Origin: a virus
DNA: 55,209 nucleotides
Reading direction: 5' to 3' (one strand)
Virus record (IMG/VR): IMGVR_UViG_3300049846_001695
Location: 1 to 55,209 of that record
The number at the start of each line of letters is the position of its first letter. Position 1 is the first letter of the stretch. Shown in pieces: positions 1-55,209 of the stretch. The notes beneath the pieces are model-generated. The model was not told where the DNA came from. It ran no database searches and saw nothing but the letters and a program-made list of their open reading frames with translations. A program made the translations under genes and the position numbers.

Positions 1-301
1 CTGGGAATACGAGCCTTGCGAGCTCTGCGTAAATATCTGTAACAACTACTGCTTTCTTGCCATCCGAAAGTTCTTTGGCGAAAGACTTATTTAGGTCTGG
101 ATTTTCGTTGCCAATTACATACACCATAAATAGATCTTCTTCCAACGACTTGAAGAATTCTTTCTGTAATTGCGGAAGATTTCTTTTGGCCATTTGCTGC
201 TGCAAAAGCCATGAACCTCTCGTTTCTCTTGGAAATTCTTCTGGTTGTTTTTTGATTAGTTCCTGCGACTCTCTTATTTGAGTTTTGATTTGGGTATTCA
301 T
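1..301 (-). CDS. Hypothetical protein, 3' end outside window
   Basis: An open frame starts at ATG 301-299 and reads leftwards through the window edge with no stop, giving about 100 residues. Its ATG overlaps the TGA of the DNA polymerase gene (ATGA), the same 4-base coupling seen across this minus-strand block, which supports a real gene. The visible part begins MNTQIKTQIRESQ, is rich in Gln, Glu and Lys, and turns hydrophobic near VVVTDIYAELARLVFP. There is no motif I recognise. It is probably cotranscribed with the polymerase. Confidence 0.72.
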   Translation of the reverse strand, partial: MNTQIKTQIRESQELIKKQPEEFPRETRGSWLLQQQMAKRNLPQLQKEFFKSLEEDLFMVYVIGNENPDLNKSFAKELSDGKKAVVVTDIYAELARLVFP

Positions 302-3300
302 TCTTTCTCCGATTCGTTCTTCCTTGAAGAGTGGACTGGAATTATAGCGTCTATATTAAAATCTGTCAATTCCTTACGTTTTGACAAAATTGCAATAGCT
401 ATCGTACCAACCGTATTCTCCCTAAGTGCCTTTAACTTGTATGGTGATTCATACTCTGGCCATTTTACAAATTCTTTAGTTACTCCGTCTATATCAAGCA
501 GGTATTTCTTGGCACTGAGCATTAGTCCCGTTTCTTTCTTCTGTCTGTCTCTTTGTTTGTATGAGAACTTGTTTTCATCCATGACAAATGTAGCAACAGC
601 TACTCTCAATACCTTGCCGTTATCAATACTTGCCTGCGTATTTAGCTCCTGAAACGTCTTGCCGTCTAGGAATGGCATTGGCTTTATTTTCTCTATCCCC
701 TGCGCCATTATCTTAGAAAGCACTTTCGGATCTTCTGGATAATAGATGTAGTAGTCTTTTACGCCAACCGTCTTCTTTTGAACCCCGTGGACCCTTGCCA
801 AGTACAGATCTGGAGCCAAGAACTTGGAATATACGGCTAGGAAGTCCTTTCTGATCTGGTAAATATCCAGTGGATTGGTTATCGCATATCTTGGATTTAT
901 CTTTTCTGGACGTTTCTTACCTAGAGCTTCAGCCATTTTTAGGTTAAAAAACTCTAACTTTTCTATTGTGTTCAAGCCGTGGGGGAATAGAGAGTCCATT
1001 ACTCCAGAAACAATCAGCTTACCGATAACCCCACTGTTGTTGAGGTTAGATCTCTTGGTTTTGATCTCTCCAGACTCATTAACGTATGTGGATTTCTTGG
1101 TTTTTGCTATTTTCTCGGTAAAGTCTTCGATGTTCTTATACGGAGAGTTCTCCACTAATTCTGTGTGAGCCTTTTCTCCCAACCCCTTTATGATTGAAAG
1201 TGGGGCGATGATTTTATCGTCCTTGATATAAAAGCTTCCTGTAGAGAACTGGATGTCTGGCAGAATAATATACTGTTTGCAGTACGGCCAGAATTGTTCG
1301 ATCTTTTCCTTGTTGGCATCTCTGAGTACGCCGCACCACCACTGTAATGGATAGAAATGTTTTAAGAAGGCTGTAGCATACGATAGATAGAAGTAGCTAA
1401 TCGCGTGAGACTTGTTAAACCCGTATTGACCGAATGTAACAATCTGATCCCAAACCTCTTCAGCGACTTCCTTGCCGATTAGTTTTGTGGCGTTTTCAAT
1501 GAATTGTGGCTTTCTGGCCTCTACCTTGTCTAGCTTTTTCTTACCAATGTCAGATCTAAAGGCTTCGGCTTCTATACCCGTACACCCACTTAGTTTTTTA
1601 TAAATCTTTGTTAAGTGCTCTTGATACACGATAACGCCGAAGGTTTGGGCAAGCTCGCTGCTTAGATATTGAATCTCCCCAATTGGCTTTCCGCCTCTAG
1701 CTCTTGCGGCGTATTCTTGAAGCATGTTTCTAGATGCGTTTTCATCAGAAACTACGGCATCAAGTGGCCCCGGTCTGTTAAGGGCAATAAACAGCGCGCC
1801 GTCTTCCTTATTGCTAATTAGATCGGTCCCGTCAGCTTTCTTGCCCTGAAAACTCTTGAGTCCCTTTCTGGCACTTGAAGTACCTAGCTGAAAAACGGTT
1901 TCAACGTCCATGTTTATGATTTGCTCATAAACCTCTGGCAAGTCAGGCAAGTCCCAAATATCATAGAACTTACCATCGTGCTTGAGAACACGGTGAGCCG
2001 GAACCTTTTTGCCGTTAAGAGTATATTCCTTTATGCTTGGATCTATCTTATTTTGTTCTCTTAGGATCTCTAAAGTTTGCTCAATATCCTTTAGGGCATT
2101 TACAGTAAGGTAGTCCATTTTAACCGCGCCAGCATCTTCGCAAGACCCAGCAGTATACTGTGTAGCTCTTTCTCCAGAAATTGTTATAAGCGGAATGAAT
2201 GAGTCAATGGGCTTGTCGGCAACAACAATGGCCGAAGCGTGTCTGCCCAGAGATCTTGTAACCTTTAGGATTTTAAGAACAATGCTCCATTGTTGTGGAC
2301 ATTCCTTTGCGAATCTCTGTAGACCTTCGTTCTGATAGAAATACCCCTTCACTTCTTCACCAGAATCGTCTGTATATCCAAAAAGGAATCTTAGGTCTTC
2401 AACCCCCTGTGGGGTAGATGGGATAGTTTCACACAATGCTTCTATTTCTGGAGTGATATGCCCCCAAGTAAATCTTGAAACGTCCTTTAGTGCGGACTTT
2501 AATCTCAAGAGATTTCTTGTGGAAATCTGAGCTACGTTGTTGCCGAATTTTTCTTTAATGAAACCAATGGCAACATCTCTATCCGAGAAGTCCATATCAA
2601 TATCTGGTAGTCTTCCAGATGCAATACGGTCGTGCGTCAAGAATCTGTCAAGAGATAGATCGTGCTTAATTGGGTCAATGTGAGTAACGTTAAGGTAATA
2701 GTTTATCAATAGACCCGAGGCAGAACCTCTGCCCGGTCCATTTAATCTACCGGCCTTAGAATAAGCCTCACAACTGTCTTCCGCGAGGAAGAAGTAAGGG
2801 AGTAGATCTATTACGCCATTTTTGTGGATTAGCTCAAGCTCTTTTTCGATTCTCTCTTTATATACCGGAGAGTCGTTGTACCTACCGTGTTTATTTACCA
2901 AACTCCAGAAATGCTCTAGAGTTTTTTCTGGATAAAATGACTTAGGTAGAGATACCTTTTGGTCAAGCTTGAAGTTCTTGAAAGAATCTCTCCATTCAAT
3001 ACTGTTATTTACATATTCGTCGAATTCTTTCTCCGAGATACCAAGCTCTTTGTTTAGGAGGGCGAATGCTTCTCCAGAGTCCTGTCTGTGGTAAGATCCA
3101 TAGAATCTAAATGAGTCACCCATTCCACCAAGCTTTGCGTCCTGAACGATCTTTAGGTCTGAGCTTGCGTAGTGAGCATCGTCGGAAATAAGTATCTTAT
3201 CCCCGTATTTCTTAGCTAGTTCTATAACAAAGCGATTGGCCCCCATTTGGACATCTCCATCTGGAGCCCACGGGCGGCATTCGTTTGGAAGGAAGTCCTG

Positions 3301-4098
3301 AACTAGATTTACAGAGAAAATCTCACTGGGTTCTAGCTGCTCCCATGTGCTACCGTTTTTAACGGCGATGATTTTGTCTACGATTTTGTTCTTAAGAAAC
3401 TCTTTGGCAAGGTCTACAACCTTGATTTCATCAAATCTTTCTGTTTTGACCTTCTTGCCAAGGTAATACTTAAGTTGCTTGCCGTTCTTTAGTGTGATGA
3501 ATACGCCAGATACCCAGTTTTTGTCGCACTTATGAGGAAAAAGCTCGACAATGAATTTGTCCTTACCGGCGATACCTCTAATCTTTTCGTAGTATTTAAC
3601 CGCTAGGTCTGGTCTGTCGGCCATAAGATGGCGCGACACGATTCCAACCAAGCATCCAGAGGAAAAAGTGCAGTTGTGGTGACTTAACTCTTCTAAGTCG
3701 TTCCATGAGAAAATAGGCTTGCGCTCTGAACCATGCTGCTCGGCGGTCAAATCTCTGTCTGAGACTTTCTTAATTAACGCTTCGTATGCAGCCTGATCTC
3801 TGGCGTGGATAAGGAGGTGTCCGTACTTATAATACTCAGATACCTTTTCAATGCCACTGGACTTGATTATTTGGCAATCATCGTCACGGTGGTATGCCTC
3901 AATACCCAAAATCGGTACGAGGTTATTCTTTTTGGCGAGAGAGTAGACCTCTCTACAAGCCCCTAAGAATCCATGATCTGTGCAGACCATTGAGCCAGTT
4001 CCTAGCTCTAATTCCCTCTTTAAGAAATCTTCTGGAGTAGATGCGCTGTCCAATGATTGAACATGGACGTGCGGAGAAACAAAGTTGGTCTTTTTCAT
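298..4098 (-). CDS. dnaE: DNA polymerase III alpha subunit (DnaE-like), replicative polymerase
   Basis: This C-family replicative polymerase has 1266 residues. The N-terminal PHP domain shows HVHV (H10, H12), TDHG (D41, H42), GIE (E67), H94, C149 and DDAH (D307, H309). Those are the ligands expected of a metal-binding PHP that can proofread. The palm has GPGRGSASG (454-462), PDIDMDF with D501 and D503, and the third acidic residue in KMDYL (D662). FNKSHAISYFYLSY is the usual C-family thumb/finger signature. About 85 residues around 194-280 interrupt the PHP domain between its central and last strands and do not match the usual DnaE layout. The gene ends a block of overlapping replication genes. 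No epsilon-type exonuclease is visible, consistent with PHP proofreading (inference). Confidence 0.96.
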   Translation of the reverse strand: MKKTNFVSPHVHVQSLDSASTPEDFLKRELELGTGSMVCTDHGFLGACREVYSLAKKNNLVPILGIEAYHRDDDCQIIKSSGIEKVSEYYKYGHLLIHARDQAAYEALIKKVSDRDLTAEQHGSERKPIFSWNDLEELSHHNCTFSSGCLVGIVSRHLMADRPDLAVKYYEKIRGIAGKDKFIVELFPHKCDKNWVSGVFITLKNGKQLKYYLGKKVKTERFDEIKVVDLAKEFLKNKIVDKIIAVKNGSTWEQLEPSEIFSVNLVQDFLPNECRPWAPDGDVQMGANRFVIELAKKYGDKILISDDAHYASSDLKIVQDAKLGGMGDSFRFYGSYHRQDSGEAFALLNKELGISEKEFDEYVNNSIEWRDSFKNFKLDQKVSLPKSFYPEKTLEHFWSLVNKHGRYNDSPVYKERIEKELELIHKNGVIDLLPYFFLAEDSCEAYSKAGRLNGPGRGSASGLLINYYLNVTHIDPIKHDLSLDRFLTHDRIASGRLPDIDMDFSDRDVAIGFIKEKFGNNVAQISTRNLLRLKSALKDVSRFTWGHITPEIEALCETIPSTPQGVEDLRFLFGYTDDSGEEVKGYFYQNEGLQRFAKECPQQWSIVLKILKVTRSLGRHASAIVVADKPIDSFIPLITISGERATQYTAGSCEDAGAVKMDYLTVNALKDIEQTLEILREQNKIDPSIKEYTLNGKKVPAHRVLKHDGKFYDIWDLPDLPEVYEQIINMDVETVFQLGTSSARKGLKSFQGKKADGTDLISNKEDGALFIALNRPGPLDAVVSDENASRNMLQEYAARARGGKPIGEIQYLSSELAQTFGVIVYQEHLTKIYKKLSGCTGIEAEAFRSDIGKKKLDKVEARKPQFIENATKLIGKEVAEEVWDQIVTFGQYGFNKSHAISYFYLSYATAFLKHFYPLQWWCGVLRDANKEKIEQFWPYCKQYIILPDIQFSTGSFYIKDDKIIAPLSIIKGLGEKAHTELVENSPYKNIEDFTEKIAKTKKSTYVNESGEIKTKRSNLNNSGVIGKLIVSGVMDSLFPHGLNTIEKLEFFNLKMAEALGKKRPEKINPRYAITNPLDIYQIRKDFLAVYSKFLAPDLYLARVHGVQKKTVGVKDYYIYYPEDPKVLSKIMAQGIEKIKPMPFLDGKTFQELNTQASIDNGKVLRVAVATFVMDENKFSYKQRDRQKKETGLMLSAKKYLLDIDGVTKEFVKWPEYESPYKLKALRENTVGTIAIAILSKRKELTDFNIDAIIPVHSSRKNESEKE

Positions 4099-4120
4099 AG
4101 TTGTTGTGCGAGTAAATGTT

Positions 4121-4126
4121 ATTATA
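4121..4126 (-). promoter_or_regulatory. Possible -10 element upstream of dnaE
   Basis: On the minus strand a perfect TATAAT overlaps the stop codon of the upstream gene, 22 bases before the dnaE ATG. No good -35 lies 16-18 bases upstream, so this is a weak candidate for an internal promoter. There is also no convincing Shine-Dalgarno sequence before the dnaE ATG. Confidence 0.25.
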
Positions 4127-4409
4127 CGGTGGCCAGACAGCGCGAACAGATTTTTTCAGAGTCACCTTGCTGTAAAGCAAAGTGCGGAGAATCCACGTTA
4201 ATTACATACGCTGGAATGCATTTTGGTGGGGGATTTTCTTGATTTACATCAAGTCCGCAAACAGTCTTGCAAGAAAGCTTGCTTCCTTGTTGCGAACACC
4301 CATCAAACACATGGATTTTTACTCTGTATCCAGAAGAGTTGAATTCCTCTTCTGAGATTATATTGCCGTTTTTAACGACAATATCTGCTGGTTTTGTATA
4401 TGGTAACAT
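4122..4409 (-). CDS. Small cysteine-rich hypothetical protein
   Basis: The product has 95 residues and six cysteines (C38, C47, C51, C64, C88, C91), including a C-terminal CSRC pair, so a small zinc-binding fold is possible. I recognise no family. It lies between the 70-residue gene, whose stop abuts its ATG, and dnaE 23 bases downstream, so it is probably in the same transcript. The overlapping 75-residue frame from 4180 into dnaE is a shadow. Confidence 0.62.
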   Translation of the reverse strand: MLPYTKPADIVVKNGNIISEEEFNSSGYRVKIHVFDGCSQQGSKLSCKTVCGLDVNQENPPPKCIPAYVINVDSPHFALQQGDSEKICSRCLATV

Positions 4410-4622
4410 TTATTCGTCATTCGATAGTTGCTTTTTAAGCTTAAGTAGTATTTGTTGATAACGCTGTGTTATTTCAGCTTCGCCAATGGATAATGCCTGT
4501 GAGATGAGTCTATCAGAGACTCCGTTCGGGTGTCTCTCTAAAAGTTTCTTGAGGCTAAAATCGAACCTTTTAAGATTTATGAAGTCACTGTCGTTTTCTA
4601 TCTTTTCCTTTAAAAAGTTCAT
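4410..4622 (-). CDS. Small helical protein with possible HTH
   Basis: This 70-residue, strongly helical, charged protein is not a family I recognise. The segment GVSDRLISQALSIGEAEI followed by a Lys/Leu-rich helix resembles a helix-turn-helix of the sigma region 4 type, but this is only a pattern impression. It overlaps the upstream 131-residue gene by 38 bases in another frame and is followed directly by the cysteine-rich gene, consistent with tight operon packing. Confidence 0.6.
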   Translation of the reverse strand: MNFLKEKIENDSDFINLKRFDFSLKKLLERHPNGVSDRLISQALSIGEAEITQRYQQILLKLKKQLSNDE

Positions 4623-4980
4623 ATACCGTAGCCGTTGTTTTCTTTTTTGGTGAAGGCTCTATCTTTATCTCCACCATCAAATTTATCTTGTTTGACAGTT
4701 CCTTGATTTGCTTGACCAATTCAAGCTCCTCTTTTTTATAGTCAATCAAGAGTTTTAAAATCTTGTCTATATTAAACAACAGATTTTGGTAAATGTCAAT
4801 TTTTATGATCTTTTCTTTTTTAAGGTTTTTAAAGTTTTGAACTAGAGTTTGATAAACAAGGTTAAACTGCTCTTGCAATTTTCTGTTTTTGGCAAGAGAT
4901 ATTTCAGCCTTATTCTTAAGTCGTTCTAGTGAAACTTTATCTCGGCTTTGGTTTGCTAAAGAAAACGTTGTGGGGCTCAT
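4585..4980 (-). CDS. Coiled-coil hypothetical protein
   Basis: The 131 residues are dominated by Lys, Glu, Leu and Ile with long predicted helices (residues 15-105), typical of a small coiled-coil phage protein. No catalytic motif is seen. The start overlaps the phosphoesterase stop by 4 bases (ATGA type), which supports translation, and the 3' end overlaps the next gene. The function is unknown. By context it belongs to the replication block. Confidence 0.65.
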   Translation of the reverse strand: MSPTTFSLANQSRDKVSLERLKNKAEISLAKNRKLQEQFNLVYQTLVQNFKNLKKEKIIKIDIYQNLLFNIDKILKLLIDYKKEELELVKQIKELSNKINLMVEIKIEPSPKKKTTATVYELFKGKDRKRQ

Positions 4981-6233
4981 AAACTTTTAAAGGGTTCAAT
5001 TATCTTATCTAAAGATTGGTTTTTCCGATCTTCTTCTGTAACCCACAAAGTTCTTAAGTCTCCGCATGGATATCCCTCTACGCTTTCAAAAAGCTGCTGC
5101 CCCGTTGGAGCGTCGGGGTCGATATTCAAGGACAGAGCATATCCATCTGTCGGAATTAGCGGAGGGTTTGTAATCAAAGTTGTACCATTTTTCATGGCAA
5201 TCTTCATTGCTGTATGAATGTGACCAACCATGAATACAGAGTATTTTTCTACGTTTTTTCTTGCATTTATCTTGTTTATCTCATTCTCTAGGTTTGAGAC
5301 ATTTATGACGCCCATTGGGTTCGGAACCTTTATCTGGTTATCGCCATGTGTACACCAATACCCCTCGTTAAACGATGTATATGAGTAAAACGGGGCCTTG
5401 GTTATGTTAAACTTGATGTTAGGGATATGTCTAAGCTGCTGTTTAACAGCATAGTAGATTACAGTTGAATAAGAGTTGTACTTATCTGACGTAGCCCTAT
5501 CTGGATGCGTATACGGGATTCTATCATGGTTTCCCGTAGCGCAATTTACCTCTATTTCTGGAAATTCAGAAGCTAGGATATGTAGCGAGCGCCCAAGGAC
5601 GTATATGGCTCTACACATTTGTACCGCCGCCTTGGCACTTGACTCTACGTCATGTATTTTCCCTTGAATAATATCTCCAAGAATGTTGACGTAGAGCTTG
5701 GTATTTTTTCTGTAATTTGTCTTGAAGTCTAGCGTGCCAGTTACAATTCTGGCCATCGATCTGCTTTCTTCTTCTGCGCCATACTTTCTAATGCCCGTAT
5801 CTGGATCTAGGTCAGATCCAAAGTGAGTATCGGAAATCATAAGGTGCTGGTGACGCTCCAAGAACTTCTCTCTCTTAGGAAGCTTTGGTAGTGAATAGGT
5901 GCCGCCGCCAAAAACAGAATCAACAGTTGAGGTTAATTTGTCAGAAATTATTTCTGCAATTTTTTGGTCTGTAGTTTGTTTTTTGATCTTTTTGGCGGCG
6001 GCTTTAACCTTTAGCGCCTCTGCATAAACGGCGGGGCCAAACAAAACAGTCTTTACGTTCGCAAATCCGCCAAGCTGCTTAATCATTTGACGGTAATCAA
6101 AAGAGATATTGCTGTCCTTTGCGAACTTTTGAAAGTCATTCCACTGAAGCTCCTTTGGGTCATTGCCAAAAACCTCTGAAGCATCTGTGAATAGTTTTGA
6201 AAATAGCTGTAAATCTGCCGTTTTAGAAGTCAT
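4977..6233 (-). CDS. Calcineurin-like metallophosphoesterase
   Basis: This 418-residue protein carries the full dimetal phosphoesterase motif set: SDTHFG (D135, H137), LGDIIQG (G186, D187), TGNHDR (G234 to D237), THGD around 296-298 and GHIH (337-340). About 120 residues precede the catalytic domain and have no motif I recognise. The family hydrolyses phosphodiester or phosphomonoester bonds in nucleic acids, nucleotides or proteins. The substrate here is not evident. It differs from the SbcD-like nuclease at 19303 in length and N-terminus. An AGAGGG sequence lies upstream of the ATG. Its position in the replication block suggests nucleic-acid processing (inference). Confidence 0.9.
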   Translation of the reverse strand: MTSKTADLQLFSKLFTDASEVFGNDPKELQWNDFQKFAKDSNISFDYRQMIKQLGGFANVKTVLFGPAVYAEALKVKAAAKKIKKQTTDQKIAEIISDKLTSTVDSVFGGGTYSLPKLPKREKFLERHQHLMISDTHFGSDLDPDTGIRKYGAEEESRSMARIVTGTLDFKTNYRKNTKLYVNILGDIIQGKIHDVESSAKAAVQMCRAIYVLGRSLHILASEFPEIEVNCATGNHDRIPYTHPDRATSDKYNSYSTVIYYAVKQQLRHIPNIKFNITKAPFYSYTSFNEGYWCTHGDNQIKVPNPMGVINVSNLENEINKINARKNVEKYSVFMVGHIHTAMKIAMKNGTTLITNPPLIPTDGYALSLNIDPDAPTGQQLFESVEGYPCGDLRTLWVTEEDRKNQSLDKIIEPFKSL

Positions 6234-6236
6234 TTT

Positions 6237-6797
6237 TTAACCCTCTTGTGGCTGTGCCTCTGGAGAGGAAACCTTCTTATAGATTTCCGTAATTACAACG
6301 GTGCCTCCGTCTGGCAAATCTACAGTTGAGCCAACCTTTTTGGCTACAAACTGATCTACCAATACTGGCGGTAGACTCATAACCTCTAGGGTTACTCTAC
6401 CGGCACCAAGGACTTTGCCTTCCTTCTCTGGTCTTGCGACCACGACACAATCTGTATCAACTTCTTCGGCTGGAGTCAAAAGGCCGCTCTTAACGAGCCC
6501 CTCAACCTGATAAGCCTCTTGCTTTGCTATTTCCTCTAGCTTTGCTTGCTTGAGTGCTTCAAGTCTACTGTGTAGGGACTCTTTTAGTTTGTATGAGTCC
6601 GTATCCAGCTTAACGGAAAGTTCTTCCACGAGATTATCTATTACTTCTTTCTGGATAGACAGGGCACTTCTCAGATTCTCAACTAATGTCTCAAGAACCT
6701 GTTCAAGAACCTGTACTCTGTCCGTACTACGCCTAACATCTGACTCTACTTGTCCTACTCTTTCATTGAAAGTCGTTGGTTTTTTGTCTGTACTCAT
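6237..6797 (-). CDS. Coiled-coil protein with small C-terminal beta domain
   Basis: Of 186 residues, about 10-95 form a heptad-rich coiled coil. The C-terminal part has a conserved-looking segment, VAKKVGSTVDLPDGGTVVIT. Coiled coil plus that small beta domain recalls the layout of GreA-type factors or FKBP-like domains, but identity is not strong enough to name it. It is spaced 3 bases from its neighbours on both sides, so it is cotranscribed with the phosphoesterase. The function is unknown. Confidence 0.7.
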   Translation of the reverse strand: MSTDKKPTTFNERVGQVESDVRRSTDRVQVLEQVLETLVENLRSALSIQKEVIDNLVEELSVKLDTDSYKLKESLHSRLEALKQAKLEEIAKQEAYQVEGLVKSGLLTPAEEVDTDCVVVARPEKEGKVLGAGRVTLEVMSLPPVLVDQFVAKKVGSTVDLPDGGTVVITEIYKKVSSPEAQPQEG

Positions 6798-6799
6798 TT

Positions 6800-7645
6800 T
6801 TATTTAACCGTTGTTAACATTTGCGTTATTGCTGAATCTTGGGATGCTGATTGTACCTGTGCCATAGCTCTGCTTGCTGCTGCGTCTGCTATCTCCTGTA
6901 GAGATCTTTTCTTGACTCCATCCTGCTGCTGGTCTGCTGCCGTTTTTACGACTTGACCATTTGGGAGGGTTACTTCTATTTCTTTTCTTTTTCTAGGTGG
7001 CTTTACCTTTTCTGGTACTGTACTTCCAGAAACCTCTACGGTCGTAGCCACCCTTGGTGTTTTGTCTTGTGCTAACTTTGTTCTATTAACCTTTGGTGGT
7101 TCCGGTGGAGCTGGTTTTTCTACCTTTGGCTGCGCCATTGCTGGGTTTTTGTTCATAACTCTAGATGCTAGATGCTTAAGAGCCATTAACTCTTCCTTTG
7201 AGAAGGAATCGGTAGCAAGCTGCTCATGCTCAATTCCCATTAGAATTCGGAGTCTTTGCTTAATGAAAGACCTAACTTCGTTTTCTACCTCTTCGGCAAC
7301 CTTTGTTGCCGAATCAAAAAGAGAATTCTGTAGAAGCGCCTTGTAGCAATTGGCCTTCTCTAGCCTAAACTCTACTTCCGATAATTTTTCGTTATCTTTT
7401 TCTTCTTCCTCGATGGATTCTAACACCTCATCGGCGCTTTCTGCAAGCTCTTGATTCACGGATGGTGCAACCATAGGTACTATTGGTGCTCTCTCTAGCA
7501 TCCTACGGCGCTCCTGTTCGGCGCGCTGCTTCATTTCCTCTAGTGAAGGATATGAACCGCCGTGGGCAAGGGACGGCTCTTGAGAGTCATCCCTTGCAGA
7601 TGAAAATGCTGATTCAAACAAATCGTCTTCGGTTAGTTTAGGCAT
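6800..7645 (-). CDS. Hypothetical protein, charged, possibly scaffold-like or DNA-associated
   Basis: I place the start at ATG 7645 (MPKLTEDD), giving 281 residues. The longer frame to 7687 would overlap the RNR by 41 bases. The sequence is acidic and helical in the first half (residues 30-170), followed by a Pro/Lys/Thr-rich linker with PPRKRKE and a short Ala/Gln-rich tail. I recognise no domain. The low-complexity, linker-rich build suggests a scaffolding or adaptor role, which is an inference. It lies directly downstream of the RNR with no gap. Confidence 0.72.
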   Translation of the reverse strand: MPKLTEDDLFESAFSSARDDSQEPSLAHGGSYPSLEEMKQRAEQERRRMLERAPIVPMVAPSVNQELAESADEVLESIEEEEKDNEKLSEVEFRLEKANCYKALLQNSLFDSATKVAEEVENEVRSFIKQRLRILMGIEHEQLATDSFSKEELMALKHLASRVMNKNPAMAQPKVEKPAPPEPPKVNRTKLAQDKTPRVATTVEVSGSTVPEKVKPPRKRKEIEVTLPNGQVVKTAADQQQDGVKKRSLQEIADAAASRAMAQVQSASQDSAITQMLTTVK

Positions 7646-7646
7646 A

Positions 7647-9506
7647 TTATAGGAATGATACGTCACATGAGCCGCCCGCACAGGCAACTGATTCGATTAA
7701 CTTCGTGTTATTATCAAATTCTTTAACCTGTGTCAAGTCAATGTCCTTGACCATTGCGTAGTATTTATCAAAAACTTCTTTGGTGCATGATTCGAAAGGC
7801 GCTTGCTCATAGATTCCATTATCGAATGGGAATAAGCTTATTCCCGTATAGTGCTCACGTTCCTTCCACATTGCCGTTAGTAATTCATCCCACTCGTTCT
7901 CTCGCACGTTAATTGTGCAAGAAACGTTATGAGTATTAGCTCCAGATCTGTGTCCCGGCCTTACCCAGTTCTTATTATACTTTATAACTCTATTGAATAA
8001 ATCAAGGGCCGTTGAGTCGTCATCTGTTGGAGCACCCTCTGGAGATTCCTGTGGGATCGTAACAACAGCCGTATTGGGCACGCCAACAGCATCCTCGATT
8101 AGATCCGGTATTGTGAATAATAGATATAGGTAAAGAGGATCGTCTTTGTTTATCTGGACCCTTCTTAGATAGTGTCTGCTCTTTCTATTATGAATACCAG
8201 AGCTTGAACCAAGTACGCACGAGCTTGTTCCTTCTGGCTTAACGCATGTTGCTCTGGCAGCTAAATTAATTCCGATTTTCTTAGCGTATTCCTCATTAAC
8301 CTCTAGAACTAGTTTAGCCCCCTGTCTTAACCAGTCGGCTGTAACTACGTTATTGGAGTCAGCGATTCCAGTGAACGAAACCCCTAGTAGGGCTTCCTTC
8401 TCCGTTTGCTTTTTCCAGTTTTCAGATAGATACGGGAAATCTGTATAGGATGCCTGTAGGGTTCCTAGTAGTGCAGCAGAGTACACTCTGGACATAAACT
8501 CTTCTTTTGTCTGAATTCCAGTCTGATTTACGATACTTAGATTACAGAATTGATCTGAAACCATGCCTATTTCTACACATGGATTGGTTCCCATATCTGG
8601 ATCATTCGTCCAGAAGAACCCCGGCTCACCAGAGCCAGAATTCTTGCAAGCCTCAAAAATCGTCTTGAATTCTTCGAAGGTGACTTCGTTTCTTGGTAAA
8701 ACAGCACTGTTGTTTGCTCTACCGCGCCAAGGGTATTTTTCATACCACTTTCCACTCTTTGCGGTAAGCATATCCTTGTCGGTTCTATCAAAGAGAGCGA
8801 TAAGAGAAGATCTTCTAATTCCTCCAGCCAATACGCAGTCAGATATTAGACAAATAATATCGTGAACTTCAATGCTTTTTAGTTGACGACCTATTGATTT
8901 TTGGAGAAAAGTCTCAACTTGAGCAAGCATGGACTTTAGTGGTTCTGGTCCCGGTGCTTTAGATCCGGTGGTTACAAGTTCAGCGCCCTTTGGTCTAATG
9001 TTTGAAAAATCAAATATCGGTCTTACAGCGCCGTGAAAATACGCATCCATTAAAACATGGATTGCTTGAGCCCACCCCTGAATAGAGTCTTGTATTACAA
9101 ATACCCCCTCTTCGGTTGGTTTTCTAACGGACGGCAAGTTGGATATATGTCTTTTTTGCAGAGAGTATCCAACTCCAGTACCAGATAATAGAAGGAAAAG
9201 TATTTCTGAAAACTTTCTTGGGGTGTCGATGTGCGTAAATGAACAGTTAAACCCGCGAGCGTTATTCTTGATAATTGGCGCTCCAGCGAATTGAAGTGTT
9301 CTCATCGATGGCATAACTTCAAAGTTATGCACCTTTTTAAACGCCTTGATAATCTGCTTAGAGAGCTTCGGGAATCTCTCTAAGTGCATCTGCATATCTC
9401 TGTTTATAGTTTCCTCAAAGATTTCTCTTCTTTGAAGGGGCTTTATATACTTTGAATATGTTCTAAAACTAACTAAATCACTAAGCAACTTATTTGAAGG
9501 TGTCAA
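7647..9506 (-). CDS. nrdJ: Class II (adenosylcobalamin-dependent) ribonucleotide reductase
   Basis: This 619-residue enzyme reduces ribonucleotides to deoxyribonucleotides using a B12-generated thiyl radical. Landmarks match the Lactobacillus-type monomeric enzyme: first redox Cys in GFNCS (C88), NPCVE with radical Cys C310 and E312, second redox Cys C321 (11 residues after C310, the same spacing as in the known enzyme), KPEGTSSC, GSSSGIH, and the C-terminal CAGGSC pair (C609, C614) that re-reduces the site. It is shorter than the roughly 740-residue Lactobacillus enzyme. No small subunit is needed. It supplies dNTPs for phage replication independently of oxygen and probably depends on host cobalamin. 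Confidence 0.94.
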   Translation of the reverse strand: MTPSNKLLSDLVSFRTYSKYIKPLQRREIFEETINRDMQMHLERFPKLSKQIIKAFKKVHNFEVMPSMRTLQFAGAPIIKNNARGFNCSFTHIDTPRKFSEILFLLLSGTGVGYSLQKRHISNLPSVRKPTEEGVFVIQDSIQGWAQAIHVLMDAYFHGAVRPIFDFSNIRPKGAELVTTGSKAPGPEPLKSMLAQVETFLQKSIGRQLKSIEVHDIICLISDCVLAGGIRRSSLIALFDRTDKDMLTAKSGKWYEKYPWRGRANNSAVLPRNEVTFEEFKTIFEACKNSGSGEPGFFWTNDPDMGTNPCVEIGMVSDQFCNLSIVNQTGIQTKEEFMSRVYSAALLGTLQASYTDFPYLSENWKKQTEKEALLGVSFTGIADSNNVVTADWLRQGAKLVLEVNEEYAKKIGINLAARATCVKPEGTSSCVLGSSSGIHNRKSRHYLRRVQINKDDPLYLYLLFTIPDLIEDAVGVPNTAVVTIPQESPEGAPTDDDSTALDLFNRVIKYNKNWVRPGHRSGANTHNVSCTINVRENEWDELLTAMWKEREHYTGISLFPFDNGIYEQAPFESCTKEVFDKYYAMVKDIDLTQVKEFDNNTKLIESVACAGGSCDVSFL

Positions 9507-9508
9507 AA

Positions 9509-10105
9509 TTAAACTCCAGAGACTAAGGATGCTCCCATTAGGTACGCCAAAGCTAGCGCGAGAGCATCTGCCTCGTTATTATCTTTCATTTTAAGGTTTA
9601 ACCCAAGGGTTTGATTGACAAATCTTACTGATAAGTGCTTTGTTGTAATCTTCCCCTTTAAACCAAGTTCTTTTTTAGATTGCTTCTTGCGTTTGGCTTC
9701 ATTGACCTTGGCGTTATTCTTTCTATCTTCTTTTGAAACCTTTATGTTTAGAGTCTTTCTCCAAGAAGATGTGTTCAAGTAAACGACCTTGCAATTCGGC
9801 AACAAACTATACAATCTTTGCAAAACCTGTAGATGAATAAATTCCAACAACTTCTGAGTATACCGCGCCTTCGCCTTGTTTGTTTCCTCTATAACCACAA
9901 TATCAGGATTTGCTTGGGAAACTAAGTCTACTATAACGTCGGCTACCGCACGACTTCTCTCTACATAGGAGAGGGGGTATGGCTTTGATTTTATCTCAGA
10001 AGTTGTTGGTCCGTCTAAAAAAATAGTTCCAGACTTGACATATTTCTGCCCATCAAAAATGGCAAAACCAGTTTGGGTACTTATGTCAAGACTGACGATT
10101 ATCAT
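9509..10105 (-). CDS. RuvC-like Holliday junction resolvase (RNase H fold)
   Basis: The 198 residues have the RuvC/RNase H acidic set: D7 in SLDIST, E73/E74 in VIEET, and the C-terminal EADALALA helix (E178, D180). Lys/Arg-rich residues 115-155 fit DNA binding. Proteins of this type cleave branched DNA intermediates before packaging. The stop lies 2 bases from the RNR start. The gene start overlaps the 90-residue gene by 4 bases. I am confident of the fold and less so of the exact substrate. Confidence 0.88.
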   Translation of the reverse strand: MIIVSLDISTQTGFAIFDGQKYVKSGTIFLDGPTTSEIKSKPYPLSYVERSRAVADVIVDLVSQANPDIVVIEETNKAKARYTQKLLEFIHLQVLQRLYSLLPNCKVVYLNTSSWRKTLNIKVSKEDRKNNAKVNEAKRKKQSKKELGLKGKITTKHLSVRFVNQTLGLNLKMKDNNEADALALALAYLMGASLVSGV

Positions 10106-10374
10106 TCGCTTTTTGAGGCTAGAACCTTAAGTGCATATTTTATCTTTAGGTTACAGCGGTCGCGGGCTTCTTTGTAACCAGCTTCGGCTTCCTTAAGCTG
10201 TTCCGCCAAGCTATTAACGTCTGGATCTTGCGACCACAGAACGTCGTTATCTTCTCTTTTCTTTGCCTCTTCGGCAATCCTTTCCTTTAGCTTTGGAACA
10301 TCGAGAGTGTCGGTTTCATCTCTCCACTCTTCGGGAATTTCCAGCATTTTCTTCGCAAAACGTGCGTCATCCAT
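10102..10374 (-). CDS. Small charged helical hypothetical protein
   Basis: Ninety residues, rich in Glu, Lys and Ala, are almost entirely helical. No motif is recognised. It couples to the resolvase by an ATGA overlap. An AGGAGAT sequence just upstream of the ATG serves as a ribosome binding site. It may be a small accessory protein of the replication or recombination block. Confidence 0.68.
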   Translation of the reverse strand: MDDARFAKKMLEIPEEWRDETDTLDVPKLKERIAEEAKKREDNDVLWSQDPDVNSLAEQLKEAEAGYKEARDRCNLKIKYALKVLASKSE

Positions 10375-10385
10375 TTTTATCTCCT

Positions 10386-10739
10386 TTAGTTTACAAATGA
10401 CTTCGAATTATACAGAATCAACGGCCCCGCGTCAATCGTAGAGTTTTTTGCATTATATACCTCCACTATGACCGGGGAATTTGTTTTCGGAGCCATGTTA
10501 AAGGCAAACTCTAATATGCTTTCCGTTGTAAAGGAATCTGTCTGGATTTCTTGACCTACATCTTGATTTGATTTCTTGTTTATTTCGTTTGCAAACAAGT
10601 CGGCATCCTGCCTGCTTTCAAAGCACTTTAAGATGTATTTTGAGTTAGCCTTGTCAAAGTAAAACAACGGGAAGTCCTTATCCTTTGTTTTTATTGAATA
10701 AACGATATTCTTAAGCCTAAAGTATTTTTCGTACATCAT
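10386..10739 (-). CDS. Hypothetical protein
   Basis: This 117-residue alpha/beta protein has no recognisable family. The N-terminal half (about 1-55) looks like a small beta-rich domain with aromatic residues (YFRLKNIVYSIK, LFYFDKANSKYILK). The second half is mixed. It overlaps its upstream neighbour by 4 bases, so it is part of the same transcript as the SbcC-like gene. Confidence 0.66.
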   Translation of the reverse strand: MMYEKYFRLKNIVYSIKTKDKDFPLFYFDKANSKYILKCFESRQDADLFANEINKKSNQDVGQEIQTDSFTTESILEFAFNMAPKTNSPVIVEVYNAKNSTIDAGPLILYNSKSFVN

Positions 10740-10954
10740 GTAACTATTTCTTTTAATAGTTGCTCCGACAATGCTTCGGGCTTTAAAAGACCTCGTGAGT
10801 TGAGAAAATTCAATACAGACTTATAATAGCTTATAACGACCTTATCTTCAAGAGATAATTCTTTACCGCGACCTTCTAAGTTCTCGTTATCGCTTATTGA
10901 ATTAAGGATTGTGATAGCCATCCCCCTTATGATTTCTAGGTCTTTTTTATTCAT
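10736..10954 (-). CDS. Small helical hypothetical protein
   Basis: I choose ATG 10954 (MNKKDLEII, 72 residues). The longer frame to 11008 would overlap the SbcC-like gene by 62 bases, whereas the shorter start overlaps by only 8. The sequence is helical and amphipathic. No family is recognised. It lies between the SbcC-like gene and the 117-residue gene and is translationally coupled to both. Confidence 0.62.
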   Translation of the reverse strand: MNKKDLEIIRGMAITILNSISDNENLEGRGKELSLEDKVVISYYKSVLNFLNSRGLLKPEALSEQLLKEIVT

Positions 10955-12824
10955 AATTGATAACAGAAACTCCGTTTTCGTTCGTTGAAACTTCAATAAA
11001 TCTGTCAAAATTCTCTTTTGTTTCCGTTGAATGATCTACAACTAATACGGTTTTCCCACCATGAAGGCGACGGAGGATTTCCAAGCAGGCTTCTTTATCG
11101 TCTGTGTGCAGCCCCTCAAATGGTTCGTCAAGTATCAGCCAGTTGAGATCAAGACCTGTGCGGCGACTTATAACACCGTAGACGCTGGCATCAACAAGAA
11201 GTTCGATAGATGATTTTTGTCCACCAGATAGGCAACCTAGTTGTATCTTTCTACCGTTTTTTAGTACGTTTGTTTCTATCCTGTTTTTGACATTACCATT
11301 CTTTGATACAACAGAACTAGTAAAGCTAAAGGACACGTCTTTAACGTTTGGGACTAGCGAGATGTTCTTGTTTATGTCTTCGCTGATTTCTAGAAGTATT
11401 TCATCGAAGATTTTTGACAAAAACTCTTTATTTGTTTTTATACTTAACTCAAGAAACCTTCTTTCCTTCTCGACCGCATCTATCTTTTGTTGCAGTTCCG
11501 ACATCTTATCGTTAAGTGAGCTTATAAGCTTCTTGTTTTCATTATTTGCCTGTATTTTGCCATGAAAGAAAGATAGCTCTTTGACGGTAGCCATCTCTAT
11601 CTTTCCAAGAACGGCTAACTCGTGATTTATTCTCTTAGTTTCTTCCATGCACTCCACCAGTGCGGCACCTAGAGACAGGTCTTTAAAGTCCTTGGTTAGT
11701 TCTATATTGACAACTGCATCTTTGGCTGTGTTAATTTTTTCATCAATAGCCTTTAGCGATTGTATAAACGGCTCTTCGGAATAACTAACTATATAAAGCT
11801 CGGTGGTAGCTATCTTTTGCTGTAGCTCAATATTGAGCGTTTGTAACTTTGGGATTTCTTTCTGACTATCTTCCCAAGGTTGGTTGCAGGTATAACATTT
11901 GTTAAACCTAATTGACTCTATCTCTGCCGCATTTTGAATAAGAGTCTTTTCAAGTGTAAATAATTCCTGTTTTTTTCTTGAAAGTTCCTTCTGGTACGCA
12001 ACCAAATCCTTCTGTTTCGCCTCTTTCTGAGCAACCAGTTCTCTTATAACGGACTCGTACTCCTTTATTTTCAGAAGTTTTTCAGAATTTGCTTGAATGA
12101 CTTCCTTTTCTTTATCAAACTTTACCTGTTTTAACGACTCGTGCTTGGCCTGAAGTTCCTTTAGGGAAGCTAAAAATCCCTCTTTTTTAACCTGAATGTC
12201 TTCAATGCATTTTTTGAATACAGAAATCTGGTCAGCTATCACCGCTTCGTCTTCGATTTTTACGGAAGATATCGCCTCTTGAATTGCCGACTTCCTGTTT
12301 TGTAGATTTGACAGGTTTGAATCAACTTCGTCCAAGGACGTTTTCTGAAATCCAATAAAATCTTCTAACTCAGTCAATCCAAGTACGGTAGACAAGAAGG
12401 ATTTTTTGTCGGAATCATCCAAACTAAGAAATCGCCCATCTACTCGCTGGTTTCTGAAAGATAGCAGGTCTACAGACTCTAAGTTTTTGAATATTTCTCT
12501 TATTTTTACGTTAAGTGGGGTAGCGCCTTCTACTTTTTTCCCATCTTGGATGTAATAAGTCTCACCACCTCTAGCCAAAACTATCGGGTGGCCATCTATC
12601 TCAAGTTCTAATTCTGTTTGTAGCGGCGCGTCGGTGAAAATACTCTGAAGTTGCGTGCCCGGTATTTTATTCAGGCCAAGTGTATAGGCTATTGCTAGAA
12701 GAATAGAGGTTTTCCCGGCTCCAGAAGCTCCCTTTAAACAGTAAAAACCCTTGTCTAGAGGGATTTCTTGCTTGTCTAAGAAGCTTCTGAAGTTCTTTAG
12801 ACTAATCTTTTTTAAGGCTATCAT
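10947..12824 (-). CDS. SbcC/Rad50-like ATPase (T4 gp46-like recombination nuclease subunit)
   Basis: This 625-residue SMC-like ATPase has Walker A GASGAGKTS (32-40) right after the N-terminal NFRSF segment. Two long coiled-coil arms (about 160-300 and 330-460) flank a zinc-hook pair CYTC (C310, C313). The C-terminal half-site has signature LSGGQKSS and Walker B LNWLILDEP. Rad50/SbcC proteins use ATP to open and hold DNA ends for an Mre11/SbcD nuclease. That partner is encoded at 19303 on the other strand. The protein is shorter than bacterial SbcC and close to T4 gp46 in size. It probably makes 3' ends for recombination-dependent replication. Confidence 0.93.
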   Translation of the reverse strand: MIALKKISLKNFRSFLDKQEIPLDKGFYCLKGASGAGKTSILLAIAYTLGLNKIPGTQLQSIFTDAPLQTELELEIDGHPIVLARGGETYYIQDGKKVEGATPLNVKIREIFKNLESVDLLSFRNQRVDGRFLSLDDSDKKSFLSTVLGLTELEDFIGFQKTSLDEVDSNLSNLQNRKSAIQEAISSVKIEDEAVIADQISVFKKCIEDIQVKKEGFLASLKELQAKHESLKQVKFDKEKEVIQANSEKLLKIKEYESVIRELVAQKEAKQKDLVAYQKELSRKKQELFTLEKTLIQNAAEIESIRFNKCYTCNQPWEDSQKEIPKLQTLNIELQQKIATTELYIVSYSEEPFIQSLKAIDEKINTAKDAVVNIELTKDFKDLSLGAALVECMEETKRINHELAVLGKIEMATVKELSFFHGKIQANNENKKLISSLNDKMSELQQKIDAVEKERRFLELSIKTNKEFLSKIFDEILLEISEDINKNISLVPNVKDVSFSFTSSVVSKNGNVKNRIETNVLKNGRKIQLGCLSGGQKSSIELLVDASVYGVISRRTGLDLNWLILDEPFEGLHTDDKEACLEILRRLHGGKTVLVVDHSTETKENFDRFIEVSTNENGVSVINYE

Positions 12825-13056
12825 TTCTATCTTCCAGCATTTCTCTTATATTCGATGGTTGTTCAATTCGTTTCGTTACGAGTCCGTTATCTATAACGTC
12901 TTTGACGTGTATAGCCTGCCCCGCCCCTAATACCTTCCGGGCGGCTCCATCGCAATTAGGACAAGACTGAGGTTTTTGAGAATCCGAATATGAACAAAAA
13001 GCGGAATATTCAAAACCGCACTCTTCATCTATGCATTTAAATGTGTAATTAGGCAT
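12802..13056 (-). CDS. FmdB-like zinc-ribbon protein
   Basis: The 84 residues start MPNYTFKC, with cysteines C8, C13, C32 and C35 (CPNC) forming a zinc ribbon, followed by KVLGAG. This pattern is typical of the small FmdB/YHYH-type putative regulatory family. Its role in phages is unknown. It overlaps the GroEL-like gene by 8 bases and the SbcC-like gene by 23 bases, so it is embedded in the operon. The family is fairly clear and the function is not. Confidence 0.78.
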   Translation of the reverse strand: MPNYTFKCIDEECGFEYSAFCSYSDSQKPQSCPNCDGAARKVLGAGQAIHVKDVIDNGLVTKRIEQPSNIREMLEDRNDSLKKD

Positions 13057-14797
13057 TTTCTAGTCCGGTGCTTTTCATGTAGTGAGCAGAGTCTACGGCT
13101 TCTTGACGCTCTAGGGCGCTATCTCTTTCAAATACTACTACACCTCCGACAGTACCGAGGACTGCCGAAATGGAGATAGAGTTTCTTAGTGCTTCAAGTA
13201 CGGCTGGGGTCGAGTCTAGCAACCCACTGACGTAGGGGTCAACAAAAGTCTGCGTAAACCCATCAAATGACTTGCCGTTGGGACCAGAGTTTTCTACAAT
13301 TTCTTTAATCTTTTCTTCTACTTCTTGGGCGTTAAGTCCGCAGTTCTCAAGTAGTTTCTGGATTGGATACAGAAGCGACGGTTTAACAACGGCTTCAAAT
13401 ACAGTTCCAGAACCCATCTTGCTTAGATGCGCCAGAATATTACCACCGCCCGGCAAACACCCCTGCTTGATAGCTCCTCTTACTGCCGCAATCGCATCCT
13501 CTGCTCTGTCTTTCTTTTCTCGTAATTCTCCAGAACTTGAACCTACCACTACTAGCTTTGCGATTCCGCCATTAAGTCTTGCTATTCTATCTTCTAGGAA
13601 GTGAGCATCGTATGAGCTAGCGGCTTCTGATAGCGCCTGCTTGAGTTGTTCTGCTCTATATTTTACAATTTCTGGTTCACAAAGACCGTGTATTACAGTC
13701 TTGAATCTTCCCATTTCGATCTTTTTGATTCCATACCCCAAGTCCGATAGTTCACCATTGTTGAGTGGTGCAGTAATTGGGTCAAATATCTTTGCTCCAG
13801 TTACGGCAGCAAGGTCTTCAAGAAAATGCTGCTCAGAATTCTGGATTCCTGTTCTTGGACAGATCATGGGAACAACGTTTAACGCTTCTGGCGTTGCTGT
13901 GTTTGTTCCGAATACTGAAAGAACTGACTCGGAGAAGTCTGGTGCTACAACTACAACATTGTGAGAAAAGGGCTTGCTTAATCCCACCTCTTGCGGGCGC
14001 TCCCAAGCGGTTCCTATTTTCTCCATTAATAGCTGTACCGAACCAAGGTCGGTTAATGGCATACTGTATAGGACAAATACTGGGTCTTCTAATGAAACCC
14101 TGTTATTCGCTCTATCGTTAATGAAAAGATTTAAGAACTTTTTGCAAGACTCTTCATAGCCAGTTTCTACGGAGTATCCCTCTATATGCTCGACAGCATA
14201 CTCTGAACGGCCAGATCTTTCCGTAACAACGATTGCGCCGTCGTTTCCTACGATATCAAAACATTTCATTACTGCGTCTGCAAGGTCTGTATCTCCGTTG
14301 GCGGATACCTTTGCTACACTGTATGCATCTTGCTCCGTTATTTTAGTTTTTGAGCACTTTAAGATTTCTGGCTCAAGCTGTTCCTTGAATATTTTCTCAA
14401 GCTCTCGCGTAACCTTCTGAGGGGTGATTCTTTTGTCGCTTTCGCATAGATTCATCAGGTTCTTAACGAATGCATAAGAAAGGACTGTCGCTGTAGTCGT
14501 TCCGTCACCGGCCTTTGCCACGGTTTTAGTAGAAGCATCTCTGGCAGACTCCATGATAGCGTGAGAAACCGGGTCTTCAAACCCTAAAGACCTAAAGACG
14601 GTAACGCCGTCTTTTGTTAGAATGTTTGGCAATCCATATTCTTGACGCTCAATAAGAACTGGTCTGCCAGAAGGCCCTAGCGTTGACCCAACGACATCTG
14701 AAATTACCTTCAAAGTAGATAAGGTCTTTTCCTTAAGTTCTTTTGGATCGTGAATTATTATCTTCGCTGCCGATTTCGCCTTTTTGTAAGAGTTCAT
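13049..14797 (-). CDS. groEL: GroEL-like chaperonin (Cpn60 family)
   Basis: The 582-residue group I chaperonin subunit is slightly longer than host GroEL (about 548). ATP-binding motifs are present: GSTLGPSGR (37-45), TKDGVTV, and AGDGTTTAT (96-104). The catalytic region RAEDAIAAVRGAIKQGCLPGGGN corresponds to the GroEL Asp-398 region and GGG turn. There is no Gly-Gly-Met tail. Phage chaperonins are known in some large phages and are thought to fold phage proteins. A GroES-like candidate lies at 18968 on the other strand. The start has no clear Shine-Dalgarno sequence and sits 2 bases from the previous stop, suggesting coupling. Confidence 0.93.
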   Translation of the reverse strand: MNSYKKAKSAAKIIIHDPKELKEKTLSTLKVISDVVGSTLGPSGRPVLIERQEYGLPNILTKDGVTVFRSLGFEDPVSHAIMESARDASTKTVAKAGDGTTTATVLSYAFVKNLMNLCESDKRITPQKVTRELEKIFKEQLEPEILKCSKTKITEQDAYSVAKVSANGDTDLADAVMKCFDIVGNDGAIVVTERSGRSEYAVEHIEGYSVETGYEESCKKFLNLFINDRANNRVSLEDPVFVLYSMPLTDLGSVQLLMEKIGTAWERPQEVGLSKPFSHNVVVVAPDFSESVLSVFGTNTATPEALNVVPMICPRTGIQNSEQHFLEDLAAVTGAKIFDPITAPLNNGELSDLGYGIKKIEMGRFKTVIHGLCEPEIVKYRAEQLKQALSEAASSYDAHFLEDRIARLNGGIAKLVVVGSSSGELREKKDRAEDAIAAVRGAIKQGCLPGGGNILAHLSKMGSGTVFEAVVKPSLLYPIQKLLENCGLNAQEVEEKIKEIVENSGPNGKSFDGFTQTFVDPYVSGLLDSTPAVLEALRNSISISAVLGTVGGVVVFERDSALERQEAVDSAHYMKSTGLENA

Positions 14798-14799
14798 AA

Positions 14800-15657
14800 T
14801 TATTTTCTATACGGTATTTTTAGGTTTAATTTAATAGAGAAGTTGAGGGGCTCGTGTTTTTCCTCTTCTTCTTTGTCCAATTCCTGCCAAAACTTTTCGC
14901 TCTCCTCTTCACGCTTCTTACGGAGGCGTTCTCTTAAATCCCTAAGTTCATTACCCGGATCTGGTTCGTCAATGATTTCATCTGGCTCTTTGACAACCCT
15001 GTTTTTCTTAAACATGATAAAATCTGGATCTGAGTCAAGGTCTTCAATACTCACGCTTTCCTTAAGCTCAACCTTGGGCTCTATCTTTACCTGTTCTTGA
15101 ATTATAGCATTTCCTTTTTGATCTGGGAATAGCCTATCTAGCTTCTCCTTGAAGAATTCTGGAGTTTCATAGCCAACCCTTTCAGGAGGTAGTATTCTCC
15201 CTTTGTAATCAACCAAAACCTTGTGGGTTTTAACAGCAAACTCCATCTTTTTAGCGAAGGTCTTTATCTTCTCAGGGGCTTTAAAGAAAAGCTCGTTTAC
15301 GGTATCATAGTGATCCGGCTTATGGTCGTGATACGACTGGATAAGTCTTTTCTTGTAAAACTTAACTCCACCAAATCTATTGATTTCTCTTTTTGCAGCA
15401 GATGTGTGAACGTGTATTTGTCCGGTTTCTCTCAAATACTGCAAGTAATACGTCACCTGACGCCTTTGTTTGCCCATTATCTTGCAAAAATACTCGCTGG
15501 TTGCATTACATACCCCATTCTCTCTCTGACAAAGAGAGTGAATATGTATTAAGAGAATATGAGCGTTCTGTTTAAACCTTTTTCCGACTTTCTTACCCTT
15601 GAGGTAATAGTCTTCATTTGGATCAAGTTGTTTAACAAAACTGTAGACTTCGGACAT
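14800..15657 (-). CDS. Winged-helix DNA-binding protein, possible replication initiator or regulator
   Basis: I choose ATG 15657 (MSEVYSF, 285 residues) over the longer TTG start at 15693, because that TTG coincides with a -35-like hexamer. Residues about 25-110 look like a winged helix of the type found in phage replication initiators (LLIHIHSL, TSEYFCKIMGKQRRQVTYYL, GQIHVHTS). The C-terminal third is acidic, then a highly charged coiled coil (REERLRKK-type run near 225-265). As the first gene of the minus-strand block it may direct replication initiation or control the operon. No ATPase motif is present. Confidence 0.78.
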   Translation of the reverse strand: MSEVYSFVKQLDPNEDYYLKGKKVGKRFKQNAHILLIHIHSLCQRENGVCNATSEYFCKIMGKQRRQVTYYLQYLRETGQIHVHTSAAKREINRFGGVKFYKKRLIQSYHDHKPDHYDTVNELFFKAPEKIKTFAKKMEFAVKTHKVLVDYKGRILPPERVGYETPEFFKEKLDRLFPDQKGNAIIQEQVKIEPKVELKESVSIEDLDSDPDFIMFKKNRVVKEPDEIIDEPDPGNELRDLRERLRKKREEESEKFWQELDKEEEEKHEPLNFSIKLNLKIPYRK

Positions 15658-15664
15658 ATTGCTA

Positions 15665-15693
15665 AATATAGCACGCCAATCTCTTGGTTGCAA
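15665..15693 (-). promoter_or_regulatory. Sigma70-like promoter for the minus-strand block
   Basis: Minus-strand TTGCAA (15693-15688), a 17-base spacer, then TATATT (15670-15665). The -35 matches 4 of 6 and the -10 matches 5 of 6 consensus bases. Seven bases separate the -10 from ATG 15657, so transcription should begin at or next to the start codon, implying a leaderless message. No Shine-Dalgarno sequence precedes this ATG. Confidence 0.5.
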
Positions 15694-15716
15694 GGTCTTT
15701 TTCGGAAAGTGCTCAT

Positions 15717-15760
15717 AGAGATACTACAATCTCTGTAGCTACAGAGGCTTTTCTCTGTAG
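15717..15760. promoter_or_regulatory. Palindromic operator-like cluster in the divergent intergenic region
   Basis: CTCTGTAGCTACAGAG (15731-15746) is a perfect 16-base palindrome. A further half-site CTCTGTAG follows at 15753-15760 and pairs with the CTACAGAG at 15739-15746 as an 8-base stem with a 6-base loop. Upstream, AGAGAT (15717-15722) pairs with ATCTCT (15729-15734). Lying between divergent promoters, it looks like a dimeric repressor or activator site, or a switchable RNA hairpin. It could also be part of a replication origin. Confidence 0.5.
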
Positions 15761-15790
15761 CGATCTCATGGATCTGTGTTATGTATGATC

Positions 15791-15819
15791 TTTACTTGTC
15801 ATCATTTAAGGTGTATAAT
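15791..15819 (+). promoter_or_regulatory. Sigma70-like promoter for the plus-strand block
   Basis: TTTACT (15791-15796), a 17-base spacer and a perfect TATAAT (15814-15819). The -35 matches 4 of 6. The expected start near 15826 leaves a short leader with a clear AGGAG ribosome binding site at 15831-15835, 6 bases before ATG 15842. It probably drives the first plus-strand operon. Confidence 0.7.
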
Positions 15820-15841
15820 GCTGGGAATTTAGGAGACAATA

Positions 15842-16444
15842 ATGCTCATTGGATTTATCGGATTACCAAACTCTGGAAAAACTACAATAGCCAGTAAGAT
15901 GTTTTCTCATTTGAAGGAAAATGCAGCAAACTCTGAATTACTGGTAGAACAAGCTAGATTGTACATTGCAGAGAAGAGAACAAATTACAAAGATAAAGTA
16001 GAATTATCAGATGAAGATCAGTTACAGATAGCGGCAAGGCAGAAGAAATTAGAAAAGACAATGGTTACAGGTACAGATCCAGCAACCTACATTATTAGTG
16101 ATAGCTCGGTTCAGAATTCTGCAATTTATGTATCTAAGGATTTGTATGACAATCCAGACTATATCCAAAAGATACTGTTTGATGGATTGAGATATGACTT
16201 AATCTTTTACTGCCATCCGTTTGAATTACAAAACTTCATTAAAGACTCAAACAGAATTCACTCCCTAGAAGACATTGAAAAGCTTAGAGATAGAGCTAAT
16301 GACTTACTAGATAGGTTAAAGAAGAGTGGATGTAACGTAAAAGAGGTTATGGGGACATTCTCCCTAGAAAACAGATTTAAGACCAGTATGTATACCCTAA
16401 CAGAAGAGTATACAAGATTCTGTTCAAAACTCTCCTATGATTAA
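15842..16444 (+). CDS. P-loop nucleotide kinase-like protein
   Basis: The 200 residues start with a Walker A GLPNSGKTT (7-15) right after the first strand, the layout of small nucleotide or nucleoside kinases and NadR-like AAA proteins. YIISDSS and RYDLIFYCHP are likely the second and third strands. RDRANDLLDRL may hold the lid arginines. The family phosphorylates nucleotides, nucleosides or cofactors. The exact substrate cannot be told. It is the first gene after the plus-strand promoter, with a strong AGGAG site. It overlaps the helicase start by 8 bases. Confidence 0.82.
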   Translation: MLIGFIGLPNSGKTTIASKMFSHLKENAANSELLVEQARLYIAEKRTNYKDKVELSDEDQLQIAARQKKLEKTMVTGTDPATYIISDSSVQNSAIYVSKDLYDNPDYIQKILFDGLRYDLIFYCHPFELQNFIKDSNRIHSLEDIEKLRDRANDLLDRLKKSGCNVKEVMGTFSLENRFKTSMYTLTEEYTRFCSKLSYD

Positions 16445-17930
16445 GATTACCAAAATAGTTCCATCCTTTATAAAACTAGAGGGAGTTCCTGTAGAGCAGG
16501 AAAAAGATCTAGAAAAGTTCTTGTCTTATACGGATAAGAAAGCGGTATTCCTCTATAATAAAGCTAGACATAACAAGAATCTGGCTAGAAGGATGGATAG
16601 AGAGGATTTCTTAGAATACTTAGAGAGACTTAAAAAAGCTCAAAAGGTATCTCTCCTTAAGAGAGACAGAAAAGGGAATATTTATACGTTCTCTGGATTA
16701 CTTAAGAAGGTAGAAAGCTTTTTCTCTGAAAACTCAATTAAATACATAGACAATACTGAGTATCCAGAACCAGAGAATCTACCGTTTAAGAAAGATCCTC
16801 CACAGTTACGGTATTATCAACAGGAAGCCGTAGATGCTCTTATAAAAGCTCGCCACGGTGCTATATCCGTCTGTACGGGCGGTGGTAAGAGCCTCATCCT
16901 CCTTTCTATTGCTAAAGAGTTTGGTCTTAAAACCGTAGTAATGTGCCCCTCTGCATCCATAGCTTCTCAGCTTTACGAAACCTTCTTAGAGTATTTAGGT
17001 AAGAAATATGTAGGTCTTTTTGGTTCTGGTAAGAAAGAGATAAACAAGTTAATTACCATAGCCATAGATAAAAGCCTAATCAACGTAGAGAAGGGGACTG
17101 AAGAGTGGGAGGTCTTAAGTAAGACCCAAGTAGCCATAGTTGATGAAAGTCATATGGTCGCTACTGAAACACAAGAAGTAGTAATGACAGGGGTTTTTAG
17201 AGATTCCCCATACAGGTTCTTCCTCTCAGCCACCCAGTTTAGGAATGACGGGGCAGACCTTCTTCTGGAGGGTATTATTGGAGATGTTGTTTATGACTTC
17301 CCTATTGAAAAAGGGATCAAGGAGGGGTTTTTAGCCGAGCCCACATTTTACATTATTCCAGTTAGAGTCCCCGAGGGCATGGTCTTCGGCAATGATCCGT
17401 TACAGAACTTGCGTACAGGAGTTTACGAAAACAAAGCACTCCACGAGTACGCGGCTAAGATAGCCAACAGATACCTAGCATCTGGTAAGAAAGTTATGAT
17501 AATGATTGATCAAGTAGACCAGTTCTCGCTACTTGTTAATCACCTGTCGGAAAGACCCGGATTTGCCTACGGTAGTCTAACCAAAGAGCAGAAATCTAAG
17601 ATAGATAAGATGTATTACGCTAAATCCACAGACATGGTGGACAAATTCAATGATGGCAAGCTGAACTGCCTTGTTGGAACTACCGCTATTGGAATGGGGA
17701 CTGACACTAGGCCAGTAGATGTAATCATAAACCTACAGGGCGGTCAGTCTGATGTTAAATTCTTGCAATTAATTGGCAGAGGCACGAGAAAAGTACCGGG
17801 GAAGAAAGAGTTTGTTTTTATTGATTTCGATGTAGTTAATCACGATTTGTTACATAAATGGGCACTATCAAGAAAGAGCCTGTTTAAGCAAGTTCACTCT
17901 AATGTATTTGTTGTTGATAGCGGAGTTTAA
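16437..17930 (+). CDS. Superfamily 2 DNA helicase (UvsW-like)
   Basis: The 497-residue helicase has a Q-type region RYYQQEAVDAL (125-135), Walker A CTGGGKS (146-152), DESH box (236-239), SAT (264-266), and in the second RecA domain TAIGMGTD and QLIGRGTRK (motif VI, with arginine finger). An N-terminal domain of about 120 residues matches the size of the T4 UvsW accessory domain. UvsW-type helicases unwind branched DNA and R-loops and switch replication from origin to recombination mode. It overlaps the kinase gene, consistent with one transcript with the sigma factor and SbcD-like gene. Confidence 0.9.
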   Translation: MIKITKIVPSFIKLEGVPVEQEKDLEKFLSYTDKKAVFLYNKARHNKNLARRMDREDFLEYLERLKKAQKVSLLKRDRKGNIYTFSGLLKKVESFFSENSIKYIDNTEYPEPENLPFKKDPPQLRYYQQEAVDALIKARHGAISVCTGGGKSLILLSIAKEFGLKTVVMCPSASIASQLYETFLEYLGKKYVGLFGSGKKEINKLITIAIDKSLINVEKGTEEWEVLSKTQVAIVDESHMVATETQEVVMTGVFRDSPYRFFLSATQFRNDGADLLLEGIIGDVVYDFPIEKGIKEGFLAEPTFYIIPVRVPEGMVFGNDPLQNLRTGVYENKALHEYAAKIANRYLASGKKVMIMIDQVDQFSLLVNHLSERPGFAYGSLTKEQKSKIDKMYYAKSTDMVDKFNDGKLNCLVGTTAIGMGTDTRPVDVIINLQGGQSDVKFLQLIGRGTRKVPGKKEFVFIDFDVVNHDLLHKWALSRKSLFKQVHSNVFVVDSGV

Positions 17931-17933
17931 AAC

Positions 17934-18971
17934 ATGAGTTTCACATACGACCCACATTTTATAAAGTTTAGAAAATCGTTAGAGGGGATGCTGTCTAATT
18001 ACTCCTCTACAAGAAACACAGAAAAGAACGAGTTTACACAAAAGCAAAAGAAGCTTGTAGAAGATCTCGTTAAAAAAGAAAAGCAGTTTAGGCGGGCAGT
18101 TAAGAAACACAGGAACGGTAATCGCGCTTACTTGAAGTTCATCTCTTTCATACTTGACGACAAGAAGAATATTTTAGCAGCAAGACCGTTTTTCAGAGAG
18201 CGCCAGACAGACTTTTCAAAAAAGATTTCCCCGGCTATTAAGTCAAGGAATGTAAAGAAGATGTTTACGTTTAATATAAACTACCCGTTTATTGACTTTA
18301 TTATGTCGAACGAGAAGTGGGGGAAGAGTTCCGATGTCTTTAAGATAGCAAAAGAGATCAAGAAAATAAGAGAAGAAATCATCTTACAAAACATGCCACT
18401 AGCAATATCTAGAGCGACCCTCTTTAAGAAGAAGACTCCAGAAAATCATTTGAATTTCATGGACTTGAATCAAATATCTTTCGAAGGACTTATCAACGCC
18501 GTAGACAAGTTTGTACTTCCATATACAACAGTCTATAGAAGTGTTATAATCGGAAGGATTTCAGGCGATTTAATTGAAAACTATTCAGAGACAATGATGC
18601 ATTTTTACCCATCCGATAAACGTAAGATTTATCGCGCAAACAAAATAAACAAGGGTAGGGAGTTAGACGATCAGAATTTTGATACTCTGGCCGAGAACGT
18701 AAACCTAGAAGGTCCGAAACTGGAGTCCCCCGCTTCTGGAAGTGAGTTACAGGGGCTCATGGCGGCAGTCAGTCCATTGTCATTAGACGTGCCAATGACA
18801 GACGATACGCCGGATGCAAAAAGCTTTTCTTCCAACTTTGTAGCTCCAGAATCCGTCCAGCCAGACTATATCCTAGAAGACATAGAGACAAAAAGTCGTT
18901 TACAGGCGGCATATAGTTCACTAACTCCGCTTGAGCTTAAAATACTGAAAATGAAGGGGTTTAACTTATGA
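17934..18971 (+). CDS. Divergent sigma-70 family factor (late-type phage sigma)
   Basis: Of 345 residues, 147-235 look like sigma region 2: a helix with NMPLAISRAT, then FMDLNQISFEGLINAVDKF (DLxQxGxxGLxxAxxKF pattern), then YRSVIIGRISGDLIENYS for the -10 recognition helix. The last residues, SLTPLELKILKMKGFNL, resemble the start of region 4 but stop before the recognition helix, so -35 reading is doubtful. T4 gp55 is a similarly reduced late sigma. It probably redirects host RNA polymerase to phage late promoters. The N-terminal 100 residues are very basic. No region 3 is evident. Confidence 0.8.
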   Translation: MSFTYDPHFIKFRKSLEGMLSNYSSTRNTEKNEFTQKQKKLVEDLVKKEKQFRRAVKKHRNGNRAYLKFISFILDDKKNILAARPFFRERQTDFSKKISPAIKSRNVKKMFTFNINYPFIDFIMSNEKWGKSSDVFKIAKEIKKIREEIILQNMPLAISRATLFKKKTPENHLNFMDLNQISFEGLINAVDKFVLPYTTVYRSVIIGRISGDLIENYSETMMHFYPSDKRKIYRANKINKGRELDDQNFDTLAENVNLEGPKLESPASGSELQGLMAAVSPLSLDVPMTDDTPDAKSFSSNFVAPESVQPDYILEDIETKSRLQAAYSSLTPLELKILKMKGFNL

Positions 18972-19306
18972 GCGAAAAATATACTATCTATACAACGAAT
19001 GGGCATATCTTAACAAAACCACTCGTCGTTCAAAATATTGAATCATCTGTTAAGGGCGGATTCTTAACAATAAAGAACAAAACTACTTTTCAGTTTGTAG
19101 AGGTAGTTTATGGGGACGGGAAAAACTACGGTGCCGGAATGCAAGTAATGCTTAAGTCAGATGCATTCGTCCACCCTTGGGCCAAACAACGGTATGAAAT
19201 AGACGGACAGGAGTGTATCCTTGTTCCAATTTCCGAAATCGTAGGCGTTAAGGTTCCACAATTTGATACTATCCCACTTGGTTTGTTTGATAGGGAGAAG
19301 AAATGA
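18968..19306 (+). CDS. GroES-like co-chaperonin candidate
   Basis: The 112 residues end with a pattern resembling the GroES barrel: VVYGDG, then GMQVMLKSDAF, then YEIDGQECILVPISEIVGV, comparable to the GroES V.G.G, GD.V.F, V..DGEEYLI..E.DILA order. The central loop differs and a typical mobile loop is not obvious, as in T4 gp31, which also diverges from GroES. It would pair with the GroEL-like gene at 13049. The start overlaps the sigma gene stop by 4 bases and its stop overlaps the SbcD-like gene. The assignment is inferred from the pattern and a structure prediction could settle it. Confidence 0.55.
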   Translation: MSEKYTIYTTNGHILTKPLVVQNIESSVKGGFLTIKNKTTFQFVEVVYGDGKNYGAGMQVMLKSDAFVHPWAKQRYEIDGQECILVPISEIVGVKVPQFDTIPLGLFDREKK

Positions 19307-20283
19307 AGATTTTGGTTGTTGGAGATCCTCACGTCAGATTTGATGATTTAGAGGATTGCGAAAATCTGTTCAATTTAGTCAAAGAAACGGCAGTTTCGTT
19401 TGGCGCGCAAAAGATAGTGATCCTTGGAGATCTCTTTCATAATCACTCCATTATCCACGTTTCGGTTTTGAACTTTTGGCGTCGCTGGTTCCTCGCGTTC
19501 AAGTCTTTGCGGATTGAGGTTATCGCCCTTAAGGGTAATCACGACTTCGGTATCCACAACCCTAGCGAGCATTCGTTAGAGCCATTTAAAGATGTTGCCA
19601 CGATAGTAGATACTCCTCAATACATTGATGGGATGTTATTTCTCCCCTACTTCGGACACAGAGAAAGCAAGGCTTTCTACGGGGCTGCCTCCCAGCAATC
19701 CAAAATAATGTTCTGTCACGAATCCTTTGACGGGGCAAAATACGATAATGGGTTTTATGCGCCAGATGGATTCAACCAAGAGATGTGTAATTCAGAATAT
19801 ATAATTTCTGGACATATTCACACACCGTCCGTTTTGAAGGGTGTATCAAATACCGTTTACTATATAGGTGCGCCCCGTTGGCAAACACTATCTGATGCTA
19901 ACGTTAATAGGCATATTGGGGTGTTTAATACAGAAACATTAGAATGGGACTTGGTAGAGACTAAAAAAGTCTGTAAGCAAATCCTTAAAACTGAAATTAC
20001 CGACATTTCTCAGTTGGACGATAAATACGCAAAAGAAAATTCTGTAGAAACACTGGTTCTATATGGAACCAAGGAAGAAGTCGATAAAATGGTTGAAAAG
20101 GTTCAGGGGCGTGGGTTTTTGATAAAAACTAGCATCAAGCACGAAGAAATTAAGATCAGGGAAAGCGATGGGATATCGAAAGCATATGTAGCCTTTCTGA
20201 ATGAAAGCTTTTCGAAGTTACTACCAAAGGAAGAAGTTGAGAAATATATAGAGAGGAATTCAACATGGATAGCAAAAATCTAG
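19303..20283 (+). CDS. SbcD/Mre11-like nuclease (T4 gp47-like)
   Basis: This 326-residue dimetal nuclease shows GDPH (D8, H10), LGDLFH (G42, D43), KGNHDFG (78-81), H139 in FCHESF, and GHIHTP (170-173), in the order and spacing of Mre11/SbcD. The C-terminal 120 residues would form the capping and SbcC-binding region. With the SbcC-like ATPase at 10947 it should process DNA ends for recombination and replication. It overlaps the upstream gene by 4 bases and the downstream gene by 19. Confidence 0.92.
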   Translation: MKILVVGDPHVRFDDLEDCENLFNLVKETAVSFGAQKIVILGDLFHNHSIIHVSVLNFWRRWFLAFKSLRIEVIALKGNHDFGIHNPSEHSLEPFKDVATIVDTPQYIDGMLFLPYFGHRESKAFYGAASQQSKIMFCHESFDGAKYDNGFYAPDGFNQEMCNSEYIISGHIHTPSVLKGVSNTVYYIGAPRWQTLSDANVNRHIGVFNTETLEWDLVETKKVCKQILKTEITDISQLDDKYAKENSVETLVLYGTKEEVDKMVEKVQGRGFLIKTSIKHEEIKIRESDGISKAYVAFLNESFSKLLPKEEVEKYIERNSTWIAKI

Positions 20284-20591
20284 AAAACGCTTCAGACCCA
20301 TCCTTAAAAGAAAAGATTCTCCTACTTAGAGATATGACTAGGAGGACAGGGGTTTTGCATGAGTTTCAGGTAGAAAACTTGAAATACTGGTTTTTTATGC
20401 TTTATTCCGAGGTTGACAAGTTTGAGATTATGTTCGATTTTGAAAAATCAACCTTAACCTATAAAGTATTGTCAACAAAGGATAGCGAGGCTTTCCATAA
20501 AAACAATAATTTCAATACCTTATCGGAGTATGTCAAGTTTTTACTTGGTCAAAATACTGTAGTTAAGGTGGTGTCTGAGCCAAATGTCTAA
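20265..20591 (+). CDS. Hypothetical protein
   Basis: This 108-residue protein has no recognised family. It has a helical N-terminus, then an aromatic-rich mixed part (YWFFMLYSEVDKFEIMF) and an amphipathic C-terminal helix. It starts 19 bases inside the SbcD-like gene, with a GAGAGGAAT sequence 6 bases before the ATG, and overlaps the next gene by 8 bases. Its place between a nuclease and the terminase pair gives no clear hint. Confidence 0.66.
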   Translation: MDSKNLENASDPSLKEKILLLRDMTRRTGVLHEFQVENLKYWFFMLYSEVDKFEIMFDFEKSTLTYKVLSTKDSEAFHKNNNFNTLSEYVKFLLGQNTVVKVVSEPNV

Positions 20592-21171
20592 AAAGGAAGA
20601 TGCAATAGTCAAGGTAGAACAAGAGGCGCTAGAGCAATGGCAGAAGAAGCGTGAGCAGCACCTAACTCTTGATCAGTCAATGGCTTTATACGAGCATTAT
20701 CTAAACGGCCACTCCGTAGAGGAAATCTTCCATCTTAAGAACGGTAAAATACCCTTTGGTCAAATAGTAGACGCCAAGCAGAGGTACGAGTGGGATAGAA
20801 GAAAGAATACTCAGTTATCCAATTTGTATAAAAAGGTCGAAGAGCGTGCGGTTAAGGCGAAGGCCGACGCTGTTTTTCTACTTACGGACGCACTGGCTAT
20901 CGCCAAGAAACAGCTTGGAGATAGATTTAGAAAGTACATGGAAACCGGAGATGAATCACATCTCGGAACATTGGACTTGGCAAACCTCAAGAACTATAAA
21001 ATGATCTTAGAAATGTTACAGCTTTTGACTGAACAGAACAAGAATCAAAAAGAGGTTTCTGTTGGTGGCGTTGTAACACACCAACACAACGTTTCTGTCG
21101 ATAGCGTTAAGGCATCTGATCTATTAAGGCTTTTTGACGAGGGCAAAATAATAGACGGTGAGAAGAAATGA
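20584..21171 (+). CDS. Probable terminase small subunit
   Basis: Of 195 residues, about 27-65 (LDQSMALYEHYLNGHSVEEI) look like a helix-turn-helix. A long helical part follows (75-150) and the tail is basic and hydrophilic. It lies directly upstream of, and overlaps by 4 bases, the large terminase, the standard position for the DNA-recognition subunit. No sequence family can be assigned by eye, so the call rests on position and the DNA-binding-like N-terminus. Confidence 0.65.
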   Translation: MSKKEDAIVKVEQEALEQWQKKREQHLTLDQSMALYEHYLNGHSVEEIFHLKNGKIPFGQIVDAKQRYEWDRRKNTQLSNLYKKVEERAVKAKADAVFLLTDALAIAKKQLGDRFRKYMETGDESHLGTLDLANLKNYKMILEMLQLLTEQNKNQKEVSVGGVVTHQHNVSVDSVKASDLLRLFDEGKIIDGEKK

Positions 21172-23567
21172 CCCCAATTCAGGAACAGATTTTAAGATCC
21201 GCCCTCTTTGTCCCATGCGATTCCAAAGAGGACTTGCATAGGTGGATTAAGATATATTTAGGAATGGATCTCCCCAATACAATCGTCTGCGACGATGAAA
21301 GACACCACCCTCCCTCAAACTCATCTCCAATGGATTTAGTTTGGGAGATATACCAAAAGGCTCGTCTTGGTCTTGACCCGGATTTTCAAGAGATTCTAGC
21401 CTATGCTGCCCGCGAAAGCGGCAAGACTGTTTCTGCTTCCATTATAGAAATTTTGTGCATTATCCACTTGGGAAGAGATGTGGTTCACTTAGCCGCCATT
21501 GAACCGCAGGCCAAATATTGTCTTGATTACGTTAGAAAATTCCTATCAAGACCTATTTTAAAGGAATTCGTTACTTCTACCAATAGAAGAGGATTGAAGT
21601 TTTCCAAGTATATAAGCGATAAAGATCCAAACGTCGTTATATCCCCGGTACAGTGGGAGTCCCTCGACCCAGAGACAAAAAAGACGTTCTCGGAAAGCAA
21701 AAACGAAATATTCTTAACTGTTGCCACGGTCGAAGCGTGTAACGGCCTCCACGCTCCGTTTATGTGTGTAACCGGCGACAGCAGGGTAATTCTCGAGAAT
21801 TTAGGCCCCGTTCCGATAGAAGATGTTATAGCCGACTCAATTGGCGGAAAAGCATCTCTTGTTGGGGAATTCAAGGTTGAGCCCACAAAGAAATTCAAGA
21901 TACTGTCGTGGCACCCAGAGCTTGAAAAATTTGAATTCAGGGAGATCAAAAAGGTCTTTAGAAGAAAAGCTACAGACGTTATAAAGGTTAAATTCTCAAT
22001 GACTTCTTGGGGGTCGGAGAAGAAAACATTTTCTACGATAGCCTGCACCAAAGATCATCAATTTTATTGTGTCCCGCCCAAAACCAGCAGCGTTAAAGGC
22101 TTTTGGATTCCGGCAAGAGAATTGAAGCCGGGATTTGAGCTATTCAGCGTTTTTGATAAATGCAAAATAGAATCCGTAACAAAGACAGAGAACACCGATT
22201 GGGTTTATGACGTAGAAATAGAAGAAACGCACAACTTTGTTTGCGAAGACGTTGTAATCCATAACTGCATGGATGAGCTAGATCTAGTCGATCCAGCCGC
22301 CTTCATGGAAGCTAAGAGTATTCCTACGTCAACGGTAGATAGAAAGTATCCAATTACGTTTATGACGAGCACCAGAAAGTATTCATACGGTCTGGTGCAA
22401 AAAGAAATTGATAGAGCCTCTACTGAAGATACTAGACTGAACATTAGACACTGGAATCTCATAGATATTACAGAGTCTTGTCCACCGCAGCGTCACCTCC
22501 CAGAAGAACCGAAAATTGAAATATTTGTAAATGAGGAATACCTAAAGGCTTTATCAAGAGAAGAGTACGAAACGCTCTCCGACAAGGAAAAGCAGGGATA
22601 CGAGAGTTACGATGGGTATGCTGGCTGCCTATCTAACTGCAAAATGTTCGCCGCCTGCAAGGGGCGTCTTGCAACGAAGCAAACCTCCCAAAGCCCGATG
22701 CTTAAGAGAATTGACCACACCCAATCAAATATTAGAAAGGTGTCTCTGGAGCACGCCAAGGCACAATATTTGTGCTGGAAGCCCTCTACCGCCGGTCTTG
22801 TGTTCCCGCATTTTGATAAGGAAAAGCACGTTATAACAGCCGCAGAAATGGCGAAACTGGCGACCGGAGATGATTTCGACAAGAATTTCTCAAAGGCCGA
22901 TTTGATTAAACTATTCAAGGATTTAGATGCAGAATTCTATAGCGGGATAGACTGGGGTTTTTCTCACAATTACGTTGTTGTTACAGCCGCTATGCTTGGG
23001 CATATTTTGTACGTTATAGACGTAATCGTGGGCGGCGAACTATTGCTTCCAGATAAGATAGACATAACAAAGAAACGCATAGGATATCTAAGTCCAACAG
23101 TTTTCCCAGATAACGCATATCCGGCTGACATTAGATCATTTAGACTGGCGGGATTTAAGATGATTGACTTCAGGAAGGACGTTCTAGAAGGCATCACCGC
23201 CGTATCTGAAAGACTTTATTCAATGCAAGACAAAAATCCTACCATCTGGTTCCTCAAGGATGATCCGGGCGTAGATTTCTTAACAAAAGAAATATCTCTG
23301 TACCACTGGAAACTAGATAAGGCAGGCAACTTACTGGATGAACCAGATAAGGTGGATGACGATAGCGTCGATGCTCTCAGATATTTGTGTCAAAACCTAC
23401 AAATAGGCAAGTCTAGGTTCGTAAAGATAGCTAAGGAACAAGAAACCCAGAGAAAGCCGACGATGTTACAGACATTTGTAAAGGATAAAATCAAGGAGCT
23501 TACTCGGGACGAAGTAGAGGAGATGCCTCAGTTAAAGGGTGGTCCCGGTTTCAAGTTTATTATTTAA
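21168..23567 (+). CDS. terL: Terminase large subunit interrupted by an intein
   Basis: The 799-residue precursor has an ATPase with Walker A ARESGKT (81-87) and a Walker B split by an intein: the extein reads FM before residue 200 and CMDELD from 367. The nuclease domain has SGIDWGF (D595) and a C-terminal acidic DDDSVDALRY set. After splicing the enzyme would have about 632 residues, normal for TerL. Cysteines C487, C491 and C497 (CLSNC, AAC) may bind zinc. The enzyme pumps DNA into proheads and cuts it. The start overlaps the small-subunit gene by 4 bases. Confidence 0.94.
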   Translation: MTPIQEQILRSALFVPCDSKEDLHRWIKIYLGMDLPNTIVCDDERHHPPSNSSPMDLVWEIYQKARLGLDPDFQEILAYAARESGKTVSASIIEILCIIHLGRDVVHLAAIEPQAKYCLDYVRKFLSRPILKEFVTSTNRRGLKFSKYISDKDPNVVISPVQWESLDPETKKTFSESKNEIFLTVATVEACNGLHAPFMCVTGDSRVILENLGPVPIEDVIADSIGGKASLVGEFKVEPTKKFKILSWHPELEKFEFREIKKVFRRKATDVIKVKFSMTSWGSEKKTFSTIACTKDHQFYCVPPKTSSVKGFWIPARELKPGFELFSVFDKCKIESVTKTENTDWVYDVEIEETHNFVCEDVVIHNCMDELDLVDPAAFMEAKSIPTSTVDRKYPITFMTSTRKYSYGLVQKEIDRASTEDTRLNIRHWNLIDITESCPPQRHLPEEPKIEIFVNEEYLKALSREEYETLSDKEKQGYESYDGYAGCLSNCKMFAACKGRLATKQTSQSPMLKRIDHTQSNIRKVSLEHAKAQYLCWKPSTAGLVFPHFDKEKHVITAAEMAKLATGDDFDKNFSKADLIKLFKDLDAEFYSGIDWGFSHNYVVVTAAMLGHILYVIDVIVGGELLLPDKIDITKKRIGYLSPTVFPDNAYPADIRSFRLAGFKMIDFRKDVLEGITAVSERLYSMQDKNPTIWFLKDDPGVDFLTKEISLYHWKLDKAGNLLDEPDKVDDDSVDALRYLCQNLQIGKSRFVKIAKEQETQRKPTMLQTFVKDKIKELTRDEVEEMPQLKGGPGFKFII
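21765..22265 (+). other. Mini-intein in the terminase Walker B site
   Basis: Residues C200 to N366 (167 aa) of the precursor form a Hint domain: Cys1 followed by VTGDSRV (block A), ACTKDHQF with the block B histidine, WVYDVEIEETHNFVCEDVVI (block F) and the terminal HN before extein C367 (block G). There is no LAGLIDADG or HNH endonuclease insert, so this is a compact, immobile splicing element. Insertion immediately before the catalytic DE means unspliced terminase cannot hydrolyse ATP. Confidence 0.93.
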
Positions 23568-23604
23568 GAATCAATCTTTAGAGGAGATTTAACGGGGTAC
23601 TAAA

Positions 23605-24594
23605 ATGAAAAAAATATTCACACATACCGCAGGGTATGTAGTTTACGATGATTCTGTTTTAACAAATAATCCTTCCAAGCAATTTGGTAATTGGAAGAGA
23701 TCTAGTTATAACATCGAGGTCGAGAAGCCGTCTGGGCCTCAAGAATTATATGTCCCCAATGGAAGTAGCGTAGTTGCCTTCTCAGGGACTAGAGCTATAA
23801 CCACAAATGCATCAACCGACTTCAATCTGCAACTAAATCCGGTTAAAACCTCTACCTACAGATTGACTTGGAACGGAAATGGTACATTTTCTGGATTCAG
23901 AACCAAAAGGAGCATTGATTTTAACGGCGTAACTGTGACACTAACCGTTAACAATAACGCCACAATGCTATTTTCTTCAAGCGTAAACATTTCAACTGCT
24001 CAGGTAGGAGATGTTGTATTTATCCCGGCTACATCTACTGGTGACGCTGCTTCTCCGTTTAGCGAATCCAATGTTGGGTACTGGGTTATTACTACGAAAA
24101 ACTCTTCTACGTCTTTCTCTGCCACAAGACTGCCGGGTGAAACATTTAATGGAGTATCCGAGGCAGTTGCGGTTACTGCAAGCACACAAGTAGTTATATT
24201 TTCAAACTCACCAGTAGAGGTCGGTGACAGCATTTCTATCTCAAGCGGTTTCAGTCCAGTAACTCTAGGATATTACACGGTTTCCGCTCTTTCTTGGAAC
24301 TGGATTGAGTTTGTATCCACAAACCCACTCCCCCTAGAATCTGCTATCGTAACTGGACTTACAGGACTTACTATTTTCTCAAACGCAAAGAGATGGGTTA
24401 GAATCGAAGCTGACTCAAACGTAGTTTTAAGATTTAACAACTCAACAGAAAACACACTTGAATTAATTCCTAGAACAACACTATCTGATGCCCCTGTGGC
24501 GTGGTTTGATAGCTGGGGTTTGTTTTGGAAGCTTGAGATTGTAAACAACAACCCAACCAAAGGTTGCACAATAATTCTAAGTAGTGTAGAATAA
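23605..24594 (+). CDS. Beta-rich virion structural protein
   Basis: These 329 residues are poor in Lys and Glu and rich in Ser, Thr, Asn and Val, with alternating hydrophobic strands through the length, as expected of virion surface or decoration proteins. Several stretches (VTLTVNNNATMLF, VGDVVFIPATST, VGDSISISSGF) look like repeated beta units. It sits between the terminase and portal. I cannot say which part of the particle it belongs to. An AGGAG sequence lies upstream of the ATG but unusually far (about 18 bases). Confidence 0.72.
   Translation: MKKIFTHTAGYVVYDDSVLTNNPSKQFGNWKRSSYNIEVEKPSGPQELYVPNGSSVVAFSGTRAITTNASTDFNLQLNPVKTSTYRLTWNGNGTFSGFRTKRSIDFNGVTVTLTVNNNATMLFSSSVNISTAQVGDVVFIPATSTGDAASPFSESNVGYWVITTKNSSTSFSATRLPGETFNGVSEAVAVTASTQVVIFSNSPVEVGDSISISSGFSPVTLGYYTVSALSWNWIEFVSTNPLPLESAIVTGLTGLTIFSNAKRWVRIEADSNVVLRFNNSTENTLELIPRTTLSDAPVAWFDSWGLFWKLEIVNNNPTKGCTIILSSVE
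24564..24592 (+). promoter_or_regulatory. Possible internal promoter before the portal gene
   Basis: TTGCAC (24564-24569), a 17-base spacer and TAGAAT (24587-24592) lie inside the end of the upstream gene. Six bases separate the -10 from ATG 24599, which has no Shine-Dalgarno sequence. This mirrors the leaderless arrangement at 15657. The alternative is simple translational coupling across a 4-base gap. Confidence 0.35.
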
Positions 24595-24598
24595 CTAT

Positions 24599-26566
24599 AT
24601 GAGCAATAAAGGTAAAGTATTTTTCGTAGATTCTAATTTGGATCAGGAAAAATTAGAAAAATCAGAACAGAACGATGGGTGGTTTACGGAAAATCCATTG
24701 GCTAAGTCTTTAATTGCCTCGCTAAGAGGCAAGCAGAAGGCGCAAGCCATAGCCTTTTCTGAAGATCCGCAGGAAAGTAGGTATCATAGTCTATACATAG
24801 ACAAAAACAACACTCCTTTATTGCCCGACACCATCATAAAAAGAACGTCATATATTGACGATCTTATTGCAGCGATCGTAAGAGGTCGCGCAAACCACAT
24901 TTCTTCGTTTGGTACAATGTTACCAGATAGAAAGTCTATGGGATATCGTCTTGACCCGGAGAAAAATAGTAACTTTGACAAATTGCCGTTCGAAAAGAAG
25001 GCAGAGCTAATCAAGGAATCTATACGAGTTTCTAAGCTTCTCGCATCATGCGGGAATCTAGAGGGGTTAGATGATAGACAAAAACAAACCTTCTCAGAAT
25101 TTTTGTATGTATCGGCAGCTAACGCTGTTAGATTCGGCAGAATCACCACAGAACTAATTAAAGATTCTGGCGGCAAGTTCTGTGGGTTTAGAGCAGTAGA
25201 CCCAAGCACCATTTATTTTGCTAGAAAAAACTCAACAAGCACGAGTGCAAAGGTACTAAGAGAGCAAGCGTTTAAGCTTTTGCAGGAAATAAAGAAAGAA
25301 ACTGTTATAGATCCGCAAAAGTACGCTAACGATGAGTATGCGTTTATTCAGGTAATTAATGGAACGCCCCGTCACGCCTTCACGGATGACGAAATGGTTA
25401 ACTTCAATTTCTACCCTACAACAGACTTTGAAACAAACCATTATCCCATTACACCAATAGACACAGTTATCAATGCTATCATAACTCACGTCAATATTAC
25501 TCAGCACAACAAGCTGTACTTCCAGTCTGGTAGAGCAACCAGAGGAATGCTTGTTATCCAATCCGAATCGGTTAACGACTCTACGTTAGAGCAGCTAAAA
25601 CAACAGTTTCAGGCATCTATTAATGGAGTCCAAAACTCTTGGAGAGTGCCGGTAATTAGCGTAGGAACCAACGACAAGGTATCTTGGCAGTCCATTGACG
25701 GTCAGGGTCGTGATATGGAATTCCAGTATTTGTTCGACTCAAATATTAGAATCATCCTCGCCGCGTTCAATATGTCTCCCGACGAATTGCCGGGATATAA
25801 CCACTTAAGCAAGGGCACAAACAATCAGTCGTTGTCAGAAAGCAACAACGAGTATAAGCTACAGGCGGCAAGAGATGTTGGCATTAGACCACTACTCTCG
25901 ACAATGGAAACATTCATTAACTTGAAGCTTATTCCATTGTTTAATCCAGAACTTTCAAGGTACTTTAAATTCAAGTTTTACGGCTTAGACGCCGAAACCC
26001 CAGAGAAGGAAGCCTCTAGAATTGAGGCGGAACAAAAGCTATGGGGCACAATGAACGACACACTAAGAAGTGTCGAAAAGGAAGAAATCCCAGCCCACCT
26101 TGGCGGCGATTTTCCATTGAATCCAGTATATCAAGCGGTAATCTTTCAGTGTCTAACAATGGGAGAAATACTGGAGCACTTCTTTAAGAAAGAGGGGGCA
26201 TCCAAGGATAAGAGATGGGATTATGTTAGAGACAACTTCTACTTCCAGCATATTTCCATGATTCAGCAGCAGGAGATGGCACAACAACAGCAGCAAATGG
26301 CGCAGCAGGCAGCGGCTCAACAAGCTCAAGGGCAGCCGCAGCAGGGGCAAGAGGGACAACAACAGCAGCAACAGGGCGCTCCCCAGCAACAGCAACCGCA
26401 GGGCGACCCAGATGCCCAGAAGCTCCAGACGGGTATTGACCAGCTTATAAATACTTTGTCAAAAAGTGAAGCATTCAAATCTTCTGTTAGGGCGCAGCAA
26501 GAAAGAATAGTGGAGTCAATTTTAGAAGAATTCGAAAAAGGATTAGATGACTTGATCAAGGATTAA
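24599..26566 (+). CDS. Portal protein
   Basis: The 655-residue protein has portal-type features: a long helical N-terminal half, a central clip/stem region with DEMVNFNFYP and YPITPIDTVINAIITHVNI, then NIRIILAAFNMSPDEL and NQSLSESNNEYKLQAARDVGIRPLLSTME, the pattern of the conserved portal core helix. It follows the terminase and precedes a MuF-like protein, the standard order. About 45 residues (557-600) are almost pure Gln, Ala, Gly and Pro, likely a disordered linker. The tail carries LSKSEAFKSS, part of a recurring motif in this window. The portal forms the dodecameric DNA gate. Confidence 0.88.
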   Translation: MSNKGKVFFVDSNLDQEKLEKSEQNDGWFTENPLAKSLIASLRGKQKAQAIAFSEDPQESRYHSLYIDKNNTPLLPDTIIKRTSYIDDLIAAIVRGRANHISSFGTMLPDRKSMGYRLDPEKNSNFDKLPFEKKAELIKESIRVSKLLASCGNLEGLDDRQKQTFSEFLYVSAANAVRFGRITTELIKDSGGKFCGFRAVDPSTIYFARKNSTSTSAKVLREQAFKLLQEIKKETVIDPQKYANDEYAFIQVINGTPRHAFTDDEMVNFNFYPTTDFETNHYPITPIDTVINAIITHVNITQHNKLYFQSGRATRGMLVIQSESVNDSTLEQLKQQFQASINGVQNSWRVPVISVGTNDKVSWQSIDGQGRDMEFQYLFDSNIRIILAAFNMSPDELPGYNHLSKGTNNQSLSESNNEYKLQAARDVGIRPLLSTMETFINLKLIPLFNPELSRYFKFKFYGLDAETPEKEASRIEAEQKLWGTMNDTLRSVEKEEIPAHLGGDFPLNPVYQAVIFQCLTMGEILEHFFKKEGASKDKRWDYVRDNFYFQHISMIQQQEMAQQQQQMAQQAAAQQAQGQPQQGQEGQQQQQQGAPQQQQPQGDPDAQKLQTGIDQLINTLSKSEAFKSSVRAQQERIVESILEEFEKGLDDLIKD

Positions 26567-27244
26567 ATGTTTAAAGTTTCTAGAAAAATAAAGAATGCAA
26601 TCTCCGAAAAGATTTCTTCCCTAGTTGATTCAATCAAGAAGAAGTTGTCTGACGGAGACTTGTCTTTAAAGAGGCTGTATTTAAATTCCGCGAAGGAAGA
26701 GGGATCTTTTTATCCAGACCTTAACTCATTTCAGGTCTTGGTAGACGCCACGATGAATTACTTGGATGGGTTTAAAACAAAAACAACCAACGAAATCCTA
26801 AATAACGTGGAATCTAGTAAGAACGTTAAGGAAACTCTAACAAACGACTTCGCCAAGGCATCCCGTAATCTTGAAACAATAATCAGTACGCAAACCCAGT
26901 CAGTCAAGAATCTCGGTGCCCTAAATGGCATTTTCAATATAAGCACCATAAAGGGCATCGAAGACCCCGTAATATATTTTGCGGGGCCAAACGACAACGT
27001 AACGTGTTCTATTTGCAAGAAGCTATATTTCACAGATGCGGGAGTGCCCCGAGTATGGAAGGTTTCTGAGCTAAAAACATCGTTTTTTAACCATAAACAC
27101 GATAATGTTCCAAGCATTCACTCCGCTCACCCGAATTGCAGACATACTCCGACTCTGGTATTGCCGGGATACGGATTTAGCGAAACGGGAAGACTTGTTT
27201 GGATTTCAGAGAAACACTCTGAGCTTAAAAAACAAAGAGGGTAA
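26567..27244 (+). CDS. MuF-like minor head protein
   Basis: The 225 residues end with the MuF/SPP1 gp7-type signature: NVTCSIC (C147, C150), then after about 40 residues HPNCRH (H188, C191, H193), a probable zinc site. The N-terminal 115 residues are helical. MuF-like proteins bind the portal inside the capsid and are often fused to toxin-like enzymes. This one has no such fusion, but enzyme-like proteins are encoded downstream. It starts immediately after the portal stop, so the two are translationally linked. Confidence 0.86.
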   Translation: MFKVSRKIKNAISEKISSLVDSIKKKLSDGDLSLKRLYLNSAKEEGSFYPDLNSFQVLVDATMNYLDGFKTKTTNEILNNVESSKNVKETLTNDFAKASRNLETIISTQTQSVKNLGALNGIFNISTIKGIEDPVIYFAGPNDNVTCSICKKLYFTDAGVPRVWKVSELKTSFFNHKHDNVPSIHSAHPNCRHTPTLVLPGYGFSETGRLVWISEKHSELKKQRG

Positions 27245-27250
27245 TTCAAA

Positions 27251-29269
27251 ATGAAGGAATTGCACCCCAAAATAGAAGAAGTTCTCAAATTTCCAAGCCA
27301 CGGCACCGTTATTGACGGGGTTTTTGCGTCAGAAGCTATTGATACATCTGGAGAAATGATTGACATTAAGGAGATGGACATAACAAGTCTTAATGACGGA
27401 TCTGGTGTGGCAAATACCGAGCACATCAATCCAGAAGATAAGCAGTTCAAGGAAGCGAAGGCGGAAGATGCTGGTCAATGGGCGGTCATTGTTGGGCGCG
27501 TTATTTTTGCGAAAAAAATATTCTCAGAAGATGATTGCACTAGTGAGCGCGAACTGGCGTTCTGGAATGAAGTTAAGCTACCGTTCATATATGGAGCCGT
27601 AGAATTATTTGATTCAGATGGGCATCACAACGCTCAAGAGCTTGCGGCTACAATCTGGCACTATCACAAGAGAAAGCTACCCGTCGTAGCGCGTTATAGC
27701 ATTGAAGGATCTACGGTAGATAGAGATGGGCACATTTTAAGACCCACGATTGCCCGCCGCGTAGCTATTACTATTAAGCCATGTAATCAGGCTGCCGCGT
27801 CTTCTTTGGTTGAGAGAACAAACGTTCCTCCAAAGCATTTTAAGAAAGACAAAGAGCTTTCAAAGATTGAACAAATTGGTACATTTGAAACGGAATCGTT
27901 CCCGCTAGTATTTAGCTCTACAACCGACGATCTATTTGGCGCAGTATCCGATTTGAAAAAAGCCTTTGAGCTTGGCGGTGGCGATGTTGCCCCATCCGCA
28001 AGGACTGGAATGGCGGCATTGGCCTCCGAAACTACGCCAGAACACCAAGAGAAAAAGAGAAAGAAAAACGAGCTTAAGTATAGGCTTATGGCTGCCATGA
28101 GAGATTGGAATAGAATGACTCCAATCAAAGAACACCTTAAGCACGAACTAAGGGATGTACATGACTCCTTTATCGACAAATTCTCGGAAATGGCGGAAGA
28201 AATAGTTCTTTCCAAGAAAGAGGTTGAATATAAGGGTAATATGGTCAGACCGGGCGAAGCAATGATTCTTGCCGGTCCATTCGCGGGGTCTTCGCTGCCA
28301 ATCCTTCATCTTGATGAAAAGCACGCGCACGTTCAGTCATTTAAGTCCGGTGGTCAAGAGGCGGCAATAATCAATAAGTTATCTACTGCCACACTAGGTT
28401 CACATTGGGCAATAATTACTCACCCGAAGCTTTCTAGCAAACCCAATTTGCCGGAAGACGTTAAGGATTTAAATAGACTCCCCGCTCAGACACTTCTGCT
28501 ATATCACCTAGACCTAAATAACAAAATCGTAACAAAGACTTCTACGCACGGGGATGACGGTGCTGGCTGGTATTTGAATGGTATGTCAAAGCACGTCTTT
28601 GCAAAACCAGAAATAGAATCAGTACACGATGATGTAAAGAATCTATCTACCGCACAAAGAGAGGTAATTTTCTATCTCGCATCTGAAGAGTTTTTTGGAC
28701 TCGGGCGCTCCGTTCCAGTTACGGCACTCGTAAAAAATACGAAGACTGAGAAACTAATGTCAGTTATAGAAAAATTTGACGGCTCTCATTTCTTCTCAAG
28801 TCGTCCAGACGCTACTGGAGTAAGGACCGTAAAGCAGGCTGGTAATTCTGGAATTCTCGAGAAAATGGCAATAATGGATGTCATTATGGGGAATTGTGAC
28901 AGAACCAAGCTGAACTACATGGTTAACGGCGAACAAGTCGCCCTTATCGACAATTCATTTATATTCAATTTCAGAGATGAAATAATCCCAGCGTACATTT
29001 TGGACTACGCCCACCTGATTGGTCGCAAGCTATCTGAAATTTTGTTAAAGCAAGAAACGATAGACTGGCTTGGATCGTTAGACGCATTCAAGCTGAAAGA
29101 ATATTTAGAGTCGCTTGGGGTTCCAGAGGAATTTGCTACAGAGTCGTCAAAAAGACTTCTAAGTATGCAAAGCTGTCTATTCAAAACCAAGCTGGATCTT
29201 AATAGTATATTAATGTCCCATTTCTCTTTTGTTAATCCGGTGAAGCCAAATGAAGAAGCAAATATATAA
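27251..29269 (+). CDS. Prohead protease fused to a kinase-like domain
   Basis: Of 672 residues, 18-185 match XkdF-type prohead serine proteases: IDGVFASEAIDTSGEMID, H58 in NTEH, ARYSIEGS with the probable nucleophile S150, and VAITIKP. A linker (195-330) carries KELSKIEQI and LKKAFELG (235-242), a motif also at the capsid N-terminus. Residues about 430-660 have the kinase-like core MDVIMGNCDRTKLNY with D550 and N555, then VALIDNSF with D567, as in HipA/PI4K-like folds. The usual His after DR is Thr here. A protease with a kinase-like tail is unusual. The protease should mature the head. Confidence 0.82.
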   Translation: MKELHPKIEEVLKFPSHGTVIDGVFASEAIDTSGEMIDIKEMDITSLNDGSGVANTEHINPEDKQFKEAKAEDAGQWAVIVGRVIFAKKIFSEDDCTSERELAFWNEVKLPFIYGAVELFDSDGHHNAQELAATIWHYHKRKLPVVARYSIEGSTVDRDGHILRPTIARRVAITIKPCNQAAASSLVERTNVPPKHFKKDKELSKIEQIGTFETESFPLVFSSTTDDLFGAVSDLKKAFELGGGDVAPSARTGMAALASETTPEHQEKKRKKNELKYRLMAAMRDWNRMTPIKEHLKHELRDVHDSFIDKFSEMAEEIVLSKKEVEYKGNMVRPGEAMILAGPFAGSSLPILHLDEKHAHVQSFKSGGQEAAIINKLSTATLGSHWAIITHPKLSSKPNLPEDVKDLNRLPAQTLLLYHLDLNNKIVTKTSTHGDDGAGWYLNGMSKHVFAKPEIESVHDDVKNLSTAQREVIFYLASEEFFGLGRSVPVTALVKNTKTEKLMSVIEKFDGSHFFSSRPDATGVRTVKQAGNSGILEKMAIMDVIMGNCDRTKLNYMVNGEQVALIDNSFIFNFRDEIIPAYILDYAHLIGRKLSEILLKQETIDWLGSLDAFKLKEYLESLGVPEEFATESSKRLLSMQSCLFKTKLDLNSILMSHFSFVNPVKPNEEANI

Positions 29270-29705
29270 AGGAGTTTTTAAGGTTTACGATAGAAAAACC
29301 GGATCTGTCCATGATAGGCTTTTAGCAAGATTTTCTTGTGACGGAGGAGAATTTAAGATCCTAGAAGACCACTTGGGTATTTTTGAGGACTCATTGCCAG
29401 AAGGCGAGATGACAGATCTTCACTTTAAGTTTTTGGACTCAATTAGGACATCACCGTATCTTCGTCTTTTGTCTGAGGAACAAATAAATAGCGGCGAACA
29501 CGATGATATGATAGACGATCTTGATATAATGGCGCAGCCAAAGCACGAGTTTTTGCTTTACGACGAAAAAACAAATGAAGAACCAATCAAGGTTCACGTT
29601 TTTGATAGTAACTGGGTCGTAAACGGGAAACAACTTCTACCTCACGAGAAAGATCTTTTAATTAAAAGAGTTCAGGGTGGCGAACTAACCATTCACAACA
29701 TATGA
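29250..29705 (+). CDS. Hypothetical companion of the protease-kinase gene
   Basis: This 151-residue acidic protein has no recognised family. The C-terminus NWVVNGKQLL...GGELTI loosely resembles EWFIDGNKAT...GHGTI in the small gene at 41810, which also follows a kinase-like gene. It begins 20 bases inside the protease-kinase gene with AAGAAG and overlaps the GGDEF-like gene by 4 bases, so the three are coupled. It may modulate the neighbouring enzyme, but this is only inference. Confidence 0.65.
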   Translation: MKKQIYKGVFKVYDRKTGSVHDRLLARFSCDGGEFKILEDHLGIFEDSLPEGEMTDLHFKFLDSIRTSPYLRLLSEEQINSGEHDDMIDDLDIMAQPKHEFLLYDEKTNEEPIKVHVFDSNWVVNGKQLLPHEKDLLIKRVQGGELTIHNI

Positions 29706-30379
29706 AAAACTTAGAACAAATTTACGCAATGGATAGGTCTTTAAAGGAGGCACTATCCGACTTAAAGAAGGCCGATAAGACTGCCGCAAAAAAGATTGCA
29801 AAGCATCTTTTTACGGACACACTCTGCCCTTGGGTCGGGAATAGGGCTGCCTATAACGATTTTCTATCTAGACACAAATATCATGGATTCCATGTTTCTG
29901 TAGATTTGAACAGTTTTTCTGAAATAAACAACAGGTATGGACACTTGGTAGGAGATGATGCAATAAAGATCTTTTTCAAGATATCTAGTGAAATCTCTAG
30001 AATGTTAAAGGGCAAGAACTTCAGAGTTGGCGGTGACGAAAATCGCCTGTTCTTTAACGACAAGGCAACCGCAGAAAAATATTCTCAAGAACTTAAAGCA
30101 AGACTATCTAAGGAAAAGGTCAGAGATTTTCAACTGTCCGCATCCGTTGGTATTGGATATACTCCAGAACATGCCGAGGCTGCATTAAAGAAAGCCAAGG
30201 AACAGCTAGGAACAGAAGTCCAGTACGAAAAGGTACGAAACTTTAGGTCTGGCGAGGAGCCCACCGTAATTGTAACTCTTCTTAACGAAAGTCCACCAGC
30301 AAGCTGGTCCCCGGTTGTTGAGAAAGTTTCAAACGACGATAAGAAGGGAATGCTTAAGATAGACAATCCTTTAACTTAA
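29702..30379 (+). CDS. GGDEF-like (diguanylate cyclase-related) domain protein
   Basis: The 225 residues contain a GGDEF-type fold: DTLCPWVGNRAAYNDF (like D.LTGL.NR..F), VDLNSFSEINNRYGHLVGDD (metal D68 and the nucleotide-binding N/D pattern), FRVGGDENRLFF with GGDEN (110-114) in place of GGDEF, and SASVGIGY then AALKKAKEQLG. GGDEF enzymes make cyclic dinucleotides. The first four signature residues are kept and the fifth is Asn. An N-terminal helix (1-35) precedes it and a short tail follows. Its location among head genes is unexpected. It could synthesise or bind a nucleotide signal. Activity is unproven. Confidence 0.8.
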   Translation: MKNLEQIYAMDRSLKEALSDLKKADKTAAKKIAKHLFTDTLCPWVGNRAAYNDFLSRHKYHGFHVSVDLNSFSEINNRYGHLVGDDAIKIFFKISSEISRMLKGKNFRVGGDENRLFFNDKATAEKYSQELKARLSKEKVRDFQLSASVGIGYTPEHAEAALKKAKEQLGTEVQYEKVRNFRSGEEPTVIVTLLNESPPASWSPVVEKVSNDDKKGMLKIDNPLT

Positions 30380-30671
30380 GGCACTGTTTACATACCCCCT
30401 TTCTACCATAGAATGCCATGAGCAATAGCGGCTCGTGGCATTTTTTGCATTTTTTGATACCAACTCCCATAAGACACTTCTTGCACCAGTGTTCTCCCTG
30501 CCCCTCCCTTATTCCACAGTTTTTGCACTTATTCCGTAGAAGAAAGTTATTTCTAAGCTCTCTTTGTTTCTTACGGCACTCCTTACAGTAGAAGCTCCTG
30601 CCACGGGAATTTGAGGATTTATGGAAATTGCTTTCTGGTAATAGAAGTTCACAATCAGAGCATTTAATCAT
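30354..30671 (-). CDS. Six-CxxC zinc-ribbon protein (endonuclease VII/HNH-associated type)
   Basis: A lone minus-strand gene among plus-strand head genes, 105 residues. It has six CxxC pairs (C4/C7, C29/C32, C49/C52, C63/C66, C75/C78, C94/C97), which pair into three four-Cys zinc sites. The first, KCSDCELLLPESNFHKS...YCKECRKKQRELR, resembles the zinc ribbon in front of phage endonuclease VII/HNH proteins, but no nuclease motif follows. Its 3' end overlaps the GGDEF-like gene by 26 bases, convergently. No Shine-Dalgarno sequence is obvious. The regular cysteine spacing makes coding likely. The function is unknown. Confidence 0.75.
   Translation of the reverse strand: MIKCSDCELLLPESNFHKSSNSRGRSFYCKECRKKQRELRNNFLLRNKCKNCGIREGQGEHWCKKCLMGVGIKKCKKCHEPLLLMAFYGRKGVCKQCLKLKDCLS
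30412..30446 (+). terminator. Rho-independent terminator after the GGDEF-like gene
   Basis: AATGCCATGAGC pairs with GCTCGTGGCATT (12 base pairs with one G-U), with a 7-base loop, followed by a run of Ts. It should end plus-strand transcription from the head operon. It lies entirely inside the coding sequence of the antisense zinc-ribbon gene, in a segment coding for KCHEPLLLMAF. Confidence 0.85.
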
Positions 30672-30782
30672 GTTAGGTTAAAGATTGTTACACATTTTTT
30701 GTTAGTCACCTATATAGCTGTAAACTTTACTTTAAAGAAAAAATTACTTTTCTTTTAAGATTTTTTTAGGAGATAACGAAAT
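30672..30782 (+). promoter_or_regulatory. Leader and promoter region before the scaffold/capsid genes
   Basis: This 111-base gap is very AT-rich. A TATATA at 30711 with a weak GTTACA 18 bases upstream is a possible promoter, perhaps a late one. CTTTAAAGAAAA (30730-30741) pairs with TTTTCTTTTAAG (30748-30759), one mismatch, 6-base loop, just upstream of a strong AGGAG at 30769-30773. The stem could protect or tune the message of highly expressed structural genes. Confidence 0.4.
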
Positions 30783-31268
30783 ATGTCATTACAAAAAAAG
30801 ACTCCTCTTGTACTACAGAGAAAACTAGCGGAACACCTACGTCGTAGACTTGCTTCCACTTTAGTAGTAACCGAAACATTCGATAACAGTGGTAATCCAG
30901 TTATCACCGTTAACGATGGTACAGCAGCTACAACCGAACAAAACGTATTTATTAGAATCGTAGAATTAGCTGCGATTGGAACTGACTCAACTGGTCAGGC
31001 CGCTCAGTCATATGGGCCACACGTTGTTCAGATCGCACAGGAAAACCTAACCGCTACAACGCCTTCAATCGTTGCTGGCGCTCAAATGTCATGGTTAAAC
31101 GCAGTTAACTCAGCAATCGTACTACAGGGTGCTGTACTAACTGGCGCTCGTGTTGAACTATATCTAGAAACAGCAGGTTCTGCTCCTACAGTAAGTTCAA
31201 TCGACCCAGCAAAACTAGTTCTAACTCTCGATAGCAGCTTAATGTTTGGGGTTTACGCAGGTAAGTAA
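30783..31268 (+). CDS. Structural protein, possible capsid decoration protein
   Basis: This 161-residue protein is rich in Thr, Val, Ala and Ser, with beta-strand-like alternation and a helical start (LVLQRKLAEHLRRRLAS). Its size and position, with a strong AGGAG site just upstream of a scaffold-like gene and the major capsid gene, fit a decoration or head-stabilising protein. No motif names it. Codon choice looks like that of the capsid gene, suggesting high expression. Confidence 0.62.
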   Translation: MSLQKKTPLVLQRKLAEHLRRRLASTLVVTETFDNSGNPVITVNDGTAATTEQNVFIRIVELAAIGTDSTGQAAQSYGPHVVQIAQENLTATTPSIVAGAQMSWLNAVNSAIVLQGAVLTGARVELYLETAGSAPTVSSIDPAKLVLTLDSSLMFGVYAGK

Positions 31269-31294
31269 TTTAATTAACGAAGAGGGAGATTTGT

Positions 31295-32245
31295 ATGAAA
31301 ACATACTACTCAGATGACGAAATAGACGCTCTCGTTAATGAAGTTAAGACTGCATTTTTGAAGCCAGCTTTTGACCTTGCAAAGTCAGAAGGAAAGAAAG
31401 TTCCAACGTCAAAAGAAGGCGGAAATGGAACTGAACCACAAGCCGAAGTTAAATTAGAACAGGGCGATGGCGAAAGAGCAAATACGATTAAACAAGGACA
31501 GCCTTCTAAATCAGGAAAGGGGACACCAAGTATTATGACTAAGGCAGGGCCAGCACCAGAAGAAGCACAAGCGGAATCACCAGAGGCATCTTCTGCGGCA
31601 CCAGCCGGTCCATCAGATGCATCCCCGGCGTCAGCCGATCCTGCACAATCTGCACCTCCAGCCGACGCTGGCGCACCAGATGCAATGCAAGATCCTGCTG
31701 CCGGTGGAGCGGAAGGCGGGCCAGAAGGAGCACACAGCCCAGAAGATATTAAGGCAGCTTATGAGTCGCTAGATGATGAAGGTCTAAAACTTCACTACGA
31801 AGCACTAAAGGCTGTTCTAATGGAAAGAATGGGTGGTGGTCAGGGGGCTGAACAGGCTCCAGAGCAGGCTGCGCCAGAGCAAACACCTCCTCCAGAGGCC
31901 GCTCCGCAGCAATCTGCGCCTCCACAGTCGGCTCCAGCAATGAAGTCCGAAGAATTAAGCAAGGCAGAGGCAAAAATCGAGGAACTTTCAAAGAGTTTAA
32001 CGGAAGTGCTAGATATGGTAACAAAACTAGCTTCTCAGCCTCGCCCGAAGGCAATTACAGAAATTTCTCAATTGTCTAAGAGTGAAGTAGCACAAGATAA
32101 ACTAACCAAGGATCAAGTAGAGTCAAAGCTTTTGCAGAAGGCAAAAGACCAAGCCCTAATGAAGTCTGACAGAGCGTTAATCGTGCGTTACTTTACCCCA
32201 AACAATACTGTAAAATTTGAGGAAATCGCACACCTTTTGAAGTAA
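31295..32245 (+). CDS. Low-complexity scaffold-like protein
   Basis: Of 316 residues, about 75-220 are almost only Pro, Ala, Gln, Glu, Ser and Gly, flanked by helical ends. The C-terminal 100 residues are a charged coiled coil with repeated Leu-Ser-Lys units (KSEELSKAEAKIEELSKSL, QLSKSEV). Immediately preceding the capsid gene, this is the usual place and composition of a scaffolding protein that shapes the prohead and is removed by the protease. KSEELSKA is the best copy of a recurring motif seen in other virion proteins here. Confidence 0.7.
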   Translation: MKTYYSDDEIDALVNEVKTAFLKPAFDLAKSEGKKVPTSKEGGNGTEPQAEVKLEQGDGERANTIKQGQPSKSGKGTPSIMTKAGPAPEEAQAESPEASSAAPAGPSDASPASADPAQSAPPADAGAPDAMQDPAAGGAEGGPEGAHSPEDIKAAYESLDDEGLKLHYEALKAVLMERMGGGQGAEQAPEQAAPEQTPPPEAAPQQSAPPQSAPAMKSEELSKAEAKIEELSKSLTEVLDMVTKLASQPRPKAITEISQLSKSEVAQDKLTKDQVESKLLQKAKDQALMKSDRALIVRYFTPNNTVKFEEIAHLLK

Positions 32246-32260
32246 ACTAGGAGAATTATT

Positions 32261-33667
32261 ATGAACGATATTTTAACAAAAATAGAAGAACTTAAGAAAG
32301 CATTCGAATTAGGTTCTTATAACATGGCACCTACCCAGTTGAATCAGGGTAGTGCGGTACAGAAAGAAGATCTTTCGAAGATCATGCATGTTGTAACATT
32401 TGGTGAGAAAGACATCAAGTTACAAAAGGAAGTAAAGGTTGAGAAGGCTAAGGGGCAACTCTTCCAGTTTAACCGTCTATTGTCATACGGTACATTCGGT
32501 GGAACCGCTATGGGTGAAGGTTTGATTGGTCAAGAGGAAACTCCTGACATCATCCGTGCAGCAGTTCCGATGGCTTATTACTCGCTAATGACCCGGCCTA
32601 CACTAGCTGCAACAATGGCTGAAACTTTCGACGGCGTATCAGCCGAAGAGAGAGTAGCTATGGCAGCGGCGATGAAGATTGCCGGTGACGTTGAATTCGA
32701 CCTTTTCAGAGGAAAGGCTGACTTCTCTAACGCAGGCGTATTTGATGGTGCTCCAGAAGCAATCCCTCAACTACCTAACATAGTAGGTCTTGACGTTCAA
32801 GTACGTCAGTCAGACTATTCACTAGATACACAGGACTTAATGTTCGAAGCATATGGTTCTGGATTATCAGTAATCCTATCTGGTGGTGGTACGCTTGTTC
32901 AGTCAACAATCGAAGATGCTTGGATTCGTGGTGTAATGAACTTCTCCAAGGCTGACAGAATGTTTACTGATCCACTAGTTCTATCGAACTACAGCAAGAA
33001 TGCATACGCTTCAAAGGAGCGTTTCAATCTTGGATCAACTGCACAAGAGCCAGTAACGGGTGTCGATATTCGTAGACAGGCCGTTTCAGGTGGTGTAGTA
33101 ACACTAGAGCCAAGCCGTTTCCTATCTGGTCAGACCAAGTGGAAGCGTGCTCGCGTTAACTCACCCGGCGCTCCTTCAGTTGCGCTAAACGGTCAGGTAG
33201 CAAGCTCAACCACATTCCTAAACGGTCAGGTTTACAACTACGTTGTAACTGGTGAAAACGAACTTGGTGAGTCACTACCTTCCGCAGCACTACAGGTAAC
33301 AATCTCCGCTGGCGGAAACCTAGTTAACCTAGATATTACTGCCGGAACTGGTTCTGCTCGTTACTTCAACGTATTCAGAACAGGAGCAGGTGGCGCAGTA
33401 GCAACTGCTAAACTGGTTGGTCGCGTAAAGGCAGCAGTAAGCGGAACTACTCGTTTCGTTGACCGCAACAACCGCCTACCCGGCGCGCAGCCCGCATATC
33501 TAGTAGATATGGAATCAATGGGTATCCACGAACTAGCCCCTTACTCAAGAATCAAGCTAGCCGTAACTGACCTAACCCAGCCAGAAGGTCACTTTAGGTT
33601 CCTAACCCTAGCCGTATACGCTCCTCGTAAGAACGTGCTAGTAGACAACCTAACTGGCGCATTCTAA
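32261..33667 (+). CDS. Major capsid protein with Ig-like insertion
   Basis: This 468-residue protein has capsid-like composition: few Cys, many Ala, Gly, Val and Thr. AGGAG lies 7 bases before ATG. The start contains LKKAFELG (11-18) and QKEDLSKIM, both shared with other head proteins, so the N-terminus may be removed by the prohead protease. Residues about 300-405 (SVALNGQV...YNYVVTGENELGES...YFNVFRTG) look like an Ig/fibronectin-type domain inserted near the C-terminus, a known decoration on HK97-fold capsids. The call is from position, length, composition and strong downstream terminator. Confidence 0.86.
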   Translation: MNDILTKIEELKKAFELGSYNMAPTQLNQGSAVQKEDLSKIMHVVTFGEKDIKLQKEVKVEKAKGQLFQFNRLLSYGTFGGTAMGEGLIGQEETPDIIRAAVPMAYYSLMTRPTLAATMAETFDGVSAEERVAMAAAMKIAGDVEFDLFRGKADFSNAGVFDGAPEAIPQLPNIVGLDVQVRQSDYSLDTQDLMFEAYGSGLSVILSGGGTLVQSTIEDAWIRGVMNFSKADRMFTDPLVLSNYSKNAYASKERFNLGSTAQEPVTGVDIRRQAVSGGVVTLEPSRFLSGQTKWKRARVNSPGAPSVALNGQVASSTTFLNGQVYNYVVTGENELGESLPSAALQVTISAGGNLVNLDITAGTGSARYFNVFRTGAGGAVATAKLVGRVKAAVSGTTRFVDRNNRLPGAQPAYLVDMESMGIHELAPYSRIKLAVTDLTQPEGHFRFLTLAVYAPRKNVLVDNLTGAF

Positions 33668-33691
33668 TCAATAACTAAATAATTGATTAAG

Positions 33692-33723
33692 AGCCGCCGC
33701 GAGTTATCTCGCGGCGGTTTTTT
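33692..33723 (+). terminator. Strong rho-independent terminator after the capsid gene
   Basis: CCGCCGCGAG (33694-33703), loop TTAT, CTCGCGGCGG (33708-33717), then six Ts. The GC-rich 10-base perfect stem, extended by two weaker pairs, is much stronger than others here. AATCAAT (33666-33672) and ATTGATT (33682-33688) form a further upstream stem. It ends the capsid transcript. Confidence 0.95.
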
Positions 33724-33724
33724 C

Positions 33725-33754
33725 TTGTCTTGAGGACTGTCGTGAGTCTATAAT
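33725..33754 (+). promoter_or_regulatory. Sigma70-like promoter before the GMP reductase-like gene
   Basis: TTGTCT (33725-33730), an 18-base spacer, then a perfect TATAAT (33749-33754). It starts right after the terminator. The -10 overlaps the first possible ATG (33753). The second ATG, 33762, lies 7 bases after the -10, so a transcript could begin at that codon with no leader. Confidence 0.55.
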
Positions 33755-34847
33755 GGGCTACATGAAAATTCTTGACAAGCAGTTTTTCACCTACGATGAT
33801 TTACTTATTTATCCACAATTCTCAAGAATAGCCTCAAGGTCTGATATAGACACTACGGTAGAATTCGGAGAAACAGAAAAAGAGCCCCCAATAAAGCTTT
33901 CTAAGCCAGTTATTGCAGCAAACATGGACACCATTTGCGAGCAAGATATGGCGATTGCCATGTGGCAAGCTGGTGGTATCGGATTTCTGCACAGATTCGC
34001 TCCAATAGAAAAGCAGATTGAATGGGTAAACGGCGCAACAAAGCGCGGGTGTGTTGCGATTCCATCTGTCGGGGTCGATCCAAATAAAAAGCTAGACGCT
34101 TTATCAATTTACGATGAAACGGGCGCAAATATTTTTTGTTTAGATATAGCGCACGCCAATAATACGGCGGTTTTGGACTTATTGGATTTCTACCACTCTC
34201 GATGCCCACAAATCTTCTTTATTGTCGGGAATATTGCCTCCCCTTCTCCAGAGTTATTTAAAAGGCTTTACCCGTCTAAGCGACGCAAATATTTCTCCTA
34301 TCCAGTAAACGAAGGTGGCAACATTATAGGTTTAAAGGTAGGAATTGGGCCGGGTAGCGCCTGTGAAACAAGAGTCGTCGCTGGCGTTGGGGTTCCTCAA
34401 GCCAGTGCAGTTGCGAATGTTGCTACGGCACTCAAGGAAAAGGGCGAAAGAACTTTTATTATAGCAGACGGAGGAATTCGACAGCCAGCCGATATGGCAA
34501 AAGCCATTGGGTTGGGAGCATCTGCAATTATGGTCGGCGGTCTTTTTGCTGGAACCAAAGAAACCCCGCCGCTTGGCAAGAAAATGTTTAGAGGAATGGC
34601 TAGCGAAAGTGCTCAACTTGACCATCGTGGTAAGGTTTCTAACTCAATCGCAGAGGGCGCTACCTTCGATATTTCAGAGAACAACGTACCTGCCGCATCT
34701 ATTGTTGAGTCATTGACTGGCGGCTTAAGATCTGCTATGAGCTACAGTGGATGCGCTACCATTGAAGAGTTTCAGGAAAAAGTCATATTCATCAGAGTGA
34801 CGGATGCGACAGTTAGAGAAAACGGCGCTCACTTCAAATTCAAATGA
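33753..34847 (+). CDS. guaC: GMP reductase / IMP dehydrogenase family enzyme
   Basis: The 364-residue TIM-barrel protein has DDLLIYPQFS at the start, the phosphate-binding and catalytic loop GIGPGSACETR (C204), and GGLFAGT and SESAQ... near the C-terminus. GPGS rather than plain GS before the catalytic Cys is more like GMP reductase than IMP dehydrogenase, and no CBS pair is present. GMP reductase converts GMP to IMP with NADPH. ATG 33762 (MKILD) is an alternative start, 3 codons in. It heads a nucleotide-metabolism group with ThyX. Confidence is high in the family, moderate in direction. Confidence 0.87.
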   Translation: MGYMKILDKQFFTYDDLLIYPQFSRIASRSDIDTTVEFGETEKEPPIKLSKPVIAANMDTICEQDMAIAMWQAGGIGFLHRFAPIEKQIEWVNGATKRGCVAIPSVGVDPNKKLDALSIYDETGANIFCLDIAHANNTAVLDLLDFYHSRCPQIFFIVGNIASPSPELFKRLYPSKRRKYFSYPVNEGGNIIGLKVGIGPGSACETRVVAGVGVPQASAVANVATALKEKGERTFIIADGGIRQPADMAKAIGLGASAIMVGGLFAGTKETPPLGKKMFRGMASESAQLDHRGKVSNSIAEGATFDISENNVPAASIVESLTGGLRSAMSYSGCATIEEFQEKVIFIRVTDATVRENGAHFKFK

Positions 34848-35179
34848 AAGAACTAATACAGGCGGGGATAATCGCGCATTTATGGAATCCAACTGATGAG
34901 TATTTTTTTAAAACCGCCGATACAATAGAAACGCCGCTCGTGTTTGAGTTTAGCTCTGATATCTATAACAGGCTTTGTAGCGTAGCGTTTTTGATTGAAA
35001 AATTGATAGACGACGGCGGCAGAAGTGTCTCTTCCCTAGAAAAAGGCTTTTTTCTTGCCAGACTAGCCTTTTTCAAAAAAAATAATGAAGAATTGAAGGG
35101 GATTGAGGGATATAGAGACTTAAATGGCCCACTTGCAGATTGCTTAGAAGGTTTAAACAGATTATATGATCAAAGCTGA
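34844..35179 (+). CDS. Hypothetical protein
   Basis: This 111-residue helical protein has no recognised family. It overlaps the GMP reductase-like gene by 4 bases and the ThyX gene by 14 bases, so it is part of the nucleotide-metabolism operon. Segments such as NRLCSVAFLIEKLIDDGG are amphipathic helices. It might be a partner of one of the enzymes, but the sequence gives no direct sign. Confidence 0.62.
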   Translation: MKELIQAGIIAHLWNPTDEYFFKTADTIETPLVFEFSSDIYNRLCSVAFLIEKLIDDGGRSVSSLEKGFFLARLAFFKKNNEELKGIEGYRDLNGPLADCLEGLNRLYDQS

Positions 35180-35990
35180 AATTATTGCAGACTCGGTATC
35201 TCCAACTGGAGACAGAATCACCACCTATGTACTCAAGTTTCATAGGTTTATTTTACCTGAATTCAACACCCATAGGCAATTTAGCCGTAATGCCGCTAGC
35301 TCTAGAGCTATTCCTGTTAAAAAGATGCTGGATCAAGTCACTTTTGACCCAGCAATTCCAGTAAAATGGGGAAAGAATCAACCGGGAATGTCAGCAAAGG
35401 AAGTTCTTTCTCCAGAAGAACAAGAGGCTTGTCTAAGATCTTGGTTGCAGGCGCGCGATTATGCCGTCGCAACGGTTAGATCCCTCTCGGAGTCCGTTCC
35501 ACTACACAAACAGACGTTAAACAGGCTATTAGAGCCTTGGATGTGGGCTCACGTCGTAATGACTACCACACACCACCCATCTCAGCTAGATAACTTCTTT
35601 AAACAAAGAACCGCAGGGGACCAGCCCCAGCCCGAAATGCTGGAATTGGCGACAAAAATGAAAGAAGCTCTGGCCAATTCAACGCCAAATAAAATAGAGT
35701 ACGGCGATTGGCACTTGCCGTTCATTACCATATCCGATCTTGTCAGGTCAGATGTCCACCCCAGCCATTTAAAGAAAATTTCAGCCGCAAGGTGTGCAAG
35801 AGTAAGTTACTTAAACCACGATGGGACAAAAACCGATCTTGATAAAGATTTAGAGCTATATCAAAGACTGAAGACAGATTGGCATATGTCTCCATTCGAA
35901 CACCAACAGACCCCCGCTTCTGGCTGGTGGGCAAATTCTTTTGGATGGAAACAACAAAGATACTTTATTGAAAAGGGAGAAGATTTATGA
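35166..35990 (+). CDS. thyX: FAD-dependent thymidylate synthase (ThyX)
   Basis: This 274-residue ThyX-type enzyme makes dTMP from dUMP using FAD, NADPH and methylene-tetrahydrofolate. The family signature appears as THRQFSRNAASSR (H36, R37, S40, N42, S46, R47), a variant of the RHRxxSxNxxSxR motif. DWHLPF, CARVSYLNHDG and MSPFEHQQTP are further typical segments of this phage branch. It overlaps the next gene by 4 bases. With RNR and GMP reductase it reshapes nucleotide pools. No ThyA is present. Confidence 0.92.
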   Translation: MIKAEIIADSVSPTGDRITTYVLKFHRFILPEFNTHRQFSRNAASSRAIPVKKMLDQVTFDPAIPVKWGKNQPGMSAKEVLSPEEQEACLRSWLQARDYAVATVRSLSESVPLHKQTLNRLLEPWMWAHVVMTTTHHPSQLDNFFKQRTAGDQPQPEMLELATKMKEALANSTPNKIEYGDWHLPFITISDLVRSDVHPSHLKKISAARCARVSYLNHDGTKTDLDKDLELYQRLKTDWHMSPFEHQQTPASGWWANSFGWKQQRYFIEKGEDL

Positions 35991-36403
35991 TGGATTATGT
36001 TAAATTGGCACAGGAATTGGGCGAATTGGTATCAAAGAAACAGGAAGCATACGGAGATTCTTTTGGCAAGTCGGAGCAAATTTTCAAGATTTTGTACCCA
36101 AATGGAGTTAAACCAGAAAACTATGGGGATTTCTTGGCCCTAGTTCGCATTGTGGACAAAATGTTTAGAATAGCGACCAAAAAGGATGCTTTTGGCGAAA
36201 ATCCATTTATGGATATTGAGGGATATGCTTTACTTGCCAGAGCCAAGAATGAACCCAAGGAAAAGAGCGAGGAACCATCGCTTACAAACGGAACCGTAAG
36301 CAGGATAATCAAAGATCTTATTGATTCAGGGACCAAAGAATCCTCAAGTAAAAAGTCAGCCTATAAATGGGAGGAGGTTTCTAAGTCACGAGAAGAAGAA
36401 TAA
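35987..36403 (+). CDS. DUF1599/Nmad1-like protein (nucleotide modification associated)
   Basis: Of 138 residues, the pattern KKQEAYGDSFGKS, then RIVDKMFRIATKK, then NPFMDIEGYALLA is that of the DUF1599 or nucleotide-modification-associated domain 1 family (YGDSF, RI.DK..R, D..GYA.L). Members occur with phage base-modification genes and may handle modified nucleotides, though activity is not settled. The last 40 residues are Lys/Ser/Glu-rich and look disordered. It overlaps thyX by 4 bases. Confidence 0.72.
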   Translation: MMDYVKLAQELGELVSKKQEAYGDSFGKSEQIFKILYPNGVKPENYGDFLALVRIVDKMFRIATKKDAFGENPFMDIEGYALLARAKNEPKEKSEEPSLTNGTVSRIIKDLIDSGTKESSSKKSAYKWEEVSKSREEE

Positions 36404-36423
36404 AAAATCTCAATCTATAGGAT

Positions 36424-36741
36424 ATGTCAGACGTACAGAAGCACTTTTTTGAGATTTTTGAACAGATAACATCTGATCTCGGCTGCAACAAGATCAGTAA
36501 GAGAGAATTTAACAAAAAAGTATTAACACTATCTTACGATGCTGCACTAAGAGGGTTTGAACAGGACTCTCTTTTGTTTTTTTTAGAGATAGATGAAAGT
36601 TACTTCAATAAAGACTTTATACAGGATGCGGATACAGATGAATCCTTGCATAGAAAGTGCATTTTTCTGTATGAGTTGTATAAGTATTTAGACTATATTG
36701 ACTGGAACGTAGAAGCTACTCAAAAGGAGGCCCTAGCATGA
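36424..36741 (+). CDS. Hypothetical protein
   Basis: This 105-residue acidic, aromatic-rich helical protein has no recognised family. It has AGGATAT just upstream of the ATG as a weak ribosome binding site. It overlaps the next gene by 4 bases. It lies between nucleotide genes and connector genes. Hydrophobic helices (FFEIFEQI, LYELYKYLDYIDW) suggest a small folded domain. Confidence 0.66.
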   Translation: MSDVQKHFFEIFEQITSDLGCNKISKREFNKKVLTLSYDAALRGFEQDSLLFFLEIDESYFNKDFIQDADTDESLHRKCIFLYELYKYLDYIDWNVEATQKEALA

Positions 36742-37199
36742 AATGGAACCCATTCAAAAGAACCAAAAAACCTGCCCCGCAGGTTGAGGTTACGGAAACG
36801 GTGGTCACAGACCGGGCTGACGTTATAAAGCTGTACGGGGAGGTTCTTCTCCTAGACAACAATAACCCCCTTGCAAACGGACATCGCGAAAAAAGTAAGG
36901 TTATCGTAGATAGTCCGGTGCCAGTGTATTCAGACGATAATCGACTCATTGGAGCCGCCTCCGTAGAAAGGGGTGGGCAATCTCTACCGCGCGTTGATGC
37001 TGTTATTTTTCTAGATTACAGCACCCCAGAGAGATTAGATATTGAGAATGGTGTAGCCTTTTACATCCATCCATTAATGGATGATTTCGTGATAGACGAT
37101 ATCACAAAAACCATTAAGATCATAAAAACAACCAAAATAAAGGCCCTATTCCTAAAGAGGGAGCAACCCAATGATAAAAGAATTTCTGCTGTCAGATAA
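36738..37199 (+). CDS. Hypothetical protein, small beta-rich
   Basis: The 153 residues start with a basic MKWNPFKRTKKP segment and continue as a mixed beta-rich domain (VEVTETVVTD, VIVDSPVPVYSDD, AVIFLDYSTPERLDI, IIKTTKIKALFLKRE). No family is recognised. It has an AGGAGG site 6 bases before the ATG, overlaps the previous gene by 4 bases and the next by 29 bases. Its context is before the connector genes, so it could be a virion component. I cannot say more. Confidence 0.66.
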   Translation: MKWNPFKRTKKPAPQVEVTETVVTDRADVIKLYGEVLLLDNNNPLANGHREKSKVIVDSPVPVYSDDNRLIGAASVERGGQSLPRVDAVIFLDYSTPERLDIENGVAFYIHPLMDDFVIDDITKTIKIIKTTKIKALFLKREQPNDKRISAVR

Positions 37200-37380
37200 C
37201 GTTAGTGTATTGTTGTCTTTTTTAAACATAGGGCTGTGTAGCTCTTTGGTTTATCAAAATAACTGGAAACTCAATCCTTACTTCTGGACGATTCTGCTAG
37301 TGACGTTTTCGATGTTAATTTTAAACAAATCTATCTTCTCGGAGGCTTATAATGTTATTAGGCGCAACCATACTAAATAA
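37171..37380 (+). CDS. Small membrane protein
   Basis: The 69 residues contain two hydrophobic segments, about 10-28 (VSVLLSFLNIGLCSSLVY) and 38-53 (YFWTILLVTFSMLIL), separated by a short polar turn, so a two-pass inner-membrane protein. It has a good GAGGGAG site before its ATG although it overlaps both neighbours by 29 bases. Such small proteins may be holin-like or superinfection factors, but no lysis gene lies beside it. Confidence 0.6.
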   Translation: MIKEFLLSDNVSVLLSFLNIGLCSSLVYQNNWKLNPYFWTILLVTFSMLILNKSIFSEAYNVIRRNHTK

Positions 37381-37738
37381 TGTAGCGAGCGTAAACAACT
37401 TTACGGAATCTACATCAACGTCATTTACGGAAGGTGATGCCGTAACTGTTTACTTAAGACTCAAGGATTTTAATAGCAACGTAAGCAGATATATCCCGGC
37501 GTCTGGAGCGACACTTAGCGTTACATTCAAGAATGTAAATACAGCAAATACTGTGACAAAAACTGCCACAAATCCATTCGCCTCCGACACATCAATTTGG
37601 GCGTTTACGATTGCCGCAACAGATCATGTTAAGGGCACATTATCGCTACAACTGGTTCTAACAGAGGGAGCGACGGTAACAAGAGGACTCGTCAAAGACT
37701 GCGTTCTAGTTCAACCCTTTAACTCAGCTTACGTTTAA
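37352..37738 (+). CDS. Beta-rich structural protein
   Basis: This 128-residue protein is Thr/Val/Asn-rich with alternating strands (DAVTVYLRLKDF, ATLSVTFKNVNT, TLSLQLVLTEGATV), typical of an Ig-like or jelly-roll virion protein. GGAGG lies 6 bases before the ATG. It lies 5 bases upstream of the head-tail connector gene, so it may be a neck component. The exact role is not evident. Confidence 0.66.
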   Translation: MLLGATILNNVASVNNFTESTSTSFTEGDAVTVYLRLKDFNSNVSRYIPASGATLSVTFKNVNTANTVTKTATNPFASDTSIWAFTIAATDHVKGTLSLQLVLTEGATVTRGLVKDCVLVQPFNSAYV

Positions 37739-37743
37739 TATTT

Positions 37744-38592
37744 ATGGCAGATTATTCAAATTCAAGACCATCTGTAGGCTCTATCTATCCGGTCGGCGCA
37801 CAGGACGCTCAACAATGGCTCCGCGTCGAGCCCCTTTTGACCCCAGCCAATCTCAAGACCAACTTCTTACTTGGTATCCCACTAGTTTCTTATTTTCCGC
37901 ACCCGGTTACTGGCAAGAGAGAGGAGCTTACAGAAGAAGATTTAAAGAGCTATATCTCAAGAGCGGTTTCCGTAGTTGAGCTAGAAACAGGACTAACTTT
38001 ATTCCCGGTTCAATACAAAGAAAAGCACCCATACGATATGAACTTTTGGCGTTCAAACGCCCATGTTCGCGTAAAGCAAAGACCTGTAACATCTGTTGAG
38101 AACTTCTCATTTCAGGCTGCAAACGGTGCGGACTTGCTTGTAATCAATAATTCATGGATTGAACTTGGGCAAGGACACCAAGGACAGATAAATCTTATCC
38201 CAATTCTCCCATCTGTGGCAACAAACGCTGTTCCAGCCTCTATGCCAGCAGCATCGGGTGCAGGATATTTGTCACTATTCGTTGGCGGTCCATTTTGGGT
38301 TCCATCGGTCGTTAACGTTGTTTATACTTGCGGCTATCCAGACGGCAGATTCCCAAGAGTTATAAATGAAATTGTTGGAATAACCGCCGCGATAGACATT
38401 CTGTCATCCCTAGCGGCAACGTATCGTTCCGGCTCTTACTCAATGTCAGTGGATGGAATAAGTCAATCTCAGTCAACTCCCGGTCCACAGCTTTTTGATC
38501 CAAGAATTAAGCAGCTTACTGAAAAGAGAGCGTTTTTGATTGAAAGAATCAAGGAGATCTACGGGCTAAAATTTAAAATTGGGTGGTTATAA
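37744..38592 (+). CDS. Head-tail connector protein
   Basis: Of 282 residues, 62-80 (ELTEEDLKSYISRAVSVVELETGLTLFP) match the N-terminal helical start of phage head-tail connector (gp6/gp15-like) proteins. FWRSNAHVRVKQRPVTSVENF and the late INEIVGITAAIDILSSLA plus RIKQLTEKRAFLIERIKEI helices continue the pattern. These proteins form a ring beneath the portal. The family is fairly clear by pattern. It precedes the large enzyme cassette. Confidence 0.74.
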   Translation: MADYSNSRPSVGSIYPVGAQDAQQWLRVEPLLTPANLKTNFLLGIPLVSYFPHPVTGKREELTEEDLKSYISRAVSVVELETGLTLFPVQYKEKHPYDMNFWRSNAHVRVKQRPVTSVENFSFQAANGADLLVINNSWIELGQGHQGQINLIPILPSVATNAVPASMPAASGAGYLSLFVGGPFWVPSVVNVVYTCGYPDGRFPRVINEIVGITAAIDILSSLAATYRSGSYSMSVDGISQSQSTPGPQLFDPRIKQLTEKRAFLIERIKEIYGLKFKIGWL

Positions 38593-38595
38593 TGT

Positions 38596-41500
38596 ATGGC
38601 AAAGCCAAGCAATTCTACAGAGCGCGAACTAATGCCGGGAGGAGAGGGCGACAACCAGCCTGATTCAAGGTTTAACCCCAAGGATTTAAAAATTGGGGTA
38701 CAGACAGAGCAAAAGGAACACGGCCTAGATCCCAAAAGAGCTAAAGAGGTTGCGAAAGATCATTTAGTTAACAACCCAAAGAATTACTCTATGAAACCAG
38801 AGGATATCTTGGGGTTCATAAAGACAGCGGAAACCTACTTTAATTCTCATACCGAACTAACGAAAGAAGAGTCATTAGAAAAAATGGCTCTTATTTACAG
38901 AAACGAGTCCAAACCAACATATGTTTGGGCCGTTAGAAATAGAGATGGAAGAGGGCCATATACAACGCGCGGCCCTAGCGGGAAGCGCGTTGATTGGGAT
39001 ATTAGTCATTTAAAAAACGACAAAAGACTCAATCCCTATTCATCTGCGTTAGATACGGTTAATCCACCCCCAAACAAGGATTTAGATGATGAAGACTGGA
39101 TCGCGTTTTCGGGCTCTCCAGATAGAGAGGAGGATATTTTTCTTGGTCAGAGCAAATATGATAGGCAGTTTAAGTTTGGCTTTGAAAGACCAGAACACGC
39201 TGTAGACTGGTTCGGTGAACAGGGGTTGCGCGATTTGGCATCACAGGGATTTAAATTGGTAAAACTACCAGCCATAGAAGTTAGACGTTCATCTTCTGGT
39301 CGCCAAATCATGTATAAACCACATAAACCAACAACGTTTCAACATATGGTAGCGGCATTTCCAGAATTAGATCAGGAAACACAAATCCAGTCGCCGCAAC
39401 CGGAGCCGACCGGACTTGAACCAGCGCAAGTCCGTCCAAATCAACTCGGTCATGGGCCAACATTTAAGAGTGAATTAAATAACGATGAACTAAAAAAGGG
39501 GATAATGGCCCCGCTTGTAGTGGGAACTGCGTTAGCTGTGTCTCAAATGACACCCAAGCTAAAAGATGCTTTTGACAGAGCTACTGCACCAGTAACTCAA
39601 CAACAAAAGCCAGTAGCTCCATTTAATCCTAAAACTTTGCATCCAGATATGCACGGTATCGCCTTCCTCGAAAGCTCTTACGGGAAGAGAATGAATCATG
39701 CGGCACATTCTGGAGGAGAATTTGAAACTGCCTACGGACCTCTTGGGTTTAAGCCCTCTACGGCATTTGATGAATTTACAAAGGCAAAGCACTTAACCGA
39801 CATTTATCCACATCTAAAGGATAAGGATAAGTTTCTTGAGGAGTTTAAAAAGAACCCCGACTTCTACAATCTAGTTGCAGGAACACACTGGAACAGATTG
39901 AAGCAAGTAACTGGTTCTGTAAAGAATGCTTCATTTGCTTGGACTCATGGCCTCGGGGCATACAGAAAAGCCACGCCAGCTATTGTTGATAATGATGAAT
40001 ACGTCAACAAATATTCAAAGGTGTCAGAGTCAAAGCCTTGGGCCGCAAAGATGCAGAAGTCGGAATCGTTTAAAAAGTGGAAAGTGGGAGCAAAAACCGT
40101 AAAGGGTTCTCACGTCACTGATTTTGACTACAACCATATGCTTGAGCCCGCGCACCTTAACGGTGGATACTCCGTTAAAATAAATGAGGCAAGGCTACCC
40201 GGCTCGGATGATATTGAAATCGTAGCAAACCTTCAGCACCCAGTAAGCAGGACTCCGGTTGGCTGGGTTGGTGGCGCTATTTCAAAGTTAAATACTGGTA
40301 ATAAGCTTTTTATAGAAAACGCAACAATAAGTGCCCCCCACCGAGGCAGGGGATTTGGAAAGAAGCTTTATGAGGTTCTACTAGCCCACGCCCATAACCA
40401 CCATAACGTTATAGACGCAATTGGTGGAGTGCATTCATCTATGGCTCGCCGCGCCCATGATTCAATCAAAAGAGATTACGAAACAGGATATGAGCCAGAA
40501 AAGAATGTTGGAAAGGACTCTTTTTATTATCCAGATGAAGAGTCATGGGCTGCGACACCAGATGACGCATATGATGAAAAGTGGGGTAAGTACAGACTAA
40601 CACTCAAGATCGAAAACAATCTCTCAAAGGCTTTAAAAGAGTATGAAATGCAAGGGATTGTTGGTAGCGACGCGGCCCGTAAAGCATCGGGTTCTTCTAT
40701 TTCAAAGGTAGATCATTCGTTAATTCCAGAAACGCCACACAAAGAAAATAAACAACACTTCGAACAGCATGTAAACAAGCCTGAACACACACCACCTGTC
40801 TGGAACAGCTTAAACGCCGATCCGTTCGACAAGAAAGAGGATTACGAGCTTGGTGGAGCCGAGAAAATGGTTTTCAACATAGATAATCATAAATATCTTG
40901 TGAAATCTGGAGAAGATGCGTTTGTTGAATCAGCTTGCCAAGGCGTTTACCACGCCGCTGGTCTTGGGCATTTAATGCAACAATCTCATGTTTCTCATAT
41001 ACCCACCCTAAACGATCCACAAAAGAAGGTTCCTGCTTGCGTTATCAAATTGGATCCTAACGCATCTCTATTCATGGAATATAGAGACAGCAAACAAAGA
41101 GACTTCTCTCAACCAATTCACGCCCACAAGACAATAGAGCACTTAAGCAAGAGTGATTACGTTAAAAATCAGGCGCGTCAGTTGGTTTTGATGGATTATC
41201 TATTGGCGAACCACGATAGGCACGGTGAGAACCTAATGATCAAAAAAGATAAAAGTGGCCGTAAGCACGACCTCTTATCCATTGACCACGGCTACAGCCT
41301 AGACTATGATTCATACGCAGAAAAACTGTCTGAATACGTCTACCATACCCCATTCGCCAATATATTGTATGGTTCCGGTCCAATAAATCCAGATAAAAAA
41401 GATTACGAAGCATGGGAAAGCGCCCTAGAACCTATCGTTAAGAATAAAGCTCAAATATCTGCCGCCTTCTATAATCACCTAAGCGCATTACAAGATCCTG

Positions 41501-41622
41501 TTCAGAGAAAGCAATTCTCTGGTAGCTTTGATGTTAGACTAAGGGGTATCGAATCTCTATACAAAAAGTTAAGAGATGGTACAATAGACCAAAAACAGCA
41601 TTTTCTACACAACTATTTATGA
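38596..41622 (+). CDS. Lysozyme-like + GNAT + kinase-like multidomain protein
   Basis: This 1008-residue multidomain protein has a phage domain at about 105-240 (WAVRNRDGRGPYTTRG...FGFERPEHAVDWF) that often occurs alone. Residues 345-475 are lytic-transglycosylase-like: FLESSYG with probable catalytic E359, AYGPLGF, then HGLGAYRKAT. Residues 505-670 are GNAT acetyltransferase-like: RGRGFG (583-588) and HSSMA. Residues 740-1000 are HipA/PI4K-like: YLVK, NHDRHGENLM (D874, N879) and SIDHGYSLD (D897). It could cut peptidoglycan on entry and carry enzymes into the host, an inference. It overlaps the next gene by 4 bases. Confidence 0.72.
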   Translation: MAKPSNSTERELMPGGEGDNQPDSRFNPKDLKIGVQTEQKEHGLDPKRAKEVAKDHLVNNPKNYSMKPEDILGFIKTAETYFNSHTELTKEESLEKMALIYRNESKPTYVWAVRNRDGRGPYTTRGPSGKRVDWDISHLKNDKRLNPYSSALDTVNPPPNKDLDDEDWIAFSGSPDREEDIFLGQSKYDRQFKFGFERPEHAVDWFGEQGLRDLASQGFKLVKLPAIEVRRSSSGRQIMYKPHKPTTFQHMVAAFPELDQETQIQSPQPEPTGLEPAQVRPNQLGHGPTFKSELNNDELKKGIMAPLVVGTALAVSQMTPKLKDAFDRATAPVTQQQKPVAPFNPKTLHPDMHGIAFLESSYGKRMNHAAHSGGEFETAYGPLGFKPSTAFDEFTKAKHLTDIYPHLKDKDKFLEEFKKNPDFYNLVAGTHWNRLKQVTGSVKNASFAWTHGLGAYRKATPAIVDNDEYVNKYSKVSESKPWAAKMQKSESFKKWKVGAKTVKGSHVTDFDYNHMLEPAHLNGGYSVKINEARLPGSDDIEIVANLQHPVSRTPVGWVGGAISKLNTGNKLFIENATISAPHRGRGFGKKLYEVLLAHAHNHHNVIDAIGGVHSSMARRAHDSIKRDYETGYEPEKNVGKDSFYYPDEESWAATPDDAYDEKWGKYRLTLKIENNLSKALKEYEMQGIVGSDAARKASGSSISKVDHSLIPETPHKENKQHFEQHVNKPEHTPPVWNSLNADPFDKKEDYELGGAEKMVFNIDNHKYLVKSGEDAFVESACQGVYHAAGLGHLMQQSHVSHIPTLNDPQKKVPACVIKLDPNASLFMEYRDSKQRDFSQPIHAHKTIEHLSKSDYVKNQARQLVLMDYLLANHDRHGENLMIKKDKSGRKHDLLSIDHGYSLDYDSYAEKLSEYVYHTPFANILYGSGPINPDKKDYEAWESALEPIVKNKAQISAAFYNHLSALQDPVQRKQFSGSFDVRLRGIESLYKKLRDGTIDQKQHFLHNYL

Positions 41623-41813
41623 TAAAAATTAGAGTTACCCATTTAACTAATCACGAAGCGCCAGAAACAATCGCTGCACCAGATGAAGATGCCCTGCGCC
41701 ATATTTTAATAGATAAGTATTCAAGCCTGAGAAAAAAAGGTTTCGAAACCGCATCAGAGATGATAAAGTATCTAAATAAGTCTCAGTTTATTCATATTGA
41801 AAGGATACCATGA
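41619..41813 (+). CDS. Small protein resembling the N-terminus of the kinase at 50623
   Basis: Sixty-four residues. The pattern MIKIRVTHLTNHE...PDEDALRHILIDK...ASEMIKYLNKSQFIHIERI matches residues 1-59 of the protein at 50623 (MKIEIYNHATGRS...GDEHQILEWISK...LDDVLEDINQNQNFEAIV) in length and hydrophobic order. Here it stands alone after a kinase-like gene. It might bind or regulate the kinase. Both ends overlap neighbours by 4 bases. Confidence 0.62.
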   Translation: MIKIRVTHLTNHEAPETIAAPDEDALRHILIDKYSSLRKKGFETASEMIKYLNKSQFIHIERIP

Positions 41814-42037
41814 AGCCAATTATATACATTTACATAGCGGAAAATGGGGAAAAACGAACGTTGGTTAATACCGATAACGAATGGTTCATAGACGGGAACA
41901 AGGCCACTGAGCGGGAGGTAGCGGCAATCTTTAAAATGGCTCAACAGGGCCACGGCACCATTTCCGGTGGTTCAAAGCATAAGGTGCTTCATATCCCTGA
42001 AAATGAGCTAATGTCTAAATGGATTTACGGTGATTAA
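41810..42037 (+). CDS. Small hypothetical companion protein
   Basis: Seventy-five residues. The first strands (MKPIIYIYIAENGEK) are followed by EWFIDGNKATEREVAAIFK and an HGTI segment. A loose resemblance to the end of the protein at 29250 is noted. AAAGGATACC precedes the ATG. No family is recognised. The stop lies 3 bases before the next ATG. It may be a regulator or chaperone of the adjacent enzymes, unproven. Confidence 0.62.
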   Translation: MKPIIYIYIAENGEKRTLVNTDNEWFIDGNKATEREVAAIFKMAQQGHGTISGGSKHKVLHIPENELMSKWIYGD

Positions 42038-42040
42038 CCT

Positions 42041-45000
42041 ATGCCAGATAACAAGCAAACCCCACCAGCCGAGCCAGCGGAATTTCTACCTCAGTCTGTG
42101 CCCACAGAGGATGATGTACAAACTCAGTCACTAAAGACGCTATTCGGCTCTACGGAAGGTGAACCTGCCCCCATCGAACAACCCCCGGTTTATGACGAAA
42201 TCTTAACGTCCATCCCCAAGCCCTCGGTCCTTGCTAAGAAGTTGGAAAAATTCAAGGACAGTAATAAAAGGCTGTTAATCAGACTTGGGCAGAATTCCAA
42301 TGTTGATAGCGTAACAGAAAACGGAAGCAACTCACCTTCTGGGATGCTTGATAGCCACAGGACTCGTTATAAAAACATAGATTACGATTTTTCAGACTTC
42401 CACCTCCACCCTAAAAGCTCTAAATTTCTACACGATTTTCTTGACAATTCGGTTAGTCACCACGAGCTTTTTCTAAAACCAAAGACACTGGATTCTTTTG
42501 AAAAAATAGTAGATTTTAAGTTAAAGGTGAAAGATAAGGACTTGGAGTCCACTTATGACCCCGTGTACGATAAAGAAGCTTTTCAGCAATACTCGTACAA
42601 TCTAGCCGATTTTTTTGAGGCGGCAGATAAGAATTCCCCGCTACACAATTTAGTGGAAAAAGAAATAGCTCCCAAAAAGCTATTTTTCAATTCTCAAAAT
42701 AGGAATGCGGTAATTGACTTCGTAAACAAAAGTTCGCACCCATCTTTTTTGGCTGCATCTATCTTCCACAAGAACGTAGGTGGATTAAATAGATATGCCA
42801 AAAGTTTAAATGTAGATTGGCCAGAAGTTTTTGAACATATGTTCTTTACTAAAGAACTAGACAAAGATTATTACGAATACACTAGCTACGATAATCAGAT
42901 CGACGACTTCCTTAAAGACAACCCGCAGGCAGAGGAAGACATAAAACAGGCTTCAAATTTTGATGTTAATGAAGACTCAACAAGTCTTCAAAAGACGTTG
43001 TATGTTTTGCAAAATATTGATGGCGATAAGTTCCAAAACATACTTAGCAAGAAAAAAGAGCTAAGATCTCTGTTTACAGATAATGAAGTCGGTGAATTTT
43101 ACGCTTCCCCACGCAGATTGATTATTGAGAAATTCTCTTCACAGAACCCTGTCGATGACGAACAACACATTGTTGATGCGAACGCACTCATACAAACGGG
43201 GATTATGCCGATATTTAATCTCGTTAGAGCGGTCGGTGCATTGACGGAGAGGGGCCCGGTCCAATACGTCATCGGCCCTCTTGATGATAAGGTCATTACA
43301 GATCATTTCTTAGATCCAAACTACAACTCTGGGTCTTTGTCGGATGGCATATACGTTAACGGGTTTTTATTGAGCAGACTTCACGATCAAAATAAGCCAG
43401 CGTTTATAGATTTAATGAATAGTCCAGAGGTGGGCAGCAATTCTGTTTTTGAAGCACTAAGTCGCACTATTGGAATTGCGGGCGATCATGGTTATTACGG
43501 TTACAAAACCTATCCGCTAGAAAGAAAACAAGCTTTCGATCTGTTTGATACATCTATAAATCACTTAGGCAAAGATCAACTTAGAAGGCTTGTGTACTTC
43601 AGTCACATACCTTCAACTGTCAGATTCATAACTAACAAAAACGCTGAAACAAAGCCGATGACGGTTGAAGAAAATAAGAGTAACACTGAAAACACCCTAG
43701 TCAAAATGGCGGAAGCAAACCCCTCTGTTTTCTTGAAGGGAGATAATAACGTATACGGAGAACTTGAACATCGAGGAATGCCCGATGTTGGATCTCGCGT
43801 CTATCAAAGAATTCTGTCCATGCCACCAGACCAGCTTTTCCATAATCCGATGTTTGAATTTTCGCCGGGGTCTGTTGGGGCCAATATGTTGGACTACATA
43901 GACGTACTTGAGCAAAGAAAAATAGCGACTCTTCCTCGCCAACACATAGATTTCCTAGTTAAAAAGGCTACAGAAGTAGAAGTCCCGCAAGATGCATTTC
44001 CAAGCGAAATATTGTCTGCGATAGTTCGAATACTAGAAACATCCGCAACGCTAAAGAACTTCGATAGTGAGGCTCATGGCCATCCGCTTGTCAATAAGGC
44101 GCTTCAGGCCTTTGATGAAATACATCACAGATCCTCTATTTCACTGGCTTTGTCTGATTTTTATAAGTCGCTAAGTGAACCAGCAATGAAACAGTTTAAG
44201 GAGCCCGTAGACAAGTTTCTCGAAGGGTTCATGGGCAGAATGCTGGATGGAATCATAAAAGACGCCGCAGCAAATAATTTCTACACACCAGATCGCGCCC
44301 CACACCAAAACAAACCGTTTGCCGGAAATCCAGTTTTGTCAGCAAAATACTACGACGCACTTGTTCAAAAATACCTTGAACACGACAATCTTGGCCCGCC
44401 AGATTCTCAAATACAGAAATATATATCGGCGGCAACAATGTCTTCATATGGACAAGCTTATTCTGACGATATCGTCTTAAACGCAGAAAAAAGCACCGCT
44501 CCAGATTTGTTTTTATTCCAAAAGACTCCAGTAATGAGGATTCCTAGTCAGCTAGCTGTATTTAGCGATAACGCTAAGGCAAGTGTGGTAAAATTCTTGC
44601 TATCTAAGAAGAATAAAAACGTTATTTGGAGAATTAGCGCAAATGATGTTTCTTCTCATCAACAGTTCGTAAAGAAGAACGTTATATTCCCGGCCCTAGG
44701 CGCGAAGTTTTTTGAGCCAATTTTTGAAAATTATACTTCAGCCTTCCCCACTGTCGAGGAGCAGTTAAGAAGCATAGGCTATGTTTCGGAGGCTATGGAA
44801 ACACCCCCAAAGGAAATTTCTGTTGGTGGTGCCGGTAATATATCAAAAAGATTCTTGATTGAATTAATGAATAAATTCCCCGAATCCAAGATTACGGTTT
44901 CGGATTGGAACGCTCAATTCCACAGCGAAATAAATATAAACGATGAAAATGATTCTGTTTCGTTTGAGGATCTCACAAGGATATTTAGGGCTAATCCCCC

Positions 45001-47608
45001 AAAGGCAATTGAAGTTCCCGAAGCACTTTCGTATACCAATAGAAAGGAGTTTAGAGTCAATGAAGCTTCGTTAGCTCTAGTAAAGCGAATTTATGATCAG
45101 CTAGAGAAAACTCCAGAATTGGTATCAAACGATGTAATTTTCAACAATTTACGCGCCGCATTCAGTGGCCTCGATTTTACAGACTTCCCATTCCATAGGC
45201 TTTTTAGCGTTCCGGGCGGCTCCCGCCGCACGAGGCCCGAGTTGGGCTCGAAGGAAGAGTTTGTAAAATTGGGGACTAGATTCGCTGGCGTCGATTTTTT
45301 GAAGAATGTATTAAGGACAGAAGATGACTACGAAGTTTCGACTCTCCCATATCACATTTTTGAGCCATATCTTCCGCAATTAAAAAGCCTTGTAGATGAA
45401 ACTAAATTCTTCCCGTCTGAGGGGTGGTCGGCTTCATCTTTGGCTGGGCTAAACAACCTGCTTTCAATAATGAATAAAGAGGTTTATAACAAGAAAGAAA
45501 GTAGCGTTTTTTCTTACGATTTCCTTGATTACGCAATAAATAAGATGGCTATAGATGTAGTTGGAGAAAGCCATGAACACTACATTGAAAATAAGGATAC
45601 TTTGATAGTAAATCCAAAAAATATCCACAATGTATTGTCTCGCCTTTTTGTTAAAAAATATCTTCGCCCAGAATCTTCATTTGATTCGCTACCAAAACAG
45701 CCGGATGTCAGAAGGCTTGTTGCAGCCTCAATGTTTGAAAACTTTGATTCTCTTCAGATTGAAAGCTTTTGCTCAGACGGGGAAGAAAATAAAGCAAAGG
45801 TAGGGGAGGTACTATCCTCTCTCTTAGATGAAAACGGTGAAATAAACTTTAGCAATTTAGATGTAGAAAGATTTATAAAAAATCGCGTATATAGATACTA
45901 CAACAGTTTCCTGTCTGGGCTGATTAGTTCTGTATATGCCGATGCCCCGGCTGAAAAAGTAGACAAGGCGTTTGACACTCTTTTTAGAGAGAGCAGGCAT
46001 GACATGAGTTCATTTATGACTGATTTCTCTACTGATTCATCAAAATACCACAGCGCGTTTTTGAGGTTCGCTGGCAAATTCTTGAATACTTTCTTTACGG
46101 ATGACAAAGCTCTTGAGTTAAATATAAGATCGTTTGAGGACGCAGCCGGTACTCTTATCCGTCGCATGTTTGAAAGCGATGGTCATTTTCAAACGTATGC
46201 CGATGAAATTTACTACAATTCTCCTAAAACGCTTATAGATCAATTAAACCATCAGTTTGCCGGTCTGTTTGATGGGGGCGGAGAAATTGACCCATTAAAG
46301 AAAGCCAGAAGAACTGCCATTAAGAGCGCCTTTATTGAAATTTTCAATAAACAGAAAGGGCATTTTAATGCTTATTTAGATGAAATGCAGAAAGCCCTTA
46401 TTGAGATTTCTAAGAAAACCAAGATACCATTCGGTATTTTTAACGATTTGTCTTCAAAAGACTTTGAAGATTTAGAATCAGAAGAAACAAAGAATATCAT
46501 AAAGGATTACCTTAAGTTTCAAGAGGGGCTCATTTCGTCTATTAAAACCATTGGTGAAATTAAACAACTACATCCATCTATCATTCTCAAGAATCTGCAC
46601 CTTTTTGGATTACACGATTTTAGTGAGTTCTTACAGGACGCTAGTAACACAAATTTGAAATCCAAGATCGATCCAAACCTTCTGAAGTTTGATTATTTGG
46701 ACCCCGACAAAGCCAGCGACTATAACCTAATAATTCCTCTTGCTTCAACTTATGGTAATTGGCTTTCCGAAGTAGAGAAAAGTGATTTACCTCGCGCAAA
46801 CAAAATGAGGTACGGTGTCAAGCAGATTAGGCTTATCTGGGACGGGTTTTATCAAGCTTATACCCAAAAAGTTAAGCCTTCTCACTTCGCTAAGGTCAAA
46901 AGTGCGTTTATGACAAACGATGCTCCAGTGTCGTTTGCTCATAGAAACAAAGTTCAGCCATCTACAGATCAAAGGTTTGATGGGGAATATATGAGATTCT
47001 TGACAAAGGTTTCTCAAGAGGTTTTAAGGAAGTTTATTGAAACCGAGTCTTATAAGAAACATTGGCCAGATTTTAACGAAAAAAGAATACAGCGAGATGC
47101 TAACGGAGAGCTTGTTTTTATATTAAACCGAGGTGTTTCTGGAGATTTTGCGTACCAGCTTTTGCAGAGTATGGGACATATAAGTCAAACCGGAGATCTA
47201 CTTGATCACAAAGATATAGAGGGTAACTTGGTTACGGTGTCTGAACTTCCGTTCTCTAGTTACGCTCACAGTTTTGGTGCTTCAGCGCCCTTCGCCAACA
47301 GAAGAGATATGAGAAGGGCCGATGGATCTAGGCAGCATATGTCTGGGGTTGTGTTTTCTCAAAAAATCCCAATAAGCAGGATTTTGTTATGCGAGGTTTT
47401 GGGGCTTGGACCGGGGTTTTCTCATACGCACATTACTGAAAGAGAATGGCTCATCCTAAACCCACTAGAGCAGCTAGTGCTTAAACCAGAGGACGTTATG
47501 TCTTATTCTTTGAATGGAACCGTAAAATTCAATGAAAAACACGATCTATTCAATGAGACTCAACGCGGAGGCCACCTATATGGCGGCGAGCTTGGTGGAG
47601 AAGATTAA
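42041..47608 (+). CDS. Giant protein with ADP-ribosyltransferase-like C-terminus
   Basis: This 1855-residue protein is mostly helical with no domain I recognise in the first 1650 residues, apart from a Pro/Glu-rich start. The C-terminal 170 residues follow the R-S-E ADP-ribosyltransferase pattern: FILNRGVSG with R1697, PFSSYAHSF (S1739-S1744) as the STS-like strand, and ITEREWLIL with E1800 and E1802 as the ExE site. Such enzymes transfer ADP-ribose from NAD to host proteins, as T4 Alt does after ejection. The R is LNRG and STS is SSY, so activity is uncertain. It is the largest gene in the window. Its stop overlaps the following start. Confidence 0.66.
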   Translation: MPDNKQTPPAEPAEFLPQSVPTEDDVQTQSLKTLFGSTEGEPAPIEQPPVYDEILTSIPKPSVLAKKLEKFKDSNKRLLIRLGQNSNVDSVTENGSNSPSGMLDSHRTRYKNIDYDFSDFHLHPKSSKFLHDFLDNSVSHHELFLKPKTLDSFEKIVDFKLKVKDKDLESTYDPVYDKEAFQQYSYNLADFFEAADKNSPLHNLVEKEIAPKKLFFNSQNRNAVIDFVNKSSHPSFLAASIFHKNVGGLNRYAKSLNVDWPEVFEHMFFTKELDKDYYEYTSYDNQIDDFLKDNPQAEEDIKQASNFDVNEDSTSLQKTLYVLQNIDGDKFQNILSKKKELRSLFTDNEVGEFYASPRRLIIEKFSSQNPVDDEQHIVDANALIQTGIMPIFNLVRAVGALTERGPVQYVIGPLDDKVITDHFLDPNYNSGSLSDGIYVNGFLLSRLHDQNKPAFIDLMNSPEVGSNSVFEALSRTIGIAGDHGYYGYKTYPLERKQAFDLFDTSINHLGKDQLRRLVYFSHIPSTVRFITNKNAETKPMTVEENKSNTENTLVKMAEANPSVFLKGDNNVYGELEHRGMPDVGSRVYQRILSMPPDQLFHNPMFEFSPGSVGANMLDYIDVLEQRKIATLPRQHIDFLVKKATEVEVPQDAFPSEILSAIVRILETSATLKNFDSEAHGHPLVNKALQAFDEIHHRSSISLALSDFYKSLSEPAMKQFKEPVDKFLEGFMGRMLDGIIKDAAANNFYTPDRAPHQNKPFAGNPVLSAKYYDALVQKYLEHDNLGPPDSQIQKYISAATMSSYGQAYSDDIVLNAEKSTAPDLFLFQKTPVMRIPSQLAVFSDNAKASVVKFLLSKKNKNVIWRISANDVSSHQQFVKKNVIFPALGAKFFEPIFENYTSAFPTVEEQLRSIGYVSEAMETPPKEISVGGAGNISKRFLIELMNKFPESKITVSDWNAQFHSEININDENDSVSFEDLTRIFRANPPKAIEVPEALSYTNRKEFRVNEASLALVKRIYDQLEKTPELVSNDVIFNNLRAAFSGLDFTDFPFHRLFSVPGGSRRTRPELGSKEEFVKLGTRFAGVDFLKNVLRTEDDYEVSTLPYHIFEPYLPQLKSLVDETKFFPSEGWSASSLAGLNNLLSIMNKEVYNKKESSVFSYDFLDYAINKMAIDVVGESHEHYIENKDTLIVNPKNIHNVLSRLFVKKYLRPESSFDSLPKQPDVRRLVAASMFENFDSLQIESFCSDGEENKAKVGEVLSSLLDENGEINFSNLDVERFIKNRVYRYYNSFLSGLISSVYADAPAEKVDKAFDTLFRESRHDMSSFMTDFSTDSSKYHSAFLRFAGKFLNTFFTDDKALELNIRSFEDAAGTLIRRMFESDGHFQTYADEIYYNSPKTLIDQLNHQFAGLFDGGGEIDPLKKARRTAIKSAFIEIFNKQKGHFNAYLDEMQKALIEISKKTKIPFGIFNDLSSKDFEDLESEETKNIIKDYLKFQEGLISSIKTIGEIKQLHPSIILKNLHLFGLHDFSEFLQDASNTNLKSKIDPNLLKFDYLDPDKASDYNLIIPLASTYGNWLSEVEKSDLPRANKMRYGVKQIRLIWDGFYQAYTQKVKPSHFAKVKSAFMTNDAPVSFAHRNKVQPSTDQRFDGEYMRFLTKVSQEVLRKFIETESYKKHWPDFNEKRIQRDANGELVFILNRGVSGDFAYQLLQSMGHISQTGDLLDHKDIEGNLVTVSELPFSSYAHSFGASAPFANRRDMRRADGSRQHMSGVVFSQKIPISRILLCEVLGLGPGFSHTHITEREWLILNPLEQLVLKPEDVMSYSLNGTVKFNEKHDLFNETQRGGHLYGGELGGED

Positions 47609-48867
47609 TGTTTTCTGAGATTTTTGATAAAGTTGAGAAAAAGTACGGGTTTAAGGCTAGACACAATCTGGCTGTAAATATGTACAACGCAATTCCTCAA
47701 CAATTTAAGCACGTTGTTGAAGACTTTGGACAAACACAGAAAACAGACCCCCGCTTTTGGCATGAATCGCGCTTAAACGCAATCCATTCATATCTAACAG
47801 ACCCATCTGTTCAGAAGAAGTTTCATTACGCTAAGGGACACATTTCTCAGCAGGAGCTTGAAACGCCGGAAGATAGGCCAACAAACGTTACTCATGTTTC
47901 GTATCTGGAAAACATGGGTAAGGCAATGCATTTTTTGCACTCATTGTCTACCAAGATAGACCCTAAATGGCTTAAGGGGCCGGTTCTACATAAGACGGAA
48001 GAAGAGTTTAGCGTTTCGGTAGATGACGCTATTAACATCTATTATTCTATTGGGGAATATGCTGAAAAATACTCCCCGGAGTTTGAGGCCGCACAGGTCT
48101 TGGCAGATGGGTATATTCCTTCCGACGATGAGGTTTTAGATGCTGTCAAGCAACACGAGGGCGACCTCGTTTCTATAGCTCTTATGGCCCACGGTCTTGA
48201 AGTAAATAGCGAAAACAAAGAAAAGCTAAAGGAGATGTGCGTTCTCAAGAAAACCACCCACTTTAAGGGCTTTCAGAAATTGGGGGTAGAAAATAGAAGA
48301 GAAACTCCGATCGTTGGTGGACAAGCCCTAGAGAATAAAAAGAAACTTCTAGTTGCTGGGGTAGAAAGAGAGCTAGGGCAGAAAGTCCCTCCCAAGGTTA
48401 AGCAGTCCGCAATGAAACAGAAATTCGGCGCTTCTTCTAGAAACCCCAATATTGCGGTTTCCTATGTTTCTGCAACCCCTCCTCAAACAACCGCAGGTAA
48501 AGATCCTAAAACGGTTATAGCCACAAAGGAGCACGAGGATTTTCATCAAACTTTAAGGATGGTTTCTAGAAAATACGGGCCGGAAGTTAAAAACGACATT
48601 TTAAACAAGATATGGGACACAATGCCAAAAGAAGGCAGAGATGCGCTATCTATATTCCTATCATCTAGAGTCGGAGTTAATGTAAAAACTCCAGAACAGG
48701 CCAAAGAAGAAGCAATGGCGTATGTTTTTAACTACCTCAATTCCCCCGGCGAAAGACAGTCGTTCCACAAACTGCACGGTCACAAAGATCCGAGGTTTAA
48801 CCTCAAGATGAAAATGGCTTTTAGGCATATACAAGAAGTCGCCAATAAGATAAAATTGAGAGGATAA
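47608..48867 (+). CDS. Putative zinc metallopeptidase with internal duplication
   Basis: These 419 residues contain HEDFH (309-313), an HExxH site, in TKEHEDFHQTL. A possible third ligand is E367/E368 in EEAMAYVFNYL, about 55 residues later, a gluzincin-like spacing. The segment after the zinc helix (VSRKYG...NKIWDTMP...FNYLNSPGERQSFHKLHGH) repeats the N-terminus (VEKKYG...VNMYNAIP...HSYLTDPSVQKKFHYAKGH), so the gene holds a duplicated helical domain, only the second with the zinc site. It starts within the stop of the giant gene. Host cleavage is possible but unproven. Confidence 0.68.
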   Translation: MFSEIFDKVEKKYGFKARHNLAVNMYNAIPQQFKHVVEDFGQTQKTDPRFWHESRLNAIHSYLTDPSVQKKFHYAKGHISQQELETPEDRPTNVTHVSYLENMGKAMHFLHSLSTKIDPKWLKGPVLHKTEEEFSVSVDDAINIYYSIGEYAEKYSPEFEAAQVLADGYIPSDDEVLDAVKQHEGDLVSIALMAHGLEVNSENKEKLKEMCVLKKTTHFKGFQKLGVENRRETPIVGGQALENKKKLLVAGVERELGQKVPPKVKQSAMKQKFGASSRNPNIAVSYVSATPPQTTAGKDPKTVIATKEHEDFHQTLRMVSRKYGPEVKNDILNKIWDTMPKEGRDALSIFLSSRVGVNVKTPEQAKEEAMAYVFNYLNSPGERQSFHKLHGHKDPRFNLKMKMAFRHIQEVANKIKLRG

Positions 48868-48868
48868 G

Positions 48869-50626
48869 ATGGAACCACTTCAAAAAATGGCGGTAAGAGA
48901 TATTGCTCATGGGGAAAGACTCCCCAACGGAGATTTCTCTTATACAAAGGCCCTACCGGAGCATTTACAGTCAGAATATGATCTAGTTGTGGCTCAGTTT
49001 CAGGGCTCGCGTGGAGCCCAGCTAGGCGATCAAGCATCCTCTCTGGGCGCGTATATATACCATAAAAAAACCAACTCTGAAATCGGAAGAGTAGGCATGG
49101 GATTGGACCGTGGCGAAGGTGAGATAATTTCTGCGTCCGTAGACAAAGACCATACAGGCAAGGGGCTTGGAACCGCAGCGTATGAGGCGTTAATTGCCCA
49201 CGGTCGCAGATTTCATGGATTAAAGAGAGTTGTCGGCAGTTCGCACAGTTCAATGGCCCATGGGACGCATACTAAATTAATGCAAAAACACCCCGAGTGG
49301 GAGGGGTACGAGCCAGTTAAAATTGGCGAAGAAAAAGGACCGTTTGATGATGCTTGGGGTGATTACGAATACACCATTAAGGCAGAGTTAATGAAAAAAG
49401 AGGACTTGAGCAAGGCTCAAGATCCAAAGGGATTCCACGAAATTCTCAAACTATCAACTCCGCTTGGCGACAAATACGTTGACCACAAACCAGACTTGTC
49501 TGCTCACCCACCTAGTATTCATAGCGAAGTACATGCCTATAGAAATGATATTCAGGCAAGCCCCGGCAACTTCAAAAGCAAGAGAGTTCGCGGCGAAGGC
49601 GTTGGCATTTCGCAAAAGAATATTTTTACGCATCCAACTGGCACGAAATTCATGGTTAAACCATACCATGAAAGAGTTATCAAGCGCGTTAAAAATTGGC
49701 AGCAGTTTCCAATTCAGGGCTGGGCAGAAATGACCAACCAATCCCTATACCACTCCGCTGATATCGGGCACTTACATCAAAAGGTTCATGTTTCTGAGCA
49801 TAATATGCAAAGGAATGACTCTACAGATGCTACAAGCTCCAGAAGTTTAGCTACTCGCCAGAATCAACGACGGGGCGGCACAAATGAGCCAGCCCTCGTA
49901 ATCCATATGGAGCCAAATCTTTGGAGCCTTAGTGATGTACTTAGAGGCAAATTTGATTTAAATAGCGAACCAGTTCACAAAGACATTCATGTAGATGATC
50001 TTTTTAACATGCCGGAATATAAAGATCCAAACCTTGAGTGGAGAGGTGACTGGCGCACAACTCCAACTGGTCCCGCTCAGTATTACAAAGCGTTTAGAAA
50101 GCAGACTGTAACTCCTAAAAAGGAAGATCTTCAAAAAATAGCCGTTATGGATTTTTTGAGCAATAATCTAGACAGGCATTACGGCAATCTGATGTTTAGA
50201 GAGGACGGGACTCCATTAGCAATCGACCATTCTCGTAGTTTCCAGTATGCAAATACTCACGAAACCAAGGGTTTTCCACGTCACCATGTTGCTTCACTAC
50301 CAATGGACAAGAAGGTAGATTCTATATCGCATTATATAGAAAAAGCTCCAGCAATGTATCAGGTTTTGTATGGCAAAAACCCATCTACAGAGTGGGAAAA
50401 TACAATTAACAATTGGTGGCCTACGGTATCCAAAAAAGTTGTCCAGACAATGCAGGCACGCCTACAGCAGATCAAAGATCCAAACGTCAGGAAGCACATT
50501 GAAAATAATTTCATGGCTAGAGTTAAGCACTTGGATGAAATGGCTAGTCTAGATGTGAATAATTTTGGACAATTCGATTGGCACGAAACTCCGGTGCCAC
50601 ACTATTCTTTCGGTGAGAATCCATGA
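48869..50626 (+). CDS. GNAT acetyltransferase + kinase-like fusion protein
   Basis: The 585 residues have an N-terminal GNAT-like part: IGRVGMGLDRGEGEIISASV, then DHTGKGLGTAAYEALIAHG (TGKGLG 96-101) and SSHSSMAHGTH. The last segment parallels the HSSMA of the protein at 38596, so the two acetyltransferase domains are homologous. A linker with MKKEDLSKA (175-183) leads to a kinase-like domain (240-560): TKFMVKPY, VMDFLSNNLDRHYGNLMF (D435, N440) and LAIDHSRSF (D453). Targets are unknown. It starts 1 base after the metallopeptidase stop and overlaps the next gene by 4 bases. Confidence 0.74.
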   Translation: MEPLQKMAVRDIAHGERLPNGDFSYTKALPEHLQSEYDLVVAQFQGSRGAQLGDQASSLGAYIYHKKTNSEIGRVGMGLDRGEGEIISASVDKDHTGKGLGTAAYEALIAHGRRFHGLKRVVGSSHSSMAHGTHTKLMQKHPEWEGYEPVKIGEEKGPFDDAWGDYEYTIKAELMKKEDLSKAQDPKGFHEILKLSTPLGDKYVDHKPDLSAHPPSIHSEVHAYRNDIQASPGNFKSKRVRGEGVGISQKNIFTHPTGTKFMVKPYHERVIKRVKNWQQFPIQGWAEMTNQSLYHSADIGHLHQKVHVSEHNMQRNDSTDATSSRSLATRQNQRRGGTNEPALVIHMEPNLWSLSDVLRGKFDLNSEPVHKDIHVDDLFNMPEYKDPNLEWRGDWRTTPTGPAQYYKAFRKQTVTPKKEDLQKIAVMDFLSNNLDRHYGNLMFREDGTPLAIDHSRSFQYANTHETKGFPRHHVASLPMDKKVDSISHYIEKAPAMYQVLYGKNPSTEWENTINNWWPTVSKKVVQTMQARLQQIKDPNVRKHIENNFMARVKHLDEMASLDVNNFGQFDWHETPVPHYSFGENP

Positions 50627-51684
50627 AAATAGAGATTTACAATCATGCCACAGGCCGCAGCGAGCACATGCGCGGTGACGAGCATCAAATTTTGGAATGG
50701 ATATCAAAAACACTTCCTTGGCTAAATGTTCGCAAAGGGGAATTGCTCGATGATGTTCTTGAGGACATAAATCAAAACCAAAATTTTGAAGCAATTGTTT
50801 CTGGAGAAACGGATTTAACAAAGAACGATGGTCGTATTGTTATAGAACCATTCACAGATCTCGACAAGGCTGGTGCAGCATTGGCTCAGAGAGCCCTTCA
50901 AAAGAATTCTATAAAGCCAATTAAGCTCAAGGGCAAGCATACTGCCGGGACTTCTTTGTTTTTGGATGAAATCAACCATATCGTATGGCTACTAAAGCCG
51001 GGTCGCGGCGGGATATCAAAGGCTCGTGGCGTTTCTGAAGAAAATGCATCTGGATCGAGGCGCGAAGTCGCGTTTAACGCAATAGCGTCAAAAATAGGTC
51101 TTTCAAACTTCGTCCCTCAGTCATACCTGTTAGAAGTTTCTGGTGAAGAAGTAGCTATGCTTCAGTTCTTTGCAGATGACTTCGATAATCTAAATCATGT
51201 ACGCAGAGAGCGCACTCCAGATTCCATTTTTCAGCCATATGTAAGCAACGGGGTACTGCACAGAATAGCTTTCCTAGACTACCTTTTAGGACAGACAGAT
51301 CGTCATGCAGGGAACGTTCTCGTAAATAAACATACTGGAGAATTTAAGCTAATTGACGCCGGGTCGGCATTTGCTGGCCCCAGCTTCTCTCCAACAACAG
51401 ATAGTCGCTCATTTATTCCCGTCTATTTGAGGGGGGTGACTTCTAACGAGTTTTCAGTATTAACTCCACAAGAAAGATACCAAAGAATGCCAAAACCCTC
51501 ATTATCGGGGCAGGAAGGCTTAAAAGTCTGGGTGCAAAACTTGCCCGAAGGAGTGATTATCAATCTATTAAATAAATACGGAATAAATCCACAGCCCGTA
51601 ATGGACAGGCTACAAAGGGTAAGGGACTATAGTGGTCCGGTACACGAGTTTTTGAATAAGTTCTGGTCTGGTGTTATTTTATGA
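50623..51684 (+). CDS. HipA/PI4K-like kinase protein
   Basis: Of 353 residues, 1-59 form a small domain also found alone at 41619. The rest is kinase-like: VWLLKPGRGG (nucleotide-binding Lys), SGSRREVAFNAIASKIGLSN, FLDYLLGQTDRHAGNVL with D226 and N231, then FKLIDAGSAF with D245. It is the clearest of the four kinase-like copies, with an intact DRHxxN and ID-G pair. Family kinases phosphorylate proteins or lipids. The substrate here is unknown. GGTGAG precedes the ATG, which overlaps the upstream stop by 4 bases. It also contains FTDLDKAGAALA, related to the recurring motif. Confidence 0.76.
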   Translation: MKIEIYNHATGRSEHMRGDEHQILEWISKTLPWLNVRKGELLDDVLEDINQNQNFEAIVSGETDLTKNDGRIVIEPFTDLDKAGAALAQRALQKNSIKPIKLKGKHTAGTSLFLDEINHIVWLLKPGRGGISKARGVSEENASGSRREVAFNAIASKIGLSNFVPQSYLLEVSGEEVAMLQFFADDFDNLNHVRRERTPDSIFQPYVSNGVLHRIAFLDYLLGQTDRHAGNVLVNKHTGEFKLIDAGSAFAGPSFSPTTDSRSFIPVYLRGVTSNEFSVLTPQERYQRMPKPSLSGQEGLKVWVQNLPEGVIINLLNKYGINPQPVMDRLQRVRDYSGPVHEFLNKFWSGVIL

Positions 51685-51986
51685 AGATTTCTAGAGAGCA
51701 GTTAAGAGGCGACCCCAAAAAGATAGGCAAGACCAAGAGCGGAGATGTTTTTCACATCTCTACCAAGGGCGGTTTTAACATAATCATGTTAAAGGGGGAG
51801 AAGGAAACAAAAATGCTAGGTGCCGCCCCGCACATTGCTATTGCAAAGCATATAGCAAAGAAGAATGCCGAGGACTTGGTGTATTTTGAGCTATCGAAGG
51901 CAGATGAGCAAATAGACGTATTTTCACACCTTATTCCAGTTTTCGAACAAGTAACCAGAAGATTGGCGGAACAATTAAATGGCTAA
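51681..51986 (+). CDS. Small hypothetical companion protein
   Basis: These 101 residues begin MKISREQLRGDPKKIGKT and include a KMLGAAPHIAIAKHIAKKN helix and FELSKADEQIDVF, close to the recurring LSKA motif. It overlaps the kinase gene by 4 bases and the next gene by 8. It follows the kinase in the same way small genes follow the other kinase-like genes, so it may be a cognate partner (inference). No family is recognised. Confidence 0.66.
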   Translation: MKISREQLRGDPKKIGKTKSGDVFHISTKGGFNIIMLKGEKETKMLGAAPHIAIAKHIAKKNAEDLVYFELSKADEQIDVFSHLIPVFEQVTRRLAEQLNG

Positions 51987-52794
51987 ACCCGGAATTCCAC
52001 TTTCTCTTCCATACGAGAAAATAACATTAGATGACGCGGCCCTGCAATCCTTTATCAAGGACAGCGGACCTGTATTCTTGCATTATAAGGCAATTCCTTG
52101 CCCAATTGGCAAGATAGAGAAAATGTCTATCAGGTCGCCGCACTCAGAGCACAATGAATGCTCTAACGGATTCATCTATGAACTTGCTGGGGAGTTTAAG
52201 GCTCCGTTTACATCGAATGCCGCCCAACTTCAGTTAACTGACTTGGGTATTCTAGACGGTTCTACCGCTATCGTTACCATTCCACAACATTACGATAACA
52301 ACGGTAAGCAAATCTACATAAATACTTACGATAAGCTATATATCAAGGACAATGTTGTTTTAAGTACATTTAGCGAAGAAGTTGAATGTTCAATAACGGG
52401 ATTCGATAAGCTCACCTTCCCTGTAGTTGATGTAGAGTTTTTAATAGATAGCAAAGGAAAGAGATACGAGAAAGACGCCCACTTTAGCGTTGTAAACGGC
52501 GGCATTTCTTGGCTAACAGATGATCGCCCCGGCTTCGATGTTTCGATAAACAAAGGCGTTGTTTATTCTATTAGATACTTGTACGTTCCTTTCTACTATG
52601 TATCAAGACTTCTTCACGAGATCCGAATAATCGCTGTAGCTAATCTAGATGGCAGCCTGACCTACAGGAGAGGCCCGTATCAAATATCTATTGTAAGAGA
52701 GAAGTTCTTCAATAAGAATCAGCCAACAGAAAATGAACCACAGGAGCAGTCTACTGCCGTATCTCCCGGTACGGGCTTGTTTGGGGCGAAGTAA
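51979..52794 (+). CDS. Virion structural protein, neck or head-closure candidate
   Basis: These 271 residues are mixed beta-rich: LHYKAIPCPIG, ECSNGFIYELAGEF, DKLTFPVVDVEFL, GGISWL, YLYVPFYYVSRLLHEIRI and GPYQISIVREKF. This arrangement recurs in phage virion proteins near connectors, but I cannot give a family name. A Glu/Gln-rich tail ends the protein. It is cotranscribed with the preceding small gene (8-base overlap). No enzymatic residues are seen. Confidence 0.68.
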   Translation: MAKPGIPLSLPYEKITLDDAALQSFIKDSGPVFLHYKAIPCPIGKIEKMSIRSPHSEHNECSNGFIYELAGEFKAPFTSNAAQLQLTDLGILDGSTAIVTIPQHYDNNGKQIYINTYDKLYIKDNVVLSTFSEEVECSITGFDKLTFPVVDVEFLIDSKGKRYEKDAHFSVVNGGISWLTDDRPGFDVSINKGVVYSIRYLYVPFYYVSRLLHEIRIIAVANLDGSLTYRRGPYQISIVREKFFNKNQPTENEPQEQSTAVSPGTGLFGAK

Positions 52795-52797
52795 CGT

Positions 52798-53604
52798 ATG
52801 AAGTGGAAATCTTTCTTAAAAACTGTTCTGGGCGATGTTGGCTTCCAAGCCGTTAACAAGGCCGATCCGGTACTATTACCAGTTCTTGTTCCCCGCTCTA
52901 TTCTCGGCTGGGTTTATAGCGTATCGGAAAAGGGATATGACGGAGAGATACCGGGGATTAACGGGTCTTACATTTCTCTCCACAAAAATGAAAGTGGTTT
53001 AGAGGGAGCAATCACTATAGACAATCATTTGGCTGTATTTGAAAACGCTTCATATTATCATGTTGCGGCATCTATAGGCTCGTCACTAGACGTAGACCTG
53101 CCAGAGATAAACCCCTCGCTAAAGAAGAAGGATTTGACGGATTTTGGGTCAGCAATAGATCTACTAATCAAAACACAGACAATAAACTTGCATAAATCAG
53201 CTACGGCAGGTCGTCCCGGCCCACCGGCAAAGCCTAATGAGGCCCGCCCCCCAGCCGCCCCGGTTAGCCCCAGCCGTCAGATTGCCTACAATCCAGAAGG
53301 CACCCCAGTTAATATCCCAAACGTTACTGGTGGGCAGGGGCGTTCAGAAGAAGTGGCTCAAAAGATAACTCAAAAAAATGAGGAGTCGCAAAAGCTCAAA
53401 GTAACTAAGGACGAGTCGGAAAAGACTTGCCAGTTATGCAAAAAGAAGAGATTTAAAGAAAAACAATTCACCGGCTGCGACTGCCTAAAGGAAATGTCCA
53501 AGCACGTTAAGACAACGACAAATCCAGACGGATTTACGCTGACTTTTGATAGGCCATTATCGCAAGAAACACTAGAATCGCTTATCGATCTATTAAAGGA
53601 CTAA
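52798..53604 (+). CDS. Hypothetical protein with zinc-ribbon-like C-terminus
   Basis: The 268 residues have an N-terminal beta-rich half, a Pro/Ala-rich disordered linker (about 140-165) and a Lys/Glu-rich helical part, then CQLCKKKRFKEKQFTGCDC as a probable zinc site, followed by a small alpha/beta tail. It contains KKKDLTDFG, a distant match to the recurring motif. Gap to the previous gene is 3 bases. The function is unknown. Position suggests a virion or packaging role. Confidence 0.66.
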   Translation: MKWKSFLKTVLGDVGFQAVNKADPVLLPVLVPRSILGWVYSVSEKGYDGEIPGINGSYISLHKNESGLEGAITIDNHLAVFENASYYHVAASIGSSLDVDLPEINPSLKKKDLTDFGSAIDLLIKTQTINLHKSATAGRPGPPAKPNEARPPAAPVSPSRQIAYNPEGTPVNIPNVTGGQGRSEEVAQKITQKNEESQKLKVTKDESEKTCQLCKKKRFKEKQFTGCDCLKEMSKHVKTTTNPDGFTLTFDRPLSQETLESLIDLLKD

Positions 53605-53605
53605 A

Positions 53606-53965
53606 ATGCTTTGGAGAGGAAGGAAAATAACCACGACTGATGACAGAGATGTCTTAGATCGTCTTTTTGCTAAGGTTTCTGGCAAGAACGGGAGTGTATC
53701 AAACAAAGAAACTGAAGATGTGGTATATAGCGGTTTTTTGAGGCAAAAGTTATTAGAGGGTGCAGCATTCCATACGGTCGCCGCCACCAAATGTAAAAAA
53801 ACCGACCCGGAAAAGCACTCTATCCACTGTGGAATATTGTCGCTTTATGCCCTAGCCGGGCTGAAGCTTGATTTTACCAAAGCCCAATCTTTAGTGAAGC
53901 CAGATGAAGATTTAAGTAAAAAATTTCATCCAAGCGATACTTTTGTTTTGTCATTAAGGGACTAA
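53606..53965 (+). CDS. Hypothetical protein
   Basis: This 119-residue helical protein has an H-x-C-rich middle (FHTVAATKCKKTDPEKHSIHCG), possibly metal-binding, and a tail KPDEDLSKKFHPSD that carries another DLSK element of the recurring motif. No family is recognised. It begins 1 base after the previous stop and ends 1 base before the next start, so it is part of a compact operon. Confidence 0.64.
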   Translation: MLWRGRKITTTDDRDVLDRLFAKVSGKNGSVSNKETEDVVYSGFLRQKLLEGAAFHTVAATKCKKTDPEKHSIHCGILSLYALAGLKLDFTKAQSLVKPDEDLSKKFHPSDTFVLSLRD

Positions 53966-53966
53966 C

Positions 53967-55209
53967 ATGCTATATATTTTTGCAAAAACAATAAATTTCG
54001 AAAATGATTTTGAGTATACCTTAATGTCAAACAATGAGGGGGCTGTAAAGTCCTTCTCAGCCGCCCCTCTTCAATTTGCTCACGAAATGACAAAGTGGGT
54101 AGAAAGCTCTGACAGGGGCAGGGTTATTACCAACCTATTTGGCGTTTTCGGAATGGTGATTAAAGACCCAATGCAGCTAGCCAATGTAAAGCAGCAGCTA
54201 GATAAGTGGGAACGAATAATCCCCATATCTGTTGGCGTAGCACCAAAAATCTTTGAGGCTTATCAGGCAATGGTCTTTGCTGAAGCCCACTCCATTCATT
54301 CGATTGTTTTTTATGATTCGAATGTCGAAGAGTATTTTAACAACAAGATGGAGGACGAGCTTTACAAGTCAGATGATGAAAACAATAACGCCCCGTCTTT
54401 TAGTTTACCGAATATTGAACTGGATGATGAAGAAAATGAAGATCAGCAGAAAACATCGGCAGCTTCTAAAAAGAAGATACTAGAGGTTTTGGTTGAGCTT
54501 AAGGAAAAGGCCCCAGCAATAGCACAATTAAAACAGGTAGACCCATCCGCCCTAAAGACTATAAATAAACTTGTAGAAGCTTTGGGGGCAATGGTTCAGT
54601 CTGGATTGGTAAAATCAGAACCTCTAGAAAAGGCTTGGCCCAAGGACGAAGCTGAAAACAAGGCCAACCGAGAAGGATTTTATACTCAACACCCTGAAAA
54701 AGCCGCTGTTGTAAGCGATATGGTAGAAGAGGGTATTCACGGTACTGAAGATACAACGCAATTAAAACAATTGCCGCGCACTCCCGGTATGCCAACTGAA
54801 GCTTATATTCCCTCGCCTCCCGGTGCAACAGATAGGTTTGAGCCTACAGATGAAGCTATGGCTCGTACTAGAGCCATTAGAAGTCCATTTGAAAGTCGAA
54901 ATACTCAGATAAATATGGAAGAAGCCGGAACGGAATCCGATTCGTTTATCCCGAGTATAGATTTTAATGAAAGTCGATTTGGAAAGCGATATTTCTTTAC
55001 TCCAGACCGTGAACGCCCAAATGGAATGTGGGTAGGTAGCTCAAATAGTGAGTGGACGGGGCATGGTCCGGTAAATGGTGCGTACTTTGACCCGTCTAAG
55101 GGTGAATTTAGTTACTACGAGGGCGATGATTGGACACCAGAAGAACTTAATTTCTTGCATCAACACATTGTAAAACACGCCCCACACCTATTCCCCGGCG
55201 ATCCTATCC
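53967..55209 (+). CDS. Hypothetical protein, 3' end outside window
   Basis: From ATG 53967 an open frame runs to the window end with no stop (over 410 codons). The N-terminal third is helical, followed by an acidic Asp/Glu/Asn stretch (about 135-155), a helix with GLVKSEPLEKAWPKDEAEN (another copy of the recurring motif), then Pro-rich disordered regions and a more ordered end. No domain is recognised. Its build resembles other linker-rich virion proteins here. Confidence 0.76.
   Translation, partial: MLYIFAKTINFENDFEYTLMSNNEGAVKSFSAAPLQFAHEMTKWVESSDRGRVITNLFGVFGMVIKDPMQLANVKQQLDKWERIIPISVGVAPKIFEAYQAMVFAEAHSIHSIVFYDSNVEEYFNNKMEDELYKSDDENNNAPSFSLPNIELDDEENEDQQKTSAASKKKILEVLVELKEKAPAIAQLKQVDPSALKTINKLVEALGAMVQSGLVKSEPLEKAWPKDEAENKANREGFYTQHPEKAAVVSDMVEEGIHGTEDTTQLKQLPRTPGMPTEAYIPSPPGATDRFEPTDEAMARTRAIRSPFESRNTQINMEEAGTESDSFIPSIDFNESRFGKRYFFTPDRERPNGMWVGSSNSEWTGHGPVNGAYFDPSKGEFSYYEGDDWTPEELNFLHQHIVKHAPHLFPGDPI

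Follow-up and report, generated by a model that had tools for sequence, protein, structure and literature searches.

A hypervariable slot in the head operon of Mx1-related phages encodes multi-enzyme proteins that share a glutamate-ended motif with a candidate scaffold protein

We analysed a 55,209-nucleotide stretch of viral DNA (the window; IMG/VR record IMGVR_UViG_3300049846_001695), which represents part of the genome of a phage akin to Myxococcus phage Mx1. Five large open reading frames (P1 to P5) and their small companions form a cassette in which all genes lie on the + strand and overlap or abut (Table 1); the coordinates and reading frames are as given in an earlier reading of the same DNA, the first-pass annotation. 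That annotation had also placed the cassette between connector and structural genes, and PHROG matches bear this out, with a phrog_772/442 gene beginning at 37744 and a phrog_1004 gene at 51979.

Table 1. Features of the slot and of the head operon in the window.
Feature	Coordinates	Strand	Basis
Portal, canonical KSE near both ends (residues 21 and 622)	24599..26566	+	motif
Head maturation protease (residues ~1-215), MCP-like tag, C-terminal kinase-like cargo	27251..29269	+	phrog_1028 family match
Tag 'KKAFELGGGDVAPSARTGMAALASE' in protease, resembling the MCP N-terminus	27950..28036	+	20 relatives at E<=1e-4; E 0.56 for the window copy by itself
Scaffold/core protein candidate, KSE-rich (residues 30, 217, 262), immediately upstream of MCP	31295..32245	+	position, composition
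Major capsid protein (MCP; phrog_752), 52% to Mx1; N-terminal tag common to protease	32261..33667	+	PHROG, Mx1 comparison
Left border of slot, head-tail connector-like (phrog_772/442)	37744..38592	+	PHROG match, relatives
P1, 1008 aa: N-terminal phrog_1106-like part, lysozyme-like domain, GNAT, PI3/PI4K-like kinase	38596..41622	+	Pfam, PHROG, slot families
KSE tripeptide, P1 residues 291-293, upstream of lysozyme domain; non-canonical	39466..39474	+	motif count
Lysozyme/transglycosylase-like domain, P1 residues 352-475	39649..40020	+	family membership; Pfam SLT in family members
Canonical MxKSE, P1 residues 488-490, lysozyme/GNAT junction; predicted head-protease cut	40057..40065	+	motif
GNAT domain, P1 residues 510-639	40123..40512	+	Pfam
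PI3/PI4K-like kinase domain, P1 residues 765-988	40888..41559	+	Pfam
64-aa small ORF	41619..41813	+	weak similarity (E 0.25, near full length) to N-terminal domain of slot kinases, e.g. that at 50623
75-aa small ORF	41810..42037	+	no relative found (slot proteins, profile searches)
P2, 1855 aa; KSD variant (residues 1580-1582); C-terminal ART putative, from motif alone	42041..47608	+	sequence reading
ART-like R...SxS...ExE motif region, P2 residues ~1650-1830, putative	46988..47530	+	sequence reading only
P3, 419 aa: a domain in two copies; the C-terminal one has HExxH...EE (metallopeptidase candidate), the N-terminal one is degenerate	47608..48867	+	alignment, model
HEDFH motif, P3 residues 309-313	48532..48546	+	alignment
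P4, 585 aa: GNAT (residues 23-153) and PI3/PI4K-like kinase (251-565), LMKKE variant site at 176-178 between	48869..50626	+	Pfam, motif
P5, 353 aa: ~70-aa N-terminal slot-specific domain, PI3/PI4K-like kinase (residues 100-348)	50623..51684	+	Pfam, family alignment
101-aa slot protein	51681..51986	+	relatives: ELSKSE at ~75; window copy: ELSKAD
Right border of slot, virion structural protein (phrog_1004)	51979..52794	+	PHROG match, relatives

We compared the window with Mx1 (OR576727) and 69 IMG/VR relatives. The gene-order search that had been suggested as a check found the slot, surrounded by the head operon, in Mx1 and in the 69 relatives. Two conserved head-tail genes enclose the region, which is a hypervariable slot: across the 45 slots of relatives the bordering genes are conserved, and the content is variable and spans 0.68 to 13 kb. 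Mx1 has the identical head operon order and slot, with an orthologous kinase (40%), lysozyme (41%), GNAT (32%) and 101-aa protein, and NUDIX and ART-PolyVal replace P2 and P3 there. Across the relatives and Mx1, the slot is a mosaic of PI3/PI4K-like kinase, NUDIX, GNAT, lysozyme, HExxH and ART-PolyVal domains; among 73 slot proteins, PI3_PI4 kinase domains occur in 21, NUDIX in 14 and GNAT in about 10, with SLT, ART-PolyVal, PBECR5 and SAM lyase also represented. The head operon contains metabolic genes as well (thyX, IMPDH-like). Scans of genome contigs matched two MAG contigs (Planctomycetaceae and Elusimicrobia), too few to name a host.

Most of the enzymatic assignments in the first-pass annotation held up, those of kinase and GNAT by profile and that of the lysozyme domain by family. 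Its three kinase proteins, P1 (2.6e-9), P4 (1.6e-7) and P5 (4.4e-7), all match PF00454 (PI3_PI4_kinase) above the curated Pfam cut-off of 27.1 bits, and the catalytic K, E, D, N and D are invariant across the 14-member P5 kinase family. Both GNAT proteins, P1 (22.1 bits) and P4 (27.9 bits), exceed the curated PF00583 cut-off of 20.7 bits. The lysozyme-like domain of P1 belongs to a family found in 28 of the 45 slots, some members of which score with the Pfam SLT transglycosylase model. Several enzymatic domains can thus share one polypeptide: lysozyme, GNAT and kinase in P1, and GNAT and kinase in P4.

Two further assignments fared less well. For P3, proposed as an HExxH peptidase, the HExxH motif and its third ligand are conserved: H14, E15, H18, E72 and E73 of the domain are invariant in six homologues. 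The AlphaFold model of the HExxH segment is confident (pLDDT 88) and helical, but fold searches with the domain model gave no significant match (best viral match E 0.035, TM 0.54). PDB profile searches with the P3 domain yielded nothing useful, and IMG/VR scans with P3 and P4 as single-sequence queries gave no matches. For P2, the proposed ADP-ribosyltransferase (ART) end found no backing outside the motif itself: Pfam, PHROG and PDB profile searches returned no match, no homologues were found, including in single-sequence IMG/VR scans with P2 and its C-terminus, pieces of P2 matched phages and plasmids only by chance in tblastn, and the AlphaFold model of the C-terminus has a pLDDT of 32. Nor did the Pfam and PHROG searches support a relation of P2 to T4 Alt. 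A clear ART-PolyVal domain (2.8e-16) is present in the same slot of Mx1.

The slot proteins are enriched in a glutamate-ended motif, [LMVIF]xKSE, which at the family level is common to the scaffold candidate and the portal. We counted 59 occurrences in slot proteins against 4.3 in shuffled sequences (maximum 11 of 300), the motif having been found post hoc and some sites being homologous rather than independent. In the scaffold candidate, 82 were observed against 2.1 expected, with at least one in 26 of 27 proteins; the same count found none in the connector, phrog_1004 and thyX families. A hydrophobic residue occupies position K-2 in 59 of 69 KSE tripeptides, compared with 8 of 79 permuted tripeptides (p=9e-28), and the KSE at P1 residues 291-293 is classed as non-canonical because it lacks one. 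Counted across three genomes that are complete or nearly so, the motif has 34 sites in the head module and 4 elsewhere (OR 28, p=6e-18), a bias that permuted control motifs in the same genomes do not show. (E/D)LxK, the first guess at a cut motif, was dropped when unbiased counting favoured KSE.

The location of the sites is as distinctive as their number. None of the 52 sites in slot proteins lies inside a recognised domain, although hydrophilic tripeptides such as K[TA]E avoid domains too (1 of 34), so this test partly reflects composition; the sites fall about 10 residues past domain ends. Site placement was scored with a domain-core definition, which replaced the segments common to slot proteins; a test of those segments for KSE depletion gave no effect because they include linkers. 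Within the window cassette, only P1 has a canonical site, and P2 to P5 have variants (KSD, KTE, KKE) or none, so the case for these four rests on relatives. In Mx1, KSE lies near residues 311, 610 and 1255 of one slot protein (WNM70333, 1479 aa) and near residue 224 of another (WNM70334, 619 aa); the Mx1 head protease is WNM70322.

In the protease family, a variable, kinase-like cargo lies behind an MCP-like tag; this cargo scores 21.8 against PF00454, below the 27.1-bit cut-off, and PDB profile searches with the protease gave nothing useful. The MCP lacks KSE and has a conserved motif of its own, AL[QM]xED. We consider the KSE-rich protein upstream of it a scaffold candidate by position and composition. 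Slot proteins were also searched for an N-terminal targeting peptide common to them and for an MCP-like tag; neither turned up.

We infer that [LMVIF]xKSE is a head-protease cleavage site, and we think it probable that the slot encodes polyvalent head cargo that is cut at this motif and then ejected. Multi-enzyme slot proteins would enter the prohead, where the protease would cut between domains at the motif that riddles the scaffold candidate, so that kinases, acetyltransferases, lysozyme and further enzymes would become individual proteins within the capsid. These would leave together with the DNA; the lysozyme could aid passage through the cell wall, with kinases, GNATs and the remaining enzymes able to modify host proteins or counter defences at once. 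The protease gene would itself bear kinase-like cargo behind its MCP-like tag. Packaging, which the first-pass annotation had inferred by analogy, gains independent support from the position of the slot in the head operon and from the scaffold- and portal-shared motif between enzyme domains; packaging itself we still infer. A more general claim, that in this phage family the head protease processes multi-enzyme polyproteins, domain-shuffled in one slot, at scaffold-type sites between enzymes, so that kinases, NUDIX hydrolases, GNATs, ARTs and lysozymes made in the capsid are injected and the protease bears its own kinase cargo, seems to us evenly balanced between right and wrong.

Could the motif instead be a docking peptide that holds cargo, portal and scaffold to one another in the prohead, the cargo being packaged uncut? 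The many copies in the scaffold candidate, with at least one in cargo and portal, would suit such a role, as would the different motif borne by the MCP and the protease. Docking nevertheless appears unlikely, given that the sites lie outside domains, about 10 residues after their ends, and terminate in Glu as do all known head-protease sites (PMC10052503, PMC9026906): the SPN3US protease cuts after Glu at AXE (PMC10052503), and the phiKZ motif is S/A-X-E, to which that of T4 is described as highly similar (PMC9026906). Sites also lie near both termini of the portal, a protein that is cleaved in SPN3US.

Embedded metallopeptidases have been proposed to process polyvalent proteins (PMC5512222), and the conserved HExxH...EE domain of P3 could do so here, in the head or after entry. 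We regard this as distinctly improbable, as just 7 of the 45 slots have a P3-like domain whereas KSE sites are widespread and tied to scaffold and portal, and the window encodes P3 as a protein of its own. Slighter still is the probability that the slot proteins are ordinary late enzymes (morons) acting unpackaged in the producing cell: the operon does hold plainly metabolic genes, but thyX and replication proteins lack KSE, in which slot proteins are rich, and lysozyme domains, present in 28 of the 45 slots, fit entry better than an intracellular role. We give equally little credence to neck or tail parts, with virion-associated lysozymes drilling the wall and other domains as passengers of structural proteins, since the connector-type genes on both sides and the short slots, most with lysozyme as their only recognisable enzyme, are outweighed by size and content variation too extreme for a structural part, by slots in two relatives (L016, L017) that hold little more than a 169-aa gene, and by border genes that themselves lack KSE.

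Slot proteins that are cut as head cargo would be of a known kind, the phage polyvalent proteins (Iyer et al. 2017, PMC5512222). Because the published proteins bring together all five domain classes, ART, kinase, GNAT, metallopeptidase and lysozyme, the first-pass statement that no described system has this combination was wrong. Like slot proteins, they are large and multidomain, with the same domain classes and predicted packaging and injection, and they neighbour late genes, just as the slot here is encoded with portal-terminase genes; the polyvalent family ART-PolyVal itself occurs in the Mx1 slot and PBECR5 in slots of relatives, whereas the window domains match general families only. What is new is the slot, with content concentrated between fixed borders in one phage family; the kinase class, PI3_PI4_kinase matches as opposed to the truncated Ser/Thr/Tyr-kinase clade of Iyer et al. 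(set apart by description only); and the proposed processing route, a head protease at a scaffold-shared motif as opposed to an embedded metallopeptidase.

In T4, Alt, a host-modifying enzyme, and IPI-III are head-core cargo that the prohead protease gp21 cuts at Glu-ended motifs and that is ejected, Alt being trimmed at both ends (PMC9026906). We found no homology to Alt and recognised no capsid-targeting propeptide in slot proteins, whose sites lie between several enzyme domains and not only at termini. The ejection proteins and gp245-type protease of SPN3US and phiKZ offer a likeness in Glu-ended motif, propeptides, portal processing and mass of ejected proteins (PMC10052503, PMC9026906), but the slot motif differs and the slot cargo has recognisable enzymes. 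The Dar system of phage P1 consists of large internal proteins, some protease-processed, with DNA-coupled ejection against host defence (PMC12810830, PMC5512222); the Pfam matches of slot proteins include no domain shared with Dar, and phage P1 has no separate scaffold protein.

For polyvalent proteins, the question is how they enter heads and become separate enzymes, and the proposal in print is that embedded metallopeptidases carry out the processing themselves. A cleavage motif that cargo has in common with the scaffold candidate would provide a direct route open to testing, as well as a simple sequence-based marker for head cargo in unannotated phages, and PI3/PI4K-like kinases packaged in large numbers would, if true, constitute a new class of phage effector delivered by injection. 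The slot of Mx1 carries only the annotations 'NUDIX hydrolase' and 'kinase'; this phage has been isolated, which makes tests feasible now.

The window, a linear 55.2-kb virus record of a tailed phage, has in its right half genes for terminase, portal, head maturation protease, major capsid protein (MCP, phrog_752) and connector. This MCP shares 52% identity with the MCP of the isolated Myxococcus phage Mx1 (169.6 kb) and ~25% with SPO1-group MCPs, and the order portal, protease, MCP, thyX, connector, downstream structural genes is common to the window and Mx1. With an MCP alignment (window and Mx1), we retrieved 69 relatives from IMG/VR. The IMP dehydrogenase / GMP reductase-like gene is shared, among the relatives examined, only by two (L004 and L005). 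A GroEL-family gene is found in Mx1 too.

Features of the window (single numbers are gene starts)
Position	Feature	Remark
13049-14797	GroEL, phage-encoded	phrog_5725
15842-16444	NMN adenylyltransferase-like gene
27251	head maturation protease
29702-30379	GGDEF/mCpol-like nucleotide cyclase	225 aa; between protease and MCP genes
31295-32245	scaffold candidate	just upstream of MCP; A/E/K-rich
32261-33667	MCP
33753-34847	IMP dehydrogenase / GMP reductase-like	phrog_9582; directly 3' of MCP
37744	connector	slot border
38596-41622	P1, + strand	1008 aa; lysozyme, GNAT, kinase
41619	small ORF	64 aa
42041-47608	P2, + strand	1855 aa
47608-48867	P3, + strand	419 aa; HExxH
48869-50626	P4, + strand	585 aa; GNAT, kinase
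50623-51684	P5, + strand	353 aa; kinase
51979	phrog_1004 gene	slot border
53967	gene with one canonical KSE motif

The connector and phrog_1004 families border a slot of highly variable content. Its length among relatives ranges from 0.68 kb (L016 and L017, with one 169-aa gene) to more than 11 kb, and is 13 kb in the window. Lysozyme domains occur in 28 of 45 slots, PI3/PI4K-like kinases in 19, NUDIX in 14, GNAT in 8 and HExxH in 7; ART-PolyVal, PBECR5, radical SAM and DUF3626 are each confined to one slot, and SAM lyase to two proteins. Most short slots contain a lysozyme gene, and large slots encode domain mosaics in proteins of up to 2,067 aa. A domain of ~65-70 aa forms the N-terminus of slot kinases, including P5, and elsewhere stands alone as a small ORF; the 64-aa ORF of the window matches it weakly. 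Like P2, the 1.5-2.1-kaa proteins of four slots (L081, L090, L095, L097) show hardly any recognisable domain, or none at all; they are a large reservoir of presumed cargo not yet described.

The first-pass annotation had read 38596-51684 as a cassette of host-directed, probably virion-packaged enzymes, and the ORFs there match its description. PI3_PI4_kinase scored above the Pfam cut-off in P1, P4 and P5, with catalytic residues invariant across the 14-member P5 family, and Pfam GNAT was confirmed in P1 and P4. The lysozyme-like call in P1 is likewise supported: the segment shares 41% identity with an Mx1 segment, and Pfam SLT recognises related slot proteins. For the peptidase candidate P3, a duplicated domain that has lost HExxH from its N-terminal copy, the motif held up (H, E, H and a downstream EE are invariant in six homologues), but a fold search with the confident model of the HExxH segment (pLDDT 88) gave no significant match. 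The ADP-ribosyltransferase call for P2 was not confirmed, as family and homologue searches were empty and structure prediction failed (pLDDT 32). The same slot of Mx1 encodes a clear ART-PolyVal domain (2.8e-16) along with GNAT, NUDIX and lysozyme domains. The nicotinamide phosphoribosyltransferase, NMN adenylyltransferase and macro-domain genes of Mx1 (119182-127421) suggest NAD handling alongside this ART.

Unbiased short-pattern counts in slot proteins brought out the tripeptide KSE. In slot proteins of at least 200 aa it occurs 69 times, against 17.9 expected by composition and 11-27 for each of its five permutations. A hydrophobic residue stands at K-2 in 59 of the 69 sites, compared with 8 of 79 permuted-tripeptide sites (p=9e-28); local shuffles gave 4.3 [LMVIF]xKSE sites (maximum 11 of 300) against the 59 observed. 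The same K-2 preference recurs independently in the scaffold candidate family, where 26 of 27 members carry the motif (82 sites versus 2.1 expected). The motif is also enriched in the portal (6 versus 1.1) and protease (13 versus 1.7) families, and connector, phrog_1004 and thyX families have zero sites. Of the 38 sites found in Mx1 and two relatives, 34 fall within the head module, which makes up 23% of their coding sequence (odds ratio 28, p=6e-18), and permuted motifs showed no such bias. None of 52 slot-protein sites lies within a recognised domain, although domains hold 32% of residues (p=2e-9); since K[TA]E, used as a control, likewise seldom falls within domains (1/34), this avoidance is partly a composition effect. 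Many sites lie ~10 residues past the end of a NUDIX or lysozyme domain. Within the window, portal and scaffold candidate carry two canonical motifs each, and 53967 and P1 one each, that of P1 at residue 488 between the lysozyme and GNAT domains; a second P1 KSE, at residue 291, precedes the lysozyme domain. P2, P3 and P4 have variants only (KSD, KTE, KKE), and neither motif nor variant was found in P5. Short slots (L012, L016-L018, L023, L024 and others) encode a ~168-aa protein in which a KSE near residue 73 is invariant, often accompanied by one of ~118 aa.

Known head proteases cut after Glu, at AXE in SPN3US (PMC10052503) and at S/A-X-E in phiKZ, a motif said to recall that of T4 strongly (PMC9026906). 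Scaffolds contain many such sites, and cleavage extends to portals and internal proteins. KSE conforms to this pattern, and by this analogy we take it as the probable head-protease cleavage site. The main alternative is that KSE is a docking motif rather than a cut site, which would imply head association just as much. The MCP N-terminus (residues 10-40), near-invariant in the family, ends in AL[QM]xED, Glu-ended and different from KSE.

As for the protease itself, 7 of 13 family members match phrog_1028 head maturation protease, and His58 and Ser150 are invariant. Its protease domain is followed by a ~30-residue tag, KALxAGxYNxAPSxLxGGxALQxED, which matches the conserved MCP N-terminus in ~20 members and was absent from every other protein searched. 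The part C-terminal to the tag varies in length (whole genes ~300 to 1,639 aa) and in the window, Mx1 and relative L008 is PI3/PI4K-like (E 2e-4, 0.019 and 1e-4, all below the Pfam cut-off); in the window it represents a fourth kinase-like domain, outside 38596-51684.

Our best reading is that slot proteins are prohead cargo, cut by the head protease and leaving with the DNA. Made together with head proteins, they would, we infer, enter the prohead; they were searched for a shared N-terminal peptide and for an MCP-like tag, and neither turned up. The head protease would then cut them between domains, and the released enzymes would remain in the head and exit with DNA. The lysozyme may help wall passage, and the targets of the kinases, GNATs, ARTs and NUDIX enzymes may be host proteins or NAD/nucleotide defence signals.

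The claim that no described system has this combination does not stand, since proteins of this kind are known. Phage polyvalent proteins bring together domains of the ART, kinase, GNAT, metallopeptidase and lysozyme classes, are encoded next to late genes, and have been predicted to enter virions and be injected (PMC5512222). Packaging has also been argued for myovirus ART, Macro and NUDIX proteins (PMC9503650). For polyvalent-protein processing, Iyer et al. favour embedded metallopeptidases (PMC5512222), whereas here the head protease is predicted to act at a motif shared with the scaffold. In the open papers searched we found no description of such cargo processing between enzyme domains, of a fixed slot whose content is shuffled across the Mx1-like family, of a dominance of PI3/PI4K-like kinases in such cargo, or of a tagged protease-kinase fusion; by that search these are what is new here, the processing route as a proposal.

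The nucleotide cyclase gene (Pfam GGDEF, 4.6e-11) is kept in relatives, and the Mx1 copy is annotated 'nucleotide cyclase'; its product is possibly another packaged enzyme.
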